Made by a program: the position numbers and the translations under genes. Below the pieces are notes generated by a model. The model was not told the origin of the DNA. It searched no databases and saw nothing but the letters and a program-made list of their open reading frames with translations. 62,008 bases of DNA, from IMG/VR virus record IMGVR_UViG_3300043419_000785, positions 1 through 62,008 of that record. One strand, written 5' to 3'. The DNA comes from a virus. Of the stretch, positions 1-62,008 are shown in pieces; position 1 is the first letter of the stretch, and the number at the start of each line of letters is the position of its first letter.

Positions 1-231
1 ATTTGTTTGTTTCGTGTTGGGTCTTGTGCACTTGCTTGTATTTCATTAATGATGCCGTTTTGTGTGCGCATCATTTGCCCTAGTTCTACAACTGACTGTG
101 CAATATGTGCCTCATAAGCATTGATGCCATACTCGTATTTAAATGGGTAGTTATTAATATCTGCGGTCATCACTGCATATGTCAGAGCCGTGACCATTTC
201 TTCTTCATGAGTCGTGTTAAGCCACACTCCA
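1..231. repeat. Left copy of the 231-bp terminal redundancy
   Basis: These bases match 61778-62008 except at position 111 (C here, A at 61888). On the minus strand this changes one codon of the giant gene from GAG (Glu) to GAT (Asp). The giant reading frame stays open and in phase when the two ends are joined, so the repeat is most simply the overlap of a circular or circularly permuted assembly. A true direct terminal repeat is possible, but its copies are normally identical. Confidence 0.95.
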
Positions 232-3200
232 CGCCCTTGAGCAGTGTCAATTAATCCACGGTTAGCACCATATTGTAATTTGGTCATCTCGATACTAGGG
301 AATCTAGACCTTAATATGTCGTGATAAACAGCTCTTGGCATTGATTGCAACAACATGTGATGCAGTTCATGGACTTTAGTTTCTATAGTAGTAGTTGATT
401 CAACAACGCCATATCGACCAACATTGACAAACGTACCGTCTACTAGTACACGTACAGCGCTGTCAACGTATGCAAGGTCATGACCAGGTCTCATCAATTC
501 AGCTGCACCAGCACTAAGTTGTCCAAACGAACCAAGATGCTGTTCGTAATAAACCTGCTTCAGATCAGCTAACAACTGCTTGTTTGCACGTGTGTTATTA
601 AATATGCTGATTTCTCTAAAGTCTTTTTTCCACGAGTCAAACGTCGTGTATGTTTGTGTGACTGGCACAGTATATTCATTGCCATTCACCTTAATCTTGC
701 CACCTGAATTTACTGCCTCAGCAGCAAGTGTTTTTATCTGTTGAGGTGTGGCATTTATGTTGTTTTCCTTGAGAGTATCTTGGACAGATTTCTCTACAAA
801 TGCTGTGTAACTTGCTTCAACTTCAGCATTGGTTTTCCTAGCCATTAACCGTTTATTGAGGTTGATACCTTCCATACGTGCAACAGTCATGGCCCAACCA
901 GTAGCCCAGCCGTCGACGTATCGTGCTATAGCCTTAGCTTCTTGTTCCGTGCTATTCCATCTCTGCTGTAAAACACGAACTACATCTTGTTCACTACTGA
1001 CGCTTTCAACTTGTATAGCGGCAACTAGTGTTGAGTTATCTTTAGCCCCAAATGTCCAGTTGACATCCATCACACGTGGGCGAGGTTGTAGTGGTGAATA
1101 CGCTTTCAGGATAGACTTTATTTCTTCGTCAGTTACACTGGCTGTAGTTCTAAGTTCCTCTCCTTCGGTTTGTCGATACCATTCATAGCCTTCTTCACGT
1201 TCACCCGTGGCTTTACCTTCGGTTGACGTGGTGCGCTGTGGGAGATTTTCTTCAGGCTCTATATCTTTAGATGCAAATTTGTCTCCAAAACTAAGAGATG
1301 CATCCCGTGGTGTCTTTGTACCCATCTGTATTTTTTCAACAGCTGAATCAAAGTTAGGACCACGCATAACTTCTTTGTCAAATGCTTCCGCACTTGGTGC
1401 AACAATGATGCCATCTTCTTCTAATTCACTATAAGCCTGGTCAACAATCTCACGATTAACGCCTTGCCTTGTGCCAGTATCTTTAAACCTTTTTAACTGC
1501 TCTAGTGTTTGCGGAATAAAATCTTGTGATTCTAATTCCTGTTGTGAGATTGCCGGCTTGGTGGCATTTGTTTTTTCTCTTAGATATCGGACGATTTGCG
1601 ATTTTACAAAGTCGACTCCACTATCTCCACGACTTAGAACCCTTGGCGCTTCTCCATCACCTGAACCGTCACCAGGACCCTCTCCCTCATCTGTACCAGC
1701 ACCTGGGCCTTCACCTTCATCGCTACCAGCACCTGGCCCTTCACCTTCATCAGTGCCATCACTTGGGCCTTCGACACCATCACCTTCTTCAGTGGTGTCC
1801 GTCTTTGCATCTTCTACCTCGGTAGTTTTCTTCAGAGACTCTTTAATCTTAACTGCTTCCGACACATCAACAGCATCGGCATAACTCATCACGTATGGTT
1901 CAAAGACACGATTGTCTACATCGTAGACAAGCATGCCAACCATGCGTCGACCTTCTACAGTTTGGTCAACGTGACGAAGCAACACAACACGGTCACCGCT
2001 AAATCGGTCAGCGAATACTGCACCACGCTCAACCTGCTGTAACTGCCCTATACGTTCGTCTACATCAGAATACTGATCTCGTAGAACATCTACGTCGTAA
2101 CTGTCTTTCCAGCCTTCCTCATCGCCGGCAGTGACCTTTTCACGGTCATCCGGACTAATTCGCCAGTCAGATTCAGCAAACCGTACAGCATCACCTACAA
2201 CATCATTTGGACGATAGGATTTACGGTATGCACGCTCAGGCCATGCCGATTGCTTTACCGTTGTGATTGGCTTACCTGCGCCATCTCGTAACGTGCTGAT
2301 TGGAACTCTATAGTAGTTACCACTGAATGTACGCACGCCAACACTTTCGTTGCGTGTGTCTACATCTGATACCGCACGAACTGGGATGTCGACGCCGTCC
2401 TTACGAAGCTTGTAGATGTCTGGCTTCCAGTTACCAGCCCTGTCTTTGACTGGTACACCACGAAGGTCGTTCTCAGTGTTGTATGTTCGCCGTTCGCGCC
2501 CTGGTACATCTTCCGATTCAGCGGCTGGATCATACTTATATGGTCGTTGCTCAGGCGTTGACCTATCAATGAACGTAGTCGTGCCAAAGAATCTGCCAGC
2601 TTGATCTTTGAGTTCTTGTGGCAGTTCAGTCCACCCGTACGACCGCACCTCAGTAGTTCCATCGGCATTGCGATGCAGCACGTTGAAGTCGTTATCAGCA
2701 TTCATGCCGATAAGTTTCTGCGCTCCTTCAGAGGTAGGCGTAAATGCTACTTCCTTATTGGCATTTCGGCTGAACTGCACATTGAACTTTTGTACGACTT
2801 CGCCCGACTCTTTACGTGTTGGGAATACACCAACTTCAGTACCACTACGCTCTTCGACGGTGATTGGAACACCACCTTCAATAGTCTCAAAACGTGGGTA
2901 ACTTCCAGCAGTTGCAACGCCTGTAGTAGGCGTGACTGGTTCTGTGGTAGACGCTTGTTCACGCTTATTGCGTAGTTGCTCTACCTGTCCCGCAATATCA
3001 TTGACGTTAAAGTCTGGACGTGGAGTTGTATCAATATGTCCAAGACGTCCAAGTGCAGAGCCTAGTCGTGTTGTCCCGCCAAGAAGGGCAGCCATGCCCA
3101 TGTCTGCTAATTTCTCAAACTGAGTCTTATAGCCAAATTCCTTTAGTTGATTAACATCCGTTGGAGCGTAACCATAAGCCTCTGTTGCAGCTTTAATTGC

Positions 3201-4250
3201 TTGCTGGTTGCCGGCGTCAACACCTTGACCTGCTTGCATCACAAAGAATCCACGTGTGCTCAGGTCTTTTACTGACGCCATCATGTATGGATTACGAGCA
3301 ACAGCCCCATAATCTTGGAATACCTGTGGCACAAGTTTACGCAGTGGTGCGCCAGCCAGTTTAATTGTTGGTTTAAACAGTGACAACGTAGCCGCAGTTG
3401 CACCAAGTTGACCACCTGGGGTCTGTGGGCCAAACATGCTTTCACCAACGCCACGTTCTTCTGGCGTTAGATTGCCACTTGTAATTGCTTGCTGTGCTTT
3501 TTCGGCCAACGATGAACCAATGTGGCCACCTTGGATTGCACCATACAGGTGTCCACCAAATCGCACGCCTCCTGCGATAGCACGCATCCATGCTGGAGAC
3601 AGAGACGTTACACCAGATGTCAGTGCTCCTGTGGCAATGTCACCAACAGCACCACCGAGACCCATTGTAGGAACAGACGCTGCTGTAGATGGGAACGTCT
3701 TGGCAAACGAATAGCCTGACTCAGCACCAAATTGCTTTGCGTAGTCGGTGTCACTACCAGCCTGTAAATATGCTAACTCTGGTGGAAGACCACGACTTTT
3801 AAGTTTGCTTGCCGCTATATCAGCAGCGCCACCTCCAGCAAAACCTTGTAGGTACGCAGGGATTTGACCGAGAAGACCACGCCTTTGAAGTTTTTGCTCA
3901 GCGGCAATCCCTCTGGCACCAGATGCTTTAGCTTGTTGCCTAGCAGCCTGTGCTTCTTCAACAGAAGGCATAAGTACGCCTTCTGGGCCTAATCTTTGTG
4001 GGCTAGTCTTCCGGATCCTTGTACTGACTTTATTGCGTACATCTTGCAATATTGCAGTGTCTTTTGCGTCTAATCCTGTAAGAGCAGTAAATTCGGCAGG
4101 AGAATCTTTGGCACCACCAAGCAATGCCCTAAAGGCATTACTCATCACGAACTCATCGTCACCTATTTGTTCAAGCTTTTTGCGTGATGCCTTTGCATCA
4201 GGAGTCAACCCAAGCTGCTTAACAATATCTTTGAGTCGTTGGTTTTCCAT
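1..4250 (-). CDS. Giant polyvalent-type virion protein, N-terminal part (residues 1 to about 1417 of 4824)
   Basis: An uninterrupted minus-strand frame starts at ATG 4250 (MENQRLKDIVKQLG), with an AAGG box just upstream, and runs off the left edge. It is in phase with the frame ending at 51553, giving one 4,824-residue protein. The first 250 residues are Ala/Gly-rich with hydrophobic stretches. Residues 825-866 are four acidic ten-residue repeats. HELHH (1294-1298) is a zinc-metallopeptidase HExxH motif, and a THEEE segment at 1347-1351 could supply the third zinc ligand, as in gluzincins. Metallopeptidase domains of this kind are known from phage polyvalent proteins, which enter the cell with the DNA. 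It is the last gene of the late operon, after two internal-virion-type genes, so it is probably packaged and ejected. The frame is seen directly; the injected role is inferred. Confidence 0.85.
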   Translation of the reverse strand, partial: MENQRLKDIVKQLGLTPDAKASRKKLEQIGDDEFVMSNAFRALLGGAKDSPAEFTALTGLDAKDTAILQDVRNKVSTRIRKTSPQRLGPEGVLMPSVEEAQAARQQAKASGARGIAAEQKLQRRGLLGQIPAYLQGFAGGGAADIAASKLKSRGLPPELAYLQAGSDTDYAKQFGAESGYSFAKTFPSTAASVPTMGLGGAVGDIATGALTSGVTSLSPAWMRAIAGGVRFGGHLYGAIQGGHIGSSLAEKAQQAITSGNLTPEERGVGESMFGPQTPGGQLGATAATLSLFKPTIKLAGAPLRKLVPQVFQDYGAVARNPYMMASVKDLSTRGFFVMQAGQGVDAGNQQAIKAATEAYGYAPTDVNQLKEFGYKTQFEKLADMGMAALLGGTTRLGSALGRLGHIDTTPRPDFNVNDIAGQVEQLRNKREQASTTEPVTPTTGVATAGSYPRFETIEGGVPITVEERSGTEVGVFPTRKESGEVVQKFNVQFSRNANKEVAFTPTSEGAQKLIGMNADNDFNVLHRNADGTTEVRSYGWTELPQELKDQAGRFFGTTTFIDRSTPEQRPYKYDPAAESEDVPGRERRTYNTENDLRGVPVKDRAGNWKPDIYKLRKDGVDIPVRAVSDVDTRNESVGVRTFSGNYYRVPISTLRDGAGKPITTVKQSAWPERAYRKSYRPNDVVGDAVRFAESDWRISPDDREKVTAGDEEGWKDSYDVDVLRDQYSDVDERIGQLQQVERGAVFADRFSGDRVVLLRHVDQTVEGRRMVGMLVYDVDNRVFEPYVMSYADAVDVSEAVKIKESLKKTTEVEDAKTDTTEEGDGVEGPSDGTDEGEGPGAGSDEGEGPGAGTDEGEGPGDGSGDGEAPRVLSRGDSGVDFVKSQIVRYLREKTNATKPAISQQELESQDFIPQTLEQLKRFKDTGTRQGVNREIVDQAYSELEEDGIIVAPSAEAFDKEVMRGPNFDSAVEKIQMGTKTPRDASLSFGDKFASKDIEPEENLPQRTTSTEGKATGEREEGYEWYRQTEGEELRTTASVTDEEIKSILKAYSPLQPRPRVMDVNWTFGAKDNSTLVAAIQVESVSSEQDVVRVLQQRWNSTEQEAKAIARYVDGWATGWAMTVARMEGINLNKRLMARKTNAEVEASYTAFVEKSVQDTLKENNINATPQQIKTLAAEAVNSGGKIKVNGNEYTVPVTQTYTTFDSWKKDFREISIFNNTRANKQLLADLKQVYYEQHLGSFGQLSAGAAELMRPGHDLAYVDSAVRVLVDGTFVNVGRYGVVESTTTIETKVHELHHMLLQSMPRAVYHDILRSRFPSIEMTKLQYGANRGLIDTAQGRGVWLNTTHEEEMVTALTYAVMTADINNYPFKYEYGINAYEAHIAQSVVELGQMMRTQNGIINEIQASAQDPTRNKQ
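1651..1776 (-). repeat. 30-bp tandem repeat coding acidic Gly-rich decapeptides
   Basis: About four units encode EGPGAGTDEG-like decapeptides (residues about 825-866 of the giant protein). The DNA repeats well enough to expand or contract in frame. It is probably a flexible acidic linker between the N-terminal region and the metallopeptidase region. Confidence 0.7.
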
Positions 4251-4263
4251 ACTTACCTTATCT

Positions 4264-6393
4264 TTATCTCGTCAACCTAATGTTTGATGGCTTTGGTGTT
4301 GGCTTTTTGCCAGGTGCTTTTCCCATTGCTACTAAAGAGTCTAATTGATCGGTTGTCAAATTAGGGTCAGATTTTTTCCACTGTAGCCTTAATTCTTTTC
4401 TACGTGCTTCGTCCCCTGTAAATTTGTCTCTTACTGCACCCTCATAACCTCGCAGTCCATCCAGAGATTCATTTGCGTCGGTAATTTGACGATCCAGTGT
4501 CGCTGCTTGAGCAACTTGTCTGTACAACTCCGTGCTTTCTCTAACAGCCATTTTCTGCTCTTCGGTTAGACTATTCCATTCATCCGGAGTTGTATCCTGG
4601 CCAGAACGAACTTTATCCATAATTGAAGCGTCGACAGAATTAAGCGATGTATGGTTAATCCATTGCGACGACGAAAGAGCACGTATTGTAGTGTTGACTG
4701 TGTTTAACCGTGCCTTCAATGTGTCAACGTTTTTCTGTGTTACATCACCAAGACTCTGTATAAACTTGATATCTTTTTGTCCGACTTCTTTGTTTTTCAA
4801 CCATCTGTCAAATCTGTCTTTATCGATATCAAAATTTAACCGTTCTCTTGATATACCAAGTTGCTGCCATCCACGTAATGATTCGTCATTAAATTTAAAT
4901 TGATCCCATTTTTGACGCCACGCGGCATTTTGCATATCGTCGTAAACTTTTTTAGTTCGAGCCTTTATAAGTTCATTGTTCGGTATACGATTCAAAATTT
5001 CAGTTTGCGTCTTAGCATCAGTCAACTTTGCAGTAGCCACTGCACTAAGAGCTGATGCTTTAGGAGCAATCGTAAACTTTTGTGTAACTGGTACTTGCTT
5101 TTGAGTTTGAGGCACAAACTCCATTGACGACCCTTCGCCTGTGACCATTTTGGCTGCAGCTCTGTGAAGCGTTGGTGCAATGTTAGGCCCTGCTAGTTGC
5201 AACGTAAATCGTAAATCCTCCATGTTACGGAACGGGTCAAAGTTTGGATTCACCGTGCGTTGCGATTGTATAAATTGCTGTAAACCTAGTTCCTCTTGTG
5301 TGGTTGGTGTTCCAGATAAAACACGTGTAGCAAACCCTCGTCGAAATTCTTTGTCTGGGTCTGCAAAATTAGCCGGAACGTTAGTAGGTGACGGATTAAA
5401 TATCGGCGCCATATTAAATTGACCCCTAGCAGGGTCAAAATTAGCGTCTGTAATTGTACCAAGAGTTTGCGGAGCGTTATATCTAGCGTCTTGGTAAGCA
5501 TCCCTCTCCGATTGCGGAGCAAACATACCAGGCGCGTCAGTGCCAAACATACCAAGTAACTGTTGTTGTGGGGCTGTTCTTCTTGCAATCCCACCTTGCG
5601 TTGGCATGCCTAAAAATGGATTAGTAGCATCGTCAAATTTTGGTGCAAATCTATCTTCAATTGCGCGTGGTGCCCCATCGACATTAATTGTTTTGGTGCC
5701 CATTTGAACATCGTCGCCAGGCAAATACGGAATTTCCGCCATAGCGTTACGTTTGCCGTATAACGCTGCAAGGTGGTCACGCAAGCCCTGCATCCTAGCC
5801 CTTGCGGCTTCTGTAGTCATTCCTGGTGACTCAGATATTTCCCTTATGGTGTCTCTTACTGCATTTTTATCAGTAATAGTAACTGGTGGTGCATAGGTGT
5901 CATAGACATCTTCTGGTATTACATACTTACCTGTGGCTGGGTCAAACTTTACTCCAGCCATGCCATGCATACCACCTAAAAACAAGTCAGGGTCTGCGTT
6001 ATTAAATCCAAGTTGTGGCCCATATGCATCTAGTGCAGACTGTATTTGTTGTCTGTGAAAAGGCATTTTGGCAATACCTTCATCAATGACACGCCTACGG
6101 TCAGCCAATGTTAATCCAGAGCCGACGTTTTTCTGCCATGATTCCCAATATTTACGAGTAGGGTCTATCATCCGGTCAAATATCAATGATGGACCGGTGT
6201 CTATATTGGGAGCTGGTTTGTCGGAATCTTTCTTCTTTAAGTACTCGAACTTATCCTGTTCAAGTTTGTACTGACGTTCACGGTCATCCTGTTGCGCCTT
6301 CAATGTTGCTTGGCGGATGCCACGATTTTGCTTGAGTTGGCGACCTTGCTGGTAGCCACCCAGTAACCCCGCTAACAAGCCTAAAGGTTGCAT
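4264..6393 (-). CDS. Internal virion-type protein, 709 aa
   Basis: The start ATG at 6393 overlaps the stop of the preceding gene (TAATG), and the stop lies 13 bases before the giant gene. The N-terminus has a short hydrophobic Gly/Leu-rich stretch (residues 3-15), followed by a charged coiled-coil-like segment (20-55). The middle is Pro/Asn/Gln-rich, and the C-terminal 200 residues are again helical and charged. I recognise no catalytic motif. Its place between the tail genes and the giant protein matches the ejection proteins of podoviruses (T7 gp14-16, P22 gp7/16/20), so I infer an internal head protein delivered with the DNA. No family name can be given. Confidence 0.7.
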   Translation of the reverse strand: MQPLGLLAGLLGGYQQGRQLKQNRGIRQATLKAQQDDRERQYKLEQDKFEYLKKKDSDKPAPNIDTGPSLIFDRMIDPTRKYWESWQKNVGSGLTLADRRRVIDEGIAKMPFHRQQIQSALDAYGPQLGFNNADPDLFLGGMHGMAGVKFDPATGKYVIPEDVYDTYAPPVTITDKNAVRDTIREISESPGMTTEAARARMQGLRDHLAALYGKRNAMAEIPYLPGDDVQMGTKTINVDGAPRAIEDRFAPKFDDATNPFLGMPTQGGIARRTAPQQQLLGMFGTDAPGMFAPQSERDAYQDARYNAPQTLGTITDANFDPARGQFNMAPIFNPSPTNVPANFADPDKEFRRGFATRVLSGTPTTQEELGLQQFIQSQRTVNPNFDPFRNMEDLRFTLQLAGPNIAPTLHRAAAKMVTGEGSSMEFVPQTQKQVPVTQKFTIAPKASALSAVATAKLTDAKTQTEILNRIPNNELIKARTKKVYDDMQNAAWRQKWDQFKFNDESLRGWQQLGISRERLNFDIDKDRFDRWLKNKEVGQKDIKFIQSLGDVTQKNVDTLKARLNTVNTTIRALSSSQWINHTSLNSVDASIMDKVRSGQDTTPDEWNSLTEEQKMAVRESTELYRQVAQAATLDRQITDANESLDGLRGYEGAVRDKFTGDEARRKELRLQWKKSDPNLTTDQLDSLVAMGKAPGKKPTPKPSNIRLTR

Positions 6394-7208
6394 TAACCGA
6401 ATCCTCCACCTGCCAGGCTACCAATGCCCTTGACAGCACCCATCATCGCTTGATCTGATGCAGCACGTCGTGCATCAGCCGAAGCTTGCAATCTACCGAG
6501 TACACCCATCATGTTCTGACGTCCGCCTTGCGCGACATTGAATGAGTTGTTTAGCATGCCAGAGCCTTGACTAAAGTCGTTAGCCGCTGCATTTGCACCG
6601 AATCCATATGCATTAGCTAATCCTTGGCGTCGTTGTCCCATCAATCCTGCAACACCACTAGCGAAGCCTGGGTTATATGCTGATGCCATTGCTCGAGATG
6701 CACCGAGGTTACCGCCCATCATCCCAAACCGAGATGAGATACCTCGTTGCCGTGCTGAGTCTTGTGCCGCAAGAGCCGCCATGTCGTACTGCATGTTTGC
6801 TGGGTTAGCCATTGTGTCCATGTACCGAGATCGATACATGTCTTGATCAGCAAGCCCACGGTTTTGTAGCATCTGACCAATACCACCTAGTTGCCCAGCA
6901 TATGCATTGGCATCGCCCATGCCACTGCGGCCTAGACCTTCTTGTTCAATCTCGTATCGTGATGGACCTTGTCTCCTGCCAAACATGGACATTAAGCCCA
7001 TCGCACCACCAACTATGCCGGCAGCACGACCCGACGGACCAAGGTTTTGCCACTGTTGATCTAAGAATCCAGATGGTCCACCACCTGGTTGTCCAGCATA
7101 CATTGTTCCGGCACTGGGATTAAATACTGGTGCATTTGCATTGGCTGCGGCAGCATTCATCCTGTAACCGGGGTCGTTCATATTAAGTCCGCCGTTAATT
7201 CCACCCAT
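6393..7208 (-). CDS. Gly/Ala/Met-rich internal virion or DNA-ejection protein, 271 aa
   Basis: This 271-residue protein is very rich in Gly, Ala, Met, Gln and Asn. It has a hydrophobic glycine-rich segment near residues 60-75 and a C-terminal Ala-rich helix ending in GSLAGGGFG. The composition resembles small podoviral ejection proteins with membrane-active helices (P22 gp7, T7 gp14), but no motif proves the family. It is coupled to the next gene by TAATG and follows a tail gene, so I infer that it and the two genes downstream form the ejection apparatus. Confidence 0.6.
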   Translation of the reverse strand: MGGINGGLNMNDPGYRMNAAAANANAPVFNPSAGTMYAGQPGGGPSGFLDQQWQNLGPSGRAAGIVGGAMGLMSMFGRRQGPSRYEIEQEGLGRSGMGDANAYAGQLGGIGQMLQNRGLADQDMYRSRYMDTMANPANMQYDMAALAAQDSARQRGISSRFGMMGGNLGASRAMASAYNPGFASGVAGLMGQRRQGLANAYGFGANAAANDFSQGSGMLNNSFNVAQGGRQNMMGVLGRLQASADARRAASDQAMMGAVKGIGSLAGGGFG

Positions 7209-7212
7209 TGCG

Positions 7213-7638
7213 TTATCTCCCTACCCAGCCAATGTATGTAGCGTTGTTGACAGCAGTATAATCACGAGCTGTGTATTGTGTTGTTATAGCTGCTGTTCCA
7301 CCGTAAATTGTTCCAGATGCAGTAGCAATGTTGACTGCGTTGCCAGTTGCATCCATCTTCTGGATTGTAACAGTTTTACCTTCAAACGTCCCGGGGTCAG
7401 GGAGTGTGACAGTCACAGCCGCTGTACTTGCACTAGCCAGCACAATCATTGGTGCAAACTCTACAGTTGCTGAAGCCGTGAGTTCCTTACTTGGCACAAA
7501 GTTAGTACCAAACGGATCCCATGGAGTAGACACAACAATTGGTGGGTCTTCGACTGTTCGGCTTGACCCTGTTGTTTGCCTTCCATTTGGCGCGGCGCCT
7601 TGCCCATCTGCTGGTGCTGGTGCTGTTGCTGATGCCAT
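7213..7638 (-). CDS. Small beta-rich virion protein, 141 aa
   Basis: The first 35 residues are a Pro/Ala/Gly-rich, probably flexible tail. Residues 50-141 form a beta-strand-rich domain of alternating Thr/Val/Ala with TLPDPGTFEGKTVTIQKMD, a pattern common in phage fibre and decoration modules. The ATG overlaps the stop of the 1,326-residue tail gene at 7638, so translation is probably coupled. A role as a tail-fibre accessory or head fibre is inferred from position only. Confidence 0.6.
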   Translation of the reverse strand: MASATAPAPADGQGAAPNGRQTTGSSRTVEDPPIVVSTPWDPFGTNFVPSKELTASATVEFAPMIVLASASTAAVTVTLPDPGTFEGKTVTIQKMDATGNAVNIATASGTIYGGTAAITTQYTARDYTAVNNATYIGWVGR

Positions 7639-10600
7639 TATGACCTCTGTATAGCAGCATCATAACAGTGTATGTGTGCTGCGTGTATGTAGAACGTACC
7701 TGACGACGTGCCCGACAGTTTAATCTGCAATGCCGTAGCTTTGATTGCCCTGTTCAGATTTCGTATTGCAATCGACCTGTTAGTATTTTGCGCAAAACTA
7801 TAGGTTGTTGCCGTGCTGTTGAAGTATTGTCCGTATTGATCTTCGATGCGCCAGTTGATTGTAAGTTTGGAGCCAGTTGTGTCGACTGCGTTGTTATTCT
7901 GTATATGCAAGTCTAACTGATAAGCGCGGTTTACAGCATGGTATGCAACGCCCTCAGAATACGTTTGGCCATGTTGCCTCGTAAGTATCGACCAAGATAT
8001 AGGAGCCGTAGTTGCGGTGTCCGAATTATCTGTCGTGCCTGTAAGCCTATACAGCTGCCCTGTAGTGCTACCCATCAAGACCGTCTGAATGCTGTCACTG
8101 AATGACAATACGCATCCAGATGTGTACGTCATATTGTTTATCGTGGTCCACTTGACCCAGCCATTCGTGCGCGTGTCGTACACGTATACAGTTTGATTAG
8201 CACCACCAGCACCGCTGGATGTTGATGTCAGCAACAAACGCCTGTTTGCGTATACGCTAAACGATTGGCGATAGTAATCCTTCGATATGTTTGCTGGACC
8301 CTGCATTGTGGGGTCGAGGGATAGTAACTTCCGCAGTTCAGTTGACCTTGGTGTTATTTGTCCTTGGTTGTATGAAACAACTCCATTTACGCCAAGCCAC
8401 ATTACCTGGCCGTCTGCGTTAATCAGTGAGTTTGGCGCGGCAATACCTGCACCAGGTGTAGATACCCATAACTGTGCAGTGAACGTAGTTGGGTCGAAAC
8501 CGATGATTGTGCTTATACTGTTGTCTTTGAGAATGTACAGGCTTGCTGAGTTTGAGTTGCTCTGCTGTATGTTCTCCGTAAACGAACTAACCATCGCTCG
8601 GATGATTTCTTTATCTTGATATCCACCAACAGTAAATGACGCGCCCTTCTTCTGGACACCAGGCTCGTTCAAGTCTGGCACCTGCGTTGTGTAGATACCG
8701 TACTCTTGTCCCTGCTCCAACTCCCACGACCCGAATATCACGTTTCCTTTACTGGCAAAGATGCGTGATTGGAATACCGCTATTGAACTTGCTCCAAGTG
8801 GAAGATTATCTCTTCCTATCTCAAGAATGTGTCCTTGCTTATACAATTCAGGTATGTACAACAAGTCTGTGTCCGGAACCGTATCTACCAACGTTACAAC
8901 GCCCGGAGCAGTTGCCGAGGTGTTATCGTACGTTGCTGTCCAGTTTGGACCTGTAATCGTCTGGGTTCCAGTCGTAGCCGGGTCATAAGGCACGGATGCA
9001 ATTAATCTGAACCGTCCATCTGGGAACAGTGTGTTGCATCGCCTATAAACCAATATGTGGCTGTACTGTGCTGGTGCCGTCCGCTGTATGGTCGCATACG
9101 TTCCAGCCACAGTGCTAGTGTTCGGCGTGACTACCGCTCCGCCCGATGACAACGATACAGTTATTGCCGTCCCTGAATTTGTCAGGACGTAATACGTCGT
9201 GCCACCTGTGAGGTTACCAAGAGTAGTCGTAAAGACAATAGTGTCACCTACAGCGAACGGAGCAACTACACTGATTGCATTAGTACTTGCTGTGACCGTC
9301 GCATAGTAGTTGACCTTTCCATACGCCACATAGTGCTCTAACCATATTGGCCCAGTCACAGAAGTTACATATCTTATCTTTCCGGATTGTGTCGTTGGAA
9401 CAGAGTAATAGTAATAACTTGTTCCAGACAGGGCTGTCCAACTTCCGGATGCAACTGTCACAGTAGTGCCATCTAGAGCGATATATGTTATAGAAGGCGT
9501 TGCGTTTGATGATATTAACCGTATCTGGTATTCAGCCGGCACACTGGTCACTAAGTGTTGATCAGTATTTGTAGCGTCTGTTACAGAGACTACTTTCTTT
9601 CTATCCTTAGACAAGTCGACCTGATAGCCCACACCTCCAGTGTCTACCAATGGGTTGAGGACTACACTTGCGGCTGACAAGGCTGGTGTAGTGAACACTG
9701 TGTTAGAAACGTCGGATAGATTAGACTCGTACCCATTTGCTGTTAGACCGTCCGCTAGAAGTTGATCAGGCCCAAGTTTAGATGTAAGATTTTCTGGATA
9801 CCATCTAGTGAAAGCATATTCATACCCGTTGCTTGGGGTCAGACTTGTACCAGCCTTGACTAGGTCACCAATCCCGAATGCTGGTTCCCACGTACTAAAC
9901 GATGTCTCATCTTCCTTAAATACGTCTTCCAAGAACTTTATATAGACATATTGGACAGACTTACGTTCTTCTCTTGTAAGCCTGAAGATGTTGAATGAGA
10001 TGTATCTATTAGTCTTATCCCATTCGCCAATACTAGACCATGCTATGTTTGTAGACCCAGACTTCTGTATTCCTAGAACTATGTTTGGGTACTTGCCATT
10101 AGTTTTTACAAGCGGTGCCTCAAAATCCCACTTAAATGACAACGTGTCAACCGTTTGGAAGTCCATGTATGGCGATGCAAAGAGCACACGGATTGCTCTG
10201 TTTTTAACGTAGCTTGCATTGCGTGATACTAGATTTGTGTTCTCTTGATAGAACTTTATTGACACCAGTCCAGCATCGTTGAACTCTGTAGTGGTCGATG
10301 TAGTTAAAGCGGCTACACTTGCGTGAAACCTAATGTTGTCTATGATGATGTCTTGATTTGCTATGACAGCGGCGTTTTCAATCCTTAGTTTTATCTTTAC
10401 TAGTTGGCTTGCAAACTCACGGAAGTCTACGACTACATTGTTTAAAATCCAGTCTGCTTCATTTGTAGCGTACGCTTGGTTGTATTCTTTGCTGAATATT
10501 GCACCTGCAATAACGTTGCCAGAGTTGTTGAGTCCAGACACAGTGACAATGTATTTGACACTAGCCTCGGTCTTTACAATGTTGGCAAACGAATACCACT

Positions 10601-11618
10601 GCAAGTTGAATAGACCAATCTTTGACGACGACGTTGCTGGCGGCCATTGTTCGTATGGCAAGTTCTCGATGACCTGCTCAACGTATTCACCGACGTTATC
10701 AAGAACTAGGTACTTCTTAGTGCCACCAACCGCACTGCTATAGGTACTACTGTTTGGTGCTTGCTTTACATTAGTGCCATCTTTCTGTGCCCACGTTACG
10801 TTTGCTTTTACAGATGCACCGCCATCACTCGTCCAGTCAGCATTAAAGTAAGTGTTACTACTAGATGCATTGTCGTCATAGCCATCAAAGTCTCCACTCG
10901 GGATAATTGGTGACAACGTAGGTGTGCGCGTTGAGTTTTTCAGCAGGTTGTCTGACCATGTCGACGGCCAACCTGTGGCGGCTGGTTTGCCAAATGCTGC
11001 TTCCGCAGTTGTCAGATATGCATTGTCAATGTCGGTGCGTGCCGCAATAGACTTAACGGTAACACCACTCAGCGTTACTTTGTTCTTGACAAACGTTTCT
11101 CCGTCCGTAGTAGCACCCTCTAACTGTGGGATGTACTCAATTGGGTTAGCCCCATCTGTTCTAAACATACAACCGCCGGTCAATGCCGGTGATGCACCCG
11201 CATCTGTGCCAGCACCAGGCACGCCATAGATATACTTACCAAGTTGTGTAAGCCTTACTTGGCTTGCGTCAGCCCACGGTCCATATCCAAGGTGAGCATT
11301 TGTGTTTGTAACAGGCGTTGACACGACGTGCGAATATATTGCATTCCCACTGACAAACACCGCTTTATTATCCTGATTGTCTTTGGTTCTATACCCTGTC
11401 AGTGCATAAATAGGGTTAGGTAATGATGACGTCAATTCCGCTTGCCAGCCTGGGCGCGGCGTCAGCGAAGAACCATCAACAAAAAGATTTGTTGAGTCCT
11501 GAATGTAACCTACGTCAAGAGCGTTAGGCTGAAGGTTGGTTTGTATGCCAACAAACCGTCGATCTCCTAAGACGTACGATTGCGTCCCTGAACTTACTTG
11601 TCTTGTATTATCTGGCAT
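7638..11618 (-). CDS. Large tail hub/nozzle-like protein with propeller features, 1326 aa
   Basis: The N-terminus (residues 20-60) has the pattern FVGIQTNLQPNALDVGYIQD followed by dgsSLTPRPGW, which I associate with podoviral tail tubular B/nozzle proteins that fold as a propeller. The C-terminal third has blade-like stretches such as VYDTRTNGWVKW and ends in a beta-sandwich-like region. Between about residues 775 and 840 lies a Gly/Thr-rich beta module of the kind also found in three other virion proteins here. It is the largest structural gene after the giant gene. It shares base 11618 with the preceding gene. The tail assignment is well supported by context, and the exact component is inferred. 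Confidence 0.65.
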   Translation of the reverse strand: MPDNTRQVSSGTQSYVLGDRRFVGIQTNLQPNALDVGYIQDSTNLFVDGSSLTPRPGWQAELTSSLPNPIYALTGYRTKDNQDNKAVFVSGNAIYSHVVSTPVTNTNAHLGYGPWADASQVRLTQLGKYIYGVPGAGTDAGASPALTGGCMFRTDGANPIEYIPQLEGATTDGETFVKNKVTLSGVTVKSIAARTDIDNAYLTTAEAAFGKPAATGWPSTWSDNLLKNSTRTPTLSPIIPSGDFDGYDDNASSSNTYFNADWTSDGGASVKANVTWAQKDGTNVKQAPNSSTYSSAVGGTKKYLVLDNVGEYVEQVIENLPYEQWPPATSSSKIGLFNLQWYSFANIVKTEASVKYIVTVSGLNNSGNVIAGAIFSKEYNQAYATNEADWILNNVVVDFREFASQLVKIKLRIENAAVIANQDIIIDNIRFHASVAALTTSTTTEFNDAGLVSIKFYQENTNLVSRNASYVKNRAIRVLFASPYMDFQTVDTLSFKWDFEAPLVKTNGKYPNIVLGIQKSGSTNIAWSSIGEWDKTNRYISFNIFRLTREERKSVQYVYIKFLEDVFKEDETSFSTWEPAFGIGDLVKAGTSLTPSNGYEYAFTRWYPENLTSKLGPDQLLADGLTANGYESNLSDVSNTVFTTPALSAASVVLNPLVDTGGVGYQVDLSKDRKKVVSVTDATNTDQHLVTSVPAEYQIRLISSNATPSITYIALDGTTVTVASGSWTALSGTSYYYYSVPTTQSGKIRYVTSVTGPIWLEHYVAYGKVNYYATVTASTNAISVVAPFAVGDTIVFTTTLGNLTGGTTYYVLTNSGTAITVSLSSGGAVVTPNTSTVAGTYATIQRTAPAQYSHILVYRRCNTLFPDGRFRLIASVPYDPATTGTQTITGPNWTATYDNTSATAPGVVTLVDTVPDTDLLYIPELYKQGHILEIGRDNLPLGASSIAVFQSRIFASKGNVIFGSWELEQGQEYGIYTTQVPDLNEPGVQKKGASFTVGGYQDKEIIRAMVSSFTENIQQSNSNSASLYILKDNSISTIIGFDPTTFTAQLWVSTPGAGIAAPNSLINADGQVMWLGVNGVVSYNQGQITPRSTELRKLLSLDPTMQGPANISKDYYRQSFSVYANRRLLLTSTSSGAGGANQTVYVYDTRTNGWVKWTTINNMTYTSGCVLSFSDSIQTVLMGSTTGQLYRLTGTTDNSDTATTAPISWSILTRQHGQTYSEGVAYHAVNRAYQLDLHIQNNNAVDTTGSKLTINWRIEDQYGQYFNSTATTYSFAQNTNRSIAIRNLNRAIKATALQIKLSGTSSGTFYIHAAHIHCYDAAIQRS

Positions 11619-12760
11619 CAGTCACAACCTTTTTTACCCCAACCAGAGGTTAGGGTCTGATTACGTTTGTTAGAACATGATAGCGACAAATCATTTTTGA
11701 ATTGATACGTCAATGATGCATCGTTTGCAAATCCATCGACTAACGTCACTTCTTCGCTAAATGTGTCTACAAGCGTGCCGTCTGGCATCCACGAAGGACA
11801 TTCACAATATAACTGATTGACAGTTACAACTGCACGCACAGACATGTTGACAACAACAACCGTTGTTGCACCGCCACTTTTTACGCCATACGACGTGACG
11901 ACCGCTTTACTACTTAGTTGTGTCTTGACTACTTTTGTGGCTCTAGCATTGTCTGTGATTACGACTTTACTGCTAAGATTACAACTAACATTTACGAACC
12001 CAGCTCGTGTAGCCGAGATGGCAGTTTTACTACTAAGATTACATACAGGCGTCTTTGTTACAGTCTGCCGTGTCGTTATGACAGTTGCCTTACTACTTGC
12101 ATTTGCTACACGAGTAACGGTGGCTGCTTGCCTTGTTGCAGCTACCGTAGCTTTACCGCTCGTGTTTACAACTACTTGTCGTGTAACGGTGAAAACGGCA
12201 GAGACAGATGTTTTACTACGTAGTAAGGCATTGGTGTTAGAGAACCCTGCTCTTGTCGCAGTTATTACTGTCTTACTACTAATCGCAGATACAACAGTTT
12301 CTGTTACAAGACTTCTTGTACTTGTAACAGTTGCTTTACTCGTTGCATTCGAAACGACAGTTTTTGTGACTACCTGCCGTGTGGCGGTGACCGCAGTCTT
12401 GCTAATTGTAGATGCAACACGGCTAAATGTAACAGATTGACGTACAGCACCAACTGATGTTTTACTGCTTGTGTTTAATACAGCAGTTTTTGTAATAGGT
12501 GCTCTAACAACTGTGACTGTAACTTTACTGCTTGCATTTGATACAGGCGTTTTTGTTACGGGTTGTCTTGTATTTGTTACCGATGTTTTGCTACTTAAGT
12601 TGCATTTGACAACTCTCGTAACATTAATGACAATTGTAATCGGGGATTTTGACGACGGATTACTAACGGCAGTCTTAGTTGTGCCGCCGGTACCCGAACC
12701 AAAAGGTACGCCCAAGACACTAAATCTTGGGCCACCTCTTCCACCGACTGATGCAGCCAT
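11618..12760 (-). CDS. Tandem 20-21-residue repeat protein, fibre-like, 380 aa
   Basis: After about 25 residues the protein becomes a string of around a dozen units of 20-21 residues. The consensus is SSKTxVTxTRQxVTKTxVSN, with few acidic residues and many Thr, Val, Ser and Lys. Each unit reads as two short beta strands, which suggests a beta-solenoid or fibrous shaft. The last 75 residues are different and contain a CECPSW segment and several further cysteines, probably a globular tip. It lies among the tail genes, so a host-contact fibre or head fibre is the simplest inference. I do not recognise a named family. Confidence 0.65.
   Translation of the reverse strand: MAASVGGRGGPRFSVLGVPFGSGTGGTTKTAVSNPSSKSPITIVINVTRVVKCNLSSKTSVTNTRQPVTKTPVSNASSKVTVTVVRAPITKTAVLNTSSKTSVGAVRQSVTFSRVASTISKTAVTATRQVVTKTVVSNATSKATVTSTRSLVTETVVSAISSKTVITATRAGFSNTNALLRSKTSVSAVFTVTRQVVVNTSGKATVAATRQAATVTRVANASSKATVITTRQTVTKTPVCNLSSKTAISATRAGFVNVSCNLSSKVVITDNARATKVVKTQLSSKAVVTSYGVKSGGATTVVVVNMSVRAVVTVNQLYCECPSWMPDGTLVDTFSEEVTLVDGFANDASLTYQFKNDLSLSCSNKRNQTLTSGWGKKGCD
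11860..12640 (-). repeat. Coding tandem repeats of about 63 bp
   Basis: The repeats of the fibre-like protein are visible in the DNA: phrases like ttactacttg recur every 60-63 bases on the plus strand. Units have diverged at the nucleotide level but keep the SSK and TR positions, so the array is old or under selection. Confidence 0.6.
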
Positions 12761-12766
12761 TTACTC

Positions 12767-13477
12767 TTAGTACTGGTCTATTGCTATACCCGTTGCAGCA
12801 GTATTAGCACCAATAGCAAACGACAACGTATCACCTGAGTTAAGTGTCACGGTGGTGAAGTCACCGTAATACAAAACTGGATTGCTAGTAGCAGTAGCCA
12901 AAAAGTCATTCGTCGTTGGTGTAGCCAAGTTGTTACGGCACACCAAGATTCCGCTACATGTATCACCAGTTCCAGTAATGGCAAAGTTGATTGCAACACT
13001 ATTAAACGCACGCTGGAAATCTGTTCCAGAAGATGGCGAACCAATCGTAAATGCCGGCAACTGTTGTGGTGTATACGTGAATGTAGCCATAACAAGACCA
13101 GTGCCAGTGTCAGTAGTTGGCACTGTTTTGACTAAGTACAAGTAAGGACTTGAGTTTGTTTGCAGAATAGACGCTGCTGACCACGGACCAGTACCTGACA
13201 ACGAGATAGCTGACCCACCAATGGTCGCAGAGATTGAAAATGTTGTGCCACCCGCCGTTGACACTCCCACTACATAATACGGTTGTCCAACAACAGCACT
13301 GGTTGGTGCAGTTGACACAAAGCGAACTATGTCTCCATTGATTAATCCATGAGCGGCACTAGCCGTAAGCGTGGTGGTTGACACACTGTTAACTGTTAGG
13401 TTGGTTGCTGGCGTATTAAGATATGCCGACAACGACCTACGTGCACTAAATTCCGTCATTGCTGCTACTACAGGCAT
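12767..13477 (-). CDS. Virion protein with a shared beta module, 236 aa
   Basis: Residues about 25-95 contain a module of the form HGLINGDIVRF, PYYVVGVS, FSISATIGG and GTGPW. This resembles the E1-FCCH-type beta domain often seen in phage structural proteins. The rest (100-236) is beta-rich with a Cys pair (CSGILVCRNN) and no catalytic motif. It sits between two fibre-like genes with 6-11-base gaps. I infer a tail-fibre or decoration role. Confidence 0.6.
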   Translation of the reverse strand: MPVVAAMTEFSARRSLSAYLNTPATNLTVNSVSTTTLTASAAHGLINGDIVRFVSTAPTSAVVGQPYYVVGVSTAGGTTFSISATIGGSAISLSGTGPWSAASILQTNSSPYLYLVKTVPTTDTGTGLVMATFTYTPQQLPAFTIGSPSSGTDFQRAFNSVAINFAITGTGDTCSGILVCRNNLATPTTNDFLATATSNPVLYYGDFTTVTLNSGDTLSFAIGANTAATGIAIDQY

Positions 13478-13488
13478 TTATTTTCTCC

Positions 13489-14841
13489 TTATGATGGATC
13501 TACCGTTGTGATTGGGTTTACTCCTGCGGTCGCTGTTAAAGCCGCATTCCACGCAGCAGCAGTATCATCTTCTTGATATACAGTCATTGTACTACCGCTA
13601 ATGTCAACCTTGTTTCGTAGGTAACGGAGTGCAGACAGCATGTCACGACCGGTTACTTTAGTTGCAGTAAATGCACCTGTTGAACTTGTTGCAATAGGGA
13701 ATCCACCTTGAGTTGTACTAATAGTAAATGTCGTAGATGACAAGCTACCAGATACAACCCAATATATTGCACCCAATGCCAGGCTATTAGGAGCGGTACC
13801 GACAAATGTTATTCGGTCATCAACAGCCAATGTGTTTACTGCTTGAAATACGTTAGACACAATAGATGTGATTGCAATGTTGTTAGCTGCACCAGCTGTT
13901 GCAAAACTCCTCGTTAACATGCCATCTGCTATCTGTTCACGTGACCATACGTGATCACCAAGAACAACAAACGTATCACCAGCAGTTGGGGTTGTAGTCA
14001 GTGAATCTGCAAGTTGAATAACCCCGTTAGTAGATGTAAATGATGACACAACGGCTGTCTGTCCAGACAATGTACCAGTCGTAAACAACAACGTCTGACT
14101 GTTGTAAAAGTTATCAGCACCAGTCAACGATGTGCGGAAGTACACAGTTGAGTTTGCTGGAGACCCACTCGCTGAAACTGACCCTTCCGTTGCCGTGTTT
14201 GCTTTTCGCAGGATATCCATCAATTTACCAAACGTACCAGCGGTTGTATGACCTGAGTACGCCTCATCCCATACACCACCAGCAATCTCAATTACTGCAT
14301 CTGTAGCCAATGCCGATGCAGTAATTGAGTTTGCAGCAAAGGATGTCGATGTAAGTGCACCAGATGCAGTAGCAGCCACCGTAACCTGACCAGATGCGTT
14401 GCCTGTTGGCAAACCGCCGTTTGCGCCAGCTGCAGCGTTAGGTAGAGCAGTAATGCCAAGACGAACACCATCATCCGGATTAAACGCTACGATCTGATAC
14501 TCAAGCAGAATTGGTGCCATGTTAGTAGCACCCTTGAGCATTACAACTGATTTGTCAGCTGTGGCAAACACAGCATTAGGTACGTCAAATCTATAAAGCC
14601 CAGGCATGTTTGTGCCATCAACGGCAATGAAACCACCAGAAGACCAAGCTGCATCTGCGGAAGCTAATGTGGCCAGTGTAATACTTTGCCTTAGTCCACG
14701 CTCAACAACATAATCTGCAGTAAGACCAGCCGAGTTGAATACAAGACCAGTAAGTCCAGCACCTGTCGTACTTGATGAGTTTTGTATAAACACATACTCA
14801 GTACGACTAGTGTTATTCAATTGTACTAATTGCTTAGCCAC
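13489..14841 (-). CDS. Tail-fibre/baseplate-type protein, 450 aa
   Basis: The C-terminal 50 residues read GRDMLSALRYLRNK, then MTVYQEDDTAAAW and NPITTVDPS. This C-terminal signature recurs in many phage fibre-like proteins. The N-terminal half is a Ser/Thr/Gly-rich beta protein. A beta module shared with neighbours lies at about 325-400 (NTLAVDDRITFVGTAP, IYWVVSG, FTISTTQGG). The start overlaps the stop of the preceding gene by 8 bases. Role inferred: a distal tail or fibre component. Confidence 0.65.
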   Translation of the reverse strand: MAKQLVQLNNTSRTEYVFIQNSSSTTGAGLTGLVFNSAGLTADYVVERGLRQSITLATLASADAAWSSGGFIAVDGTNMPGLYRFDVPNAVFATADKSVVMLKGATNMAPILLEYQIVAFNPDDGVRLGITALPNAAAGANGGLPTGNASGQVTVAATASGALTSTSFAANSITASALATDAVIEIAGGVWDEAYSGHTTAGTFGKLMDILRKANTATEGSVSASGSPANSTVYFRTSLTGADNFYNSQTLLFTTGTLSGQTAVVSSFTSTNGVIQLADSLTTTPTAGDTFVVLGDHVWSREQIADGMLTRSFATAGAANNIAITSIVSNVFQAVNTLAVDDRITFVGTAPNSLALGAIYWVVSGSLSSTTFTISTTQGGFPIATSSTGAFTATKVTGRDMLSALRYLRNKVDISGSTMTVYQEDDTAAAWNAALTATAGVNPITTVDPS

Positions 14842-15943
14842 GTATTCCCCCTGCCATTCCTGGATGAACTACCATTCCACCACCAGTGGATCCCGTAGCA
14901 CCGCCAATAACTAATTTCCACGCAGGACATACTGTATCTGTGTCAGTCCACGCACCAGCGTTGGTTCGTTCTGTTCTCATGTATGAACCACCACCAACAA
15001 ACGACCTAGCTACTGTGCTGTTTGCATAGTTGTTTTGCAGGAATGATGTAAAACCAAGCGAAGCATTAGTTACTTCAAGTGTGATTCGATAAGTACTACC
15101 GGCAGTAAGTTCGGACAATGTTGTCGCGTCAAATAATAACGTTCTTAGTAATGCAGTGGACGTACCAGCTTGTATCTCCGTAGCTGTAAAGGACTTACTT
15201 TGCAGTACCGTATTACTGCTGTCATACAATTTCATATTGGCTGTTGAAGCACTGTTGGTAATTCCCAAAACGCCTTGTATGCCCAACACGTTGTAACTGG
15301 TCGTCCATGACGACTCAAGGTTGAACTTGATTCCTATTTCATCTGGTGATGCACCGCTATTCCATGAAGATATGTTGGATGGCCCACCAGTCGAATTACC
15401 ATACGTTGCAGTTGATGACTCACAGTAAATACATGGTTGTGCTTGAGCTGCATTGTAGTTACTTGCTGCTCCACTGATAATTGCTTTTAGCGTAGGGAAA
15501 GCTGTAACGTATTGACCAACGCCAGAAAACTGCGTACCAAACTGCAAGTGATTTGTTGCATCCCATGTTCCTGACTGAGCTTGCATTACAATGGCGTACA
15601 ACTGCCCACGAGTAACGGTAGCTGAGCCAACGCCAGTGATGGATAGATTGATGTTGCTAAAGTTTGGAAAGTTTGTACCGTTGGCTGCGTAATCTGTATA
15701 TCCAAGCCACGTGCCACTTGGATCACCACTAGTGTTTACAGATTGAATTCCAACTCTACAAGTACCTGGTGAGCCGGTGCGCACATCAAAGTAAAAACCA
15801 ACTTTTGTAATTGTTGCAGCTTCTTCTGCTTGACGAATACAAGCACAATAGTCATTGACTGCTTGGATTCTTCGTTGACCAGATACAGATGTAGTCGTGG
15901 GTTGTGGGAAAGCCCACGGCCACATAAAGTCAACTCTAGCCAT
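14834..15943 (-). CDS. Beta-sandwich putative receptor-binding protein, 369 aa
   Basis: The protein appears to contain two similar jelly-roll-like halves (about 30-190 and 195-340), each with the alternating pattern of carbohydrate-binding or adhesin domains (for example TKVGFYFDVRTGSPGTCRVG). The C-terminus is Gly-rich (GGATGSTGGGMVV and GMAGGIRG), like some phage tips. It has no signal peptide and no catalytic motif. It sits just after the holin-like genes and before the fibre genes. A surface-binding function is an inference from fold-like appearance and position. Confidence 0.55.
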   Translation of the reverse strand: MARVDFMWPWAFPQPTTTSVSGQRRIQAVNDYCACIRQAEEAATITKVGFYFDVRTGSPGTCRVGIQSVNTSGDPSGTWLGYTDYAANGTNFPNFSNINLSITGVGSATVTRGQLYAIVMQAQSGTWDATNHLQFGTQFSGVGQYVTAFPTLKAIISGAASNYNAAQAQPCIYCESSTATYGNSTGGPSNISSWNSGASPDEIGIKFNLESSWTTSYNVLGIQGVLGITNSASTANMKLYDSSNTVLQSKSFTATEIQAGTSTALLRTLLFDATTLSELTAGSTYRITLEVTNASLGFTSFLQNNYANSTVARSFVGGGSYMRTERTNAGAWTDTDTVCPAWKLVIGGATGSTGGGMVVHPGMAGGIRG

Positions 15944-16193
15944 TTTTCTCTATCCACGCACTATTAGGAGCATCTGTATCAAACACAGCGACAGTGCCTA
16001 ATTGGCTATCTGCAAAATACTTTTGCAACAGCAAAGACCTCATCAACGGCATTGGATAGTTGGTCTGACATTGATAAATCTCGTCGTCCCATTCCTGCTG
16101 AGTTAACGTTATTATTGGGCCAACACTAAACTCAATTGTTATAGTTGAATCTTCGTTGGACGTGACGCTAACAATTGAAAGAGTGCTTCGCAT
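15936..16193 (-). CDS. Small conserved-position virion protein, 85 aa
   Basis: An 85-residue acidic protein with beta-like strands (STITIEFSVGPIITLTQQEW) followed by a helical half. The start overlaps the stop of the holin-like gene at 16193, and the stop overlaps the next start by 8 bases, so it is a real coupled gene. I do not recognise it. Position suggests a small tail or head-completion part. Confidence 0.55.
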   Translation of the reverse strand: MRSTLSIVSVTSNEDSTITIEFSVGPIITLTQQEWDDEIYQCQTNYPMPLMRSLLLQKYFADSQLGTVAVFDTDAPNSAWIEKNG

Positions 16194-16471
16194 TACTTCT
16201 CTAAACTCTTTATAAATCGTTCAGCTACAGCATTTACTAGCTGAACTGATCGCAGACCAAGTGTCCCTACTGCAAACGCAACACCTACAACCTGTTCAGG
16301 TGTATGCCATTGCATTTGCTTTGCAATTAGTGGTGTCAGATAAACAGCAGATAAAGTACCTACAATTACACCGGCAAGTCCATGCCAGACATTCTTGACT
16401 TTGGTCTTATCCCACCAGTCAGTTCCTGCTACGGCGCCTACTGCTCCAGCTATGATTTGCTCTTTATCCAT
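16193..16471 (-). CDS. Putative holin, 92 aa
   Basis: I chose ATG 16471 (MDKEQIIAGAVGAVAG), which follows a GAGGGA ribosome site. There are two or three hydrophobic segments (about 5-20, 32-55 and 62-80), with the charged stretch DWWDKTKVKNVWHGLAG between the first two and a C-terminal basic tail RFIKSLEK. The W-H-G-L-A-G then YLTPLIA pattern is typical of small phage holins. It would pore the inner membrane for the endolysin, which is 14 kb away at 30.8 kb. Overlaps of 8 and 1 bases tie it into the late operon. Confidence 0.6.
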   Translation of the reverse strand: MDKEQIIAGAVGAVAGTDWWDKTKVKNVWHGLAGVIVGTLSAVYLTPLIAKQMQWHTPEQVVGVAFAVGTLGLRSVQLVNAVAERFIKSLEK

Positions 16472-16760
16472 CGATGTCCCTCGTTGCTTGGCTGACACGT
16501 TTCACCTCCGGTAGTTTAACTGAAAAAACTGGTAGGTTGCTATCTTGGCGCATAAAGAAGGCAATCAACGCAGTAGTCATAGCCGGTATACCAGCCCTGA
16601 CTCCTTCTATGCTACATAATAATAAACTGCGTGTCACCATGCCGAATGACGCATTGTCGTGTATGTGTTGTGACTTCCATGCAGCATCAAACTCAGGAGC
16701 CGCTGATGCTGTGAATGCTCCAATAGCAAGTAGTATCAAACGCCCCCAAGCGATGTTCAT
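16464..16760 (-). CDS. Small membrane protein next to the holin, 98 aa
   Basis: The start ATG 16760 overlaps the preceding stop (ATGA). Residues 4-22 are a strong hydrophobic segment ending in ASAA, which could be a membrane anchor or signal peptide. A second hydrophobic region lies at about 42-70 and the tail is basic. It is next to the holin, so it may be an antiholin, a second holin or a spanin-like protein. Nothing in the sequence decides between these. Confidence 0.55.
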   Translation of the reverse strand: MNIAWGRLILLAIGAFTASAAPEFDAAWKSQHIHDNASFGMVTRSLLLCSIEGVRAGIPAMTTALIAFFMRQDSNLPVFSVKLPEVKRVSQATRDIDG

Positions 16761-17500
16761 TTTTGTGCCTGTTGAATCGGTGGTACAGCAAATGGTGCAC
16801 CGGATGTTTTCATATGTGCATCCATCTGCATCCATAACTTCATGCGTTGTCCGTCGTACCAGTCCCGCCAAAACATACGTTGTGCGAGGCTTGGGTCATC
16901 CACGTTTTTCATGATGAGTTTTATTGCAACGTAGGTAGCTAGAAGCTGTTTTAAAACATCATCTGGAAGAAAATCCAACGTTGTAGCCGCGTCATTAGCC
17001 GGCATAGGATGTACGCCACATCCGTAAATTGTAGTGTTTATTGGTGAACCACTAGCATTGCCTGGATAAACAGCAATACGATAAGCGTCTGGTCTATACC
17101 AATACAATACACCTGTGCTTCCTGCGGCTGTTGTTGTTTTGTAACTAAGGTCATTCGCACGAATTGATTGCTCACTAGCATGCGTTAGTCTGACTGACCC
17201 GCTGGTAATGAACACATCCGTGACTGACCAGATAGTGCCACTATTCGACACGCTAGTAGCTGACACTAACGATGACGACAGGCTGTTGTTTGCTATTGCT
17301 AATGTAGCATTTACAGGTATGTAAACACATGTCTTACAAAGGTCTGTGATGGCTTCTGCAATAAACGTTGTGACACCATCGGTTGAAATAATTGTGTCAG
17401 TGCCACCAGACCCGTCAGGCAATTGACCCAATACACTTGCATTGGTTTCGTTCAGTAACCTGTATGCTTCTTGCCGCACACTCTGTATTGATATTCCCAT
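16757..17500 (-). CDS. Tail connector/adaptor-like protein, 247 aa
   Basis: It follows another adaptor-like gene and begins with MGISIQSVRQEAYRLLNET. The C-terminal half has helices around LDFLPDDVLKQLLATYVA and a Trp/Met-rich tail (MFWRDWYDGQRMKLWMQMD), like podoviral head-tail connector proteins that bind several copies under the portal. The middle is beta-rich. No enzyme motif is present. The ATG shares base 17500 with the previous stop. Confidence 0.5.
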   Translation of the reverse strand: MGISIQSVRQEAYRLLNETNASVLGQLPDGSGGTDTIISTDGVTTFIAEAITDLCKTCVYIPVNATLAIANNSLSSSLVSATSVSNSGTIWSVTDVFITSGSVRLTHASEQSIRANDLSYKTTTAAGSTGVLYWYRPDAYRIAVYPGNASGSPINTTIYGCGVHPMPANDAATTLDFLPDDVLKQLLATYVAIKLIMKNVDDPSLAQRMFWRDWYDGQRMKLWMQMDAHMKTSGAPFAVPPIQQAQK

Positions 17501-18147
17501 TACAGCGTTCTCCTGCTGTATACAGCGGCATTAGACTCGAGTATGCCTACTCGATCTTGGTACTTCTGAGTGTATATCTGTGCGGCGTCGCCATCGCGCA
17601 TCTGCAACGCCTTTTCCATAAGTACACCATATACAACAGCGTCATGCCCCGAGTCTGGCAACGGGCAGTCGTGTGCGTCCGTAAGCGTTACAGGGTTGCC
17701 GTTAGTGTCGTATACCCAGTAATCGCCCGGTATTGCATACCCTTCAATCATCAAACCGTTTGTTGTGCTGGTTGATGGCTGTGGATACAGTTTAATTCGA
17801 TTCATACCGAACACAATGGCGTGTGTTGGTGTAATGTCTGTGTCTGTTCTTCGATAGTCTTGAGATCTAGCATCTGCCCAATCAATCAATCGAAGGCGCT
17901 CGTAATCACCATCTGTCTGCAATGCAAATATATTCTTCACACGATATAAGTCGCTGTCACAATATTCACTTGTACCAGCGACTATATCTAAATAACGTCT
18001 ACCAATGTAACAGTCGGTTGACCGTGCTATTTGATTTGTGACTTCCACAATCAAGAGGTCGAGACCAAACGGGTCAAGGTCGTTGTCGCCAGAAAAGTAA
18101 TGCTTTCCCAGCAACCTTATGCGTCGTTTAATCTCGCCTCTTGTCAT
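17500..18147 (-). CDS. Head-to-tail adaptor, 215 aa
   Basis: The pattern MTRGEIKRRIRLLGKHYF, then EVTNQIARSTDCYIGRRYLD and IKLYPQPS, fits the adaptor family of short-tailed phages (P22 gp4/gp6-like). It has an N-terminal helical bundle, a beta subdomain and a C-terminal helix with MEKALQMRDGDAAQIYTQKY. It would form a ring beneath the portal. The order coat, decoration, adaptor, connector supports this. Confidence 0.65.
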   Translation of the reverse strand: MTRGEIKRRIRLLGKHYFSGDNDLDPFGLDLLIVEVTNQIARSTDCYIGRRYLDIVAGTSEYCDSDLYRVKNIFALQTDGDYERLRLIDWADARSQDYRRTDTDITPTHAIVFGMNRIKLYPQPSTSTTNGLMIEGYAIPGDYWVYDTNGNPVTLTDAHDCPLPDSGHDAVVYGVLMEKALQMRDGDAAQIYTQKYQDRVGILESNAAVYSRRTL

Positions 18148-18155
18148 GTCATCAC

Positions 18156-19235
18156 CTAGCCAATAGCAGCAGAATCACGTCCGTATGCAAGGGAAGCGGA
18201 GTTGATGATAATACGTCCACTTCCTGATCCTGCTCCAACTACGTTAAGTCGAAGACTTCCCGCAAAGTTTGGTGCAATCGGAACTGACGCAATACGTCCT
18301 CCAGCAACCTTTGCAAATACAGTACTAGTAACTGTACCTGCAACTGTCAACGCAGTACCTGCCACACCAGCACCAAGATACAGTGAACCTGGTCCAAGAC
18401 CAATGGTGAACGAGTTATGCGTTGGGACAGACAATACTTGGTAGACAGATCCTGCAAGAGGGGTCTGACCATTCAACGTAATACTTCCGACAGTAGTCAT
18501 CTGAATGATGTCGCCTACTGCAAAAGCATGTGAGAAGTTTTGCACTGTTGGCGCTGTTCCACCACTAGTTGCTTGGATTGGTGTACCACCAAGTGTTGCA
18601 GACAACTGCATACTTGTTGTTGTACTAGAAACAACAAAGTAGTTCGTTGTCGCGGCAAATCCACCAGGAACCGCCGTACCAGCAACCTGCACAACACTAC
18701 CAATTGGGATAGGGTTGGTCTGCGCGGCAAACGTAATCGTTGGTGTAGTCGTGGAAAACGTTGCACTAATTGCAGTGGCTGCCGCAACAGTCATAACGTT
18801 ACTAGCTGTACTAGCAACTGTAGAGCTGTACACAGGTCCAATTAGTGCACCTGTTGCAATAGTAGTTCCAACTGGATACACAACGGGCGATGCGGCTGTC
18901 GCATCAGGTGTGCCTTCTACAACAAATCGCAGAGTGGTACTTGCTGTATAAGCTTCAGACACCGTATATGCAACACGGACATAAAGCTGATCACGGCTTC
19001 CTGAATGCAACAACGGTACGGATGGTGTGCCTGGTGCTGGTTGATCTGCCTGGCCGGCAAATACACCAGCGTCAGCCAAGGTGTTTAGAAACCCACCAAA
19101 GTTCATAAACAACGAGTAACTGTTTGTGAACGATGCACTCAGAGCTCCGCCGATTGTTTGACTTGAGTTTGGTAGTGACTTAACACCAGTAACACTGTTA
19201 TCCCACCTAAATGTGAGTTTTGCGTCTCTTGCCAT
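18156..19235 (-). CDS. Capsid cement/decoration-type protein with inserted beta modules, 359 aa
   Basis: The ends look like one conserved domain: MARDAKLTFRWDNSVTG at the start, then YVRVAYTVSEAYTASTTLRF, and GSGSGRIIINSASLAYGRD at the end. This arrangement resembles Bbp16-type capsid cement proteins found just after the coat gene. The middle (about 145-285) appears to be an insertion of two Gly/Thr-rich beta modules (TNYFVVSSTTTSMQLSATLG is in the first). It probably binds the outside of the capsid. The family call is tentative; the location after the coat gene is firm. Confidence 0.6.
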   Translation of the reverse strand: MARDAKLTFRWDNSVTGVKSLPNSSQTIGGALSASFTNSYSLFMNFGGFLNTLADAGVFAGQADQPAPGTPSVPLLHSGSRDQLYVRVAYTVSEAYTASTTLRFVVEGTPDATAASPVVYPVGTTIATGALIGPVYSSTVASTASNVMTVAAATAISATFSTTTPTITFAAQTNPIPIGSVVQVAGTAVPGGFAATTNYFVVSSTTTSMQLSATLGGTPIQATSGGTAPTVQNFSHAFAVGDIIQMTTVGSITLNGQTPLAGSVYQVLSVPTHNSFTIGLGPGSLYLGAGVAGTALTVAGTVTSTVFAKVAGGRIASVPIAPNFAGSLRLNVVGAGSGSGRIIINSASLAYGRDSAAIG

Positions 19236-19253
19236 ATCTATTTCCTTTCGCTA

Positions 19254-20300
19254 TTACGCCGTTACAACACAGTCAAGACGACCTAGTGCACGTGTATGCG
19301 GAATCCAAAGTCCTACGCCCCAGTCGAACAGGACGTTATGCATGATTCCGTTTTCGTTGCTGAGGCCCAGATACTTAGGCTTGAATGGCTCAGACTGCCA
19401 TCCTGTCACGTATCCAGTGCCATACCGAACTGCAAAGATTGACGTAGCCTTAGCAGATGCCAACGAGCCAATTGTCTGCGTGTTGCTGATAATTGGAGTG
19501 ACACCATCAGACTTACGTCCAACAGTACGGATAGTAGCCGACTTGTACTTTTCTACAGGGCGGTCATAGGAGTCTTGTGTAATATCGAAACCTGCTCCGA
19601 TACCCATCACACGAACTGCCATTTCAACTTGGCGCTTAGCAAGTTCCGACATGTAGAGGACAATGCCGTCACCGTCAGGGCTGTTCATTGCGTCAAACAA
19701 TGACTGAATGTCAGCAAAGAACTTGTTTGCGTTTGCGACACCAGTTCCACCAGATGCAAACAGACCAGTGGTGTTGTTTGCAGAGATGTCTTGGGATGCA
19801 ACAATCATTTCCGCAGGAATGTCATAATCAGCCGCGTTTTTAAGGCGGTAGTTAAGACCTGGGAAACAGTCAGGGGTATTTCCGCCGGATGAAACCGACG
19901 GGTCGTTATTAATGAACTTGTCATTAAAATCATACGCAAACCCCTCGAGGAACATCTGTACCTGAGCCTCAATTGGATCGATGATTGAGTTTGGCTGGTT
20001 CAGCAAACGGCGGTCAACGGTCAACTTGTTGCGTACAAGGTACAACTGCTCTTCGTAAGACTTTGGCTTGGAGCGGAATGCTACAGGCTCGGAGTTGATT
20101 CCAGTCCAGTTTGGAGCAGGAATGTTAGCGTTGAGATAACGCATACCAACCTGACGCAAAGAAGGACTCGTCTGAAGTGGGATGTCCTTAAGAGCGTTCC
20201 ACGTCTTATGCAGACTTTTTGTAATCTCTTTTACGAGATTGTCGTTGGAGATGGCTGCGTAGTCTGCAAGTGTCAGCGCTCCATTGAAGTCAATTGCCAT
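19254..20300 (-). CDS. Major capsid protein, HK97 fold, 348 aa
   Basis: This 348-residue protein follows the scaffold gene by 17 bases. It starts MAIDFNGALTLADYAAISN and has the typical coat-protein features: a long N-terminal helix region (LVKEITKSLHKTWNAL), an E-loop-like segment around residues 60-95, and spine and A-domain strands toward YGTGYVTGWQSEP. The C-terminus ends ALGRLDCVVTA. No protease gene is recognisable nearby, so the coat may assemble on the scaffold without cleavage, as in P22. The assignment rests on gene order and composition. Confidence 0.75.
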   Translation of the reverse strand: MAIDFNGALTLADYAAISNDNLVKEITKSLHKTWNALKDIPLQTSPSLRQVGMRYLNANIPAPNWTGINSEPVAFRSKPKSYEEQLYLVRNKLTVDRRLLNQPNSIIDPIEAQVQMFLEGFAYDFNDKFINNDPSVSSGGNTPDCFPGLNYRLKNAADYDIPAEMIVASQDISANNTTGLFASGGTGVANANKFFADIQSLFDAMNSPDGDGIVLYMSELAKRQVEMAVRVMGIGAGFDITQDSYDRPVEKYKSATIRTVGRKSDGVTPIISNTQTIGSLASAKATSIFAVRYGTGYVTGWQSEPFKPKYLGLSNENGIMHNVLFDWGVGLWIPHTRALGRLDCVVTA

Positions 20301-20316
20301 ACTGTTTTTCCTTTAC

Positions 20317-21132
20317 TTAGGAGTCTTTAGATATTCCTAGCAGTTGCGTTAGAGTTGACAGTCCTCTTTGTGCAGATGGTGCCTGTACCGCTGGTGCGGG
20401 AGTTCTACCACTGTTCATTGGTGTGACTGCTCCACCCTTGTTCAACCTGTTCGTTAAATCTGGGAGTAAAGCTTGCGCAGTTGCTTTGACGATGTTGTGT
20501 ACCTGTTGTGCAGCTTGGGCAGGATTGACTCCTGACTGCACTAGGCTCGCAACTAAGTCTGGCGACCGCTTTGCCAGAGGATACTGATCGATTGCTTCAG
20601 TCATCTGCTTATCAAGCATATACTGTTGCACTTCGCTCATCTGTCGTTCATAACGAAGACGAGTGATTTCAGCTTCCTGCTGAGCGTACGCGCTCTGCGC
20701 ATCAATGAGATTTGCTTCCGAAAGCCGCTCGTAGCGATCTCTGATTTCCTGTTCTTGCATTTGAACTTGTTGTTCAGCAAGAGCCTTCTGGACATCAGCC
20801 GCGCTATTAAAGCCTTGGTTGCGCAACTCATCGATAACACCTTGCCACTGACTTAATTCAGTCGATGTGGATTCGGCTTGCTTTGCGCGTTCATTGACCT
20901 CACGGAACCGCTCGTACGGGACATTACCGGGCTTGTCACCTTCCAGGCCAAGCAACTCGTTAATGACGTCATCCGCACTTGCATTGCTGACTGTATCTGC
21001 GTTTAACGCCCCTGTCGCATCACCTTCAGAACCGGCGGCGTCCTGAATGAATTCAGCAAAAGCTCCACTAAGGTTGGAGTCAGACGCTCCCGCTGGTGAA
21101 TCGGGAGTTGGTGTCACCATCTCGTCAGACAT
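20317..21132 (-). CDS. Scaffolding protein, 271 aa
   Basis: It is acidic and disordered at the N-terminus. A long coiled coil with many Gln and Glu follows at about 85-200 (for example AEQQVQMQEQEIRDRYERLS). It lies directly between portal and coat genes, as podoviral scaffolds do. The C-terminus is short and partly basic, where coat binding usually occurs. No protease motif is seen. It would guide procapsid assembly and then leave. Confidence 0.75.
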   Translation of the reverse strand: MSDEMVTPTPDSPAGASDSNLSGAFAEFIQDAAGSEGDATGALNADTVSNASADDVINELLGLEGDKPGNVPYERFREVNERAKQAESTSTELSQWQGVIDELRNQGFNSAADVQKALAEQQVQMQEQEIRDRYERLSEANLIDAQSAYAQQEAEITRLRYERQMSEVQQYMLDKQMTEAIDQYPLAKRSPDLVASLVQSGVNPAQAAQQVHNIVKATAQALLPDLTNRLNKGGAVTPMNSGRTPAPAVQAPSAQRGLSTLTQLLGISKDS

Positions 21133-21163
21133 TAGTTGTTTTCCTCACTTTACCACAACAGTT

Positions 21164-23389
21164 TTATTTTTTACTTGCAGATTGCGGCTTCTGCTTTCCT
21201 CCGGGCGTAGAAGACTCTTTTGGTTCCGGAGAAATTGCTTGCATTGCCATGGCATGATTTAGATCTGCAATCTTTTGTGCAGCATATTCTTCTTGCTTCG
21301 CTTGGCTCTGCATTTGTAGTTTTTGTTGTTCCATCTGTGCTTTTTGCTCAGCCAGTGCGGATTGTTTTTGAGCATCCAATTCGGCTCGATGACCTTCGGC
21401 TTCCGGGTCATATTGTTGCCCTCGTCCTTGTTGCTGTGCCATCATCTGTTGCTGTTGCATTTCCATCATCTGCTGTTGCATTTGCTGTTGTTTCTCAGCC
21501 TGACGCGCGAGATGATCAAGGATTTCACCAGTCTCTGGTAACTGCAACATCTTTACGACGAGTGCGTTAGTTTCTGGGTCGGCTGGGTCACCAAACAGAC
21601 CCATCTGGCGTAATGCCGCAATCTTCTGCAACTTCTGGTCTGGACTGTCTTCTTGAGACGACCCAGCGACATAGACGACCTTATACATGCCACCTTCACG
21701 GATAGCCTGGAAGTCAACGATGCCTTGCTGTGCAGGACTCTTGCTGTTAATCTGGTCGTCAACACTACCTACAAATGGTGCTGGAGCAAACTCTTTGACA
21801 AGAGCAATCTCCCATTCTTTAATCTTGGCGATACTGATTTCGATGTCAGCCCGGATGTACGAATGCTGTGTGTTGTCCGCACGTTGCAACAGCTTGACTG
21901 ATTCAGCCGGCGTGCCGGCTTGTGCTTGCCCTTGACTGACATCGTGTAGTCCAGCGATGTCCATCATATCTTTCTCAACTGTTTGCATAAAAGGGAACAG
22001 GTCTCCACTTATGCCGGGAGCACGCATGACTTGCGGAGGATGTGTCCCTCGATTAAAGTAGACCTTGCGATAGGTGCGGTTCTTGTCTTCAATCTCGTCG
22101 CTAGTGTTGTTGAACGCATCAGCACCAATGTTGCTGTTACGTTCGACCATCACGTAGTCCTTAGTTGTCTCAAATTGCTCTACAGCCCGAGAGTAAAGCC
22201 GATTGTACGTCAACTGCAATGGGCAGAGGTCAAAGCCAAGGCTGTGCCCGTATGGGGTTCCGCTACGTGGTTGCCATCGCAATGGCACGAATGGAAAGTC
22301 GTCTTTCTTTTCGTACGGCCATTCCGCTGCATAAAGCAATGCGCTGTTTGTACTGACGATAAATCGACCGTTTGGATACTGCTCGCTTGGCTTTTCCCAA
22401 TACTCGTATACGACGGCGGCTTTACGCTTATGGTCAGCGTTGTTTAGTCGTGCTGTCGACGGTTGCACCCATCCATAGCCCGTATTCCCCAACCCTTCCA
22501 AGTATGCATCAACATAACCCGCATTATCTCCAACAATAGCATCGGGGACTACTTTCTTACCTGCATCACCATAGTTGTCTACAAACCAAGATAGAGGGCG
22601 AATAGACGCATGGATAAGCCATCTGACTTGTTCATCCACCTGCGCTGTTGGGTCTAAGTAAATGTTGAAGCACGGAATAATCTGCTCTTCTACATCACCT
22701 ATCGCCATTGACTTAAAGCCTGTGACAGAACCATCCATGATTGAAAATTCAGGAACCACTTGTTCTGCTTTAGCATTCCACCAAACCTTTACATATGATG
22801 TGCCTGTGACACATGCCCAGCGCACACGTTCTTTTGTTTGCGTCTCTCGTCCAAACTTCCTAGTAAAGTGCCCGGCGATGAAGTTTGCTTCTTCACTAGC
22901 CTTCTGGTCAAACTCGCTATAGGACAATGGCACTGCGCGCGCGTCAGGAGCACACTGAGTCAACTTGCCAACAACTCCATCAATAAGTGGTCGCATCTTA
23001 TTGACAGTGACATACCTTGCCCCTTCGTTTGGGTTTTGTAGATTGACAAGGTTGCGTGTTTGGCTGTTAATGCGAAACCACTGACGCCCCTCGAAAAACG
23101 CCAGTGCTTGCGTCCACTCAAGTTCCATCTCTAGTCTCGATGTGTACGCTATATCAAACTGCTTCTTTACAAAGGCTATGACCTTCAGTGCTTCTTCTTT
23201 GTCCGCCTCTGGACTAACTCGCCATTCTGCCTTAGCGTGATCGAGCGACAGGTCATCTGACTTATTCAGTAATAAGTTCTCAACATCAAAACTGCCAGGG
23301 TTACCTTTACCTGTTGGTGCTTGCAACGCTGTAACTTTTGGCTGTTGCGTGCGTTGAATTGCCGCTTGCAATATCTCACGTATATCCAT
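21164..23389 (-). CDS. Portal protein, P22-like, 741 aa
   Basis: The 741-residue length fits long-stem portals of the P22 type. Residues 70-620 are the portal body, with the WTQALAFFEGRQWF segment near the start and AGLHDVSQGQAQAGTPAESV in the wing/stem region. Residues 640-741 form a Gln/Met-rich coiled coil (QQQMQQQMMEMQQQQMMAQQ) like a barrel extension, ending in a basic tail. It would form the dodecameric ring through which DNA is packaged. Its ATG is fused to the stop of a 42-residue membrane peptide (TAATG). Confidence 0.8.
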   Translation of the reverse strand: MDIREILQAAIQRTQQPKVTALQAPTGKGNPGSFDVENLLLNKSDDLSLDHAKAEWRVSPEADKEEALKVIAFVKKQFDIAYTSRLEMELEWTQALAFFEGRQWFRINSQTRNLVNLQNPNEGARYVTVNKMRPLIDGVVGKLTQCAPDARAVPLSYSEFDQKASEEANFIAGHFTRKFGRETQTKERVRWACVTGTSYVKVWWNAKAEQVVPEFSIMDGSVTGFKSMAIGDVEEQIIPCFNIYLDPTAQVDEQVRWLIHASIRPLSWFVDNYGDAGKKVVPDAIVGDNAGYVDAYLEGLGNTGYGWVQPSTARLNNADHKRKAAVVYEYWEKPSEQYPNGRFIVSTNSALLYAAEWPYEKKDDFPFVPLRWQPRSGTPYGHSLGFDLCPLQLTYNRLYSRAVEQFETTKDYVMVERNSNIGADAFNNTSDEIEDKNRTYRKVYFNRGTHPPQVMRAPGISGDLFPFMQTVEKDMMDIAGLHDVSQGQAQAGTPAESVKLLQRADNTQHSYIRADIEISIAKIKEWEIALVKEFAPAPFVGSVDDQINSKSPAQQGIVDFQAIREGGMYKVVYVAGSSQEDSPDQKLQKIAALRQMGLFGDPADPETNALVVKMLQLPETGEILDHLARQAEKQQQMQQQMMEMQQQQMMAQQQGRGQQYDPEAEGHRAELDAQKQSALAEQKAQMEQQKLQMQSQAKQEEYAAQKIADLNHAMAMQAISPEPKESSTPGGKQKPQSASKK

Positions 23390-23517
23390 TACAAATACCT
23401 ATTTTCCTTGTAGTACCAGGGCGTCTTTATCAACGACTTTAGATACAAGTATATTGTAAATTGCAATGCGACAGACCCTGCCAGCAATATACACGCAATG
23501 CACGCAAGCACCATCAT
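23389..23517 (-). CDS. Small single-pass membrane peptide between terminase and portal, 42 aa
   Basis: This gene was found by reading the gap between terL and portal. The start ATG at 23517 overlaps the terL stop (ATGA) and the stop at 23389 overlaps the portal ATG (TAATG). Residues 1-26 (MMVLACIACILLAGSVALQF onward) are a hydrophobic helix and the rest is basic (KTPWYYKENRYL). Double coupling to two essential genes argues that it is real. Function is unknown; a lysis-related or membrane-docking role is possible. Confidence 0.65.
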   Translation of the reverse strand: MMVLACIACILLAGSVALQFTIYLYLKSLIKTPWYYKENRYL

Positions 23518-25247
23518 AGATAGTCCTCGTTCTTCTTTTCTTGTAACCAGTGTGGTCTAGTCGCAGGGTTAATAGAGACTTCATCGCATCGCACCGGATA
23601 CTCTCGCCACATGACTCCATAACGACATGAATCCAAAGCGTGGTCGCTCTTGGTGCCATTGTCTAGGTCTTCCGGATCTTTCGGGTCTGACATCGCCGCT
23701 TCCAACTCTCTTATAAGGTTTGGACAACTATTACGCAGAATACGGAACCTGGGTGTAACAACACCTTCGGTCATACGTGTAGCCGCAAGCCATTCCTTAA
23801 GTCGGCGCCATCCAGCCTTACGGTCTTTGACAGCACGTACTGCCGGCAACCCCTTACGCCACCAGACTTCAACTGGGTATTCACCAATGCGTTGATCGTA
23901 TTTCTCCGGCGGGAATGTGTTTCCCCAGTCAAAAGCAATAGCCTCTAACTTTGTATTCCATTGTCCGCCAGGGATATCTTTATCCACAGGAGCGGCCATT
24001 TCTCTAGCTTGCAATAGTTCCAGTGCGGCATCGGCTTGTTGACTAGATACCATTCCATTCTTATAAACTTCACCAATGACATATATGTTCTCCACATCGT
24101 CAGAAGCAAACAACAAAAATGCAGCAGGACTGTTTGTACCAAAGTCGTGACTAGCCCATACGCGCCACCACGGTTTTACGTCAACCACATCAACAACATG
24201 CCAAGGATTACCTTTTTCATCATGCTGTTTAAACTCAGGGAAGAATCTTCCGCCAACACCAACATCATGCTGGCACTCCCGCAAGAATGAAATTAAGCCA
24301 TAGTCGTCAATTTCGCGCTGACAGACTTCCAGCGACTTATGTTCCCATGATGCCGTTCCGCCAGTAATCTTGTAACCCATACGCCCATCTTCTTTTTCGA
24401 TTGGCTCATATCGAAGATCGATGACCGCAGGAACAATTGGCGACTGGATTCTGTTTTGAAGCATATCCAATTCACCAGATATGACTTGGCTCATGACAGA
24501 GTTTGCATGGATTCTGTTCTGCACAAATACGATTGCACAGTCGTTTGACTTAGCTGGCAAGATTGTTTGTGTTATAGTCGCTATCTTTTTATCCACTCTA
24601 GTAACACTGTCATCAAGTTCGTCAATGTCGTCCAAAATGATGAAATCAGGTCGTAGATGATCCAACTTAACCCCACGAGCACCAGTATCCAAACCAAAAG
24701 CCAATACGTTAAAACCATTAGCAGTGCGCAACTTGCTTGCATTCCAGCCTTTACTAAAGCCATATCGGTTCATAGCCCTTTCAATGCCACATCGCTCCAT
24801 AGTAGTTGCAATGTCGGTTACGTGCCGGTCTGCTGCTTCTTGCGTTGAACAAACATACAAAAGGAATCGTCTAGAACCTCTGACTGCAATACGTGCAGAG
24901 ATAAGTTCCATTGTTGTACTCTTGCCGCCACCACGGAACCAGCATTCGATAAGTGCGGGTGGTGGCTCACCCTGAACAATATTTTCCGCCCATTCCCATG
25001 CGCGTTTATGATGCTCGCCAAGCTTAGAACTGGCTGCGTGCGGGGCGTATGTTTTCAGCCACTTTTGATAATCTAGTTCTGCTCCGTTAATGGAATACGC
25101 CCTCCCGCTGTTGTAGTCACCAGTGTCGATAATGTCTTTAAGCCGTGCATCCATCGCTTCAAGTAGTGCATTTGCCAGTGGCTTATCTGGTCTTGCAAAC
25201 TGTTTAAACCGTTTTGGTGTAAGTTTTTCCAGGTCTCTAAGATTCAT
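23514..25247 (-). CDS. terL: Terminase large subunit
   Basis: This is the packaging motor ATPase and nuclease. The Walker A motif is FRGGGKST (residues 104-111) and the Walker B motif is IILDDIDE (203-210). The C-terminal nuclease half has HDFG near residue 366, an IAFDWGNT segment and HALDSCRYG near the end, matching the acidic residues of RNase H-fold terminase nucleases. The length of 577 aa is normal. It starts inside the end of the small-subunit-like gene (11-base overlap). Confidence 0.9.
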   Translation of the reverse strand: MNLRDLEKLTPKRFKQFARPDKPLANALLEAMDARLKDIIDTGDYNSGRAYSINGAELDYQKWLKTYAPHAASSKLGEHHKRAWEWAENIVQGEPPPALIECWFRGGGKSTTMELISARIAVRGSRRFLLYVCSTQEAADRHVTDIATTMERCGIERAMNRYGFSKGWNASKLRTANGFNVLAFGLDTGARGVKLDHLRPDFIILDDIDELDDSVTRVDKKIATITQTILPAKSNDCAIVFVQNRIHANSVMSQVISGELDMLQNRIQSPIVPAVIDLRYEPIEKEDGRMGYKITGGTASWEHKSLEVCQREIDDYGLISFLRECQHDVGVGGRFFPEFKQHDEKGNPWHVVDVVDVKPWWRVWASHDFGTNSPAAFLLFASDDVENIYVIGEVYKNGMVSSQQADAALELLQAREMAAPVDKDIPGGQWNTKLEAIAFDWGNTFPPEKYDQRIGEYPVEVWWRKGLPAVRAVKDRKAGWRRLKEWLAATRMTEGVVTPRFRILRNSCPNLIRELEAAMSDPKDPEDLDNGTKSDHALDSCRYGVMWREYPVRCDEVSINPATRPHWLQEKKNEDYL

Positions 25248-25998
25248 TTACAATCTCCGCATCGACAATGTCGTCATCATCAGACGCTTGATAAACCTTC
25301 AACAACTTTTGAACGCCAGCCCGAATCGCAATCAACTCCTCTGATGACTTGACGTTATCTTTGACAATCTCAAGGACTTGCATTGCCAATGAAAACGCTT
25401 GGTCTATTTCAAGAGTATACGCCTTAGCATGCATCATTCTTTGTTCAGCTTCAACAATACTTACACGTTTATCGATTAATTCAATGACATCGCGGCTTGC
25501 GTCATACATTGTAAGCGTATCGGTAAGTACATCGCCGATTTGCTCAAATGCATCGACAAAGTCAGGACTGCCTAATTTGCTATGGGCTAAACCATATGCA
25601 GCTTGTACTTTCTTGTACTGGTCTATGCCGACGCCTTCGGAAGCGGCTTCCGCGCGCTTGTCCATGATTGCAGTAATAAACGCGGCGTCATCCTTAAGAC
25701 TAAACAAGTCGACGTCTTCACGCAACTCTTCAATACGCTCAAGCAGTTGTTGACCAACAGTACTAAATCGCTTCCTGTTAGTGCTTTGAAGTCCGGTCAC
25801 AAAGTTTGGATGAGCCGGTCCAATAAGAGATTTACCGCCGTGATACTGACAGTAATCTCTGCCTTTCATAGCTCTGGCATTACAGTTCCTTGTAGTGCCA
25901 TCAAGTGCATTATCAATGACTATGCCATTGCACAGTTTTGTTTTTGTTGACCCATTAATCCTATAACGCTTACCGTCGATAACTGTAATCTCTGACAT
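25237..25998 (-). CDS. Terminase small subunit-like protein, 253 aa
   Basis: Residues 37-65 contain CNARAMKGRDYCQYHGGKS then GPAHPNFVTG. This Cys/His cluster with an HGG-S-G signature is common at the start of phage small terminases and related DNA-binding proteins. The rest is helical, as expected for an oligomeric DNA-recognition ring. It overlaps terL by 11 bases. The acidic tail (ASDDDDIVDAEIVNES) could contact TerL. The call rests on the motif and gene order. Confidence 0.65.
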   Translation of the reverse strand: MSEITVIDGKRYRINGSTKTKLCNGIVIDNALDGTTRNCNARAMKGRDYCQYHGGKSLIGPAHPNFVTGLQSTNRKRFSTVGQQLLERIEELREDVDLFSLKDDAAFITAIMDKRAEAASEGVGIDQYKKVQAAYGLAHSKLGSPDFVDAFEQIGDVLTDTLTMYDASRDVIELIDKRVSIVEAEQRMMHAKAYTLEIDQAFSLAMQVLEIVKDNVKSSEELIAIRAGVQKLLKVYQASDDDDIVDAEIVNES

Positions 25999-26007
25999 AA
26001 AGTCATA

Positions 26008-26949
26008 TTACCGCCGTCTATCCCAACTGTTGTATCCATAACCTGTCATTTTGCCATCAAGCATTTTAATGGCTTCTACGGTGTTTGCTTTGCTTGAATA
26101 GTCTTTTGGGATTGCACCAGCATCGACACCTGTCCGTAGAATGTCAGCCCCAGTTGCACCATACTTACGCTTTGCGTCTTTAATTCGCTGTTGTATTTGT
26201 TTTTCCGAAAGACCAGTGCGCTTACCATCTCGCACTATGCCAGACGTAATTGCTGACAATTCTGCCGCTCGTTTTTGTGCAAGTTTCCAAACTGAATTAG
26301 CATCGTCCATTCCCGCATTAACGTTTGCATTATGCTGGTATACGCCTTGGTTATACTCTCTGTCATAGTCGTCGTATGCTTCATCTGCACTATGAACTAT
26401 AGGAATATTGTAGCGATCTGGCTTATTTATGCCTGGCAGATTTACGTCTCTTGTAACTACATCGGCAAGCTTACTGACCGCATTCGCTTTTGCTAAAAAC
26501 GGCAATGACCCAGGTATAGGCAGTGATGCCGCATCCATCATTGTCTGTGCCGGCACGTCTAGCACATCGGCCACACTCCGAGTTAACGCAGCATACTTCC
26601 CTTCTGGGTCATATGCTTGATGAAACAAATCACGTGCAGCGTAAGGATCTAGTATTTCTCGTCCTTTTTGGATGGCACCTTCCCACGTATTTTTTGCACG
26701 TGTAATGCCGACGCCTGTTTGTCCGCCAATACCATTTGCCATCATGTCTAAATACGTGCCTGGCATCATGTAATGAATGCCTTGCTCTAATGACTTACTA
26801 GGTGCAAATGTTTGCCCTGCACCCATTGATGCAACGCCTTGCAATCCGGTCATGCCAGCGTTACCAGCAAACTGCCTTGCGGGTTTAGTCGATGTATTAA
26901 CGCGCTGAAGCAAGTTTATTAACTTGCTTAGTTTATTTGCCTGCGGCAT
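26008..26949 (-). CDS. Unrecognised late protein, 313 aa
   Basis: The sequence is helical and moderately basic, with a Gly/Met-rich N-terminal region (residues 25-75) that could be amphipathic. The C-terminal 60 residues are rich in Lys/Arg (QIQQRIKDAKRKYGATGADI). No signal peptide or enzyme motif is seen. It overlaps the previous gene by 17 bases and lies upstream of the terminase genes. It may be a virion component entering with the DNA, but this is only inferred. Confidence 0.5.
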   Translation of the reverse strand: MPQANKLSKLINLLQRVNTSTKPARQFAGNAGMTGLQGVASMGAGQTFAPSKSLEQGIHYMMPGTYLDMMANGIGGQTGVGITRAKNTWEGAIQKGREILDPYAARDLFHQAYDPEGKYAALTRSVADVLDVPAQTMMDAASLPIPGSLPFLAKANAVSKLADVVTRDVNLPGINKPDRYNIPIVHSADEAYDDYDREYNQGVYQHNANVNAGMDDANSVWKLAQKRAAELSAITSGIVRDGKRTGLSEKQIQQRIKDAKRKYGATGADILRTGVDAGAIPKDYSSKANTVEAIKMLDGKMTGYGYNSWDRRR

Positions 26950-28189
26950 TGTATTTTAACCATATTCGCGCGTTTGACGACATGCTCGCTCCTGATTGAG
27001 CAAGTTCTTTGATTCGCGCCAGTTTTTGACTTGCCGATACATTAGCGTACTTAGCATCAAGATGGTCAATAATCATTTGATCAACTTCGCCTATTGGTTT
27101 CGTATTTGCATTTGCTGTGGGCTGAGGTGATTGTTGGTTAACAACATCTTCGACCATTTTGTCTGCAGCGTAATTGTCAGCAACACCTTTCAATACACCT
27201 CCAGCAACTACTGCTCCAGTGCTTATTTTTGCACCAATTGGAGCACGCGCGACCCCACGAACAATGTTGCGTCCGGCTGCTTTTACTGCTGTCATGCCTG
27301 TGCCCGGCACGCGCAACCGACCTGCTTTGCGCAAATCCTTAATTGCTGTCCTGTATGCAGCCGTGCGTTCTGGTAATGTTTCTGGTCCTACAAAGTTATT
27401 ACTCTGTGTTGCAGGTAAAGGTTGTGCAACAGGTGGTGCCTCGGGTGCAACGCCTACCATTGGTGGTGTCATACGCAATCCCTTTACAGCAGATGGATGC
27501 CCTTGCGGTAGCCGTTGAGCAATTTCATTCATTGACATTCGCTGCGTAGGTTCTGTAAATCCTTCATTTGTAATAAGTGAGGATGTTGGAGCAGTTGACC
27601 CCATTGCACCTTGCTTCAATGCAGATTGGTTGACACCTTCTCCTACAAAATTCCAACTTTTATTACCTCTGTTAATTCGTGGGATTAACCCCCCGGATGC
27701 AACATGCTCTTGTGCTACGGTTGCTAACCCTTGTTTTCGTCCGACACGGTCTTGTGCCTGAGTAAGCACTGACTGTTGCACCGGCACAACTAGTTGATTA
27801 ATAGCTTCTCGTAATTGCAAGCCACCTTGGTTTTTTGGTAGTTTTGCTGTAATCCCGTGAACGGGATCCATAATAATCTGCCCAAGCGTTTTTTCCACGC
27901 CGTTGATTTTTACAGGCAATTCGTGCAATGGCATCGCCGGGTCAAAGGTAGCAGTGTCCATTCCAGTCAGCCTTTTAACAGCAGCCTTTTGCTGAGGATT
28001 AAGTTGCTCAATAGTGTATTTGTCAAATTGCCCGGCAACACGAGCCATATATCGTCTATCGAGTTTTTTGTTTGTGTTAAGGGCATTACTAATTAACGAT
28101 CCACCACCAGCAACTGTTCCAATTAGTGACGCACCTCCACCTATCATGCCAAGTAAACCCGCTAATTCTTGTTTCTTTTTTTCATCCAT
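26933..28189 (-). CDS. Unrecognised late protein with hydrophobic N-terminus, 418 aa
   Basis: Residues 8-40 (LAGLLGMIGGGASLIGTVAG onward) are a glycine-rich hydrophobic stretch that could insert in a membrane. A second such segment lies at about 320-345. Between them are Pro/Gln-rich linkers. This resembles podoviral ejection proteins more than a cytoplasmic enzyme. It sits one base away from the small basic-protein cluster and overlaps the next gene by 17 bases. Confidence 0.5.
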   Translation of the reverse strand: MDEKKKQELAGLLGMIGGGASLIGTVAGGGSLISNALNTNKKLDRRYMARVAGQFDKYTIEQLNPQQKAAVKRLTGMDTATFDPAMPLHELPVKINGVEKTLGQIIMDPVHGITAKLPKNQGGLQLREAINQLVVPVQQSVLTQAQDRVGRKQGLATVAQEHVASGGLIPRINRGNKSWNFVGEGVNQSALKQGAMGSTAPTSSLITNEGFTEPTQRMSMNEIAQRLPQGHPSAVKGLRMTPPMVGVAPEAPPVAQPLPATQSNNFVGPETLPERTAAYRTAIKDLRKAGRLRVPGTGMTAVKAAGRNIVRGVARAPIGAKISTGAVVAGGVLKGVADNYAADKMVEDVVNQQSPQPTANANTKPIGEVDQMIIDHLDAKYANVSASQKLARIKELAQSGASMSSNARIWLKYNAAGK

Positions 28190-28190
28190 A

Positions 28191-28400
28191 TTAGCCTCGG
28201 AATCTGGTCTGTCTGGCTTGGGCGTTCATCAAATTGTTAATACCGCGCCCAGTACCATTCTGGGCACGCGCTTGCATCAGCCTAGAAAGCCCACGCATAG
28301 GCATATGCATTGGCATAGAGTTGTTTGGCATAACTGCCTTAATCTCTTCTTTGGTAGGCGTCGCTTTGCCTGTTCTTGGTTTACTGGACACGGTTTCCAT
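28191..28400 (-). CDS. Small basic Met-rich protein, 69 aa
   Basis: It is strongly basic and contains two Met-Pro repeats (MPMHMPM). The ATG at 28400 overlaps the stop of the 51-aa zinc-ribbon gene (TAATG). It has no hydrophobic segment. It is part of a run of six tiny, mostly Lys/Arg-rich genes between 29.64 and 28.19 kb. Function is unknown; DNA binding or condensation is the simplest guess from charge. Confidence 0.55.
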   Translation of the reverse strand: METVSSKPRTGKATPTKEEIKAVMPNNSMPMHMPMRGLSRLMQARAQNGTGRGINNLMNAQARQTRFRG

Positions 28401-28555
28401 TACTTACCTCGCTTGGCACCCATGACTGACATCATGCCTTTGCCTTTGCCTTGTGACGAAGGCTTCATACTCTTCTTGTCCATAGGCTTTTGCTTGCCAT
28501 TACACTTCATGCACGCCCCACCATACATAGGGCTGCCACAACCTTTACATGTCAT
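28400..28555 (-). CDS. Small zinc-ribbon protein, 51 aa
   Basis: This short gene was found between two coupled neighbours. ATG 28555 and TAA 28400-28402 overlap the adjacent genes by one base each (TAATG). The N-terminus MTCKGCGSPMYGGACMKC has two CxxC pairs (C3, C6, C15, C18), an evident small zinc ribbon. The C-terminal 30 residues are rich in Lys, Met, Ser and Gly. It probably binds nucleic acid or a protein partner; the role is unknown. Confidence 0.7.
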   Translation of the reverse strand: MTCKGCGSPMYGGACMKCNGKQKPMDKKSMKPSSQGKGKGMMSVMGAKRGK

Positions 28556-28767
28556 TATCTTACTTCCTTACCTGACCTATGCTCTTTTGCTTCAATCTTT
28601 AGCATCTGTGCATACGTCGGTGCTCTTTTCAACCGGTGCTCTTTTTTCTCAATCTGTGAAAGCTCTTTTGTTGTTGGAGTTTTCTTGAGACCATGTTCCG
28701 ATACTTCCCGAGCAAAAAACTTTACTCTGGAAAGATGGTTCATGTGTTTGTCCATCTGGTTGACCAT
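28555..28767 (-). CDS. Small basic helical protein, 70 aa
   Basis: A highly charged helical protein (KKEHRLKRAPTYAQ and EAKEHRSGKEVR) with no cysteine. It overlaps the next start by one base. Within it, LKKTPTTKELSQIEKKEHR and LKRAPTYAQMLKIEAKEHR look like an internal duplication of about 21 residues. Such a tandem helix pair would suit nucleic-acid binding. Unrecognised family. Confidence 0.55.
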   Translation of the reverse strand: MVNQMDKHMNHLSRVKFFAREVSEHGLKKTPTTKELSQIEKKEHRLKRAPTYAQMLKIEAKEHRSGKEVR

Positions 28768-28771
28768 GATG

Positions 28772-29176
28772 TTACTTAGGTTTCGTTACCGGTTTCGCGC
28801 CGTCAGCCATCATCGCTTTAGTCACTGGTGCTTGGTAAGTAGACTTTGGTGCCTTTGCCCCAGTACTGGTTGTCTGACGTCCTGCCACTTTGCCACGATT
28901 GAATGCGTCGAACTTAGCGTTCTCTGCCATGTTCTTGTCGTATGCACCCTTAATAGCCATTGCAGAACCAACCAACGTTGCTCCAATACCTACGCCTTGT
29001 GAGCGACCACGGCTTTGAGTTCGAGCATGTGCTGCACGTCCTGGTGCCACAGCTTGTTGCGCTGCAGTCATTGGCCGACGTGACCCAGGTACAGATGTCC
29101 CACGTGCGGCATCCGAACGATTTATTCCGCGCTCACCACCGGGGTTTGCACTTTTAGGTGTAGTATCTCGTCGCAT
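28772..29176 (-). CDS. Arg/Ala/Gly-rich basic protein, 134 aa
   Basis: The N-terminal 60 residues are Arg/Pro/Ser/Gly-rich and probably disordered (GGERGINRSDAARGTSVPGS). A short Gly/Ala hydrophobic patch at about 62-78 (VGIGATLVGSAMAIKGAY) is followed by another basic Thr/Lys-rich tail. It may touch both DNA and membrane. It lies in the small basic gene cluster. Unrecognised. Confidence 0.5.
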   Translation of the reverse strand: MRRDTTPKSANPGGERGINRSDAARGTSVPGSRRPMTAAQQAVAPGRAAHARTQSRGRSQGVGIGATLVGSAMAIKGAYDKNMAENAKFDAFNRGKVAGRQTTSTGAKAPKSTYQAPVTKAMMADGAKPVTKPK

Positions 29177-29211
29177 TGTATGTTTTTCCTTTCACCCGTT
29201 AATGCCACGGG

Positions 29212-29388
29212 TTAGCACTTCTTTGATTTACCTTTGCCATACTCGGCAGCTTCGTGCTTCTTCATAGCACTAGGGGACAAGCCCTTCTTGCTATACTCTT
29301 TCTTTTCCATCTTTTGCATAGGCTTGCTCATGCCACTGTGTGCACCAGACTTAATGCCCATCATCTCCGACATAGATTGCTTTCTCAT
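29212..29388 (-). CDS. Small Lys/Met-rich protein, 58 aa
   Basis: I chose ATG 29388 (MRKQSMSEMMG) because it overlaps the upstream stop as TAATG, like its neighbours. A GTG twelve bases further upstream is the alternative. The protein is Lys-rich (KKEYSKKGLSPSAMKKHEAA) with a C-terminal cysteine (GKSKKC). Function unknown. Confidence 0.55.
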   Translation of the reverse strand: MRKQSMSEMMGIKSGAHSGMSKPMQKMEKKEYSKKGLSPSAMKKHEAAEYGKGKSKKC

Positions 29389-29636
29389 TAACAGTCCCAC
29401 GCTCTTAGTGATTTATTGATACGGCTATTTGGGTCACGTGCTGTTTTAGCAGACGTGTTAGCCTTCTTCATGCCTTCCATGCGTGCACAGAACGACTTGC
29501 GCCGTGCAGCATCTTTTGCTGTCTTTGGGTTTGGTGCTGGTGGCTTCAAGTTGGCACCAGTGGTCTTTTTGAAATGGGCACGTCCTGCCGCATTCAAACC
29601 ACCCGCAGGATTCTGGTATTTTTTGACGACTCCCAT
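29388..29636 (-). CDS. DUF6321-like small phage protein, 82 aa
   Basis: ATG 29636 (MGVVKKYQNPAGGLNAAGR) follows an AGGTC box and fits better than an upstream start. The sequence has the pattern GGLNAAGRAHFKKTTGANLK, then PKTAKDAARRKSFCARMEGM and DPNSRINKSLRAWDC. I associate this pattern with DUF6321, a small family frequent in environmental phages and of unknown function. It is the first gene of the minus-strand late block, beside a divergent promoter region. Confidence 0.65.
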   Translation of the reverse strand: MGVVKKYQNPAGGLNAAGRAHFKKTTGANLKPPAPNPKTAKDAARRKSFCARMEGMKKANTSAKTARDPNSRINKSLRAWDC

Positions 29637-29637
29637 T

Positions 29638-29665
29638 TTGACCTCGTAAGTAGGTATGCTATAAT
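29638..29665 (+). promoter_or_regulatory. Sigma-70-like promoter for the LuxR-type gene
   Basis: TTGACC (29638-29643), a 16-base spacer and TATAAT (29660-29665) preceded by TGC give a close match to an extended -10 promoter. It lies 44 bases upstream of the plus-strand regulator and overlaps the leader of the divergent late genes. Confidence 0.7.
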
Positions 29666-29708
29666 CTCCGATTAAACACATCTGGATTGTACATTACAGG
29701 AGCATTAT

Positions 29709-30008
29709 ATGGAAGAATCCCGTGAAGGCATGTACTTTGACGGCTTCACATGGCGTTCACATGATGAAACCCCTGCTGAGCGTGAGACACGTACGGACGT
29801 AGTCTACGACTTATCAGATCGAGAACGTGAAGTTCTAGGCATGATGCCTAGCAAGATGACTGCTAAGCAAATGGCTGCTTCCTTGGGGATTAGCCATAGG
29901 ACTGTTCAGTTCCACATGGACTCACTGTATTGGAAACTTGGATGCAGTGGTCGTGACGCTCGAACGCAAGCGTGTAACAAGGGGCGTAAATTAGGATATA
30001 TTAAATAG
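29709..30008 (+). CDS. LuxR/GerE-type DNA-binding regulator, 99 aa
   Basis: Residues 33-95 are a GerE-type helix-turn-helix: LSDREREVLGMMPSKMTAKQ, then MAASLGISHRTVQFHMDSLY with KLG after it. This is the classic LuxR output domain. There is no receiver or ligand domain, so activity may depend on amount or on a partner. It has its own promoter and terminator and points against all neighbouring genes. It sits exactly at the border of the late operon, so control of late or right-arm promoters is a reasonable inference. Confidence 0.8.
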   Translation: MEESREGMYFDGFTWRSHDETPAERETRTDVVYDLSDREREVLGMMPSKMTAKQMAASLGISHRTVQFHMDSLYWKLGCSGRDARTQACNKGRKLGYIK

Positions 30009-30030
30009 GTACGACTTAAACGGAAAGACT

Positions 30031-30065
30031 AAGGACTCCTGTTTATGCAGCAGGAGTCCTTTTTG
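30031..30065. terminator. Strong bidirectional terminator
   Basis: AAGGACTCCTG pairs perfectly with CAGGAGTCCTT across a 9-base loop and is followed by a T-run. It closes the LuxR-type gene on the plus strand and the SSB operon on the minus strand. Confidence 0.85.
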
Positions 30066-30067
30066 TT

Positions 30068-30460
30068 TTACGCAAACGGGTCTTCGATGTCGTCTGTTTG
30101 GATTGATGCCTGTGACGCACCACTTGGTTGTTGCGAAGCATCGCCCGAGCGTTCCTTGTACTCAAGAGGTGTCAGTTTATCCACCAAGATTTCAACTACC
30201 TTACGGTTTGTTCCATCCTTGGCTTGGTACTGCCGCATCTTCAGACTGCCAACGATGCCAACGAGCTGTCCCTTTTGAAGGTAGGTACATGCAAAGTCAG
30301 CATTCTTGCCGAAACATACAGCGTCAAAGAAGTCGGTTTCCTTCTCCCTCCCTTTTCGGTCTACAGCAATATTGAGTTTTGCTACGGCGGTAGCACCTGT
30401 TGTTTGTTTGTGTTCAGGAGCCGCACATAGTCTTCCGGTGAGTGTGACACAGTTAATCAT
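30068..30460 (-). CDS. ssb: Single-stranded DNA-binding protein, 130 aa
   Basis: The N-terminal 100 residues are an OB fold: MINCVTLTGRLCAAPEHKQT, AVAKLNIAVDR and FFDAVCFGKNADFACTYLQK match bacterial/phage SSB. A Gln/Ser-rich linker leads to an acidic tip, DDIEDPFA, which resembles the DDDIPF tail that recruits replication partners. It overlaps the upstream HTH gene by 8 bases. It would coat single strands for the DnaB replisome and recombination proteins. Confidence 0.9.
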   Translation of the reverse strand: MINCVTLTGRLCAAPEHKQTTGATAVAKLNIAVDRKGREKETDFFDAVCFGKNADFACTYLQKGQLVGIVGSLKMRQYQAKDGTNRKVVEILVDKLTPLEYKERSGDASQQPSGASQASIQTDDIEDPFA

Positions 30461-30761
30461 TTATCAGTTGGTCTTCTTTTGCCAGTGAATCAAGATGCGT
30501 TACGACGTATCGACAGACTGTATCTGTCTGCGTTCGACGCAACTCCAATGCAACGAATAGCCCTTGCATATAGTTCGGTTCCATTCCGAGCACTTCCGCA
30601 ATCTTCGGAACCATTGTCGCAATCGGCATACGCTTTCCGCTGAGCCATAGAGAAGCTGTTGATTCGTCAACTCCTACTTGCTCTGCAAACATACGTTGCG
30701 TCAAATTAGCCTTGTCGCACAAGTGGTGAAGCCTTGTGCGTTTTACGTGTGGTCTTGCCAT
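30453..30761 (-). CDS. XRE/Cro-like HTH regulator, 102 aa
   Basis: Residues 10-60 form a Cro/CI-type helix-turn-helix (LCDKANLTQRMFAEQVGVDE, then STASLWLSGKRMP). The C-terminal 40 residues are helical with no known ligand domain. It starts after GAAAGGTACAAC. A perfect 12-bp inverted repeat lies 17 bases upstream of its ATG and may be its own operator. It is cotranscribed with SSB. Confidence 0.75.
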   Translation of the reverse strand: MARPHVKRTRLHHLCDKANLTQRMFAEQVGVDESTASLWLSGKRMPIATMVPKIAEVLGMEPNYMQGLFVALELRRTQTDTVCRYVVTHLDSLAKEDQLIND

Positions 30762-30777
30762 GTTGTACCTTTCAGGT

Positions 30778-30807
30778 AAGTATCTTGTGCGTTAACACAA
30801 GATACTT
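30778..30807. promoter_or_regulatory. Perfect inverted repeat upstream of the XRE gene
   Basis: AAGTATCTTGTG and CACAAGATACTT are exact inverted repeats around CGTTAA. There is no clear T-run, so an operator is more likely than a terminator, although it could also end the endolysin message. Confidence 0.6.
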
Positions 30808-30816
30808 TACCACGAC

Positions 30817-31362
30817 CTAAAAGTTTATTGTGATGAATCCGCCGAACTGCCCGAGTTCAGACCAGTCACGTACTTTCGGGTAGAGACCATCACCATCACG
30901 GTCAACGTAATCATCGTCGTCTTGTTCAGGGGATGTGTTGCCTTCGATGGTAAGCACACCTGAACCGTCTGCACGCACTTTATCAATCATGCCCATGTGT
31001 GCATGCCTACCAAGTGCCTTGAAGTAAAAGCATACAATGTCACCTTCACGCAACCTACCAGGATTTGCTTTGGCATCTGCTACTGATATCCAATGACCAG
31101 TACGCTTTGCCCATCGAACCCAGTCAGGCGTGTAGCCAGTGCGAGGCATAGTTGCGTCGTATGTCGTCCCAAAGTCCGTAGCGGCTTGCTTTAGGCGGAA
31201 CCTTACGTGGGCAACACACCAGGGCGAGCCTGGTGGCAGTGATGGAATACAACTGGCCAGGTAGGCTTCGACTTCCTTGCCACGATTCTCTCCACCTTTT
31301 TCAATCACACCCAAGTTCAGCCGAGCGTTGGCAATAGCCTTAACTGCAATTGGTCGGTCCAT
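30817..31362 (-). CDS. CHAP-type endolysin, 181 aa
   Basis: The catalytic Cys49 lies in PWCVAHVRF, and the histidine pair is in RHAHMGMI (His120/122). The IEGNT segment follows, as in CHAP amidase/peptidase domains, which cut peptidoglycan peptides. There is no signal peptide, so it needs the holin at 16.2 kb. No separate cell-wall-binding domain is present. A GGAGGA site precedes ATG 31362, inside the end of the DUF3310 gene (23-base overlap). Confidence 0.75.
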   Translation of the reverse strand: MDRPIAVKAIANARLNLGVIEKGGENRGKEVEAYLASCIPSLPPGSPWCVAHVRFRLKQAATDFGTTYDATMPRTGYTPDWVRWAKRTGHWISVADAKANPGRLREGDIVCFYFKALGRHAHMGMIDKVRADGSGVLTIEGNTSPEQDDDDYVDRDGDGLYPKVRDWSELGQFGGFITINF

Positions 31363-31666
31363 GCTTCATCCTCCTCCAATGTTTTGCTGTTTCATTCGAC
31401 GTAGCGTTTGGGCACTCGCCTGTATACGCAAGTACTAACTCTGTTACGAACGCAGTAAACTTCTTGTCTCGTGTAACGCAATACGTTAGATACCAGATTG
31501 CTTTACACAGGTCTTTCGCATATGTTGTGCCGGCTTTCTTCCCACGACGTTGCAAGTACTTGAGTGCACTAAATTCATATCGTGTAAGTTCCCAGTCATC
31601 CGAAACTGCGACTGCATCTAATGTGTTTTGTCCATAGTGTTCACTTAGCCCATGAACGACTGGCAT
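31340..31666 (-). CDS. DUF3310-family protein, 108 aa
   Basis: I placed the start at ATG 31666, three bases after the dUTPase stop. An upstream alternative would overlap dUTPase by over 100 bases. The protein has HYGQNTLDAV, then YEFSALKYLQRRGKKAGTTY and DLCKAIWYL. This H-Y then ALKY...GKK...DL-KA-WYL order is the signature of DUF3310, a small phage family sometimes annotated as nucleotide-related. Next to dUTPase, a nucleotide-metabolism role is plausible but unproven. Confidence 0.75.
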   Translation of the reverse strand: MPVVHGLSEHYGQNTLDAVAVSDDWELTRYEFSALKYLQRRGKKAGTTYAKDLCKAIWYLTYCVTRDKKFTAFVTELVLAYTGECPNATSNETAKHWRRMKHGPTNCS

Positions 31667-31667
31667 C

Positions 31668-32126
31668 TTATCTACCTGTTGATCCAAATCCTTTATCTCC
31701 TCGATTTGTCTCTCCGTCAAACAAGTCTCCTGTGTTGAGTTGGACAAGTTCTGCTTTGACAACGGGACTGAGCGATATCTGAGCAATTCGTGACCCCCTG
31801 CAAATGTGTTCTACGTTCTTCCCAAGATTCATCAAAATGACTTTAATTTCCCCTTGGTAGTCTTCATCGATAGTGCCTGGTGAGTTCAGCACAAATATTC
31901 CATACGATGCCGCTAAGCCACTGCGTGAACGTACCTGAAGTTCATATCCTTCTGGGATATTAATCTTCAATGCCGTTGGAATGACAGCATATTCGCCGGG
32001 CTGAATGGCTACTGGCTTCTTCACAGCTGCGGAAATGTCAAAGCACGCCGCGTTATTCTTATACTCAGGTAGAGTTATCATGTATGGCTCTATTCCATGA
32101 GGCATTACTTCGTAAACTAACTTCAT
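31668..32126 (-). CDS. dut: dUTPase
   Basis: The trimeric dUTPase motifs are present in order: NAACFDISAA near the start, RSRSGLAASYGI, GTIDEDYQGEIKV, and the C-terminal GDKGFGSTGR P-loop-like motif that closes over the active site. It hydrolyses dUTP to dUMP, keeping uracil out of phage DNA. The 152-aa length is typical. It overlaps the methyltransferase stop by 4 bases. Confidence 0.92.
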   Translation of the reverse strand: MKLVYEVMPHGIEPYMITLPEYKNNAACFDISAAVKKPVAIQPGEYAVIPTALKINIPEGYELQVRSRSGLAASYGIFVLNSPGTIDEDYQGEIKVILMNLGKNVEHICRGSRIAQISLSPVVKAELVQLNTGDLFDGETNRGDKGFGSTGR

Positions 32127-33577
32127 AAACTCTCTTTCTGTAACCTTTCACCAATCCACTTCATAACAGGCACTGCCATTGAGTTGCCTATTGCCTTGTA
32201 TCTGCCTGAATCTGACTCCTTTCCCGGCGCCTTCGCCCATTCATCCGGCATTCCTTGTAAACGTTCACATTCGGTCGGCGTTAGACGCCTGACGACCATG
32301 TTCACGGATAGATATTGATCTTGGCTTGCCAATATTGTGAATGCTTTCCCCTCTTGCCCAAGGTAACCTTTGCCACCGCCAGCACATCCACTGCGAATCT
32401 TAAACGTTGTAGGTTCTACCTTTAGTACAGCCGGCTGATTGTCGCCCATATCTGCACGTAACGTAGAACATACCGTGTCTAGCCCAGCAGGACCAGCGTT
32501 TCTGGCTATAGAACCCGGTTCAAATGCGTAGACTTCTGGTTGTACAACACCGTGCACGCCCGTAGCGTTCAACGTGTACATTGGCCCACCCACAGTAAAG
32601 CCATTACCGTTGCCACCATTGAGTGGCTGACGCCCTATCGTGTTCTCCGCTAAGGCTATTGGTTGTACTGCAAGGTTTGTGCTACGGATGTCACCAAGAT
32701 CAAACGTGTTTAAGGTGTTCGCAACTTCATCTTCGACCCACGTCTCATGGTCTTCAGTCGATTGAGCACGCCTCGACTTGCGATATGCATGCTGTACAAG
32801 TGGAGTATTGCCTCCACCTGTACCCCATCGAGCTGCAACTGTAGGTGATTCATCAAGAGGACCTGTAACTCGGCTATCATTAGGATGGTTTTCATAGAGC
32901 ACCGTGACTAAGTTGTATGCTTCGTCTCCGGCTGGTCCTCCTGCTCCTTTTGCCCACTTGCTGCTAACAGTGCCTGTCGTAGTAGCGGTGGGAGTGACTT
33001 TCCTCGTTTTTCGGCTCTCCGAAGGATGCCTTTGCACGCAGTCGGACTCAAAAAGTATTTTTCCGGCACGTCTTGGATCTCCTGAAGAATGTCCGATAAG
33101 GAAGATTCTTTGGCGTCTTTGGGGCACGCCGAAGTACTGAGCGTCCAAGACCCGGTAGGACCACCCATACCCGAGTTCTGAAAACGCCCCGAGGATGGAG
33201 CCAAAAGCCCTTCCTCTGTCAATTGACAAGACACCGGGTACATTTTCCCAGACAACCCATTCGGGTCTAAGGAAATCAACCATACCAGCAAAGACCAAGG
33301 AGAGATTTCCCCGAGGGTCTTCCATTCCTTTTCGCATTCCCGCAACGGAGAATGCTTGACATGGTGTTCCTCCAACGAGAACGTCAACTGCTCCTCTTTC
33401 AATTCCCCACTCCTTGTATTTAGTCATGTCTCCGAAGTTCTTGACATCTGGAAACTTGCCCGCAAGTACTCGACATGGGTATGGTTCAATCTCGGAAAAG
33501 CCAACTGGAGTCCAACCTAACTCATGCCAGCCTAAACTAGCTGCTTCCACACCTGAACACACACTCAAATATCTCAC
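32123..33577 (-). CDS. DNA cytosine-C5 methyltransferase, 484 aa
   Basis: Motif I is SVCSGVEAASLGWHE. Motif IV has the catalytic GGTPCQAFSVAG (Cys73), motif VI is ENVPGV (111-116) and motif VIII is QRRQRIFLIG (153-162). Motifs IX and X occur near the end (RRLTPTECERLQGMPDEW and GNSMAVPVMKW). Residues 180-420 form a large target-recognition region. No restriction gene is adjacent, so it is an orphan enzyme probably protecting phage DNA or tuning expression. The target site cannot be read from the sequence. Confidence 0.92.
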   Translation of the reverse strand: MRYLSVCSGVEAASLGWHELGWTPVGFSEIEPYPCRVLAGKFPDVKNFGDMTKYKEWGIERGAVDVLVGGTPCQAFSVAGMRKGMEDPRGNLSLVFAGMVDFLRPEWVVWENVPGVLSIDRGRAFGSILGAFSELGYGWSYRVLDAQYFGVPQRRQRIFLIGHSSGDPRRAGKILFESDCVQRHPSESRKTRKVTPTATTTGTVSSKWAKGAGGPAGDEAYNLVTVLYENHPNDSRVTGPLDESPTVAARWGTGGGNTPLVQHAYRKSRRAQSTEDHETWVEDEVANTLNTFDLGDIRSTNLAVQPIALAENTIGRQPLNGGNGNGFTVGGPMYTLNATGVHGVVQPEVYAFEPGSIARNAGPAGLDTVCSTLRADMGDNQPAVLKVEPTTFKIRSGCAGGGKGYLGQEGKAFTILASQDQYLSVNMVVRRLTPTECERLQGMPDEWAKAPGKESDSGRYKAIGNSMAVPVMKWIGERLQKESL

Positions 33578-33903
33578 TTAGTTCCGCCTTCGTATGGCTT
33601 ACCGTGCCCTTCCTTGATGAGCATGTCGCTCAACAGGACGCCGTCAACCATAACCTCAGCCAGTATACGCCCATATTTATCCTGACGCTCAAATACTTTA
33701 ATGCTAAGGCTTTTAGACTTTTGCATATTCTGGTCAGTGAATGCTTTGGCAAGAAGTCCTTCAGGAGTATTCTTTTCTGGTGAATTGACGTGCATGACGC
33801 GCACGTGTTTATCAATTAAGTAGATGCCAAATCCCAAGTCAACGTTTGCAACGAATGTGTCACCATCGACAACTCGCAGGTATTTAATCTTATACTCGTA
33901 CAT
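33574..33903 (-). CDS. Staphylococcal-nuclease-like (SNase) protein, 109 aa
   Basis: The sequence KYLRVVDGDTFVANVDLGFG, then DKHVRVMHVNSPE and GLLAKAFTDQ, follows the thermonuclease OB-fold pattern with its D-G-D-T, R-V and E-A/K-F elements. It is short for the family and I see no signal peptide, so it likely acts inside the cell. It overlaps the methyltransferase by 4 bases. Confidence 0.75.
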   Translation of the reverse strand: MYEYKIKYLRVVDGDTFVANVDLGFGIYLIDKHVRVMHVNSPEKNTPEGLLAKAFTDQNMQKSKSLSIKVFERQDKYGRILAEVMVDGVLLSDMLIKEGHGKPYEGGTK

Positions 33904-34148
33904 TAATCTTCATCCTCTAGTTCGTCAGCACTGAGAGATATACGCTCGTAGGCAAACTGCACCAGCCCGTAGGCAACAATGTCATCGCAGTTTCTTGCAA
34001 AGGATACACGAGTGCCTTGTGTAAACATACTCGACTCACGCATCAGGAGTACAACGTCAATCCCAGCAGCCCTAGCTTCCTTGATAAGATCGGCAAACAC
34101 ATCTGAAACTTGGTCATAGGAACGTGGGATTTCTTCTCCGTCAATCAT
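33903..34148 (-). CDS. Unrecognised small protein, 81 aa
   Basis: ATG 34148 (MIDGEEIPRSYDQVSD) follows GAGGAGAGG and is preferred to an upstream start inside a terminator stem. It is helical and acidic at the C-terminus (SADELEDED). I do not recognise the family. It is the first gene after a terminator and so may begin the nuclease-methyltransferase-dUTPase-endolysin operon. Confidence 0.6.
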   Translation of the reverse strand: MIDGEEIPRSYDQVSDVFADLIKEARAAGIDVVLLMRESSMFTQGTRVSFARNCDDIVAYGLVQFAYERISLSADELEDED

Positions 34149-34164
34149 AAACCTCTCCTCTATA

Positions 34165-34209
34165 AAAGAAAGAACCACCCTGACAGTGGCTGTATAAGGG
34201 TGGCTCTTT
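34165..34209 (-). terminator. Terminator of the leftward early operon
   Basis: In the minus direction, AAAGAGCCACCC pairs with GGGTGGTTCTTT (one G-U pair) and is followed by CTTTT. It would stop transcripts coming from the 35.7-34.7 kb genes. Confidence 0.7.
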
Positions 34210-34286
34210 CACTTGCGATGGTAGTTGTTGTTCTTCGCAATACTCACCTTGCGGTGGCGAAAACAGTATACAATGACGACAGAGCA

Positions 34287-34673
34287 ATGAGTACAGCAAT
34301 CAAAAAAGATCCGGCAAAGTGGAAGGGTATTGTTGCAAGTGTCAAGGCTGGCACTAAGGGTGGTGACCCTGGTGAGTGGTCTGCACGCAAAGCGCAACTT
34401 GCCACACAAAAGTACAAAGCATCTGGCGGTACATACCAAGGTCCTAAAAAAGCAGACAACAGCCTGTCAAAATGGTCAGACCAAAAGTGGCGCACTAGTG
34501 ATAACACTCCATCCGAAGGCAAAAAACGGTACTTGCCAGATAAGGCATGGTCAGGTTTGTCTAGTGGCGAGAAAGCTGCAACTAACAAAGCAAAAGCCTC
34601 TGGTAATAAAGCCGGAAAACAATTCGTGGCTCAACCAAAGGCTATTGCACAGAAGACTGCAAAGTACCGCTAA
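34287..34673 (+). CDS. DUF5872-like protein, 128 aa
   Basis: The start at ATG 34287 (MSTAIKKDPAKWKGIVASVK) fits the family, although its ribosome site is weak. The pattern KAGTKGGDPGEWSARKAQLA, then KRYLPDKAWSGLSSGEKAA and KQFVAQPKAIAQKTAKYR, is that of DUF5872, a basic protein found in phages and giant viruses. Function is unknown. It lies on the plus strand inside a minus-strand block and its end overlaps a convergent gene by 4 bases, so it looks like an independent insertion. Confidence 0.75.
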   Translation: MSTAIKKDPAKWKGIVASVKAGTKGGDPGEWSARKAQLATQKYKASGGTYQGPKKADNSLSKWSDQKWRTSDNTPSEGKKRYLPDKAWSGLSSGEKAATNKAKASGNKAGKQFVAQPKAIAQKTAKYR

Positions 34674-34915
34674 GGTTTATTTTTGATAAGCACCGTGCGT
34701 AAAGCATCTTTGCGTTTTAGGTTGTCCATGGCGTAACTAACGGCGTAGATTAATTCAGTAAACTCTGGGTTGTTAATCCTGCCGACAACTTCCCTCTGCC
34801 CATCTCGATCATAGACTAACTCAATGTACGGTTCGTCTGGGTTATCTTTGAAATGCTTATGTATAGCGGTAACCGCTAGGTACATATCGTCTTCAGTTGA
34901 AATCTTAAAGGTCAT
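34670..34915 (-). CDS. Unrecognised small protein, 81 aa
   Basis: ATG 34915 (MTFKISTEDDMYLAVTAIHK) follows a perfect AAGGAGG site. The protein is alpha/beta-like with YIELVYDRDGQREVVGRIN in the middle. No motif is recognised. It is coupled to the Tad2-like gene (4-base overlap). Confidence 0.6.
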   Translation of the reverse strand: MTFKISTEDDMYLAVTAIHKHFKDNPDEPYIELVYDRDGQREVVGRINNPEFTELIYAVSYAMDNLKRKDALRTVLIKNKP

Positions 34916-35172
34916 TCCACTACCTCCTTTTTGTTGGAGACAACAATATGGTTTGCTTCGTCTTCCCACTCATCTACTTGCCAGTCATCAGCTGCTAGGT
35001 CAGATCCACGTAAAGGAGCAAGATGACACAAAACATGAAAGTCAAACTCTACTCTAGCTTCAGAAAACATATTCCAGTCATCTTCGTAGTATATAAAGTG
35101 ACCGTCTTGCCACCCTTTACGGTAGACAGGTAACCCACTCAGTAAGTCGTTCAGCACCTCAGCAAATGTCAT
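34912..35172 (-). CDS. DUF2829/Tad2-like protein, 86 aa
   Basis: ATG 35172 gives MTFAEVLNDLLSGLPVYRKG then W, and the C-terminus reads LRGSDLAADDWQVDEW. The combination of F-xx-A/V-L...G...V-R-GW at the start and D-L-A-A-DDW at the end is the DUF2829 pattern. Members of that family include Tad2, which sequesters the signal molecule of Thoeris anti-phage defence. The match is by motif only, and many DUF2829 proteins have not been tested. It lies in the leftward operon nearest the divergent promoter, as expected for an early anti-defence gene. Confidence 0.55.
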   Translation of the reverse strand: MTFAEVLNDLLSGLPVYRKGWQDGHFIYYEDDWNMFSEARVEFDFHVLCHLAPLRGSDLAADDWQVDEWEDEANHIVVSNKKEVVE

Positions 35173-35449
35173 TGGCTTGCGCTTCCTTTGCTTTGTACTT
35201 CTCAATGACAACACGGATAGCATTGTCACCCCAAGGCATAGTCATCGGAGGACTAGGCACACCCATATCGACTAACCACTGCGACATCTGCCGACGAGTC
35301 CTACCTTCCTTATACCAAAGCCAAATCACGTCCTGTATCTCCGCAGGTATATGATCTAGCAGGTACACCCGCTTTTTGGGCGGCTCACCTGTTGAATTTT
35401 TAGACCTGGCACGCACAGAGCCAATCGATCTCGCATTACTTAAACTCAT
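35159..35449 (-). CDS. Helix-turn-helix-like small protein, 96 aa
   Basis: ATG 35449 overlaps the upstream stop as ATGA. The centre reads IPAEIQDVIWLWYKEGRTRR, then QMSQWLVDMGV, a helix-turn-helix-like arrangement similar to resolvase/RNase-type DNA-binding ends. The N-terminus is Arg/Ser-rich. A DNA-binding role is inferred. The gene is the second in the leftward operon. Confidence 0.55.
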   Translation of the reverse strand: MSLSNARSIGSVRARSKNSTGEPPKKRVYLLDHIPAEIQDVIWLWYKEGRTRRQMSQWLVDMGVPSPPMTMPWGDNAIRVVIEKYKAKEAQANDIC

Positions 35450-35679
35450 CTCTCCCACCACTTCTTCTTAGGCACTGCACGCAGAGCGTGGTCACCCTGG
35501 AGTCCCAACAACTCGTCAATAGACTCATCAAGCAAATCACTTAGCCGGCACGTTACATGGTTGCCAACAAGACCATTCTCCGACTGCATACGACGACGAA
35601 ACACCTCAACACGATACTGCATAAGCAGCATGTCTGACACCAACTCGTCAAACTCTGACCGCAAATCACGCTTGTTCAT
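35446..35679 (-). CDS. Unrecognised small protein, first gene of the leftward operon, 77 aa
   Basis: ATG 35679 (MNKRDLRSEFDELVSDMLLM) follows CGGAGATTT. The protein is helical, amphipathic and partly acidic, with a basic end (PKKKWWER). The family is unknown. It is expressed from the divergent region and would be among the first genes made. Confidence 0.6.
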   Translation of the reverse strand: MNKRDLRSEFDELVSDMLLMQYRVEVFRRRMQSENGLVGNHVTCRLSDLLDESIDELLGLQGDHALRAVPKKKWWER

Positions 35680-35688
35680 ACAAATCTC

Positions 35689-35706
35689 CGCTAGTACTAT
35701 ACAATA
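35689..35706. promoter_or_regulatory. Leftward promoter with CGCTAGTA box
   Basis: On the minus strand a TATAGT -10-like hexamer lies over CGCTAGTACT (35689-35698, plus strand). That 10-mer also occurs in the conserved element at 38731. The box sits between the -10 and the ribosome site of the 35679 gene, where a repressor would bind. Confidence 0.45.
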
Positions 35707-35909
35707 TATTAATGACAGCACGCTAAAATGTTTTGTTGGATAAGCGAATCTACGTCGGTAGAGGGTAGTCGAAGAAAATATGTTCCGTAGGGGGCGGGGA
35801 GGATTATAGGAAAAAGGAGGGGCGGGGGCTTGCCATGTGGGGGTGGTTGACCCCGGGTGGGGGAGGGGGTAGGGGGCAGGGGAGGGGGTAATGCCGTAGC
35901 GTCATTCGT
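35707..35909. other. Divergent intergenic region with dense G-tracts
   Basis: No gene was found between 35680 and 36034. On the plus strand many runs of three or more G occur from about 35765. The run at 35855-35888 has six consecutive tracts separated by one or two bases (for example GGGGGAGGGGGTAGGGGG), a strong G-quadruplex candidate. It separates the two divergent early regions and may be a transcription or replication control site. Confidence 0.65.
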
Positions 35910-36018
35910 CCACGCTAGTACAGCGGAGATAGAGGGGCAGGGCCAACTACTTAACCCTCGCAGGTATGGGTGTGCTCTAGTTGGCTACACTGCGTCAAGT
36001 GTATATATATGATGTAAC
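35910..36018 (+). promoter_or_regulatory. Conserved cassette element R1
   Basis: First copy. It has CCACGCTAGTA at offset 0, a perfect 8-bp stem GCCAACTA (35942-35949)/TAGTTGGC (35978-35985), CCTCGCAGGTATGG in the loop, then TGTAT at offset 90 and TGTAAC at offset 103. A stem-loop follows: GTAAC (36014-36018)/GTTAC (36025-36029), with the AGGAGG site in the loop. Confidence 0.85.
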
Positions 36019-36034
36019 TAGGAGGTTACGAGTC

Positions 36035-36310
36035 ATGTTGCATGAGATATTCAGGGTCAAGGTCGCCAATCAGTTTGGCGACGTCGTCGTAGAAAAGCGT
36101 GTTGACTGGGTCGCGATGACAGACACCACTGACATGACATTCACAACCCGTGAGGTCACGGAGACACTTTGGTTGATTATGCCAAAGATGTGCAAGTGTG
36201 AATGGGACTTAGTCAAGGTAGGCGGGAACCGTCGTTTTCGCAAACTTTGGTTCGAGTCAATTGACGGGCGATATGTTCTATACATATCTGCCAGAAAGGA
36301 GCGGAAGTAA
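36035..36310 (+). CDS. Cassette 1 protein a, 91 aa, unrecognised
   Basis: ATG 36035 follows AGGAGG (36020-36025), which is held in the leader stem-loop; an upstream in-frame TTG lies inside the promoter element and is rejected. The protein (MLHEIFRVKVANQFGDVVVE) is alpha/beta-like with a basic C-terminus (YISARKERK). No family is recognised. The stop overlaps the next ATG (TAATG), so it is paired with a small membrane peptide. Confidence 0.7.
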   Translation: MLHEIFRVKVANQFGDVVVEKRVDWVAMTDTTDMTFTTREVTETLWLIMPKMCKCEWDLVKVGGNRRFRKLWFESIDGRYVLYISARKERK

Positions 36311-36399
36311 TGCGAGAGATTCGCTTTACGGTTGCACAGGTTATCGCCTGTGTAATCTTCTGCGGCGCTGTTGGCGCCCTCATCGTCTTAAACTTCTAG
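36310..36399 (+). CDS. Cassette 1 protein b, 29-aa single-pass membrane peptide
   Basis: This short gene starts at ATG 36310, coupled to the previous stop, with GGAGCGGAAG upstream. Residues 8-27 (AQVIACVIFCGAVGALIVLN) are one hydrophobic helix after a charged start (MREIRF). It ends 13 bases before a strong terminator. Function unknown. Confidence 0.6.
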   Translation: MREIRFTVAQVIACVIFCGAVGALIVLNF

Positions 36400-36411
36400 G
36401 GAAACCTAGAA

Positions 36412-36439
36412 AGGAGGGCTTCGGCCCTCCTCTTTTTTT
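36412..36439 (+). terminator. TTCG-loop terminator, cassette 1
   Basis: AGGAGGGC-TTCG-GCCCTCCT followed by a T-run. Confidence 0.9.
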
Positions 36440-36465
36440 GACCAAAAAAGCGGAGCATAACATAA

Positions 36466-36574
36466 CCACGCTAGTAATGCAGACTTGTCGACAGCGGACG
36501 AACTACATAAACCTCGCACGTATAGGTTGGCTTTAGTTGGCTGGACTGCGTCAAGTGTACTTATAAAGTGTATG
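36466..36574 (+). promoter_or_regulatory. Conserved cassette element R2
   Basis: CCACGCTAGTAATGC starts the element, TAGTTGG lies at offset 68, TGTAC at 90 and TGTATG at 103. A leader hairpin TGTA-GGC/GCC-TACA follows. The upstream GGAGCATAA box is present. Confidence 0.85.
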
Positions 36575-36613
36575 GCGATATTGCCTACAACGTAATCGAA
36601 CGGAGGTAATACC

Positions 36614-36814
36614 TTGACGTATTCCTACCGTATGAATGGTGCCTTGCGAGTGGAATTCACTTACAAGGGATACGACTGCGAGATAGAACTATCTCATGGT
36701 GGTATCACAACCCTTCATATCGACAGCCTTGGCTGTTTTGAGTTTGATAGTGATGTATGCACATTACATCATCTAACAAACTTTGCGGATGCCGTCATCC
36801 GCCAATCATCGTAG
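36614..36814 (+). CDS. Cassette 2 protein a, 66 aa
   Basis: A TTG start at 36614 is chosen because GGAGG (36602-36606) is spaced 7 bases from it. The product MTYSYRMNGALRVEFTYKGY is beta-rich, with acidic and His residues in the C-terminal half (CTLHHLTNF). Unrecognised. It is followed by a stem-loop and a membrane protein gene. Confidence 0.65.
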   Translation: MTYSYRMNGALRVEFTYKGYDCEIELSHGGITTLHIDSLGCFEFDSDVCTLHHLTNFADAVIRQSS

Positions 36815-36825
36815 TGTTTGTGATT

Positions 36826-36847
36826 GCCCCTCGGGAAACTGAGGGGC
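36826..36847 (+). other. Stem-loop in front of the cassette 2b ribosome site
   Basis: GCCCCTC-GGGAAACT-GAGGGGC ends one base before the GGAGG of the next gene. With no T-run it is more likely a translation or mRNA-stability element than a terminator. Confidence 0.55.
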
Positions 36848-36859
36848 GGAGGTTTCACC

Positions 36860-37042
36860 TTGAACAAAGGTTTATTGATGGGGCTTTTCGTCGTTGCAGT
36901 GATTCATACGGCTTTGTCGTTGCTGCTTGCTTTGGGTTTGCGGTCGTACTTTTGGTACGCTTCATTCCTAGCGACTGTGATTGTCGCTAACATCATCGGA
37001 CATCACCCTGCGGTTTACGCAGAGCTGACAAAGAAGGGTTGA
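36860..37042 (+). CDS. Cassette 2 protein b, two-helix membrane protein, 60 aa
   Basis: The TTG start at 36860 (MNKGLLMGLFVVAVIHTALS) is supported by GGAGG at 36848-36852. Two hydrophobic helices (about 4-25 and 29-46) surround a short RSYFW turn, with the tail HHPAVYAELTKKG. Unrecognised. It repeats the soluble-plus-membrane layout of cassettes 1 and 3. Confidence 0.65.
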   Translation: MNKGLLMGLFVVAVIHTALSLLLALGLRSYFWYASFLATVIVANIIGHHPAVYAELTKKG

Positions 37043-37047
37043 CCTTT

Positions 37048-37072
37048 GGAGGGCTTCGGCCCTCCTTTTTTT
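37048..37072 (+). terminator. TTCG-loop terminator, cassette 2
   Basis: GGAGGGC-TTCG-GCCCTCC then seven T. Confidence 0.9.
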
Positions 37073-37097
37073 CGACTTATGCGGGAGCATATGCACA

Positions 37098-37206
37098 CCA
37101 CGCTAGTAATGCAGAGTTAGTCAAGGAAGACGAACTACATACACCTCGTAGGTATGGATGTGCTTCGGTTGGCAGAATACCACGGTTTGTACTTACATAA
37201 TGTAAC
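37098..37206 (+). promoter_or_regulatory. Conserved cassette element R3
   Basis: CCACGCTAGTAATGC, CGGTTGG at offset 68, TGTAC at 90, TGTAAC at 103. The leader hairpin GTAAC/GTTA holds AAGGAGG in its loop. The GGGAGCATA box upstream forms ATGC-GGGA-GCAT. Confidence 0.85.
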
Positions 37207-37223
37207 CAAGGAGGTTATATACA

Positions 37224-37469
37224 ATGCGGTACTTTGAATTGTGTCGGGTTCGTGATGTGTCGCCGATGTCAACTGATGTCGAATATTCGGCACCATGTGT
37301 CATGTGTGGTGACAAGGTCAAGGTGGTCGTGTCTGAACAAGACCACGTGTCAATGCGGTGGGAAAACAGTATCCCGCAGCATCTCGAGATTTCATCTCGG
37401 GAATTCTTCATGTCGGGTATGTGCTCGGGATGTCAGGAGGATGTTTTCAGCGATGAAGACGAGGATTAG
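37224..37469 (+). CDS. Cassette 3 protein a, Cys-rich, 81 aa
   Basis: ATG 37224 follows AAGGAGG. The protein has two Cys pairs (APCVMCGDK and GMCSGCQED), so it probably binds zinc as a small ribbon, and an acidic tail FSDEDED. No named family. It overlaps the start of a membrane peptide gene. Confidence 0.7.
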   Translation: MRYFELCRVRDVSPMSTDVEYSAPCVMCGDKVKVVVSEQDHVSMRWENSIPQHLEISSREFFMSGMCSGCQEDVFSDEDED

Positions 37470-37569
37470 ACTTTGGGATGCCATGATGGTCGCCATCATG
37501 GTTTTCGTCGGGCTGGCGTGGATGTGGATGGTCGCCAATGGCGTCTATCTCGTCGACTTTGAATTCTGA
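37453..37569 (+). CDS. Cassette 3 protein b, 38-aa membrane peptide
   Basis: ATG 37453 lies inside the end of the previous gene, with GGAGG 12 bases upstream. MKTRIRLWDAMMVAIMVFVG then LAWMWMV is a basic start followed by one hydrophobic helix. It ends just before the terminator. Unrecognised. Confidence 0.55.
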   Translation: MKTRIRLWDAMMVAIMVFVGLAWMWMVANGVYLVDFEF

Positions 37570-37574
37570 ACTCA

Positions 37575-37598
37575 GGAGGCTTCGGCCTCCTTTTTTTT
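37575..37598 (+). terminator. TTCG-loop terminator, cassette 3
   Basis: GGAGGC-TTCG-GCCTCC then eight T. Confidence 0.9.
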
Positions 37599-37599
37599 G

Positions 37600-37620
37600 T
37601 GTGCCAAATCGGGAGCACAC
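37600..37620 (+). other. Post-terminator hairpin (example)
   Basis: GTGTGC and GCACAC flank CAAATCGGGA. Equivalent stems with other bases stand before other cassette elements, for example ATGC/GCAT before 37098 and GTGC/GCAC before 40470. Confidence 0.6.
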
Positions 37621-37625
37621 CACCA

Positions 37626-37734
37626 CCACGCTAGTAATGCCAATGTGACCAACCAGGACGAACTACATAAGCCTAGCAGGTATGGGTTGGTTATAGTTGG
37701 TGGTGCACGTGGAAGTGTACTTATTAGATGTAAG
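37626..37734 (+). promoter_or_regulatory. Conserved cassette element R4
   Basis: CCACGCTAGTAATGC, TAGTTGG at offset 68, TGTAC at 90, TGTAAG at 103. The leader stem switches to GTAAG (37730-37734)/CTTAC (37742-37746), a compensated change. Confidence 0.85.
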
Positions 37735-37765
37735 TGACGTACTTACAATGAAAGGTTTACTAATC

Positions 37766-37999
37766 ATGATTAGTATGACATTCGAGAAGTTTTGGGCGTA
37801 CGTGTCCCGATACATCTCAAACCGTATCGGCGTTGGATTGGACGACTTGGCTGATGTAGATATCTGGGATTATTACTCAGAGCATCCTGAGACCAAGGAG
37901 CATTGGCAAGGGGCTATTCGTGATGCAGCGGAGCACGCTATGTCTGAGCAGGACTGCGTAGACCCTGAAATCATGGCATTGTTCTCTACTCAGGACTAA
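37766..37999 (+). CDS. Cassette 4 protein, acidic, 77 aa
   Basis: ATG 37766 (MISMTFEKFWAYVSRYISNR) follows AAAGG; ATG 37748 is an alternative start. The protein is acidic and helical (EHPETKEHWQGAIRDAAEHA). Unrecognised; probably a cytoplasmic regulator or inhibitor by size. Confidence 0.6.
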   Translation: MISMTFEKFWAYVSRYISNRIGVGLDDLADVDIWDYYSEHPETKEHWQGAIRDAAEHAMSEQDCVDPEIMALFSTQD

Positions 38000-38012
38000 G
38001 ATATGCGGCCCG

Positions 38013-38044
38013 GGCTGACGTTCTCATGTGATACTCCGTCAGCC
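38013..38044 (+). other. Extra stem-loop after cassette 4
   Basis: GGCTGACG pairs with CGTCAGCC, ten bases before the main terminator. No T-run follows. Confidence 0.5.
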
Positions 38045-38053
38045 TTATACCGC

Positions 38054-38087
38054 AGAACCGGGGCTTCGGCTCCGGTTCTTTTTTTGG
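38054..38087 (+). terminator. TTCG-loop terminator, cassette 4
   Basis: AGAACCGGGGC-TTCG-GCTCCGGTTCT with a T-run. Confidence 0.9.
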
Positions 38088-38110
38088 CTGGTTGCCAAAC
38101 CACACACACA

Positions 38111-38219
38111 CCACGCTAGTATTGCCAATATCATCAAGCCAAACGAACTACATAGACCACGCAGGTATGGGTTGGTTATAGTTGGTGGTACGGCGACAAG
38201 TGTACTTATTATATGTAAG
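38111..38219 (+). promoter_or_regulatory. Conserved cassette element R5
   Basis: CCACGCTAGTATTGC, TAGTTGG at 68, TGTAC at 90, TGTAAG at 103. The leader stem GTAAG (38215-38219)/CTTAC (38229-38233) has GGAGG in the loop. Confidence 0.85.
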
Positions 38220-38237
38220 CGTTGGAGGCTTACTATC

Positions 38238-38675
38238 ATGTATCAAGTCAAACAACGTTCACCGTTCGGTGAAACGTACGTGCACGGGCAATTTATGTCG
38301 TTTAGCAATGCAATGCATTGCTGCCTTGCAGTCAATGATACCCGTAGCAGGGCATTCAAGGCGTATCCTGCCTACATTTTTGAATCGGTAACACAACGTG
38401 TTATCAAGCCATCACGACGCCCTGCATATTATTATGCAATCTTTGTGAATGAAGGGCATTATGCATACGGCGGTGCTGAAATATTCACAAGTGTAAAGGC
38501 TATCAAGGCCGAGTTATTTGAGCGATTGAATAATCAGCGGCGATACCCTTGCGTGGATAAGCGGGCAAGTTTTGAGGTCTACTACCTCAATCCTGATGAC
38601 CTTGATTACACTTGCCCTGATTTTCGTGTGCACTTCGGTAAACGCGGCGGCGTCAAAATAACAAAATATGTTTGA
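38238..38675 (+). CDS. Cassette 5 protein, 145 aa, unrecognised
   Basis: ATG 38238 (MYQVKQRSPFGETYVHGQFM) follows GGAGG in the leader hairpin. The protein is basic and rich in Tyr, with YYYAIFVNEGHYAYGGAEIF in the centre. No motif identifies it. It is the sole gene of its cassette. Confidence 0.65.
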   Translation: MYQVKQRSPFGETYVHGQFMSFSNAMHCCLAVNDTRSRAFKAYPAYIFESVTQRVIKPSRRPAYYYAIFVNEGHYAYGGAEIFTSVKAIKAELFERLNNQRRYPCVDKRASFEVYYLNPDDLDYTCPDFRVHFGKRGGVKITKYV

Positions 38676-38679
38676 CGCA

Positions 38680-38705
38680 GGGAGGCTTCGGCCTCCCTTT
38701 TTTTT
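38680..38705 (+). terminator. TTCG-loop terminator, cassette 5
   Basis: GGGAGGC-TTCG-GCCTCCC with a T-run. It is followed by the palindrome GTCAGCCTGGCTGAC. Confidence 0.9.
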
Positions 38706-38730
38706 GTCAGCCTGGCTGACCACACACACA

Positions 38731-38839
38731 CCACGCTAGTACTGCATATATAGACAACACGGACGAACTACACAATCCTCGCAGGTATGGGTCTGCTTTA
38801 GTTAGTGGTACGTGTGCGATTGTACTAAATAGATGTAAC
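38731..38839 (+). promoter_or_regulatory. Conserved cassette element R6
   Basis: CCACGCTAGTACTGC, TAGTTAG at 68, TGTAC at 90, TGTAAC at 103. Leader stem GTAAC (38835-38839)/GTTAC (38845-38849) with AGGAG as the loop. Confidence 0.85.
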
Positions 38840-38853
38840 AGGAGGTTACTAAC

Positions 38854-39087
38854 ATGGATTGGATTACAGGAGAGCTGTTCGCATGGTACGGCGACAGCAT
38901 GGTTTTGCAGGTAGAAGAATCACGGGAACCCGTAACGGCTGATTGGTGCCGTGATTTCGTATATGAAGACTTCGATTCCTGCGAATTGAAGGAAGGCACG
39001 GCACTACATAGCATCTTTAATCATTTGCTTTGGTACGCCGAGTGGGACAAATTGGCAGAACGTGTAAACGCAGTATTGGAGGATTAG
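38854..39087 (+). CDS. Cassette 6 protein a, acidic, 77 aa
   Basis: ATG 38854 (MDWITGELFAWYGDSMVLQV) follows GGAGG. The protein is acidic and rich in Trp/Phe. Unrecognised. A GGAGG within its last codons primes the adjacent gene. Confidence 0.65.
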   Translation: MDWITGELFAWYGDSMVLQVEESREPVTADWCRDFVYEDFDSCELKEGTALHSIFNHLLWYAEWDKLAERVNAVLED

Positions 39088-39405
39088 ATGGAAATTAGAC
39101 CAAGAGGTTTGGTGCGCCTTGATTGCATCGTTGTTACGGCAGTTAGTTTCATCGATTGGTTGGATTTATTGGTAGAGCTGAAAGAGATTACACCTCGCCA
39201 AGCAAAACTAATCGGCAAGCCAATTCGCCGCGAGATGCGAAAAACCGAGGGTAATTTCAAGTTATACGACATACGTGTATTGCTTGATGCAGGTTACGAG
39301 GGCGAGTGGTCGCCGGCGATTCATAATAACTGGCATCACTTAATCCAGTTATGCGCCAAAGACCTCAAGACATCGGAGGCGAATGACTTCTATGTGAGAG
39401 CATAG
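39088..39405 (+). CDS. Cassette 6 protein b, 105 aa
   Basis: ATG 39088 directly follows the previous stop, with GGAGG six bases before it. The product MEIRPRGLVRLDCIVVTAVS is an alpha/beta protein with a basic middle (KLIGKPIRREMRKTEG). Unrecognised. Confidence 0.65.
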   Translation: MEIRPRGLVRLDCIVVTAVSFIDWLDLLVELKEITPRQAKLIGKPIRREMRKTEGNFKLYDIRVLLDAGYEGEWSPAIHNNWHHLIQLCAKDLKTSEANDFYVRA

Positions 39406-39408
39406 ACC

Positions 39409-39435
39409 GGAGGGCGAAAGCCCTCCATTTTTTTT
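39409..39435 (+). terminator. GAAA-loop terminator, cassette 6
   Basis: GGAGGGC-GAAA-GCCCTCC then a T-run. Confidence 0.9.
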
Positions 39436-39461
39436 GTTCGGCGCGGCGGAGCACACAAGCA

Positions 39462-39570
39462 CCACGCTAGTAATGCCAACATAGTCAAAACAGACAAACT
39501 ACATCATCCTCGCAGGTATGGATTGGCTACGGTTGGCGATACCTCCGCATTTGTACCTTTATGATGTAAG
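39462..39570 (+). promoter_or_regulatory. Conserved cassette element R7
   Basis: CCACGCTAGTAATGC, CGGTTGG at 68, TGTAC at 90, TGTAAG at 103. Leader stem GTAAG (39566-39570)/CTTAC (39578-39582). Confidence 0.85.
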
Positions 39571-39608
39571 CATGGTGCTTACACTGTTATCGTTTGAAGG
39601 ATACTAGC

Positions 39609-40412
39609 ATGTTTACAAAGCATGGCATGTCTCGACATAACACGTTCCTGCTATGGGCAGGACCCTCTGCAATCGATGGTGCACCTATCGGTTTGTTTGT
39701 GTCAGGATTGGCGAATCGTTCGCGCAATCGTAAAACAGGTGCAATGATTCAAACGTACATCATGCGTTTGGATGTCGACCCTGTATTTGCAATCGCAAAT
39801 GGGTTGGATGGTAGCATCTGCGGCATCGGAAAGAATCGATGCCCACACATGATGCAGGAACGCCGCAACGGTAATCGTGTCAAAATGATGCGTACCTGCT
39901 ACGTCAATGTTGGGCAGGGTCCATTGACAATATGGCGTGCATGGGAACGTGGAAACGTACCGATGCCAGACGTCCACACGGTACAGCGTGCAATCGCGGC
40001 GACGGGTCGCCCATTGCGAATGGGTGCATATGGCGACCCTGCGGCGATACCTCAACACGTGTGGGAGAGCATCCTACCGTTTGCGACGGGTCGCACGGGT
40101 TACACCCATCAATGGAACAACAAGATAGGATGGTGGCTTAAAGGTACCGTCATGGCGTCATGTGACAGCCCAGACGACCACCACCGTGCTGTCAATGTAG
40201 GGTGGGGAACGTTTACCGTTCTTCCGCATGACAACTACAAACAGTTGTTCAAATCATTGACACGTACCACGTCGTGCGTGTCCGACCCACAATTCAAGGG
40301 TCGGATGGAATTGATACCGTGTGAACGGTGCCTAAAGTGTGATGGCACACGTAACGTAGCGATACGTGCCCACGGCCCGTCAGAAAAGTGGGTAACCTTA
40401 CCCACCATCTGA
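39609..40412 (+). CDS. Phage hypothetical family with Cys-cluster and CYVNVGQGP motif, 267 aa
   Basis: ATG 39609 (MFTKHGMSRHNTFLLWAGPS) follows GAAGGA. The motifs SRNRKTGAMIQTYIMRLDVD, CGIGKNRCPHM and CYVNVGQGPLTIWRAW occur in many phage proteins of unknown function (similar to what is catalogued as DUF7227). Further cysteines near the end (CERCLKC) suggest metal or Fe-S binding. It is the largest cassette gene and has no partner in its cassette. Confidence 0.6.
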   Translation: MFTKHGMSRHNTFLLWAGPSAIDGAPIGLFVSGLANRSRNRKTGAMIQTYIMRLDVDPVFAIANGLDGSICGIGKNRCPHMMQERRNGNRVKMMRTCYVNVGQGPLTIWRAWERGNVPMPDVHTVQRAIAATGRPLRMGAYGDPAAIPQHVWESILPFATGRTGYTHQWNNKIGWWLKGTVMASCDSPDDHHRAVNVGWGTFTVLPHDNYKQLFKSLTRTTSCVSDPQFKGRMELIPCERCLKCDGTRNVAIRAHGPSEKWVTLPTI

Positions 40413-40416
40413 CACA

Positions 40417-40442
40417 GGGAGGCGAAAGCCTCCCTCTTTTTT
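40417..40442 (+). terminator. GAAA-loop terminator, cassette 7
   Basis: GGGAGGC-GAAA-GCCTCCC then TCTTTTTT. A second stem GTGGGTAA/TTACCCAC lies at the end of the gene. Confidence 0.9.
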
Positions 40443-40469
40443 GTGCCAGCTGCCAGGAGCACAAACACA

Positions 40470-40578
40470 CCACGCTAGTATTGAAAAATAGGGCAGGAGC
40501 CACAATCTACACAATCCTCGCAGGTATGGGTTGGCTACAGTTGACCCGCCCGACAGATGTGTACTTATATATTGTTCA
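40470..40578 (+). promoter_or_regulatory. Conserved cassette element R8
   Basis: CCACGCTAGTATTG, CAGTTGAC at 68, TGTAC at 90. The leader hairpin TGTAG (40583-40587)/CTACA (40598-40602) is shifted downstream, so this copy is the least regular of the first eight. Confidence 0.75.
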
Positions 40579-40630
40579 AGGGTGTAGCGTACATTGACTA
40601 CATCACTTAGGACGTGTTGGAGAAACCACC

Positions 40631-41173
40631 ATGGACAATCAGTCCAAACGCATCGCAGACCTCGTCATCGAACTCATCGGAGCCATGAAGGTCGAACTGA
40701 CCCCGACTGGTTGCAAGGTTGAGGACATCCTCGGCTACATCGACGATGGCATCGCTCCTATCAAGCAGGAGTTTGTCGAGAACGTCTGCCGCATCGACAT
40801 CAACCACGACAACTACACTCTTGTGAACAACGAGCGTGTAGCCGACCTCACCGAGAAGGTAGACGAGGCAATCAACGACATCTCTTCGCTTGAGAGTCGT
40901 ATCGATGACCTCGAGTCCGACGACAAGGACATCGATGTCGAGGGTGAGATTGAGGCATTCCTTGACAACTACAAGGGGCAAAACCTCATCAGCTCTGCCG
41001 TGTCCGAAGCCATCGACAAGGACGAACTCATCGGCGACATCACCGATAGCGTCAAGGACGACATCGAATGGCTGCTCGATGACGACCAGTTCAGAACAAC
41101 GGTACGCCGTATTGTTCAGGAGGAGATCAAGAATGCATTGCAAGTCTTGGTCGCTCATTGGGAAGCCAATTGA
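40631..41173 (+). CDS. Cassette 8 protein, acidic coiled coil, 180 aa
   Basis: ATG 40631 follows GGAG. The protein is strongly acidic, with a likely coiled coil at about 70-100 (LTEKVDEAINDISSLESRID) and a second helical region to the end. It has no cysteine-rich or enzymatic motif. Such acidic helical proteins often mimic or bind host proteins, but this is only a guess. Confidence 0.65.
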   Translation: MDNQSKRIADLVIELIGAMKVELTPTGCKVEDILGYIDDGIAPIKQEFVENVCRIDINHDNYTLVNNERVADLTEKVDEAINDISSLESRIDDLESDDKDIDVEGEIEAFLDNYKGQNLISSAVSEAIDKDELIGDITDSVKDDIEWLLDDDQFRTTVRRIVQEEIKNALQVLVAHWEAN

Positions 41174-41177
41174 GTTG

Positions 41178-41208
41178 GGTGGGGGGCTTCGGCTCCCTGC
41201 CTTTTTTT
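41178..41208 (+). terminator. TTCG-loop terminator, cassette 8
   Basis: An imperfect G-rich stem around GGGGGGC-TTCG-GCTCCC, then seven T. Confidence 0.75.
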
Positions 41209-41234
41209 GTGTGCAGATTGGGAGCACAACACAC

Positions 41235-41343
41235 CCACGCTAGTATTGCCAACATAGACAGCCCCCACAATCTATATCGCCCACGCAGGTACCGTTCGCA
41301 TTCGGTCTGCCAGATTGTGGCACGTGTACAATTACTTTGCAGG
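41235..41343 (+). promoter_or_regulatory. Conserved cassette element R9
   Basis: CCACGCTAGTATTGCC at offset 0 and TGTAC at offset 90 are kept. The internal stem is changed to CCACAATCT (41265-41273)/AGATTGTGG (41312-41320), nine perfect pairs. It drives a six-gene operon rather than one cassette. Confidence 0.8.
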
Positions 41344-41624
41344 TGGTGTGGTATGCAGATTCTGCACCCTCCCCTGTGACGTTACGACACGGAGGGGGTC
41401 GATTTCTGCACCCCTCCCGTAGGCACGTAGGAGCCTCATACACGGACTCTACAAGAGTTCCAATATAGATGTATCAAAACAGGGGTTTCCTGTCTATTTC
41501 GTCCATATTTTCGCCTCTGGGCACAAGTTTGCTTGTCACAGATGTGGTGTATGTGAGCGATAGTGTCTTGTGTTGTGTTGTCTGGCTGTGTTCTTGTTTG
41601 ATTTGATTCTACGGAGGTTTGAGA
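41344..41624 (+). promoter_or_regulatory. Long leader with initiator-type iterons
   Basis: No confident gene lies here. Two inverted copies of the origin iteron are present: 41361-41374 (14 bases identical to those at 48517-48530) and 41398-41418. Short stems ACAGG/CCTGT and ACAAG/CTTGT follow near 41480-41540, and GGAGG before ATG 41625. It is probably the place where the initiator represses the operon, or a second origin. Confidence 0.6.
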
Positions 41625-42080
41625 ATGTCAGATTATTTGAATGGTGACCGTCCCGTCCTTATCGCAGAGGGACATCGTTTGGTTGAGGGTGTTCGTGTGA
41701 TGTTGTCACAAGGCGTCCCTGTGTGGCATGGTCAACTCTGGCTTGGCTTGTCCAAGTGGGGTATTGACGCACAGATGGTCGAGGACTTGTTCGAGCATCA
41801 TTACAACGAGGTGTCCGAGGAGGATGCAGAGGATGGTGCATTGACGAGCATGCCGCGGTGCATGCCGTTTGGTGAGTACCTTCGTATCCTTGCGGATGTG
41901 ATTGGTTTGGATGTTGTGATTGGTGATGTATGGGACTACGTGCATGGTCACGTTGACGCATGCGACGACCTTGGTGAGAATTACGACTACGCATTCACGT
42001 GGTTGCTCAACGAACTGGGTACGTTGCTTCCTGAGTTTGACGACCATCTGTTGTTGATGGAATTGGAGGTGGTTGCATGA
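41625..42080 (+). CDS. Unrecognised acidic protein, 151 aa
   Basis: ATG 41625 follows GGAGG. MSDYLNGDRPVLIAEGHRLV begins an acidic protein with Asp/Glu clusters and no known motif. It is the first gene of a six-gene operon ending at 43958. Confidence 0.6.
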   Translation: MSDYLNGDRPVLIAEGHRLVEGVRVMLSQGVPVWHGQLWLGLSKWGIDAQMVEDLFEHHYNEVSEEDAEDGALTSMPRCMPFGEYLRILADVIGLDVVIGDVWDYVHGHVDACDDLGENYDYAFTWLLNELGTLLPEFDDHLLLMELEVVA

Positions 42081-42430
42081 GTATGACAGTGTTGCCCGAC
42101 ATCAAGTCTCGCTTGGTGAAGGGTTCATCGCATATGGCTGGGTTGTTCAGTCGCTGTGCTTTCAGTAATCAGGGTTACTCATTCCAGTGTGACCGAAAGT
42201 GTCCGACGAAGTACAAGCGAGTCTTCGAGTTGACTGACGTACATGAGATGGAGTTGGTGATGACATTGCGTTACGCTATGCCCACTACCATGTTCCTTGT
42301 CACTAGCATCAACTGGGAGGACGACCCAGAGACGTGTTGGCGTGTTGAGTGGGAGAGTTATGGCATGCGGTACCGCATCCAGTTCTTCTACCCTAGATTT
42401 ATTAATATGGAGGTTGAGAGCGATGTCTAA
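42077..42430 (+). CDS. Unrecognised protein, 117 aa
   Basis: The start overlaps the previous stop by 4 bases. It is beta-rich with a Cys pair (QCDRKC) and a C-terminal acidic end. Unrecognised. Confidence 0.6.
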   Translation: MSMTVLPDIKSRLVKGSSHMAGLFSRCAFSNQGYSFQCDRKCPTKYKRVFELTDVHEMELVMTLRYAMPTTMFLVTSINWEDDPETCWRVEWESYGMRYRIQFFYPRFINMEVESDV

Positions 42431-42788
42431 GCATCCTTGTTGGAATATCGGTGCGTCCGAGCGTGCCTTGTTTGGTGCTGTTGATACTGCCATCGGTGAG
42501 CAGTTCATGTGTTGGCAATGTGCAGAGGGGGCTGGTCAGCCCCTGACGCATGAGTCATTTCATGTCATCACAGCACACGACATCGTTGATACTGGACTTT
42601 GGTTCAAGTGCGACAGATGCGGTGATGCGATTGATGAAGACATCCTGCTTGGTGTGGAGCCAGTCTACTCCTTGCCACAGAAGGACATGCCTGAGCAGGA
42701 CGTCGAGCGGTTCATGGAGGAGACTGCGGCAACGCAGTATGCCGACCATGTTGCAGAGTTGAAGGAAAGGGAGAGGTTGGACTTTTGA
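42423..42788 (+). CDS. Cys-rich small protein, 121 aa
   Basis: ATG 42423 (MSKHPCWNIGASERALFGAV) overlaps the previous gene by 8 bases. Two Cys pairs (CWQCAEG and CDRCGDA) suggest a zinc ribbon. The C-terminal 40 residues are a charged helix. Unrecognised. Confidence 0.6.
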   Translation: MSKHPCWNIGASERALFGAVDTAIGEQFMCWQCAEGAGQPLTHESFHVITAHDIVDTGLWFKCDRCGDAIDEDILLGVEPVYSLPQKDMPEQDVERFMEETAATQYADHVAELKERERLDF

Positions 42789-43042
42789 AGAAGTTGAATT
42801 ATGTGGAATTGGATAACTGCCGTGAGCAGTATGCCGTCATCAACATCGTGACAGGAAAGGCTGATTCGTACGAACGGCACACGACTGCGGAGGCATCTGC
42901 ACGAAGAAGATCGCATTGCGGTCACACTCAGGTGGTCATTGACCTGCACACTGGTCGCATCACTGACGTGTTCGGAGCAGACTCACGCTTGACCGTGGGC
43001 ATCATGGGCGTACGCTTCGAGGAGTATCTTGACAATGAGTGA
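42785..43042 (+). CDS. Unrecognised protein, 85 aa
   Basis: A TTG start at 42785 overlaps the previous stop, with GGGAGAGG upstream. It is an alpha/beta protein with His/Arg-rich stretches. Unrecognised. Confidence 0.5.
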   Translation: MKKLNYVELDNCREQYAVINIVTGKADSYERHTTAEASARRRSHCGHTQVVIDLHTGRITDVFGADSRLTVGIMGVRFEEYLDNE

Positions 43043-43247
43043 CAAACGCTATGACGGATGCATCACCGTCGACAAGACTGCGAAGACTGTTCAGATTTAC
43101 CGTTATGTGAGTTACAGCAACGGTCAGAACAATCTGCTCGACAACAGCACACACAAGTTCGACACCGTCGAAGACGCCATGCAGTTCGCAGAGCGAATGC
43201 ACGGGCACTACAAGAAAGACGGCGTGAGTCTGGTCGTAACCGACTAG
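43035..43247 (+). CDS. Unrecognised small protein, 70 aa
   Basis: ATG 43035 (MSDKRYDGCITVDKTAKTVQ) follows GAGGAG. It is a small beta-rich protein with no motif seen. Confidence 0.55.
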   Translation: MSDKRYDGCITVDKTAKTVQIYRYVSYSNGQNNLLDNSTHKFDTVEDAMQFAERMHGHYKKDGVSLVVTD

Positions 43248-43260
43248 GCACGATGCCCTG

Positions 43261-43283
43261 CTGGTGGGGCGAAACACCAGCAC
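43261..43283 (+). other. Stem-loop before the last gene of the operon
   Basis: GCTGGTG-GGGCGAAA-CACCAGC lies between two genes, just upstream of AGGAGG. It has no T-run, so it may mark an mRNA processing or stability site. Confidence 0.5.
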
Positions 43284-43295
43284 AGGAGGTTTAGA

Positions 43296-43958
43296 ATGTT
43301 AGTTATCAGTTATGTGTATCGTGACCACGACGATAAGCTCGTCCTCGACAAGAAGCCCGTTTGTGCAATCGACAGCAAGACAATGCTTCATGACCTGCGT
43401 ACGGCATTGACCACGCTTGATTGGCACTCAATGTCTTGTGCCCTCACCACTGAGGACGCTGAACGCACCATCGAAGAGCATGTCAACCCATACACCCATG
43501 CGGCGTTCCTGCACAGTGCAAGCATCAATGGCTACCTGCAACAAGAGGCATATGCGTGGTTGCACTTGAATACAGCCTGGACTTTTGGCGACATCATCCC
43601 CGAGTTCGAGGCATGCGTCGAGCGTGAGGGATGCATCAGCACAGAATTGGTGATGGACACGATTCGCATGTGTATCGGTCTCCGTTGCAACAAGACGCTC
43701 GTGCAAGTGCAAGAGCAGTTCTACGAAGTCGATGACACCGAGTGGAGGCGTGACTACTTGATTGCCATCGAACGCATGGACGGACAACGCATCTCGTTCC
43801 GCTTCGAGTGTGGTGAATACGAGAATCGTGTGAAAGAAATCGAAGTACGTGCACGTGAGAGCGGAGACTGCAACCGTAGTGTTCACCGCTTCCCATTGCA
43901 GTCCCTGAGCGTACACCAACTGCGGGATCTTGGCGGGTTCGCATACAAACTCGACTAG
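43296..43958 (+). CDS. Unrecognised protein, 220 aa
   Basis: ATG 43296 follows AGGAGG. The protein is mixed alpha/beta with several cysteines and histidines in the N-terminal half and a basic, Arg-rich segment near 180-200. Unrecognised. It is the last gene of the operon. Confidence 0.6.
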   Translation: MLVISYVYRDHDDKLVLDKKPVCAIDSKTMLHDLRTALTTLDWHSMSCALTTEDAERTIEEHVNPYTHAAFLHSASINGYLQQEAYAWLHLNTAWTFGDIIPEFEACVEREGCISTELVMDTIRMCIGLRCNKTLVQVQEQFYEVDDTEWRRDYLIAIERMDGQRISFRFECGEYENRVKEIEVRARESGDCNRSVHRFPLQSLSVHQLRDLGGFAYKLD

Positions 43959-43960
43959 GC

Positions 43961-43987
43961 AGAGGGGCGAAAGCCCCTCTTTTTTTT
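43961..43987 (+). terminator. GAAA-loop terminator of the six-gene operon
   Basis: AGAGGGGC-GAAA-GCCCCTCT then seven T. Confidence 0.9.
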
Positions 43988-44009
43988 GGTTGTCAAAAGC
44001 ATCACACAC

Positions 44010-44040
44010 ACCCGCAGGTACAGCTCTGATTCTAGTTGCC
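44010..44040 (+). promoter_or_regulatory. Degenerate tenth cassette element
   Basis: CCGCAGGTA and TAGTTG are kept at nearly the usual spacing, but CCACGCTAG and the leader stem are missing. It may be a decayed copy. Confidence 0.4.
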
Positions 44041-44116
44041 GGCTGTTGCAGTTGTGTGGTTTAGTGCAAGATTGTGTTTTGGACACAACAAGTCATTTGA
44101 TTGAAGGAGTAAAGGA

Positions 44117-44251
44117 TTGTTACATTTATTGCACCAGTTGATAGCCATCGCTATCATCTTGTTTTTCTTGTCGGGCGTTCTCGTTACCATCTACCATGTG
44201 GGACGGGGAGTGGTTGAATTCATTGTTGTTGCATCGAGGATATTGAAATGA
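44117..44251 (+). CDS. 44-aa single-pass membrane peptide
   Basis: A TTG start at 44117 follows AAGGAG, and the stop overlaps the next ATG (ATGA). Residues 4-27 (LLHQLIAIAIILFFLSGVLV) are a hydrophobic helix, followed by a short basic C-terminus (VASRILK). It is a small membrane peptide like those in cassettes 1 and 3. Unrecognised. Confidence 0.6.
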   Translation: MLHLLHQLIAIAIILFFLSGVLVTIYHVGRGVVEFIVVASRILK

Positions 44252-44691
44252 CACGTAGTGATGCTGATGCAGTAGTGCATCTATTGATGAGCGAGTGGTC
44301 GAAGAACGCAGAGCCAGACCTGCAGCCTAAGTGGAATAAAGTCGCACCATTCATTTGGAAAAGCCCTAACGAGGTATACAAGTGCACGCTCAACTGGCTT
44401 GAATGGGACTTGTCGATTGTTACCTTTGATGTACCTAAGTCAATCAAGGGACTTGATGTCAATCGTGTACCTAACAGTCAGCACATCGTGCTGGTTGAAG
44501 ATTTGTTGACAGAGGACGGAAATCCTATCATCGTTCATGCTCAGGTCGCACAAACTAAGTACCCAGAGCAAAAACATGTACCTCTGTCCGCACCAGAAAT
44601 TTGCGATTCGTTCTTGGCTGGCGAGTGGACACCCTGGTGGACGTGCCGATGTTGCCATATGCGTAAACAACTACGCATCAAGCCGCAATGA
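44248..44691 (+). CDS. Unrecognised protein, 147 aa
   Basis: The start overlaps the membrane-peptide stop. It is an alpha/beta protein with a Trp/Cys-rich C-terminus (WTPWWTCRCCHMRKQLRIK), possibly a small zinc site. Unrecognised. Confidence 0.6.
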   Translation: MTRSDADAVVHLLMSEWSKNAEPDLQPKWNKVAPFIWKSPNEVYKCTLNWLEWDLSIVTFDVPKSIKGLDVNRVPNSQHIVLVEDLLTEDGNPIIVHAQVAQTKYPEQKHVPLSAPEICDSFLAGEWTPWWTCRCCHMRKQLRIKPQ

Positions 44692-45197
44692 CATACTACA
44701 GAGTCACGTCTGGATACAAAACAGAGTGGTTCATTGATAAGGAACATGCCCATTCAGTTGCTACTGAGTGGGCGCGCTCTGCTGTCATAGACAAACAAAC
44801 AACCACCGTGGCTGTAGATGCTTACGTTATCAGCATGCGTTCCACTGAACGGCTCCTAGCTGCCCTAAATGGGCAACATCCAGCCCGGCGTCATTACATG
44901 ATTGGCATCGACAACGGTGTCATTACTGTTGAACAGAAATGGAAACGCAAGCGACAGAAGATCCACCTCGACCCCATCACGTCATACGCACATCCAACAC
45001 ACATACACGCTGATTGGATTGCTACAGTGCACGCAAACACGGAGATTGAGGACTTATTCAGGCGCGCTCCTGACCACAAGGCATGCTACATGGCATGCAA
45101 TATCGCCCAGGTTCACACATCTGCCAAAGGATACAAACTTACCCTGGGATTATGCCGATATTGCTGGGATTGGGTGCATTCAGTAAAGCGTAAATGA
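44688..45197 (+). CDS. Unrecognised basic protein, 169 aa
   Basis: The start overlaps the previous stop by 4 bases. It is basic, with KWKRKRQKIHLDPITSYAHP in the middle and four Cys in the last 45 residues (CYMAC and CRYC), probably a zinc ribbon. DNA or RNA binding is inferred only from charge. Confidence 0.6.
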   Translation: MTYYRVTSGYKTEWFIDKEHAHSVATEWARSAVIDKQTTTVAVDAYVISMRSTERLLAALNGQHPARRHYMIGIDNGVITVEQKWKRKRQKIHLDPITSYAHPTHIHADWIATVHANTEIEDLFRRAPDHKACYMACNIAQVHTSAKGYKLTLGLCRYCWDWVHSVKRK

Positions 45198-45216
45198 CGG
45201 CGTAGATAAAAGTATT

Positions 45217-45245
45217 TTGCTACGCACACTAGATTGGCGTAAGAT
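45217..45245 (+). promoter_or_regulatory. Candidate promoter of the replication module
   Basis: TTGCTA (45217-45222), a 17-base spacer and TAAGAT (45240-45245) resemble a sigma-70 promoter 129 bases upstream of the VRR-NUC gene. Confidence 0.45.
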
Positions 45246-45270
45246 GAACTACTACGCCAGTAGAAATAAC

Positions 45271-45304
45271 AGCAGCCCCACCCGGAGTACTAGGTGGAGC
45301 TGCT
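45271..45304 (+). other. Leader stem-loop of the replication module
   Basis: AGCAGCCCCACC faces GGTGGAGCTGCT with one mismatch around CGGAGTACTA. No T-run follows, so an attenuator or stability element is more likely than a terminator. Confidence 0.5.
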
Positions 45305-45373
45305 GCAAGGAACAAGAGGAGGTTTGAATCGTTCAGGGCAGATTCAACATAATCATACCACACGAGGTGGGTC

Positions 45374-45781
45374 ATGAAAGAAGAGTCTGCACTGCAACTA
45401 CTCGTCAAGAACACACTTGGTTTTCTTGGCTACACAGTCATTGAGACAGGCAAAGCAAGACGTAAAGTCCAATGTCCACGGTGCAAAAACATGCACTACC
45501 CCACAGGGTGGCAAGGAAACACGCTTGGTTGTCCTGACCTCTACATACATTGCCCACACTGGAAGATGCCAGTTGCCATAGCAGTCGAACTCAAGACTGC
45601 AAAGGGCGCTGTCCGTTCTGAACAGAAGGCAATGGCAGACCAGAAGATGACTGTTATATGCCGAAGCGTTACACAAGTGATTGAAACCGTACTGGAGTAC
45701 GAAAAGCTGTACGGAGAATCCGTTCAGTGCGACCGTCTAGAAAGGTTTATTGCCCGTAATGAAGTTTCCTGCAAACTATAA
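45374..45781 (+). CDS. VRR-NUC nuclease, 135 aa
   Basis: The catalytic core GCPDLYIH (Asp55), AVELKTAKGAV (Glu72, Lys74) and EQKAM (Gln84) matches the VRR-NUC branch of PD-(D/E)xK nucleases, which process branched or flapped DNA. An added CPRCKNMHYPTGW insertion suggests a zinc ribbon. It starts the recombination-replication block. Confidence 0.85.
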   Translation: MKEESALQLLVKNTLGFLGYTVIETGKARRKVQCPRCKNMHYPTGWQGNTLGCPDLYIHCPHWKMPVAIAVELKTAKGAVRSEQKAMADQKMTVICRSVTQVIETVLEYEKLYGESVQCDRLERFIARNEVSCKL

Positions 45782-46427
45782 CTACATCGTTCCAGATGAC
45801 CACCGAGCGTTGGTCTACTATGCATCCGCTGACAACGACAGCGTGCTTGCCGTTGAAACTGTCAACCATCGTGCTATCGTCTTGGCTAACACACCAGAGG
45901 AAGTCCTTGAAGTCGCCAAGCAGTTCAGCGATGACTCTTACACTGCTGGCGTAACAACATGGCACACACTCAGCGTTGATTGGCGAATGGCTATCTACAA
46001 TGGCGAACTCGTACTCATCAAGGGCGGTTTGACATGGCAAGCGACTGGGCTGACAGAAGCACCTGCACATGACGCATCTCTTGTTTGTGACCCATACACC
46101 TGGGCATATGTCGTCAAGGTTGGCGATGCTTACGTTGAACGTGACGGCGGTGTTGTTATTGGTGCTACACCTGCTGACCTTATGGTGCAGCTCGAAGGAT
46201 TCGACGTTGGTTCACTAGCCGAAGTCGGCAATGACGTTGTTGCAATCCCTCTGCTTCAACTAGCCAACAGCCAAGTGACCGCCATGTATCGTGGACAACT
46301 GCATGATGTAGCACAAGTCATGATGCGTAACACAGCATTCCTGATGGATCTTGTGAAGAACACTAGCCCAGCAGATGCTGTTGACCCTGAGCAGAACATT
46401 ATCAACAAGTTGGAGGAGACCGAATGA
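45759..46427 (+). CDS. Unrecognised protein, 222 aa
   Basis: ATG 45759 (MKFPANYNYIVPDDHRALVY) overlaps the nuclease gene; a TTG at 45750 is an alternative start. The sequence shows two similar alpha/beta halves. No motif is identified. It sits between a nuclease and a possible annealing protein, so a recombination role is possible. Confidence 0.55.
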   Translation: MKFPANYNYIVPDDHRALVYYASADNDSVLAVETVNHRAIVLANTPEEVLEVAKQFSDDSYTAGVTTWHTLSVDWRMAIYNGELVLIKGGLTWQATGLTEAPAHDASLVCDPYTWAYVVKVGDAYVERDGGVVIGATPADLMVQLEGFDVGSLAEVGNDVVAIPLLQLANSQVTAMYRGQLHDVAQVMMRNTAFLMDLVKNTSPADAVDPEQNIINKLEETE

Positions 46428-47047
46428 AGATAGAAGACCATCTCATTAAGATGAAAGGGGGCAAGCTTTATGCCCCCGTGTATGTTCGCATCGCATTGTT
46501 TCGTGAAGACCATCCAGTCGCTGACGGATGGGGCATCAATGCTGAGGTCATCAGCACTGATGAAACATCGTGCTTGTCACGTGCTGAGATTGTTGACCCA
46601 CAAGGTCGTGTCGTAGCAACTGGACACAAGCGTGAGCACAAGTCGCACTTCCCAGACTTTGAAGAGAAGAGTCTCACAGGCGCGGTTGGTCGTGCCCTGC
46701 TTATGGCTGGCTACGGCACACAGTACGCTCTTGACGAGTTGGACGAAGGAGAACGCATTGTGGATACACCTATCCCAGCACCAGCACAGGTAAAGGCACA
46801 GCCTACTGTGGAGAAGGCACCAAACCCATTCATTCAGCAGTGCCGGCGCCTATGGGGCGTTGACATCACCACCGAGGATTGCAAGGCAATCTTCACACGA
46901 GCCTGGCCAACAAGCACGGCAAATGCGGAGTCACTTGCAGCCGCAGCAACAGTACTTGGAAGTTATGCCGATGCAGAGGAAGCAGAGGCTGACTTGTTCA
47001 TGGAGAACGCACCTGAAATGGGGCAAGCCCCGGGAGTAACATCATAA
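46424..47047 (+). CDS. Possible Rad52-like single-strand annealing protein, 207 aa
   Basis: Residues 15-110 contain YAPVYVRIALFREDHPVADG, then EIVDPQGRVVATGHKREH and EEKSLTGAVGRALLMAGYGT. This arrangement resembles the core of Rad52-like and related phage annealing proteins, and the C-terminal third is a separate acidic helical part. The neighbours (VRR-NUC, Gp157-like) support a recombination role. The family call needs a profile search. Confidence 0.45.
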   Translation: MKIEDHLIKMKGGKLYAPVYVRIALFREDHPVADGWGINAEVISTDETSCLSRAEIVDPQGRVVATGHKREHKSHFPDFEEKSLTGAVGRALLMAGYGTQYALDELDEGERIVDTPIPAPAQVKAQPTVEKAPNPFIQQCRRLWGVDITTEDCKAIFTRAWPTSTANAESLAAAATVLGSYADAEEAEADLFMENAPEMGQAPGVTS

Positions 47048-47622
47048 TGGCAACTGTAGTTGAAGACGATTGGATTATCGACACCGAAACAGGTGAGGTA
47101 ATCGGTATTGAGGGATGGCAAATCGAAGGCGCTGTGGAGTCCGAAAAGGAACTCTGGACTCTACAAAAGCGGATGCTTGAGACAGACGCTAAGATTTCCG
47201 CCGAACGCATGATGATGAAGTCCATCATCGCCAACTGCGAACAGCGCATCAAACGCCTTGAGTCACGCCAGAAGTGGCTCGATCTCCGCTACGGCGTCAG
47301 TGCAGCTGCAACAGCGAAGTCATTGTTGCTTAAGGGTAGCAAGACTTACACGTCTCCGTACGGAAAGATTGCATTCCGCACGACAAAGGACAAGATTGTC
47401 ATTGATGACCAAGAGGCGTTCTCCAAGTGGGCATCACAGCATTGCCCTGAAGCACTCAAGCAATCTGTTTTGGTCAGCAAGTTGCCAAAGGAGCAGGTTG
47501 ACCGATGGTTGAACATCGAAGAGTTCATGCCAAAGGGAATACACATTGAACCCGGTGGCGAGTCTGTAACATTTGTTGGCATCACAAAGGATGAACCAAA
47601 TGAGCGACCTGAACAAGATTAG
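47047..47622 (+). CDS. Siphovirus Gp157-like protein, 191 aa
   Basis: A long N-terminal coiled coil (residues about 32-80) is followed by SPYGKIAFRTTKDKIVIDDQ and a C-terminal domain, the layout of Gp157-type phage proteins. The family is usually beside annealing proteins, as here, and is poorly understood. The start shares the A of the previous TAA (TAATG). Confidence 0.65.
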   Translation: MATVVEDDWIIDTETGEVIGIEGWQIEGAVESEKELWTLQKRMLETDAKISAERMMMKSIIANCEQRIKRLESRQKWLDLRYGVSAAATAKSLLLKGSKTYTSPYGKIAFRTTKDKIVIDDQEAFSKWASQHCPEALKQSVLVSKLPKEQVDRWLNIEEFMPKGIHIEPGGESVTFVGITKDEPNERPEQD

Positions 47623-48163
47623 GGATTTCCCCGAAGGCGTTCACGGTACACCTACAGGCTTAGCGTTTACAGGAGATCTCCCATTTGACCAATGGGAGAT
47701 ACTCATGAACCGTCTATACACCATGAACGGAGCGATACAGTGGATGCTCGGCGATGCATTGAACTACGGTAGCCCACGCTACGGTGAGAAGTATAGCCAG
47801 GCATTGGAAAGCACCAAGCTAACTTACAGTGCACTCGCCAACTTCTCGTGGGTTGCACGTGCTGTACCACCAGAGAACAGGAATCCAAACCTGTCATGGA
47901 CACATCATCGGGCTGTAAGCAAACTTGACCATGAAGATCAACGACGACTGCTTGATGAAGCAGAAAGAAAGGAGTGGACAGCAGACACATTGACAGAGAT
48001 TGTGAGAGGCACACCAGTGACAGAGAAGAGCATCTCGGACAGCGTACCTATCCCCGTAGGGCTTAGTGCGACTGTAGCCAACGAGATTCTTGACACAGCT
48101 GCATGCTTACTCACGAACGATGTGAAACTGTGTGCCTACTGTCCGTATCACAGGAACAAATGA
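47600..48163 (+). CDS. Unrecognised phage protein with GDALNYG motif, 187 aa
   Basis: ATG 47600 follows AAAGG and lies inside the end of the Gp157-like gene. Motifs WMLGDALNYGSPRYGEKYSQ, then FSWVARAVP and LSWTHHRAVSKL with LLDEAERKEW, recur in phage and mobile-element proteins of unknown role. It is helical and partly ParB-like in feel, but I cannot assign it. Four Cys/His near the end (CAYCPYH) could bind metal. Confidence 0.55.
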   Translation: MSDLNKIRDFPEGVHGTPTGLAFTGDLPFDQWEILMNRLYTMNGAIQWMLGDALNYGSPRYGEKYSQALESTKLTYSALANFSWVARAVPPENRNPNLSWTHHRAVSKLDHEDQRRLLDEAERKEWTADTLTEIVRGTPVTEKSISDSVPIPVGLSATVANEILDTAACLLTNDVKLCAYCPYHRNK

Positions 48164-48984
48164 TTGGATTATTTCAGGGCAGTCTAATCAACAAGAAGCG
48201 ATTGAACAAGGGGTTTGTGGTGCTACACCATGAACTCCTTACTTGTCTCAAAGACTTTACTGCAAGCGAATGGATGGTTTTAACATGCCTGTCACTTCAC
48301 GCTGACGAGACAGGCTTCAGTTGCCCTTCAATTGCCCGCATAGCCGAGGAAACTGGCATCAGTAGCAGATTAGTCAGCCAGTGCATTAAAAGTCTCTCTA
48401 CAGCCGCCACACGGGCTTACATCGTGCTTCGTGTTGAACAGAGACACGCCATTTCGGGACGGCAGACCAGCAATGGATACGTCATATTGCCCGATGGTTT
48501 TAGTACACCAACAGAGGGGGAGGGTGCAGAAATCGACAGGGGGGAGGGTGCAGAAATCGACACCCCCATTACATTGAAGAATATACATAAAGAAGAATAT
48601 ATACCCCCTATAGCCCCCCAGAGGGGGGCACGCAAACGAACCATCAAGTTACCTAGCCTTGATGACCCAGCGAGGGGATTGTTCATTGCTTACCGTGAGG
48701 TATTCATGGATGCAGCCAAAGCAGAACTGTTCACCCTGGGTGAATGGCAGGGAGTACACATTGCTTTGCGACAGATGGTGCACCACGGTGTGTCCGAAAC
48801 GGAAGTTGCGGCTAGGGCACGATGCTTGATTGGCAAATGGCAAAAGCCACACATGGTTACTTTGCACGCCTTGTGGAAACATTGGGGCACAGCCGACCCA
48901 AGTAGTGCATCGTTTGGCACAACTTCTTTGAATCAGGCAGACAGAGTGTTTAGCACTCTGGACAAATTGTTTGGCGAAGGATAA
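48160..48984 (+). CDS. Replication initiator with winged helix, 274 aa
   Basis: ATG 48160 overlaps the previous stop (ATGA). Residues 25-85 form a winged helix-turn-helix (FTASEWMVLTCLSLHADETG, then EETGISSRLVSQCIKSL). The middle encodes two repeats of GEGAEID, which are the DNA iterons themselves. The C-terminal 90 residues are helical and may bind the helicase loader. In lambda, gene O carries the origin inside itself and is followed by P, and here a possible loader and DnaB follow. The function is inferred from the domain, the iterons and the order. Confidence 0.75.
   Translation: MIGLFQGSLINKKRLNKGFVVLHHELLTCLKDFTASEWMVLTCLSLHADETGFSCPSIARIAEETGISSRLVSQCIKSLSTAATRAYIVLRVEQRHAISGRQTSNGYVILPDGFSTPTEGEGAEIDRGEGAEIDTPITLKNIHKEEYIPPIAPQRGARKRTIKLPSLDDPARGLFIAYREVFMDAAKAELFTLGEWQGVHIALRQMVHHGVSETEVAARARCLIGKWQKPHMVTLHALWKHWGTADPSSASFGTTSLNQADRVFSTLDKLFGEG
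48516..48630 (+). other. Predicted origin of replication inside the initiator gene
   Basis: Two direct repeats of 23 bases (48516-48538 and 48540-48562) share GGGGGAGGGTGCAGAAATCG and continue ACA. An AT-rich tract follows (about 48568-48603), then a perfect CCCCCC-AGA-GGGGGG hairpin (48614-48628). Iterons plus an AT-rich tract inside the initiator gene match the lambda ori plan. Confidence 0.7.
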
Positions 48985-49003
48985 AAAGGACTGGAGGTTT
49001 GAA

Positions 49004-49540
49004 ATGAATAGACAGGTGTTTGCTGGTGTGTGCAGTGTGTTGAGTACGCTGCCATCTAACGTGCCTTGGACAGATGACGTAGCGACAACGTACGCCATTG
49101 CCATGAAGGGCTGGGATGATGCTGTTGTAGGGCTGGTTGCACGGCATGTGTTGTTCAACTGTGAATGGCGCCCTACCGTTGCTCAACTGCGTACGATTGC
49201 CATTCAGTTGGTCGCTCCGAACATTAATGCTCACACAATCCACAACATAGTGAGTCGGATTATTCTGCACGCATACACTAGTGAAGAGCGTGACAAAGAA
49301 CTGGATGAGGAGATGGAAGCAGGGACGTTGCCTCCATATACGAGGCAGATCATTGACCGTGCTGGTGGCTGGAAGTTTCTAGGCTCTCGTTCAACTGAGT
49401 ACAATCTTCAGTTCATTCAGGACTTCATTAAGGATAACTGGTCGTCATATCAGTTAGACTCGTTGATTACTGCTCCTCCACAAAGCCCTGAACTTTTGGA
49501 GGAAGGGACGACCATGGTCAAGGCGTTGCTAGAAAAATGA
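49004..49540 (+). CDS. Possible helicase loader, 178 aa
   Basis: ATG 49004 (MNRQVFAGVCSVLSTLPSNV) follows GGAGG. A small helical N-terminal domain with CEWRPTVAQLRTIAIQLV is followed by an extended acidic region, similar to the G39P-type loaders that bring DnaB to the initiator. It lies between the initiator and dnaB (4-base overlap). Motif support is moderate. Confidence 0.55.
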   Translation: MNRQVFAGVCSVLSTLPSNVPWTDDVATTYAIAMKGWDDAVVGLVARHVLFNCEWRPTVAQLRTIAIQLVAPNINAHTIHNIVSRIILHAYTSEERDKELDEEMEAGTLPPYTRQIIDRAGGWKFLGSRSTEYNLQFIQDFIKDNWSSYQLDSLITAPPQSPELLEEGTTMVKALLEK

Positions 49541-50859
49541 ACGTCGTAGACATCAAAGCTCCTAGTGACATAGAAGCAGAGATGGCTGTACTGGGTGCCA
49601 TCATGTTGGACAATCGCAAGTTGTCTGACGTGATGAGCATCCTTTCTGCTACTGACTTCTATCGTCTTGCTCACAGTGTCATCTTCTCTTCCATGAAGTT
49701 GTTGTATGACTACGGTGACCCTATCGACATTGTTTCCCTGAACGCTATGCTGTCCGAGGATGACGACATCAGCAAGGTTGGTGGGATTGCATACCTCATG
49801 CAGATTGGTGACTTTGTCCCAACCACTGCAAACATCATGTACTACGCTGAGCGCGTTAAGACTGTGGCTAATCAACGCCACATGATGGAAGCATACATCC
49901 GTGCGGCTCAACTTGCTGAGGATGGTGAGGTTGACCAAGCCAAGTTAACCGCTACCGATATGCATGGTTCACTCGGGGCAACTAGTGTAAAGGTGCGACA
50001 CGTTGCTGATGTATTAGAGTCAAACGTGAACAACATGGAGTCTCGGACAGACACTGAGACCCAAGTTATCACAACCGGCTTTGATGCTATCGACTTCCTG
50101 ATTGGTGGTTGGAAACAACGTGAACTGGTTATCCTGGGTGCTCGTCCTTCTATGGGTAAGTCTGCTCTGGCTATGCAGTTTGCAGTCAATGCAGCACGGC
50201 GTAACTGCTCGACGCTTTTCATGAGCATTGAGATGGGACTCGATGACTTAGTCCAGCGCCTTCTGGCTATGGAGACAGGCATCAACAGTCGCCGGTTGCA
50301 AACGACTGTGCTGTATCCTTCAGAACTAGCGAGCACACGTGGCGTGGTGAAGTCATACAAGGAGTTCCCTTTGTACTTGTCAGATGACAGCCCGTGTACG
50401 CTACAGATACTGCAAAACCGTGCCATGCAGGTCAAGGCAAAGTGTGGCACTCTCGATCTCATTATCGTCGACTATCTACAGATGATAACGACGAAGGGTG
50501 GAGACAATCGAAGTAACGAACTAGATGCTGTAAGCCGTGGACTGAAGGCTCTTGCTAAAGAGTTGAACACTACAGTTATAGCGTTGGCAAGTTTGAATCG
50601 TGGTGTTGAGAAGCGTGACGACAAGCGACCAATCATGTCAGACCTACGTGAGGCTGGTGGCATTGAGTTTGATGCGGACAAGATATGCTTCCTATATCGT
50701 CCGATGTATTACTCAACACCTGACGAGAGGCATGACTTGGAAACGGAAGATGCTGAGTTTATAGTGACCAAGAACAGGAACGGTCAAGTTGGGTCAGTTA
50801 AACTTACGTTCCTTCCAACAGTGCCAAAGTTTATGAACTGGGATGGTGACATGCTGTGA
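49537..50859 (+). CDS. dnaB: Replicative DNA helicase, DnaB family
   Basis: The N-terminal DnaB domain spans about residues 8-115. The RecA-like core has Walker A GARPSMGKS (201-209), LFMSIEMG, Walker B LDLIIVDYLQMI, and later SDLREAGGIEFDADKICFLY. The 440-residue length is normal. It unwinds DNA at the fork as a hexamer. No primase domain is fused and I recognised no primase elsewhere, so the host primase is probably used. Confidence 0.93.
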   Translation: MNVVDIKAPSDIEAEMAVLGAIMLDNRKLSDVMSILSATDFYRLAHSVIFSSMKLLYDYGDPIDIVSLNAMLSEDDDISKVGGIAYLMQIGDFVPTTANIMYYAERVKTVANQRHMMEAYIRAAQLAEDGEVDQAKLTATDMHGSLGATSVKVRHVADVLESNVNNMESRTDTETQVITTGFDAIDFLIGGWKQRELVILGARPSMGKSALAMQFAVNAARRNCSTLFMSIEMGLDDLVQRLLAMETGINSRRLQTTVLYPSELASTRGVVKSYKEFPLYLSDDSPCTLQILQNRAMQVKAKCGTLDLIIVDYLQMITTKGGDNRSNELDAVSRGLKALAKELNTTVIALASLNRGVEKRDDKRPIMSDLREAGGIEFDADKICFLYRPMYYSTPDERHDLETEDAEFIVTKNRNGQVGSVKLTFLPTVPKFMNWDGDML

Positions 50860-51134
50860 TTAAGAAGGTCAGCCCTTGGCATAGATGGGTAGTCATAGTT
50901 ACCCTACTTGCCAAGGATTACGCCGAAGCACGGAAGTACCTAAAGGTAAGTGCTCATCAACACTCGGTCATGCTACGTGACGTCAAGGCTGTACTTGGCG
51001 TCACAACACTTAATCACGCAGCTCTCAAACTCAACCTACTTCGCATAAACTACGAAGAGTTGCCTACATGGGTCGGGCAATCTAAAGTCGAACTAGGCCC
51101 AGGCGTGACAGTTGATTTGGAAGGAGAAGAATAA
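50856..51134 (+). CDS. Small HTH-like protein after dnaB, 92 aa
   Basis: A GTG start overlaps the dnaB stop. The middle looks like a helix-turn-helix (KDYAEARKYLKVSAHQHSVM, then LRDVKAVLGVTTLNHAALKL) and the end is acidic (VDLEGEE). DNA binding is possible; unrecognised family. Confidence 0.5.
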   Translation: MIKKVSPWHRWVVIVTLLAKDYAEARKYLKVSAHQHSVMLRDVKAVLGVTTLNHAALKLNLLRINYEELPTWVGQSKVELGPGVTVDLEGEE

Positions 51135-51403
51135 TGTTGACAGTCGTCTTATGCACAGCGTTAGCAACAAGCAGTGTTTGGTTTATCATCACTGCTATCT
51201 TGGTTAGCAAAGTAGCCGACCGCTACAAAGTCGTCGTAAAGAAACGTGCTGGTGAACTAGTGACGTTCAAGACAAGTAGTGGCATTCTTAAAAGTGCCAC
51301 GCTATCTGTGGACTGGATGCCTAATGACAAGTATGTCATTGTCGAAGGTCTTAAGGTTAACTATGTTCCCTACGTTGTACGTGCTGAAAATGTAGTCAAT
51401 TAG
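51134..51403 (+). CDS. Small membrane protein, 89 aa
   Basis: ATG 51134 overlaps the previous stop, with AAGGAG upstream. Residues 2-27 (LTVVLCTALATSSVWFIITA onward) are a membrane helix. The rest is a small basic beta domain. It is the last rightward gene before the convergent terminator. Unrecognised. Confidence 0.6.
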   Translation: MLTVVLCTALATSSVWFIITAILVSKVADRYKVVVKKRAGELVTFKTSSGILKSATLSVDWMPNDKYVIVEGLKVNYVPYVVRAENVVN

Positions 51404-51430
51404 ACACGTAATTAGACACGTAATTAAACA

Positions 51431-51459
51431 AAAGACCACCCATTGTCAGGGTGGTCTTT
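51431..51459. terminator. Bidirectional terminator between the two arms
   Basis: AAAGACCACCC-ATTGTCA-GGGTGGTCTTT, with T-runs better placed for leftward transcripts. It closes the giant gene and the replication operon. Confidence 0.85.
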
Positions 51460-51552
51460 CGCTTCCAAGCACCGGTTTGTTCTTTCTTTGTAGTCAGGTT
51501 GCCCTGCTATCTGCATTGTAAGTTGTCAAGTATTTCCTTACAACTCAGATTG

Positions 51553-54500
51553 CTAATACTTTCCGGTCATTGTCTTGTTCACGATACCGATTGCTGCATC
51601 CTTAGCATCTGGATATTTCTTGTTAGATTTAGCAATGACATCCATGATGGTAGGTGCGGTCTGCCAGTTCTTCTCATGCTGTCGGATGATTTTCTCACGC
51701 TTCATGAGCGACTTCGGAATGTATTTGTCGTATTGCAAGCGTGTACCAAGTGTACTTGCTATAGCTTGCGTAAGGATAGCTGCTTCACGAACACCTTTAT
51801 CTTCGTACTTGGACTCGAATGTTGTGTCGACAACTTCATTGAGTCCTGTCGGGAATGTTGACGTGATGTACTGCGACATATTCCACTTCTCAGGTGCAAA
51901 TGCAACTGCTGGCTTAATTTTTCTGTCATACAGATACCTCCATTCCTCGTCAGTTTCGTACACTGATCTACCGATGACATCCTTGCCAGACAGTGGTTCA
52001 AATATCATCTTGATAAGTGCAGGGCTGACGTTATAACCAAGCCTATTGCTTGCTCCAATCAGCCAGTCTAGTTCAGGCGTGTCACCAAACCGTTCTTCTG
52101 ACTTGATTGGTTTGTTCACAGCATCGTATACGGTACGCAGTTTATTGAGGTCGTCCCATACGCCGCTACTGTCAGCGTATACCCAGTCACCTATGCGGAA
52201 CTTACCAACCTTTGTTGGGTCAGCCTTGACGTCTTCTCGTTTGAACAGCAGTTGCCCCAAGTAATGGACAGCTGCTTGAGCTGCCGCAACCCAAATCATA
52301 GACCCGTATATAACGCTGTACTGATAGTTGCGTAAGTCTGGGTTAGTTTGATTTGACGCAACAGCATTGAATACACGGTTTTGCTCACCAAGCAACTTAC
52401 GTGTGATTCTCATGTTGCCAAACAAGTAGTTCCAGTGTGGTTTCATCAGCCAGTTTGCTAGTTGCCACCGAGGTGCAACAGACACCCACTTAGCTGCACG
52501 ACCCACAACCATGTCGATGTCTTCATTGGTTGAGTACTGGAAGTCACCCAAGCTAAGAGCCACGAAGTTAGCGACCTCTTTGGCTGACCGTTGATACTTC
52601 AAGTCTTTGAGAGGAACGTCTTTCAACAATGGGTTGTTTTTCAACTGCCACTTCACCAAGTTGAACATAAGTACATCGTGGTTCAAAGACGTAAACCGTT
52701 CAGCCATACCTGCAACAGGCAGCTTGTTAACCATTGCGTCTTTGACCATGTCTTGCTGTACGTGCCCGACTTCACTGATTTGCATGAGGTCAACGTAAAT
52801 GTCTTGCCAGTTCGTCTTCCCCTTACCTTCTTGGTACATACGTTGCCGTGCTTTACCTACAGCACGTTCATAGTTATAGAAGTTTAGTGGAACACCAAGT
52901 TCCTTCATGACCTCGTAGTATGGGTCATTACTAATCTCCAAGAACAGCTTGATGTATTCACGGCGCCCCATGTGTGCACCAATTTGCTTGCCCTTTTCAC
53001 CTGTGAATGCAAGTCTTGGGGCAAGCCCCTTAGCTGCACTCTTGAATGCGTTGAGCCAGATTACGGTGTCGTATGGACGGCCTGTGAATATACCCATGGC
53101 ATACTTGCCACCCTGGATAACTGGGTACGCTAAGTCCATTGCGAGGCTTAGACGTGTCAAGCCCTGCCATTCACGTTCAAGCCTGTCTAATCCCTCAAGT
53201 GCTTGCATACCCATAGTTTTATTGGCTTTGACTTGACCCGCTGTAATAGTTAGCGGCGGAGCAGCTTCTTTACCTTGATACATAATTGGCGACATGGCTG
53301 GCATGCTAGGTGCTTCGTCCAATGGCATGTCTGCTGTGTACTCATTGATGACCTTTGCTGTTGGCTTTACAGCGGAATCAGCTGCCGTACCAAGCATATT
53401 GGATGCAGTTCTGACGTTGGCGTCATTGAGTGTGTATGCAACTGCTGTTGTTTCGGGCGTTGTCGATGTTTGTACAACATTAGTGAACACGACACCGTCA
53501 TGCTTCCCGCTCATAGCCGCCTTGATTGCATCGTTACGCATTGGAACACTCAAACCAGTGTTGCCGGCGTCAATCACCAATGGGTTTTCCATCTTGATGA
53601 ACCGTGGTTGTTGCATACGGTTTTTCTTGACATGGCTACCAGTGACAAGATCGTGGACTTGTATGCCTGGAGTTGTGTCATATAGTGTTCCGTCAACCTC
53701 TGGGCTAAATGCCAACGTGGTAAATGCAGACCCTGTTACAATCTTCTGTTCAGCCTGTAATTGACTATCGTAAACCTTTGCCATCTTTGCAATGTCTGCT
53801 GACATAAAGCGTTCGATGTATCGATCTACCTCCATCATGATTGGAGCAACGTCCTCACCTTTTTGTGTCAACTTGTCGAATGATCGATCAAGTTGTGCAT
53901 CGTTTAAGTGGGAGCCTAGTGTTTCACCATAGAGTCTCTTTGCGTTCTGATATGTTTCCTCGGTTGGTTCCGTGCTGTGGAACTTCAACGTTTGTCGTAG
54001 CTTCATAGCATCGAATACACGCAACGCCTTGAACTGCTCTGCACTTACTTGTGGATTAATAGTCAACCCGTTGCCGGCAGACATGGACTCTAAGTTGTCA
54101 AGCATTGTTCCGGTAGCCCATGACTTAAATGAGGGGTGTTCCGTCAATGCGTAAATTTCAAGTGCCTTGTTACGTCCTAGTCCAGATTCAACAAGGTTTC
54201 GGTAGATGTGACTACGATTACCATCTTCACGGTACACGGAGTAGCCGAACTCATCACGACCAACCTCATTGTTGTGGTTCAGGACAACACGTTGGCGACG
54301 GTCAATGGAAGGTTGTAGCCACTTACTGATTACTGGATTAACAAATGCGCGCCGTACACCTGGGTCGATGGTTCCGTATTCCATGTCAACCTTGGCTGGT
54401 GACATTGCTGGTTGCGTGTACATCTCAGTGCTTGGGCCAAAGTCTTCAGGACGCCGCATATTGGCGATACCGTGCCAATACACCGCAGGTACTGCCTTAG

Positions 54501-57500
54501 TATTGGTGCGGATGCTTTCGATGAGCGTTTTGACAGCATCTGCATGCGTAGCCATAGAGCCACCAATCCATTGCTCACCTGGCCGTTTAGCTATAGTCAT
54601 CAATAAGTCCAACTGCTTAAGTTGTGCTATATCCAATGCCTTTAGTTGCTCTTGGAATCCTTCACCTAAACCGCTGGAAAGGCGTGACCATTCTTCCGTT
54701 TTAGTTTTAGAACCAATTGCCATAACTTCTTCATGGTTGATGGTTGAAACTTTGCCCGTCTTGTAGTTAATTGTGTACTTCTTAACTCCTTGTTCGTACA
54801 CATCAACCTCTGCACCGTTCTGACGATATTCGTATCCTACGTACGAAAAATCGTTCATGCTACGAACAAGTTCTAGTCTTGCACCAACAAGAACTCGAGC
54901 CTGTGCTTGGACATACTCTTTGACTTTGTTAGCGATAAGTGCTACGTGTTGTTGTTGAGCCGTACTCATAGTCCGTGTTGCAACCAAGGACGAATGACCT
55001 GTAATCAGGTCTTGTATCTTGACTCGTCCACGGCCAACGTTGACACCGAGTTCAGCCAAGTTACGGCTGATTTCCAATGACAACGGTCCATCCTTTATGC
55101 CCTCTTGCAGTGCTTTTAGGTTGTTGGTTGCAGTCATCTCCACATGCACAGCCATGCGGCGTGTTTCAGATTCAAGTTCTGACGTCTTACCCTTCATCGC
55201 AGGAATCTTGATGTTTCTAGCACCAGCCGGTTGAGATCCGGTAAGCAGAATGTCAGTGATGCTCTTGATGTTTAGTTTTTCTGGGTTGTTCAAGAAGTCC
55301 ATCATCAAACGCTTAGCATCTGTTTTTAATTCACCAACTTGTTTGAGTAGGTCACTTACAACAGAGTTTGCGTTACTTGTCAGCAGTTCTGTTTGGCTAA
55401 GCAATGTCCCACGAACTTGTTGCTGTTCTGCATCAAGAGCGTCGGATTTTACATCACGCATAATTCCCGTCAATACATAACTAGACTCAGGGTCATTGTT
55501 GTATCGTACTTCAGCCTGGGTAATCGAAGACGTTTTAATTGCTGCCTCGTATCCAGCAGTAGCAATCATCTGCTCAAGAGCTTCAAGGTTTTTCAACTGC
55601 TCTGTATATGCAAGAAGGCGCTCGTCTTCAGGTTTGCCTTCCATAGTTTTATCTATGTATTGGCGGAGTGCATCTGGTGTTGGGAACTCACCTGTGGCAA
55701 TCATAAAGTCACGTGGGATGTTGCCTTGGCGTGTCTGTGTTATGTGCCAGTAATCAGCAAAGAACGCAGTTCGGTCAGCATTACTCCACATCGAATCGCG
55801 CAATTCCATATTGAGTTCATGGAACGACATCTGTGACATTAATCTATTTGATGATTCCAGTCGAGATTTCAGTGGGTCGACAATGTACTTATCTCGTGCA
55901 CTAACGAGTTCTTTCCATACTGCATAGCGATTAGGTGCAGTGCCTTGCTTCTCAGTTAATGCCCACAGGTCTTTATTTGATAGATACGCCACTTCAATTC
56001 CGTCAGCGTTGAGCCGCGTAATCAACTGCTCAAAGTTGAAGTTACGAGCCTTCGTTGAATACCGGAACCAGTTGACATCATTGTTTGCCAGCCATGACTG
56101 TATCTTTTTTGGTACATCCGATGGGACTTGATCTTTGATGGTAATAGATCCAGTGTTCGTGTACCGGAGGTTTTCATTCCGCAATGGGAATCGCATCACC
56201 AGTGAGTCAAGTACGTCATTTGTATAACGTAACACAGTGGATTTGAACTGCTGTTCTGTAGCCCTAGACGTATCAAAGTCGGAGATTGCCCGACTAAACA
56301 GGTTGCGTACGTTTTCAGACAAAGCTCTACCAATTGGTAGTCCATCTACAGCATTGTTCTCTACAAACCATGATGTGAGAATGTATGCTTGTTTCTCCAT
56401 TGGCGTGAGATTGTTTGGCAGGAACGAATGATTGCTTTTAAACGTGACACGTCCTGTTGTGGCAGAGTAAAAGCTGGATGGTACCAAAATGCGTTGACCA
56501 CGCAATGCCAACCATGATTCAGATGTTGCTCCTTTGACATGCTCGTCAAGCACAATGAACGACACGTAGTCTCCGTGCTGTTTTAACTGTGCATTTACCT
56601 GCGTTGTATCAACAGGGATTGACTTCTTGTCCTTCGCCAAGAATCCAAACGCATCTTCCATACGTGCTATATCTCGCAGCACACGGTCCATGCCACGAGC
56701 AACAAGGTTGTAATGCCCATCTTGATTCAAGCGAGCGTTGTCCATATGACGTTGCATCTGACCGTTTTCAACATCAGCTTGCCGTTTCAATGCAGACTTT
56801 ATTGCGGATTGGACTTCGCCAGTTCCACGTTGCGTTGCGTTCATAACAGCCGTCGAGAATGACTCCTGAGCAGTCATGCCATTCTTTAGGACATGTTGCC
56901 GTTTCATCTCAAGCACCATGTCTTCAAGAGGAGTAACTGATTTAGCTAACTGCTCGTACAACATCGACATGTCTGTAGAAGCATTTGCTGGTTTACGGTA
57001 GTTATCAACAATCTTATTGATTAAGAACTCTGTAGTTCTGATTTCATTGTTCACAGACTTAAGCAACTGTTTGTTTGCTTGCAACTCACTTATGGGCTGG
57101 TCAAGATATCCCTCCGTTTTTTCAGTACCATTCCATAAGTCTCGGTTAGATGCGACTCGTTTTATAAATGACTCATACTCACCAGGCTCACTGATGATTG
57201 ACTGCACATTGGACTTCAATCGCTCTGTGGTGAATGCTAATCCAGTAACGAGATCCTCCAGTGACACACCACTATCTTTTAGTGTTTCATTGAGAGCTTC
57301 TCGCAATGTAGTTCCAGCTGCCCACTCTTTATCTAACGTGCCACGGACTACCAATGACTCGGAATATCCAGCAAACGTAGACGTCATAAACAATGTGCGT
57401 GCATTACGTGCGCCAGCGTTTCGCAGAAGATTAGCAATAAAGAATCTGCGCTTCTCGTTTTGAGTCATATCAACGCTTTGCTTGATACCTTGCATGTCAA

Positions 57501-60500
57501 CTGCGAGGTCATACAGCACGCCCGTTAATTCACCCATTTTTTCTAGACGAGCATCACCCTTAAGTTTGAGTCCATCAGCAAAGTTCTCAACCAGCAGTGT
57601 TAATGCGTCAACCTTTTTACCGACAAGACTAAACATTGGGTCGTTTTGTTTTTGGAATTTATCAAACGATTCCTTGTATCTCTTATTCAGTTCGACCCTA
57701 TCCTGCACAGCACGGTTCATACGGTCCGTAATGTCTTTGTCTCCAGGGCTTGCTTTGAGCATCTGTTTGAAGTCACCGATTTCCGAACTCAACTTATTGA
57801 TTGCCTCAATAGTTTGATTGAACGTTAGGAAGTCAGCGGCTGACGTGGCTTTCTCAACTCCTATCTTCATTACGAATGGTCTATTAGAAAGCTCACGAAT
57901 GAATGATTCAGAAAACTCACCAGTCAGGATTCCACTGTTGGATGAATTCACCGTATTAAACAAGTTGTAGAACTCGACTCGGTCAGCCTTGTCAGAATCC
58001 ATTGACTCTAAATAGTCAAACGTAAATCCTTGTTCAATTGTAAACGTTTCGTCATCCTTGCTGATTTCATTTGTGACGGTACGTGCAATGCTGTTTTGGC
58101 GTCGCTTTCGTTCGAGTAGAGATCGATTACTTTTAACCTGTGCTTCGACATCATTGACGTCGATTCCAAGCATACGCAAAGTTCGCTTACCATCAGCACC
58201 TACACTCCATACAGATGGCTGATACGCAGACTGCCGTTCATGCATTGATGCCCTAAACAACAAGCCTGGTACATTGCGGGTGTATGCTGTGTTTTCGATG
58301 TATTCCCGGAAGTCATCGAATCCTTGCTGGTCACGCTCAGCGTCCTTTGCCATTGACGCAAGTTCATTAAGCTGCTCAAGAGATAAGTCTGTAAATCCAT
58401 ACGCATCAGACTCTAGTGCACCAGACTTCTTTATACGGATAGCATCATTGACAGCGTCAACTACATCAATGTAAGCGTGTCCAGTTGCGTCGTATGCACT
58501 GATTGCATTGTTGAAGGACTCTTCAGTCTTATACTTCACGCCATTGAATTCGACAGTCTTCCACGCTTCACCAGGTTTGTTGCCAGCATCACGACTTGCT
58601 TGCATAGCAGACTCAATAACACGAGCCGCTTGGTCAGCGTATGCACCACGGTTCTTTATGCCGGCAGCCATTGAGTAAATCGTATGACGGCGCAACGCTT
58701 CTTCCTGATGTTGCGACGCTGTAGGCTGTGTGTTCTTCCAAGCAATGTCATTATCAAGGTCGTTTTCAGCACGTTTAATCTTGACTGTAATATCAGGAGC
58801 AATCGTAGCAGTCGGGTCGACTTGTGCAAAGAATTGACCTGTCGCTGTACGAGCAGTGCTACGCATCAGTTTCATCATCACGTCTGTGTATTGATCAAAC
58901 GTAAGCTTTTCTGATGGAATCAATCCCTGCTTTTCATTGTACGAATCATAGATGTAATACCTCACTCCATTCTCGGTAACCTGCCGAGTATTGAGTATGA
59001 GGTTACGCACTTCCTTCAACACTTCAATGTTGACAGTCTCTACGAACTCACGTCTAAATTCAGTAGCCTTTGGACCAAATGGATTCCACGAATCTAACGT
59101 TCTCTGTACAGTATCTTGTTGCGATTTGACGTGCGTTAGTGCCTCATTAAGCGTTCCCCAGTTAGATATTTTGTAGGTTACTTTTTTACCGTTGAGTAGG
59201 TCGTCATACTGTTGCGAGTCAACCTCTAGGCGTGTATATCCTGCTCGTTGGAACTTTGGTTTATCCAAATCCCTCAATACCATCTCAACTGATGCACGCC
59301 ACTCAACCTTGTGGTATTCGTACACCCAGTCAAGAAAACGTTGCTTTAGTTGCGGGTCGTTTGTCTTAGAAAGAAAACTCAGTATTAAGTCCTTGTTGTT
59401 CTCAATGACTTCACTGGCTTTTGTTTTCGGGCTGTTGCCCACTTTAAATGATTTCCTAAAGGTATCTAGCAGTTCGTTCAACTCAGTGATTTCACGAGCT
59501 GCTGTCAACTTCTTATTGGCAAATTCCGTCTTGTACATGTTGCGCATAATTTGGCGCCATGTAGTGCGCAGGATTTCTACTTGCCTGTAATCATAATTTG
59601 TTACTCGTTTAACACCAGACTCCATGTCGCCCCAGGTGCTTAGTTCTGCCGCGGCATTGGAAAGGCCAGAGCGAATCGTGCCGACATCAAAACTACCAGC
59701 AAGGTAATCAAGGACACGAGTGTTTTTAGCTAATGGGTAACGAAGGTACATGGCTTCCGGAACGCGCTGTCTAAAACCTTTCATGACCCAGTTGTTGATG
59801 TAGGCACCAAAAATATTGTTGGCAATAACACGTTTCCACAACTTGGTATTAGATGCAGCTTTAGCCTTATCAGTCATTGCCTGTTCAAGGACGACGTTTA
59901 ATTGTTTCTGGAAGAATCGTGCTTGTTCACCATTGTTGTCCTGTCGGTCGATTTGCATCTGCAACCGCAACTGCTCTTCCTCGTAGTTGCGCAACTGCTG
60001 TGCTTCTTGAGCTTCAGCATCGGTCATATTGTGATTAGCCAAAATGCGTTGAATTGATCGATCAACCATATCGGTAATCATTTTTTTATCAAGGACGCCA
60101 GCGTGCTCATCTTCTAATCGTTGGATAAGGTCTGCTTTAGAACCCTCAAGCATAGATTGCTTTTGGGCATACGTCATCGATGTTTCGTTAACTTCACCGT
60201 CAACTACTGTCGACATTATGCTGTCAGAAACTGAACGTTCTATGTTCGACTTTAATGACTTGTATATGTCGTCAGATATACGCTCAAGTGCTGATGCACG
60301 TGCGGACTCTTGTCGAGTGCGTGCAATACGTCCGAACCGTGCATCTTGATCTGCACGACGTTGACCGGTGTTTGTTAGTAGGTCAACTACATGTTTCGTA
60401 AGTGCTTCAACTTTTTCAGGATTGCTCTTGATGCGTGCCAGATAATCTAGTGCTACATCATCACCGTTGCCGGCTTCAGATGCTTGCTCAAAGTATTTAC

Positions 60501-62008
60501 GGATGCGCTCGGTGAGTGCAGTCTTACCTGCTTCATCATATTCAGCAACGTAAAAACCTACTGAGCGTTTAGTCTTTTCGTTGTAAATTTCTGCCGCATC
60601 ATCGCCTTCCACCAACTTAGACATAATCGCATCAGCAACAATCTTGTCTTCGTTTGCTAGTTTATTAGTCAAAGTCTCCTTAGATAGGAAGCGTCGTTCT
60701 GTTGGAGCACCATATATGTCTAGGTTTTCTTTATCAACAACTAGACCTTCGTCTACATTGATTTCTGATTCTGGGCGTGGACTACGCGCAGGAGTTGGAG
60801 CCTCCATTACATCAAAGTCGAGTTCAAAAGGCTTATCTCCGCCAGCGTCTAGTGCGCCATCTTCGACCTTGATAATCTCGGTGCCGACTGATTCTTCGGC
60901 TTCTGCGTCTACCTTTTCAGTTTCTTTACCTGCATACCACGCTTGTTCACGAGCGTTAGCACTGTTGTATATGTCTTCCATCACTTGGTATGACATGCCT
61001 GTTGGTTCTGCCAGTCGCTTGACGTGAGTTTCATGTGACGCAGTAGTTTTTCCACCTGCTAACTGAACCCATGACGAATATCCACTAACATCAAGCCAAC
61101 CAAGATATGAATCTCGCATTCTATTCTGAAGGCGTTTCTTCGTCATGTTTCCTTGGTAATAACCTGGTTGTGGTTTGCCTACAGTTCCATAATCAGCAGC
61201 CGCAGTTTCGGCATTTACATACCACCTATAACCGGCAGAATATGCATAACCCTTTGTCATATGGGCTGAATGAATTGCTTCTAATTGTGGCTCAGACGTT
61301 AAAGAACTTGGTGCTATTGGAGCAATATCTTTAATCTGCTGATTTACAAATTTTTGATAGTGTCCTAAAACACGTGCTACAACATCACCTGTTTCTTTTA
61401 ATGCAGGATTAGGCGTACCTTTGCGTTGGATTGAGAACTTTGAAGTATCGCTTAACGTATTGAAATCTACTCCAGTCATGTCAAACTTGTTGCGCATCAC
61501 TGGGCTATCTAACTCAGACTTACTAAGCAATTCTGTAAGTTTGATAGTTTTTTCACCGAATTCAAATTTTACAGTTATGCTAACGTCTGCCAGCTTTGGT
61601 TTTTGTGACCCTGTAGTACTCAGACCTTCTAATTTTAAAACACGACCTTGGGACGACAACTTCTCAACATTGTTAGTAACAGTGACAAACGTACCTCGTG
61701 TATATTCAAATTTGAGTACATTACCAGCAGCGTCCTGTGCAGACAGTGGTTCACCTCTGCCAAAAAACGTACCTAATATTTGTTTGTTTCGTGTTGGGTC
61801 TTGTGCACTTGCTTGTATTTCATTAATGATGCCGTTTTGTGTGCGCATCATTTGCCCTAGTTCTACAACTGACTGTGCAATATGTGCATCATAAGCATTG
61901 ATGCCATACTCGTATTTAAATGGGTAGTTATTAATATCTGCGGTCATCACTGCATATGTCAGAGCCGTGACCATTTCTTCTTCATGAGTCGTGTTAAGCC
62001 ACACTCCA
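51553..62008 (-). CDS. Giant polyvalent-type virion protein, C-terminal part (residues about 1341-4824)
   Basis: The frame is open from the right edge to the stop at 51553. It is mostly charged, helical and coiled-coil-like. Around residues 4090-4200 a stretch with IKMENPLVIDA, then KHDGVVFTNV, resembles the C-terminal half of the ADP-ribosyltransferase domains of polyvalent proteins. Near 4510-4540 the segment SVAPRWQLANWL resembles the SPRW-type motif near the C-terminus of large polyvalent proteins. A hydrophobic segment at about 4560-4585 could span a membrane. I saw no RNA-polymerase signature, which matters because N4 and crAss-like phages carry giant virion polymerases. The gene takes up about 23% of the genome and ends 94 bases before the convergent terminator. 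Domain calls are tentative; the reading frame is certain. Confidence 0.85.
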   Translation of the reverse strand, partial: GVWLNTTHEEEMVTALTYAVMTADINNYPFKYEYGINAYDAHIAQSVVELGQMMRTQNGIINEIQASAQDPTRNKQILGTFFGRGEPLSAQDAAGNVLKFEYTRGTFVTVTNNVEKLSSQGRVLKLEGLSTTGSQKPKLADVSITVKFEFGEKTIKLTELLSKSELDSPVMRNKFDMTGVDFNTLSDTSKFSIQRKGTPNPALKETGDVVARVLGHYQKFVNQQIKDIAPIAPSSLTSEPQLEAIHSAHMTKGYAYSAGYRWYVNAETAAADYGTVGKPQPGYYQGNMTKKRLQNRMRDSYLGWLDVSGYSSWVQLAGGKTTASHETHVKRLAEPTGMSYQVMEDIYNSANAREQAWYAGKETEKVDAEAEESVGTEIIKVEDGALDAGGDKPFELDFDVMEAPTPARSPRPESEINVDEGLVVDKENLDIYGAPTERRFLSKETLTNKLANEDKIVADAIMSKLVEGDDAAEIYNEKTKRSVGFYVAEYDEAGKTALTERIRKYFEQASEAGNGDDVALDYLARIKSNPEKVEALTKHVVDLLTNTGQRRADQDARFGRIARTRQESARASALERISDDIYKSLKSNIERSVSDSIMSTVVDGEVNETSMTYAQKQSMLEGSKADLIQRLEDEHAGVLDKKMITDMVDRSIQRILANHNMTDAEAQEAQQLRNYEEEQLRLQMQIDRQDNNGEQARFFQKQLNVVLEQAMTDKAKAASNTKLWKRVIANNIFGAYINNWVMKGFRQRVPEAMYLRYPLAKNTRVLDYLAGSFDVGTIRSGLSNAAAELSTWGDMESGVKRVTNYDYRQVEILRTTWRQIMRNMYKTEFANKKLTAAREITELNELLDTFRKSFKVGNSPKTKASEVIENNKDLILSFLSKTNDPQLKQRFLDWVYEYHKVEWRASVEMVLRDLDKPKFQRAGYTRLEVDSQQYDDLLNGKKVTYKISNWGTLNEALTHVKSQQDTVQRTLDSWNPFGPKATEFRREFVETVNIEVLKEVRNLILNTRQVTENGVRYYIYDSYNEKQGLIPSEKLTFDQYTDVMMKLMRSTARTATGQFFAQVDPTATIAPDITVKIKRAENDLDNDIAWKNTQPTASQHQEEALRRHTIYSMAAGIKNRGAYADQAARVIESAMQASRDAGNKPGEAWKTVEFNGVKYKTEESFNNAISAYDATGHAYIDVVDAVNDAIRIKKSGALESDAYGFTDLSLEQLNELASMAKDAERDQQGFDDFREYIENTAYTRNVPGLLFRASMHERQSAYQPSVWSVGADGKRTLRMLGIDVNDVEAQVKSNRSLLERKRRQNSIARTVTNEISKDDETFTIEQGFTFDYLESMDSDKADRVEFYNLFNTVNSSNSGILTGEFSESFIRELSNRPFVMKIGVEKATSAADFLTFNQTIEAINKLSSEIGDFKQMLKASPGDKDITDRMNRAVQDRVELNKRYKESFDKFQKQNDPMFSLVGKKVDALTLLVENFADGLKLKGDARLEKMGELTGVLYDLAVDMQGIKQSVDMTQNEKRRFFIANLLRNAGARNARTLFMTSTFAGYSESLVVRGTLDKEWAAGTTLREALNETLKDSGVSLEDLVTGLAFTTERLKSNVQSIISEPGEYESFIKRVASNRDLWNGTEKTEGYLDQPISELQANKQLLKSVNNEIRTTEFLINKIVDNYRKPANASTDMSMLYEQLAKSVTPLEDMVLEMKRQHVLKNGMTAQESFSTAVMNATQRGTGEVQSAIKSALKRQADVENGQMQRHMDNARLNQDGHYNLVARGMDRVLRDIARMEDAFGFLAKDKKSIPVDTTQVNAQLKQHGDYVSFIVLDEHVKGATSESWLALRGQRILVPSSFYSATTGRVTFKSNHSFLPNNLTPMEKQAYILTSWFVENNAVDGLPIGRALSENVRNLFSRAISDFDTSRATEQQFKSTVLRYTNDVLDSLVMRFPLRNENLRYTNTGSITIKDQVPSDVPKKIQSWLANNDVNWFRYSTKARNFNFEQLITRLNADGIEVAYLSNKDLWALTEKQGTAPNRYAVWKELVSARDKYIVDPLKSRLESSNRLMSQMSFHELNMELRDSMWSNADRTAFFADYWHITQTRQGNIPRDFMIATGEFPTPDALRQYIDKTMEGKPEDERLLAYTEQLKNLEALEQMIATAGYEAAIKTSSITQAEVRYNNDPESSYVLTGIMRDVKSDALDAEQQQVRGTLLSQTELLTSNANSVVSDLLKQVGELKTDAKRLMMDFLNNPEKLNIKSITDILLTGSQPAGARNIKIPAMKGKTSELESETRRMAVHVEMTATNNLKALQEGIKDGPLSLEISRNLAELGVNVGRGRVKIQDLITGHSSLVATRTMSTAQQQHVALIANKVKEYVQAQARVLVGARLELVRSMNDFSYVGYEYRQNGAEVDVYEQGVKKYTINYKTGKVSTINHEEVMAIGSKTKTEEWSRLSSGLGEGFQEQLKALDIAQLKQLDLLMTIAKRPGEQWIGGSMATHADAVKTLIESIRTNTKAVPAVYWHGIANMRRPEDFGPSTEMYTQPAMSPAKVDMEYGTIDPGVRRAFVNPVISKWLQPSIDRRQRVVLNHNNEVGRDEFGYSVYREDGNRSHIYRNLVESGLGRNKALEIYALTEHPSFKSWATGTMLDNLESMSAGNGLTINPQVSAEQFKALRVFDAMKLRQTLKFHSTEPTEETYQNAKRLYGETLGSHLNDAQLDRSFDKLTQKGEDVAPIMMEVDRYIERFMSADIAKMAKVYDSQLQAEQKIVTGSAFTTLAFSPEVDGTLYDTTPGIQVHDLVTGSHVKKNRMQQPRFIKMENPLVIDAGNTGLSVPMRNDAIKAAMSGKHDGVVFTNVVQTSTTPETTAVAYTLNDANVRTASNMLGTAADSAVKPTAKVINEYTADMPLDEAPSMPAMSPIMYQGKEAAPPLTITAGQVKANKTMGMQALEGLDRLEREWQGLTRLSLAMDLAYPVIQGGKYAMGIFTGRPYDTVIWLNAFKSAAKGLAPRLAFTGEKGKQIGAHMGRREYIKLFLEISNDPYYEVMKELGVPLNFYNYERAVGKARQRMYQEGKGKTNWQDIYVDLMQISEVGHVQQDMVKDAMVNKLPVAGMAERFTSLNHDVLMFNLVKWQLKNNPLLKDVPLKDLKYQRSAKEVANFVALSLGDFQYSTNEDIDMVVGRAAKWVSVAPRWQLANWLMKPHWNYLFGNMRITRKLLGEQNRVFNAVASNQTNPDLRNYQYSVIYGSMIWVAAAQAAVHYLGQLLFKREDVKADPTKVGKFRIGDWVYADSSGVWDDLNKLRTVYDAVNKPIKSEERFGDTPELDWLIGASNRLGYNVSPALIKMIFEPLSGKDVIGRSVYETDEEWRYLYDRKIKPAVAFAPEKWNMSQYITSTFPTGLNEVVDTTFESKYEDKGVREAAILTQAIASTLGTRLQYDKYIPKSLMKREKIIRQHEKNWQTAPTIMDVIAKSNKKYPDAKDAAIGIVNKTMTGKY
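61778..62008. repeat. Right copy of the 231-bp terminal redundancy
   Basis: This is the partner of bases 1-231 with a single mismatch at 61888. Removing one copy leaves a circle of 61,777 bp in which a single 14,475-bp gene crosses the joint. Confidence 0.95.

Follow-up and report, generated by a model that had tools for sequence, protein, structure and literature searches.

Anatomy of the repeated element

The locus described here raises the question of what a long non-coding element, repeated ahead of one small gene unit after another, does for the phage that carries it. The phage is uncultured and probably lives in freshwater, and the window (the whole stretch of DNA analysed, 62,008 nt) holds eight small interchangeable gene units in tandem with one copy of the shared element ahead of each. 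The nine copies of CCACGCTAGTA that an earlier sequence-only reading had mapped along the array were all located in place, all on the plus strand, while the minus strand of the window holds none. They align without gaps from −14 to +106, in agreement with the claimed lack of indels. TGTA stands at +90 in 9/9 elements, copy 1 having the TGTAT ascribed to it and the others the proposed TGTAC, and the TAGTTGG-type block described at +68 in the first eight copies is represented by GTT at +70 in 8/9. The proposed length of 108 bp was too short, as GGAGCACA at −14 to −7 is also conserved, giving a block of approximately 120 bp.

Conservation is restricted to separate boxes: A and C, with one motif between them (CCMCGCWRGTA), B (CGAWCTACA), D close to −35, and a TATA block at +96 to +99. 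Boxes A and C share the recognition motif CNCGYWRGTA. The idea of constraint along the whole element was not borne out, since columns +15 to +31 and +75 to +89 of the nine-copy alignment carry little information; the spacers are free in sequence and nearly constant in length. Box order (A-B-C) and the identity of the A and C motifs are the same in the window copies and in related contigs. Fixed spacing, also claimed previously, holds strictly for B-to-C, with exactly 5 nt in window and relatives alike, whereas A-to-B shifts by 1–2 nt in the relatives. The rigid spacing is thus attributed to separate putative protein-binding boxes and not to whole-length constraint. A degenerate three-box pattern matched six times in the window (0.00 across 100 shuffles), and a sequence model recovered 9/9 elements (weakest E = 8e-24), which excludes a chance origin. 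The count of nine is correct for full copies; to these is added a tenth, reduced element, which has box C alone of the three boxes and sits behind the terminator at 43961.

35896..36016, plus strand: element 1 (A 35910-35920, C 35956-35966, D 35978-35984, TGTAT 36000-36004), then 5' hairpin GTAAC-TAGGAG-GTTAC
36452..36572, plus strand: element 2, then hairpin TGTATGGC..GCCTACA
37084..37204, plus strand: element 3, then hairpin GTAACC-AAGGA-GGTTAT
37612..37732, plus strand: element 4, then hairpin GTAAGT..ACTTAC
38097..38217, plus strand: element 5, then hairpin GTAAGC-GTTGGAG-GCTTAC
38717..38837, plus strand: element 6, then hairpin GTAAC-AGGAG-GTTAC
39448..39568, plus strand: element 7, then hairpin GTAAGCA-TGG-TGCTTAC
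40456..40576, plus strand: element 8, then a longer 5' hairpin, GTTCAAG..CTTAGGAC, read by eye
41221..41341, plus strand: element 9, ahead of an operon from 41625, leader of about 280 nt
44000..44090, plus strand: reduced element 10, with CACACACA, box C at 44009-44020 and hairpin TTGTGTTTTGGACACAA at 44072-44088, ahead of an operon from 44248

Cassettes and terminators

Elements 2–9 directly follow a terminator, and genes with Shine-Dalgarno (SD) sites lie downstream. Each of the eight cassettes comprises one or two small genes and has as its terminator a stem capped by TTCG or GAAA, with a T run; these eight stems match the layout proposed from the sequence. A ninth terminator of this type closes the operon behind element 9.

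36035..36400, plus strand: cassette 1, a 91-aa gene and a 29-aa putative membrane peptide
36412..36438, plus strand: terminator of cassette 1, capped stem and T run
36614..37042, plus strand: cassette 2, 66-aa and 59/60-aa genes (pN/pS 0.21 and 0.36 against genome G002)
37224..37569, plus strand: cassette 3, an 81-aa gene (CxxC..CxxC; pN/pS 0.19) and a 37/38-aa putative membrane peptide
37757..37999, plus strand: cassette 4, a gene of 77-80 aa (pN/pS 0.33)
38238..38675, plus strand: cassette 5, a 145-aa gene of family F1 (pN/pS 0.19)
38854..39405, plus strand: cassette 6, 77-aa and 105-aa genes (pN/pS 0.20 and 0.48)
39609..40412, plus strand: cassette 7, a 267-aa gene, phrog_2554, of unknown function (pN/pS 0.10)
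40631..41173, plus strand: cassette 8, a 180-aa gene (pN/pS 0.49)
37048, 37574, 38054, 38679, 39409, 40416 and 41177, plus strand: terminators of cassettes 2–8, capped stem and T run
43961, plus strand: terminator closing the operon behind element 9

The cassette genes are under purifying selection, with pN/pS values of 0.03–0.66 across all orthologous genes tested. Family F1 also occurs in other clades, at different array positions, and the cassette 7 gene has homologs in 147 cultured phage records. The left flank of the array contains a Tad2-like gene.

The element as DNA and the predicted start of the transcript

Just downstream of the element lies a hairpin whose arms change freely yet stay complementary. 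A stem of at least 5 bp at a near-fixed offset was present in 46/62 elements, compared to 15.6 (maximum 23) in shuffles, with 23 distinct stems among those elements. It is the only covarying hairpin found and begins at about +101 to +104. Given the near-fixed offset of such varied stems, the transcript start must precede the hairpin, which in turn marks the transcript 5' end just downstream of the element and argues that the element is a DNA promoter and not an RNA. Boxes A–C would then lie 45–105 bp upstream of the start, which agrees with the previous suggestion of more than a plain promoter.

Were the element instead a transcribed leader or riboregulator controlling each cassette, a long intergenic block of conserved position would be accounted for, as would the modest folding stability of some copies (element 4, z −2.9). 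Fold energies are ordinary for most copies, however, and RNAalifold gave −1.2 kcal/mol and 0 compensatory pairs. Upstream of the 5' hairpin, no conserved fold was detected by single folds or RNAalifold, and a search of Rfam 15 returned no match near the gathering score. In addition, the gap between terminator and box A leaves little space for a promoter, and the sole covarying hairpin starts at about +101 to +104. An RNA leader is therefore very unlikely.

Several candidate structures were tried and rejected. As an RNA structure, the element gave no consistent result in single folds, in RNAalifold, in pairing of all columns against each other or in duplex tests between regions. Inverted repeats around box A, promising by eye, did not clearly exceed swapped controls (p = 0.019, clade III only) and mostly reflect CA-rich versus GT-rich composition. 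Copies 4 and 7 showed a stem between +13-26 and +61-75 that failed in copies 1–3.

Candidate regulators and polymerase

Two genes and two additional motif sites in the window bear on how the elements may be read:

29641..29667, plus strand: box C motif (CCTCGTAAGTA) immediately 5' of TATAAT and in front of the GerE/LuxR gene
29709..30008, plus strand: GerE/LuxR-type solitary HTH protein, 99 aa (PF00196, 49.4 bits, cut-off 23.5, E 3.6e-13)
30453..30761, minus strand: XRE/CII-type HTH protein, 102 aa, second candidate regulator
35686..35702, minus strand: site resembling box A and fused with a leftward −10 (TATAGTACTAGCGG, minus-strand sequence), ahead of leftward gene 35446

The GerE/LuxR-type protein is present in 15/16 genomes searched (marginal in G014), and its recognition helix is conserved among aligned relatives, including those without the three-box element; the box A/C motif is enriched in more distant relatives that also lack this element. 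It is the preferred candidate and likely the regulator of boxes A and C, though it cannot be the sole factor, as it also occurs in relatives without the three-box element. The XRE-type protein is found in element-bearing genomes, but these form a single clade, so the co-occurrence is not independent evidence. In 4/5 genomes, predicted motif sites lie upstream of the rightward promoters and over a leftward −10. With the motif overlapping the −10/start of the divergent leftward promoter, leftward and rightward transcription could be placed under opposite control by the regulator.

At the inferred −35/−10 of the elements a consensus scan gave no sigma-70 hexamer pair, and the TATA block lies nearer to the inferred start than is usual in a sigma-70 promoter. 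With TATA only 2–5 bp upstream of that start, the core at +88 to +105 could serve as promoter for a single-subunit RNA polymerase, encoded by the phage or carried in the virion, and the phage does encode a protein of about 4,800 aa without assigned function. Yet this giant protein matched no RNA polymerase family or any other family, the genome as a whole gave no RNA polymerase match either, and T7-type polymerase (PF00940) was found in 0/8 genomes in a search whose control was silent too. Such a polymerase would also leave boxes A–D, up to 105 bp upstream, unexplained, and we regard it as unlikely.

We favour, with a probability of about 70%, a phage-controlled activated promoter used by the host polymerase, in a host-takeover locus of interchangeable cassettes; promoter activity, its timing, the identity of the regulator and the use of host RNA polymerase are what we infer. 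Each element would be a DNA promoter whose activator region extends far upstream, and in that region A and C would act as two copies of one recognition motif and B as a related third site. A phage protein, most likely the GerE/LuxR-type product of 29709 and possibly together with the XRE-type product of 30453, would bind A, B and C at about −105, −70 and −57 and recruit host RNA polymerase, which would meet D (about −35) and the TATA block. The RNA start would fall between about +101 and +107, counted along the element, with the 5' hairpin first and the SD often in its loop. Transcription of one or two small genes would then stop at the terminator, making each cassette an autonomous, co-regulated unit.

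Distribution and cassette turnover

In IMG/VR the element was found in only eight contigs, all close relatives with one array each of up to 9–10 copies, and an A-B-C pattern search of 2.9 million viral contigs recovered this lineage alone. The 14-base pattern CCACGCTAGTANTGC was tried and set aside: it gave 33 stretches in IMG/VR, and outside contig 3300013126_000037 there was one match per contig, taken as chance. A host search via terminase in GTDB genomes yielded no relative, no tRNA was found when looked for in that search, and the array DNA had no match in cultured phages.

The related phages, proposed as a test of cassette gain and loss, retain a single array of same-strand elements, whereas the genes in between are for the most part clade-specific; this is the opposite of relatives that keep gene order and lack the elements. 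With a further element inside clade II cassette 2 taken into account, one pair of neighbouring cassettes stands in swapped order and the elements have moved along. The element usually travels with its gene, so that the unit of exchange is element, gene(s) and terminator. In one case element and gene are of different ancestry: a new gene took over precisely at the element 3' end, with the junction at the predicted transcript start. The turnover, the order swap and this junction fit the proposed promoter platform that permits swapping, except that the unit carries its element and cassettes are not inserted between constant ones. Recombination would bring about the exchange, in some cases at least within the conserved elements or at their end.

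The same exchange, order swap and 3'-end breakpoint could be expected of site-specific recombination sites in an integron-like array, their resemblance to promoters being secondary. In contrast to integrons, tyrosine recombinase/integrase (PF00589) was found in 0/8 genomes (control matches 14/14), the orientation is strictly single, the boxes stand at promoter distances before a 5' hairpin, and homologous recombination between repeated promoters would be enough, all of which makes such sites highly improbable. Iterons, or an origin or packaging signal repeated along the early region, would likewise give direct repeats in one orientation, and a G-rich tract precedes element 1 in five genomes. 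But nearly every copy leads into a 5' hairpin, SD and gene, all copies except the first have a terminator upstream, and copy spacing is set by gene length; we give this explanation hardly any credence.

Comparison with known systems and significance

For the favoured activated promoter, the nearest known kinds are SPO1-type takeover modules and morons. The SPO1 host-takeover region and the 202–208 kb region of 0305phi8-36 hold small genes that seem to be monocistronic, each seemingly under a promoter of its own, and 0305phi8-36 has a phage-specific promoter motif of 21 bp (PMC2147016). The present array shares the clustered short genes in terminator-ended units of one or two genes, with putative promoters, but its element of about 120 bp has three spaced upstream boxes and is built the same way in every copy, and relatives show exchange of cassettes. 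Morons are lone genes that move together with a promoter and terminator of their own (PMC2147016); the cassettes resemble them as sporadic units of predicted promoter, gene and terminator, and differ in standing eight or nine in tandem at a fixed locus under one phage-specific regulated promoter type.

The SAS of cluster K mycobacteriophages (13 bp, 3–7 bp before the start codon) has a proposed role in translation, and the ESAS adds 17-bp inverted repeats (PMC3203893). As here, many one-oriented copies precede non-structural genes of varied families in a lineage-specific manner, whereas our block stops short of the inferred transcript start; the SAS sequence GGGATAGGAGCCC is absent within 3–7 bp of the start codon, and the conserved block lies farther upstream and does not contain it. 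In the phi29 p4/p6 switch, a phage protein bound upstream activates a promoter with a poor −35, and sites overlapping other promoters repress (PMC3100819). The predicted sites upstream of the rightward promoters and over the leftward one may correspond to such an arrangement, with nine or ten promoters instead of one late promoter; p4, which does not belong to the GerE type, has sites made up of inverted repeats with A-tracts. The 29709 product, a putative regulator, resembles Bacillus GerE, a small and solitary HTH protein of LuxR type which acts as activator of some genes and repressor of others (PMC5595907). Bacillus GerE is a chromosomal sporulation regulator, and the phage candidate may differ from it in binding motif and polymerase holoenzyme.

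A more tentative proposal, somewhat less likely to be right than wrong, is an undescribed phage-wide system in which a GerE-like protein reads a three-site, fixed-geometry enhancer-promoter in nine or ten copies, co-regulating and physically maintaining slots for interchangeable host-takeover genes as an integrase-free analogue of an integron, with divergent leftward genes oppositely controlled.

The array offers a clear natural case of a phage lineage that retains one control circuit while exchanging small genes probably used against hosts. The elements provide a search handle, and any gene that lies behind one makes a good takeover or counter-defence candidate. Whether repeated promoters serve as recombination sites for the exchange of early genes can now be tested.

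Genome context and element architecture

The window is an entire IMG/VR record of 62,008 bp. Its ends overlap by 231 bp at 99.6% identity (1-231 and 61778-62008), and it is therefore very likely a complete circular map. A podovirus-type head is encoded (terminase phrog_38, portal phrog_156 and major head protein phrog_212), and relatives of the terminase are found at 194 loci in IMG/VR. The array DNA is not shared by any cultured phage; the search gave only two matches, both within the coding sequence of a single cassette gene. Features in and around the array are as follows.

35,896-41,342: cassette array, with leftward genes on one side and a rightward replication operon (VRR-NUC, O-like initiator, DnaB) on the other
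3-4250 and 51553-62004, minus strand: one protein of about 4,800 aa across the end junction
34912-35229: left-flank gene, match to Tad2-like (Thoeris anti-defence 2-like) PF11195, 28.1 bits (cut-off 25)
35780-35900: strongly G-rich tract (GGGGGAGGGGG) ahead of element 1, in place of a terminator; also present in four relatives, and matching the place where the same-species contig G001 ends
47047-47622: gene in the replication operon, weak Mu Gam-like match (PF07352) below cut-off

Each cassette consists of an element, one or two small genes and a terminator. The nine copies of the element, a putative promoter, can be aligned with no gap over -14 to +106, counted from the start of box A.

Conserved blocks of the element (offset, block, sequence)
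-14, conserved block, GGAGCACA
0, box A, CCACGCTAGTA
+33, box B, CGAACTACAT
+46, box C, CCTCGCAGGTATGG
+68, box D, TAGTTGG
+90, conserved block, TGTAC
about +96, TATA block

Boxes A and C are one motif, repeated directly 46 bp apart. Related genomes show the identical box order with altered letters (A, CCCCGCAAGTA or CCCCGCTGGTA; B, CGATCTACA; C, CACGTAAGTAT; D, AATAGGCG). Among the pattern-matched copies of the window and its relatives, the A-B gap is 20-24 nt and the B-C gap exactly 5 nt, a value preset by the main search pattern but also the only one returned by a looser search permitting 3-7 nt. The spacers at +15 to +31 and +75 to +89 show hardly any sequence constraint, so the rigidity of the element lies in its inter-site distances. 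The sequence-only reading had taken the fixed spacing as constraint along the whole element, which holds for the distances between boxes but not for the letters of the spacers.

In five related contigs (L139, L148, L154, L144 and L158), similar stretches of 4-6 nt precede the CG in boxes B and C, the likeness being stronger within one element than across elements (e.g. GGCCCACG...GGCCCACG; clade II, p 0.0002; clade III, p 0.02; no likeness in clade I; p is inflated by orthologous elements). The leader of element 9 (41342-41625) contains TGCAGATTCTGCACCCTCCCC, a repeat occurring twice in the closest relative, G002, with a related repeat in G005.

Across IMG/VR, a degenerate A-B-C pattern matched eight contigs, all of the terminase family at 82% identity or more, and when 50 records of that family were scanned with a broader model, full elements turned up in only those eight, each with a single array of up to 9-10 copies. 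Relatives at 75% gave at most single box-C-like matches with the broader model; they nevertheless carry 6-9 A/C-type motif matches in 14-20 kb, on one strand, against about 0.5 expected from base frequency. There the motif is often joined to a -10 (TATAATACTTGCGTG, TATACTTGCGTG), and such a fusion marks the array-facing leftward promoter in the window and in three relatives; in a fourth, G002, it is degenerate.

A 5' hairpin and the predicted transcript start

Directly behind the TATA block, 46 of 62 elements carry a hairpin with a stem of 5 bp or more (shuffled sequence: mean 15.6, maximum 23), with a near-constant onset at about +101 to +103 in most. Its arms occur in 23 distinct complementary versions, including GTAAC/GTTAC, GTAGC/GCTAC, TCGCT/GGCGA, GATGC/GCATC and TGAGC/GCTCA; loops are 3-8 nt, and the SD core lies within or beside the loop in 33. 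Several elements without a scored hairpin have longer ones, read by eye, and in two hairpin-less elements the SD itself begins near +106. Since the letters vary while pairing is kept and the loops are variable, the structure fits an RNA hairpin rather than an operator, and the RNA should therefore begin at or before about +104, upstream of which no conserved RNA structure was found. TATA lies closer to this predicted start than it does in textbook sigma-70 promoters.

Cassette genes and their turnover

The cassette genes are real, as pN/pS was 0.03-0.66 across all orthologous comparisons made. Homologs of the phrog_2554 gene (39609-40412) occur in 147 records of cultured phages, with hosts including Mycobacterium, Klebsiella, Gordonia, Microcystis and Roseobacter. 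The second genes of cassettes 1-3 (36311-36400, 36863-37042 and 37456-37569) encode peptides of 29-60 aa, each resembling a single membrane span, and two clade II arrays begin with a cassette for an HD-domain protein (L148:15582-16309; PF01966, 34.6 bits).

Cassettes do come and go among relatives, as the exchange platform proposed earlier would have it. The eight cassettes are collinear between the window and G002; between clades, only three gene families (145, 267 and 77 aa) are in common, at different array positions. Two adjacent cassettes are swapped between the relatives G006 and G004, each gene's element being closest to that of its homolog (88% and 82% identity, the latter only one point above the next best). 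In cassette 2 of the same pair, the elements are 94-95% identical and the genes behind them unrelated; the first ~25 nt of the G004 leader are shared with contig C8113, though its element differs. Together, these identities place the junction at the predicted RNA start.

Candidate regulators and proposed mechanism

The phage encodes two small HTH proteins, GerE/LuxR-type (29709) and XRE/CII-type (30453). The former is found in 15 of 16 genomes searched, with a marginal match in the motif-less G014. All aligned motif-bearing genomes retain its recognition helix (SHRTVQFH or PRTVQFH), and one motif copy lies directly ahead of its own gene's TATAAT. The XRE/CII-type protein occurs in the element-bearing genomes, with a weak match in G014, and its helix varies between clades. 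On these grounds of co-occurrence and conservation, the GerE-type protein is the preferred candidate regulator at boxes A and C.

Known precedents are the arrays of short monocistronic takeover genes in SPO1 and 0305phi8-36 (PMC2147016), the repeated start-associated elements of cluster K mycobacteriophages (PMC3203893), and morons in general. As far as our searches show, the literature holds no description of the long three-site promoter, its use at every cassette or exchange at its boundary.

The p4 protein of phi29 acts as an activator at a promoter with a poor -35 and as a repressor at others (PMC3100819). By analogy, a phage protein bound upstream would probably switch on all cassettes at once, and could also lower the leftward genes. 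Each cassette would yield a short, self-terminated message, and its 5' hairpin may have a protective role as well as presenting the SD. The repeated promoters would moreover offer sites for homologous recombination, so that genes could be exchanged with their regulation intact.
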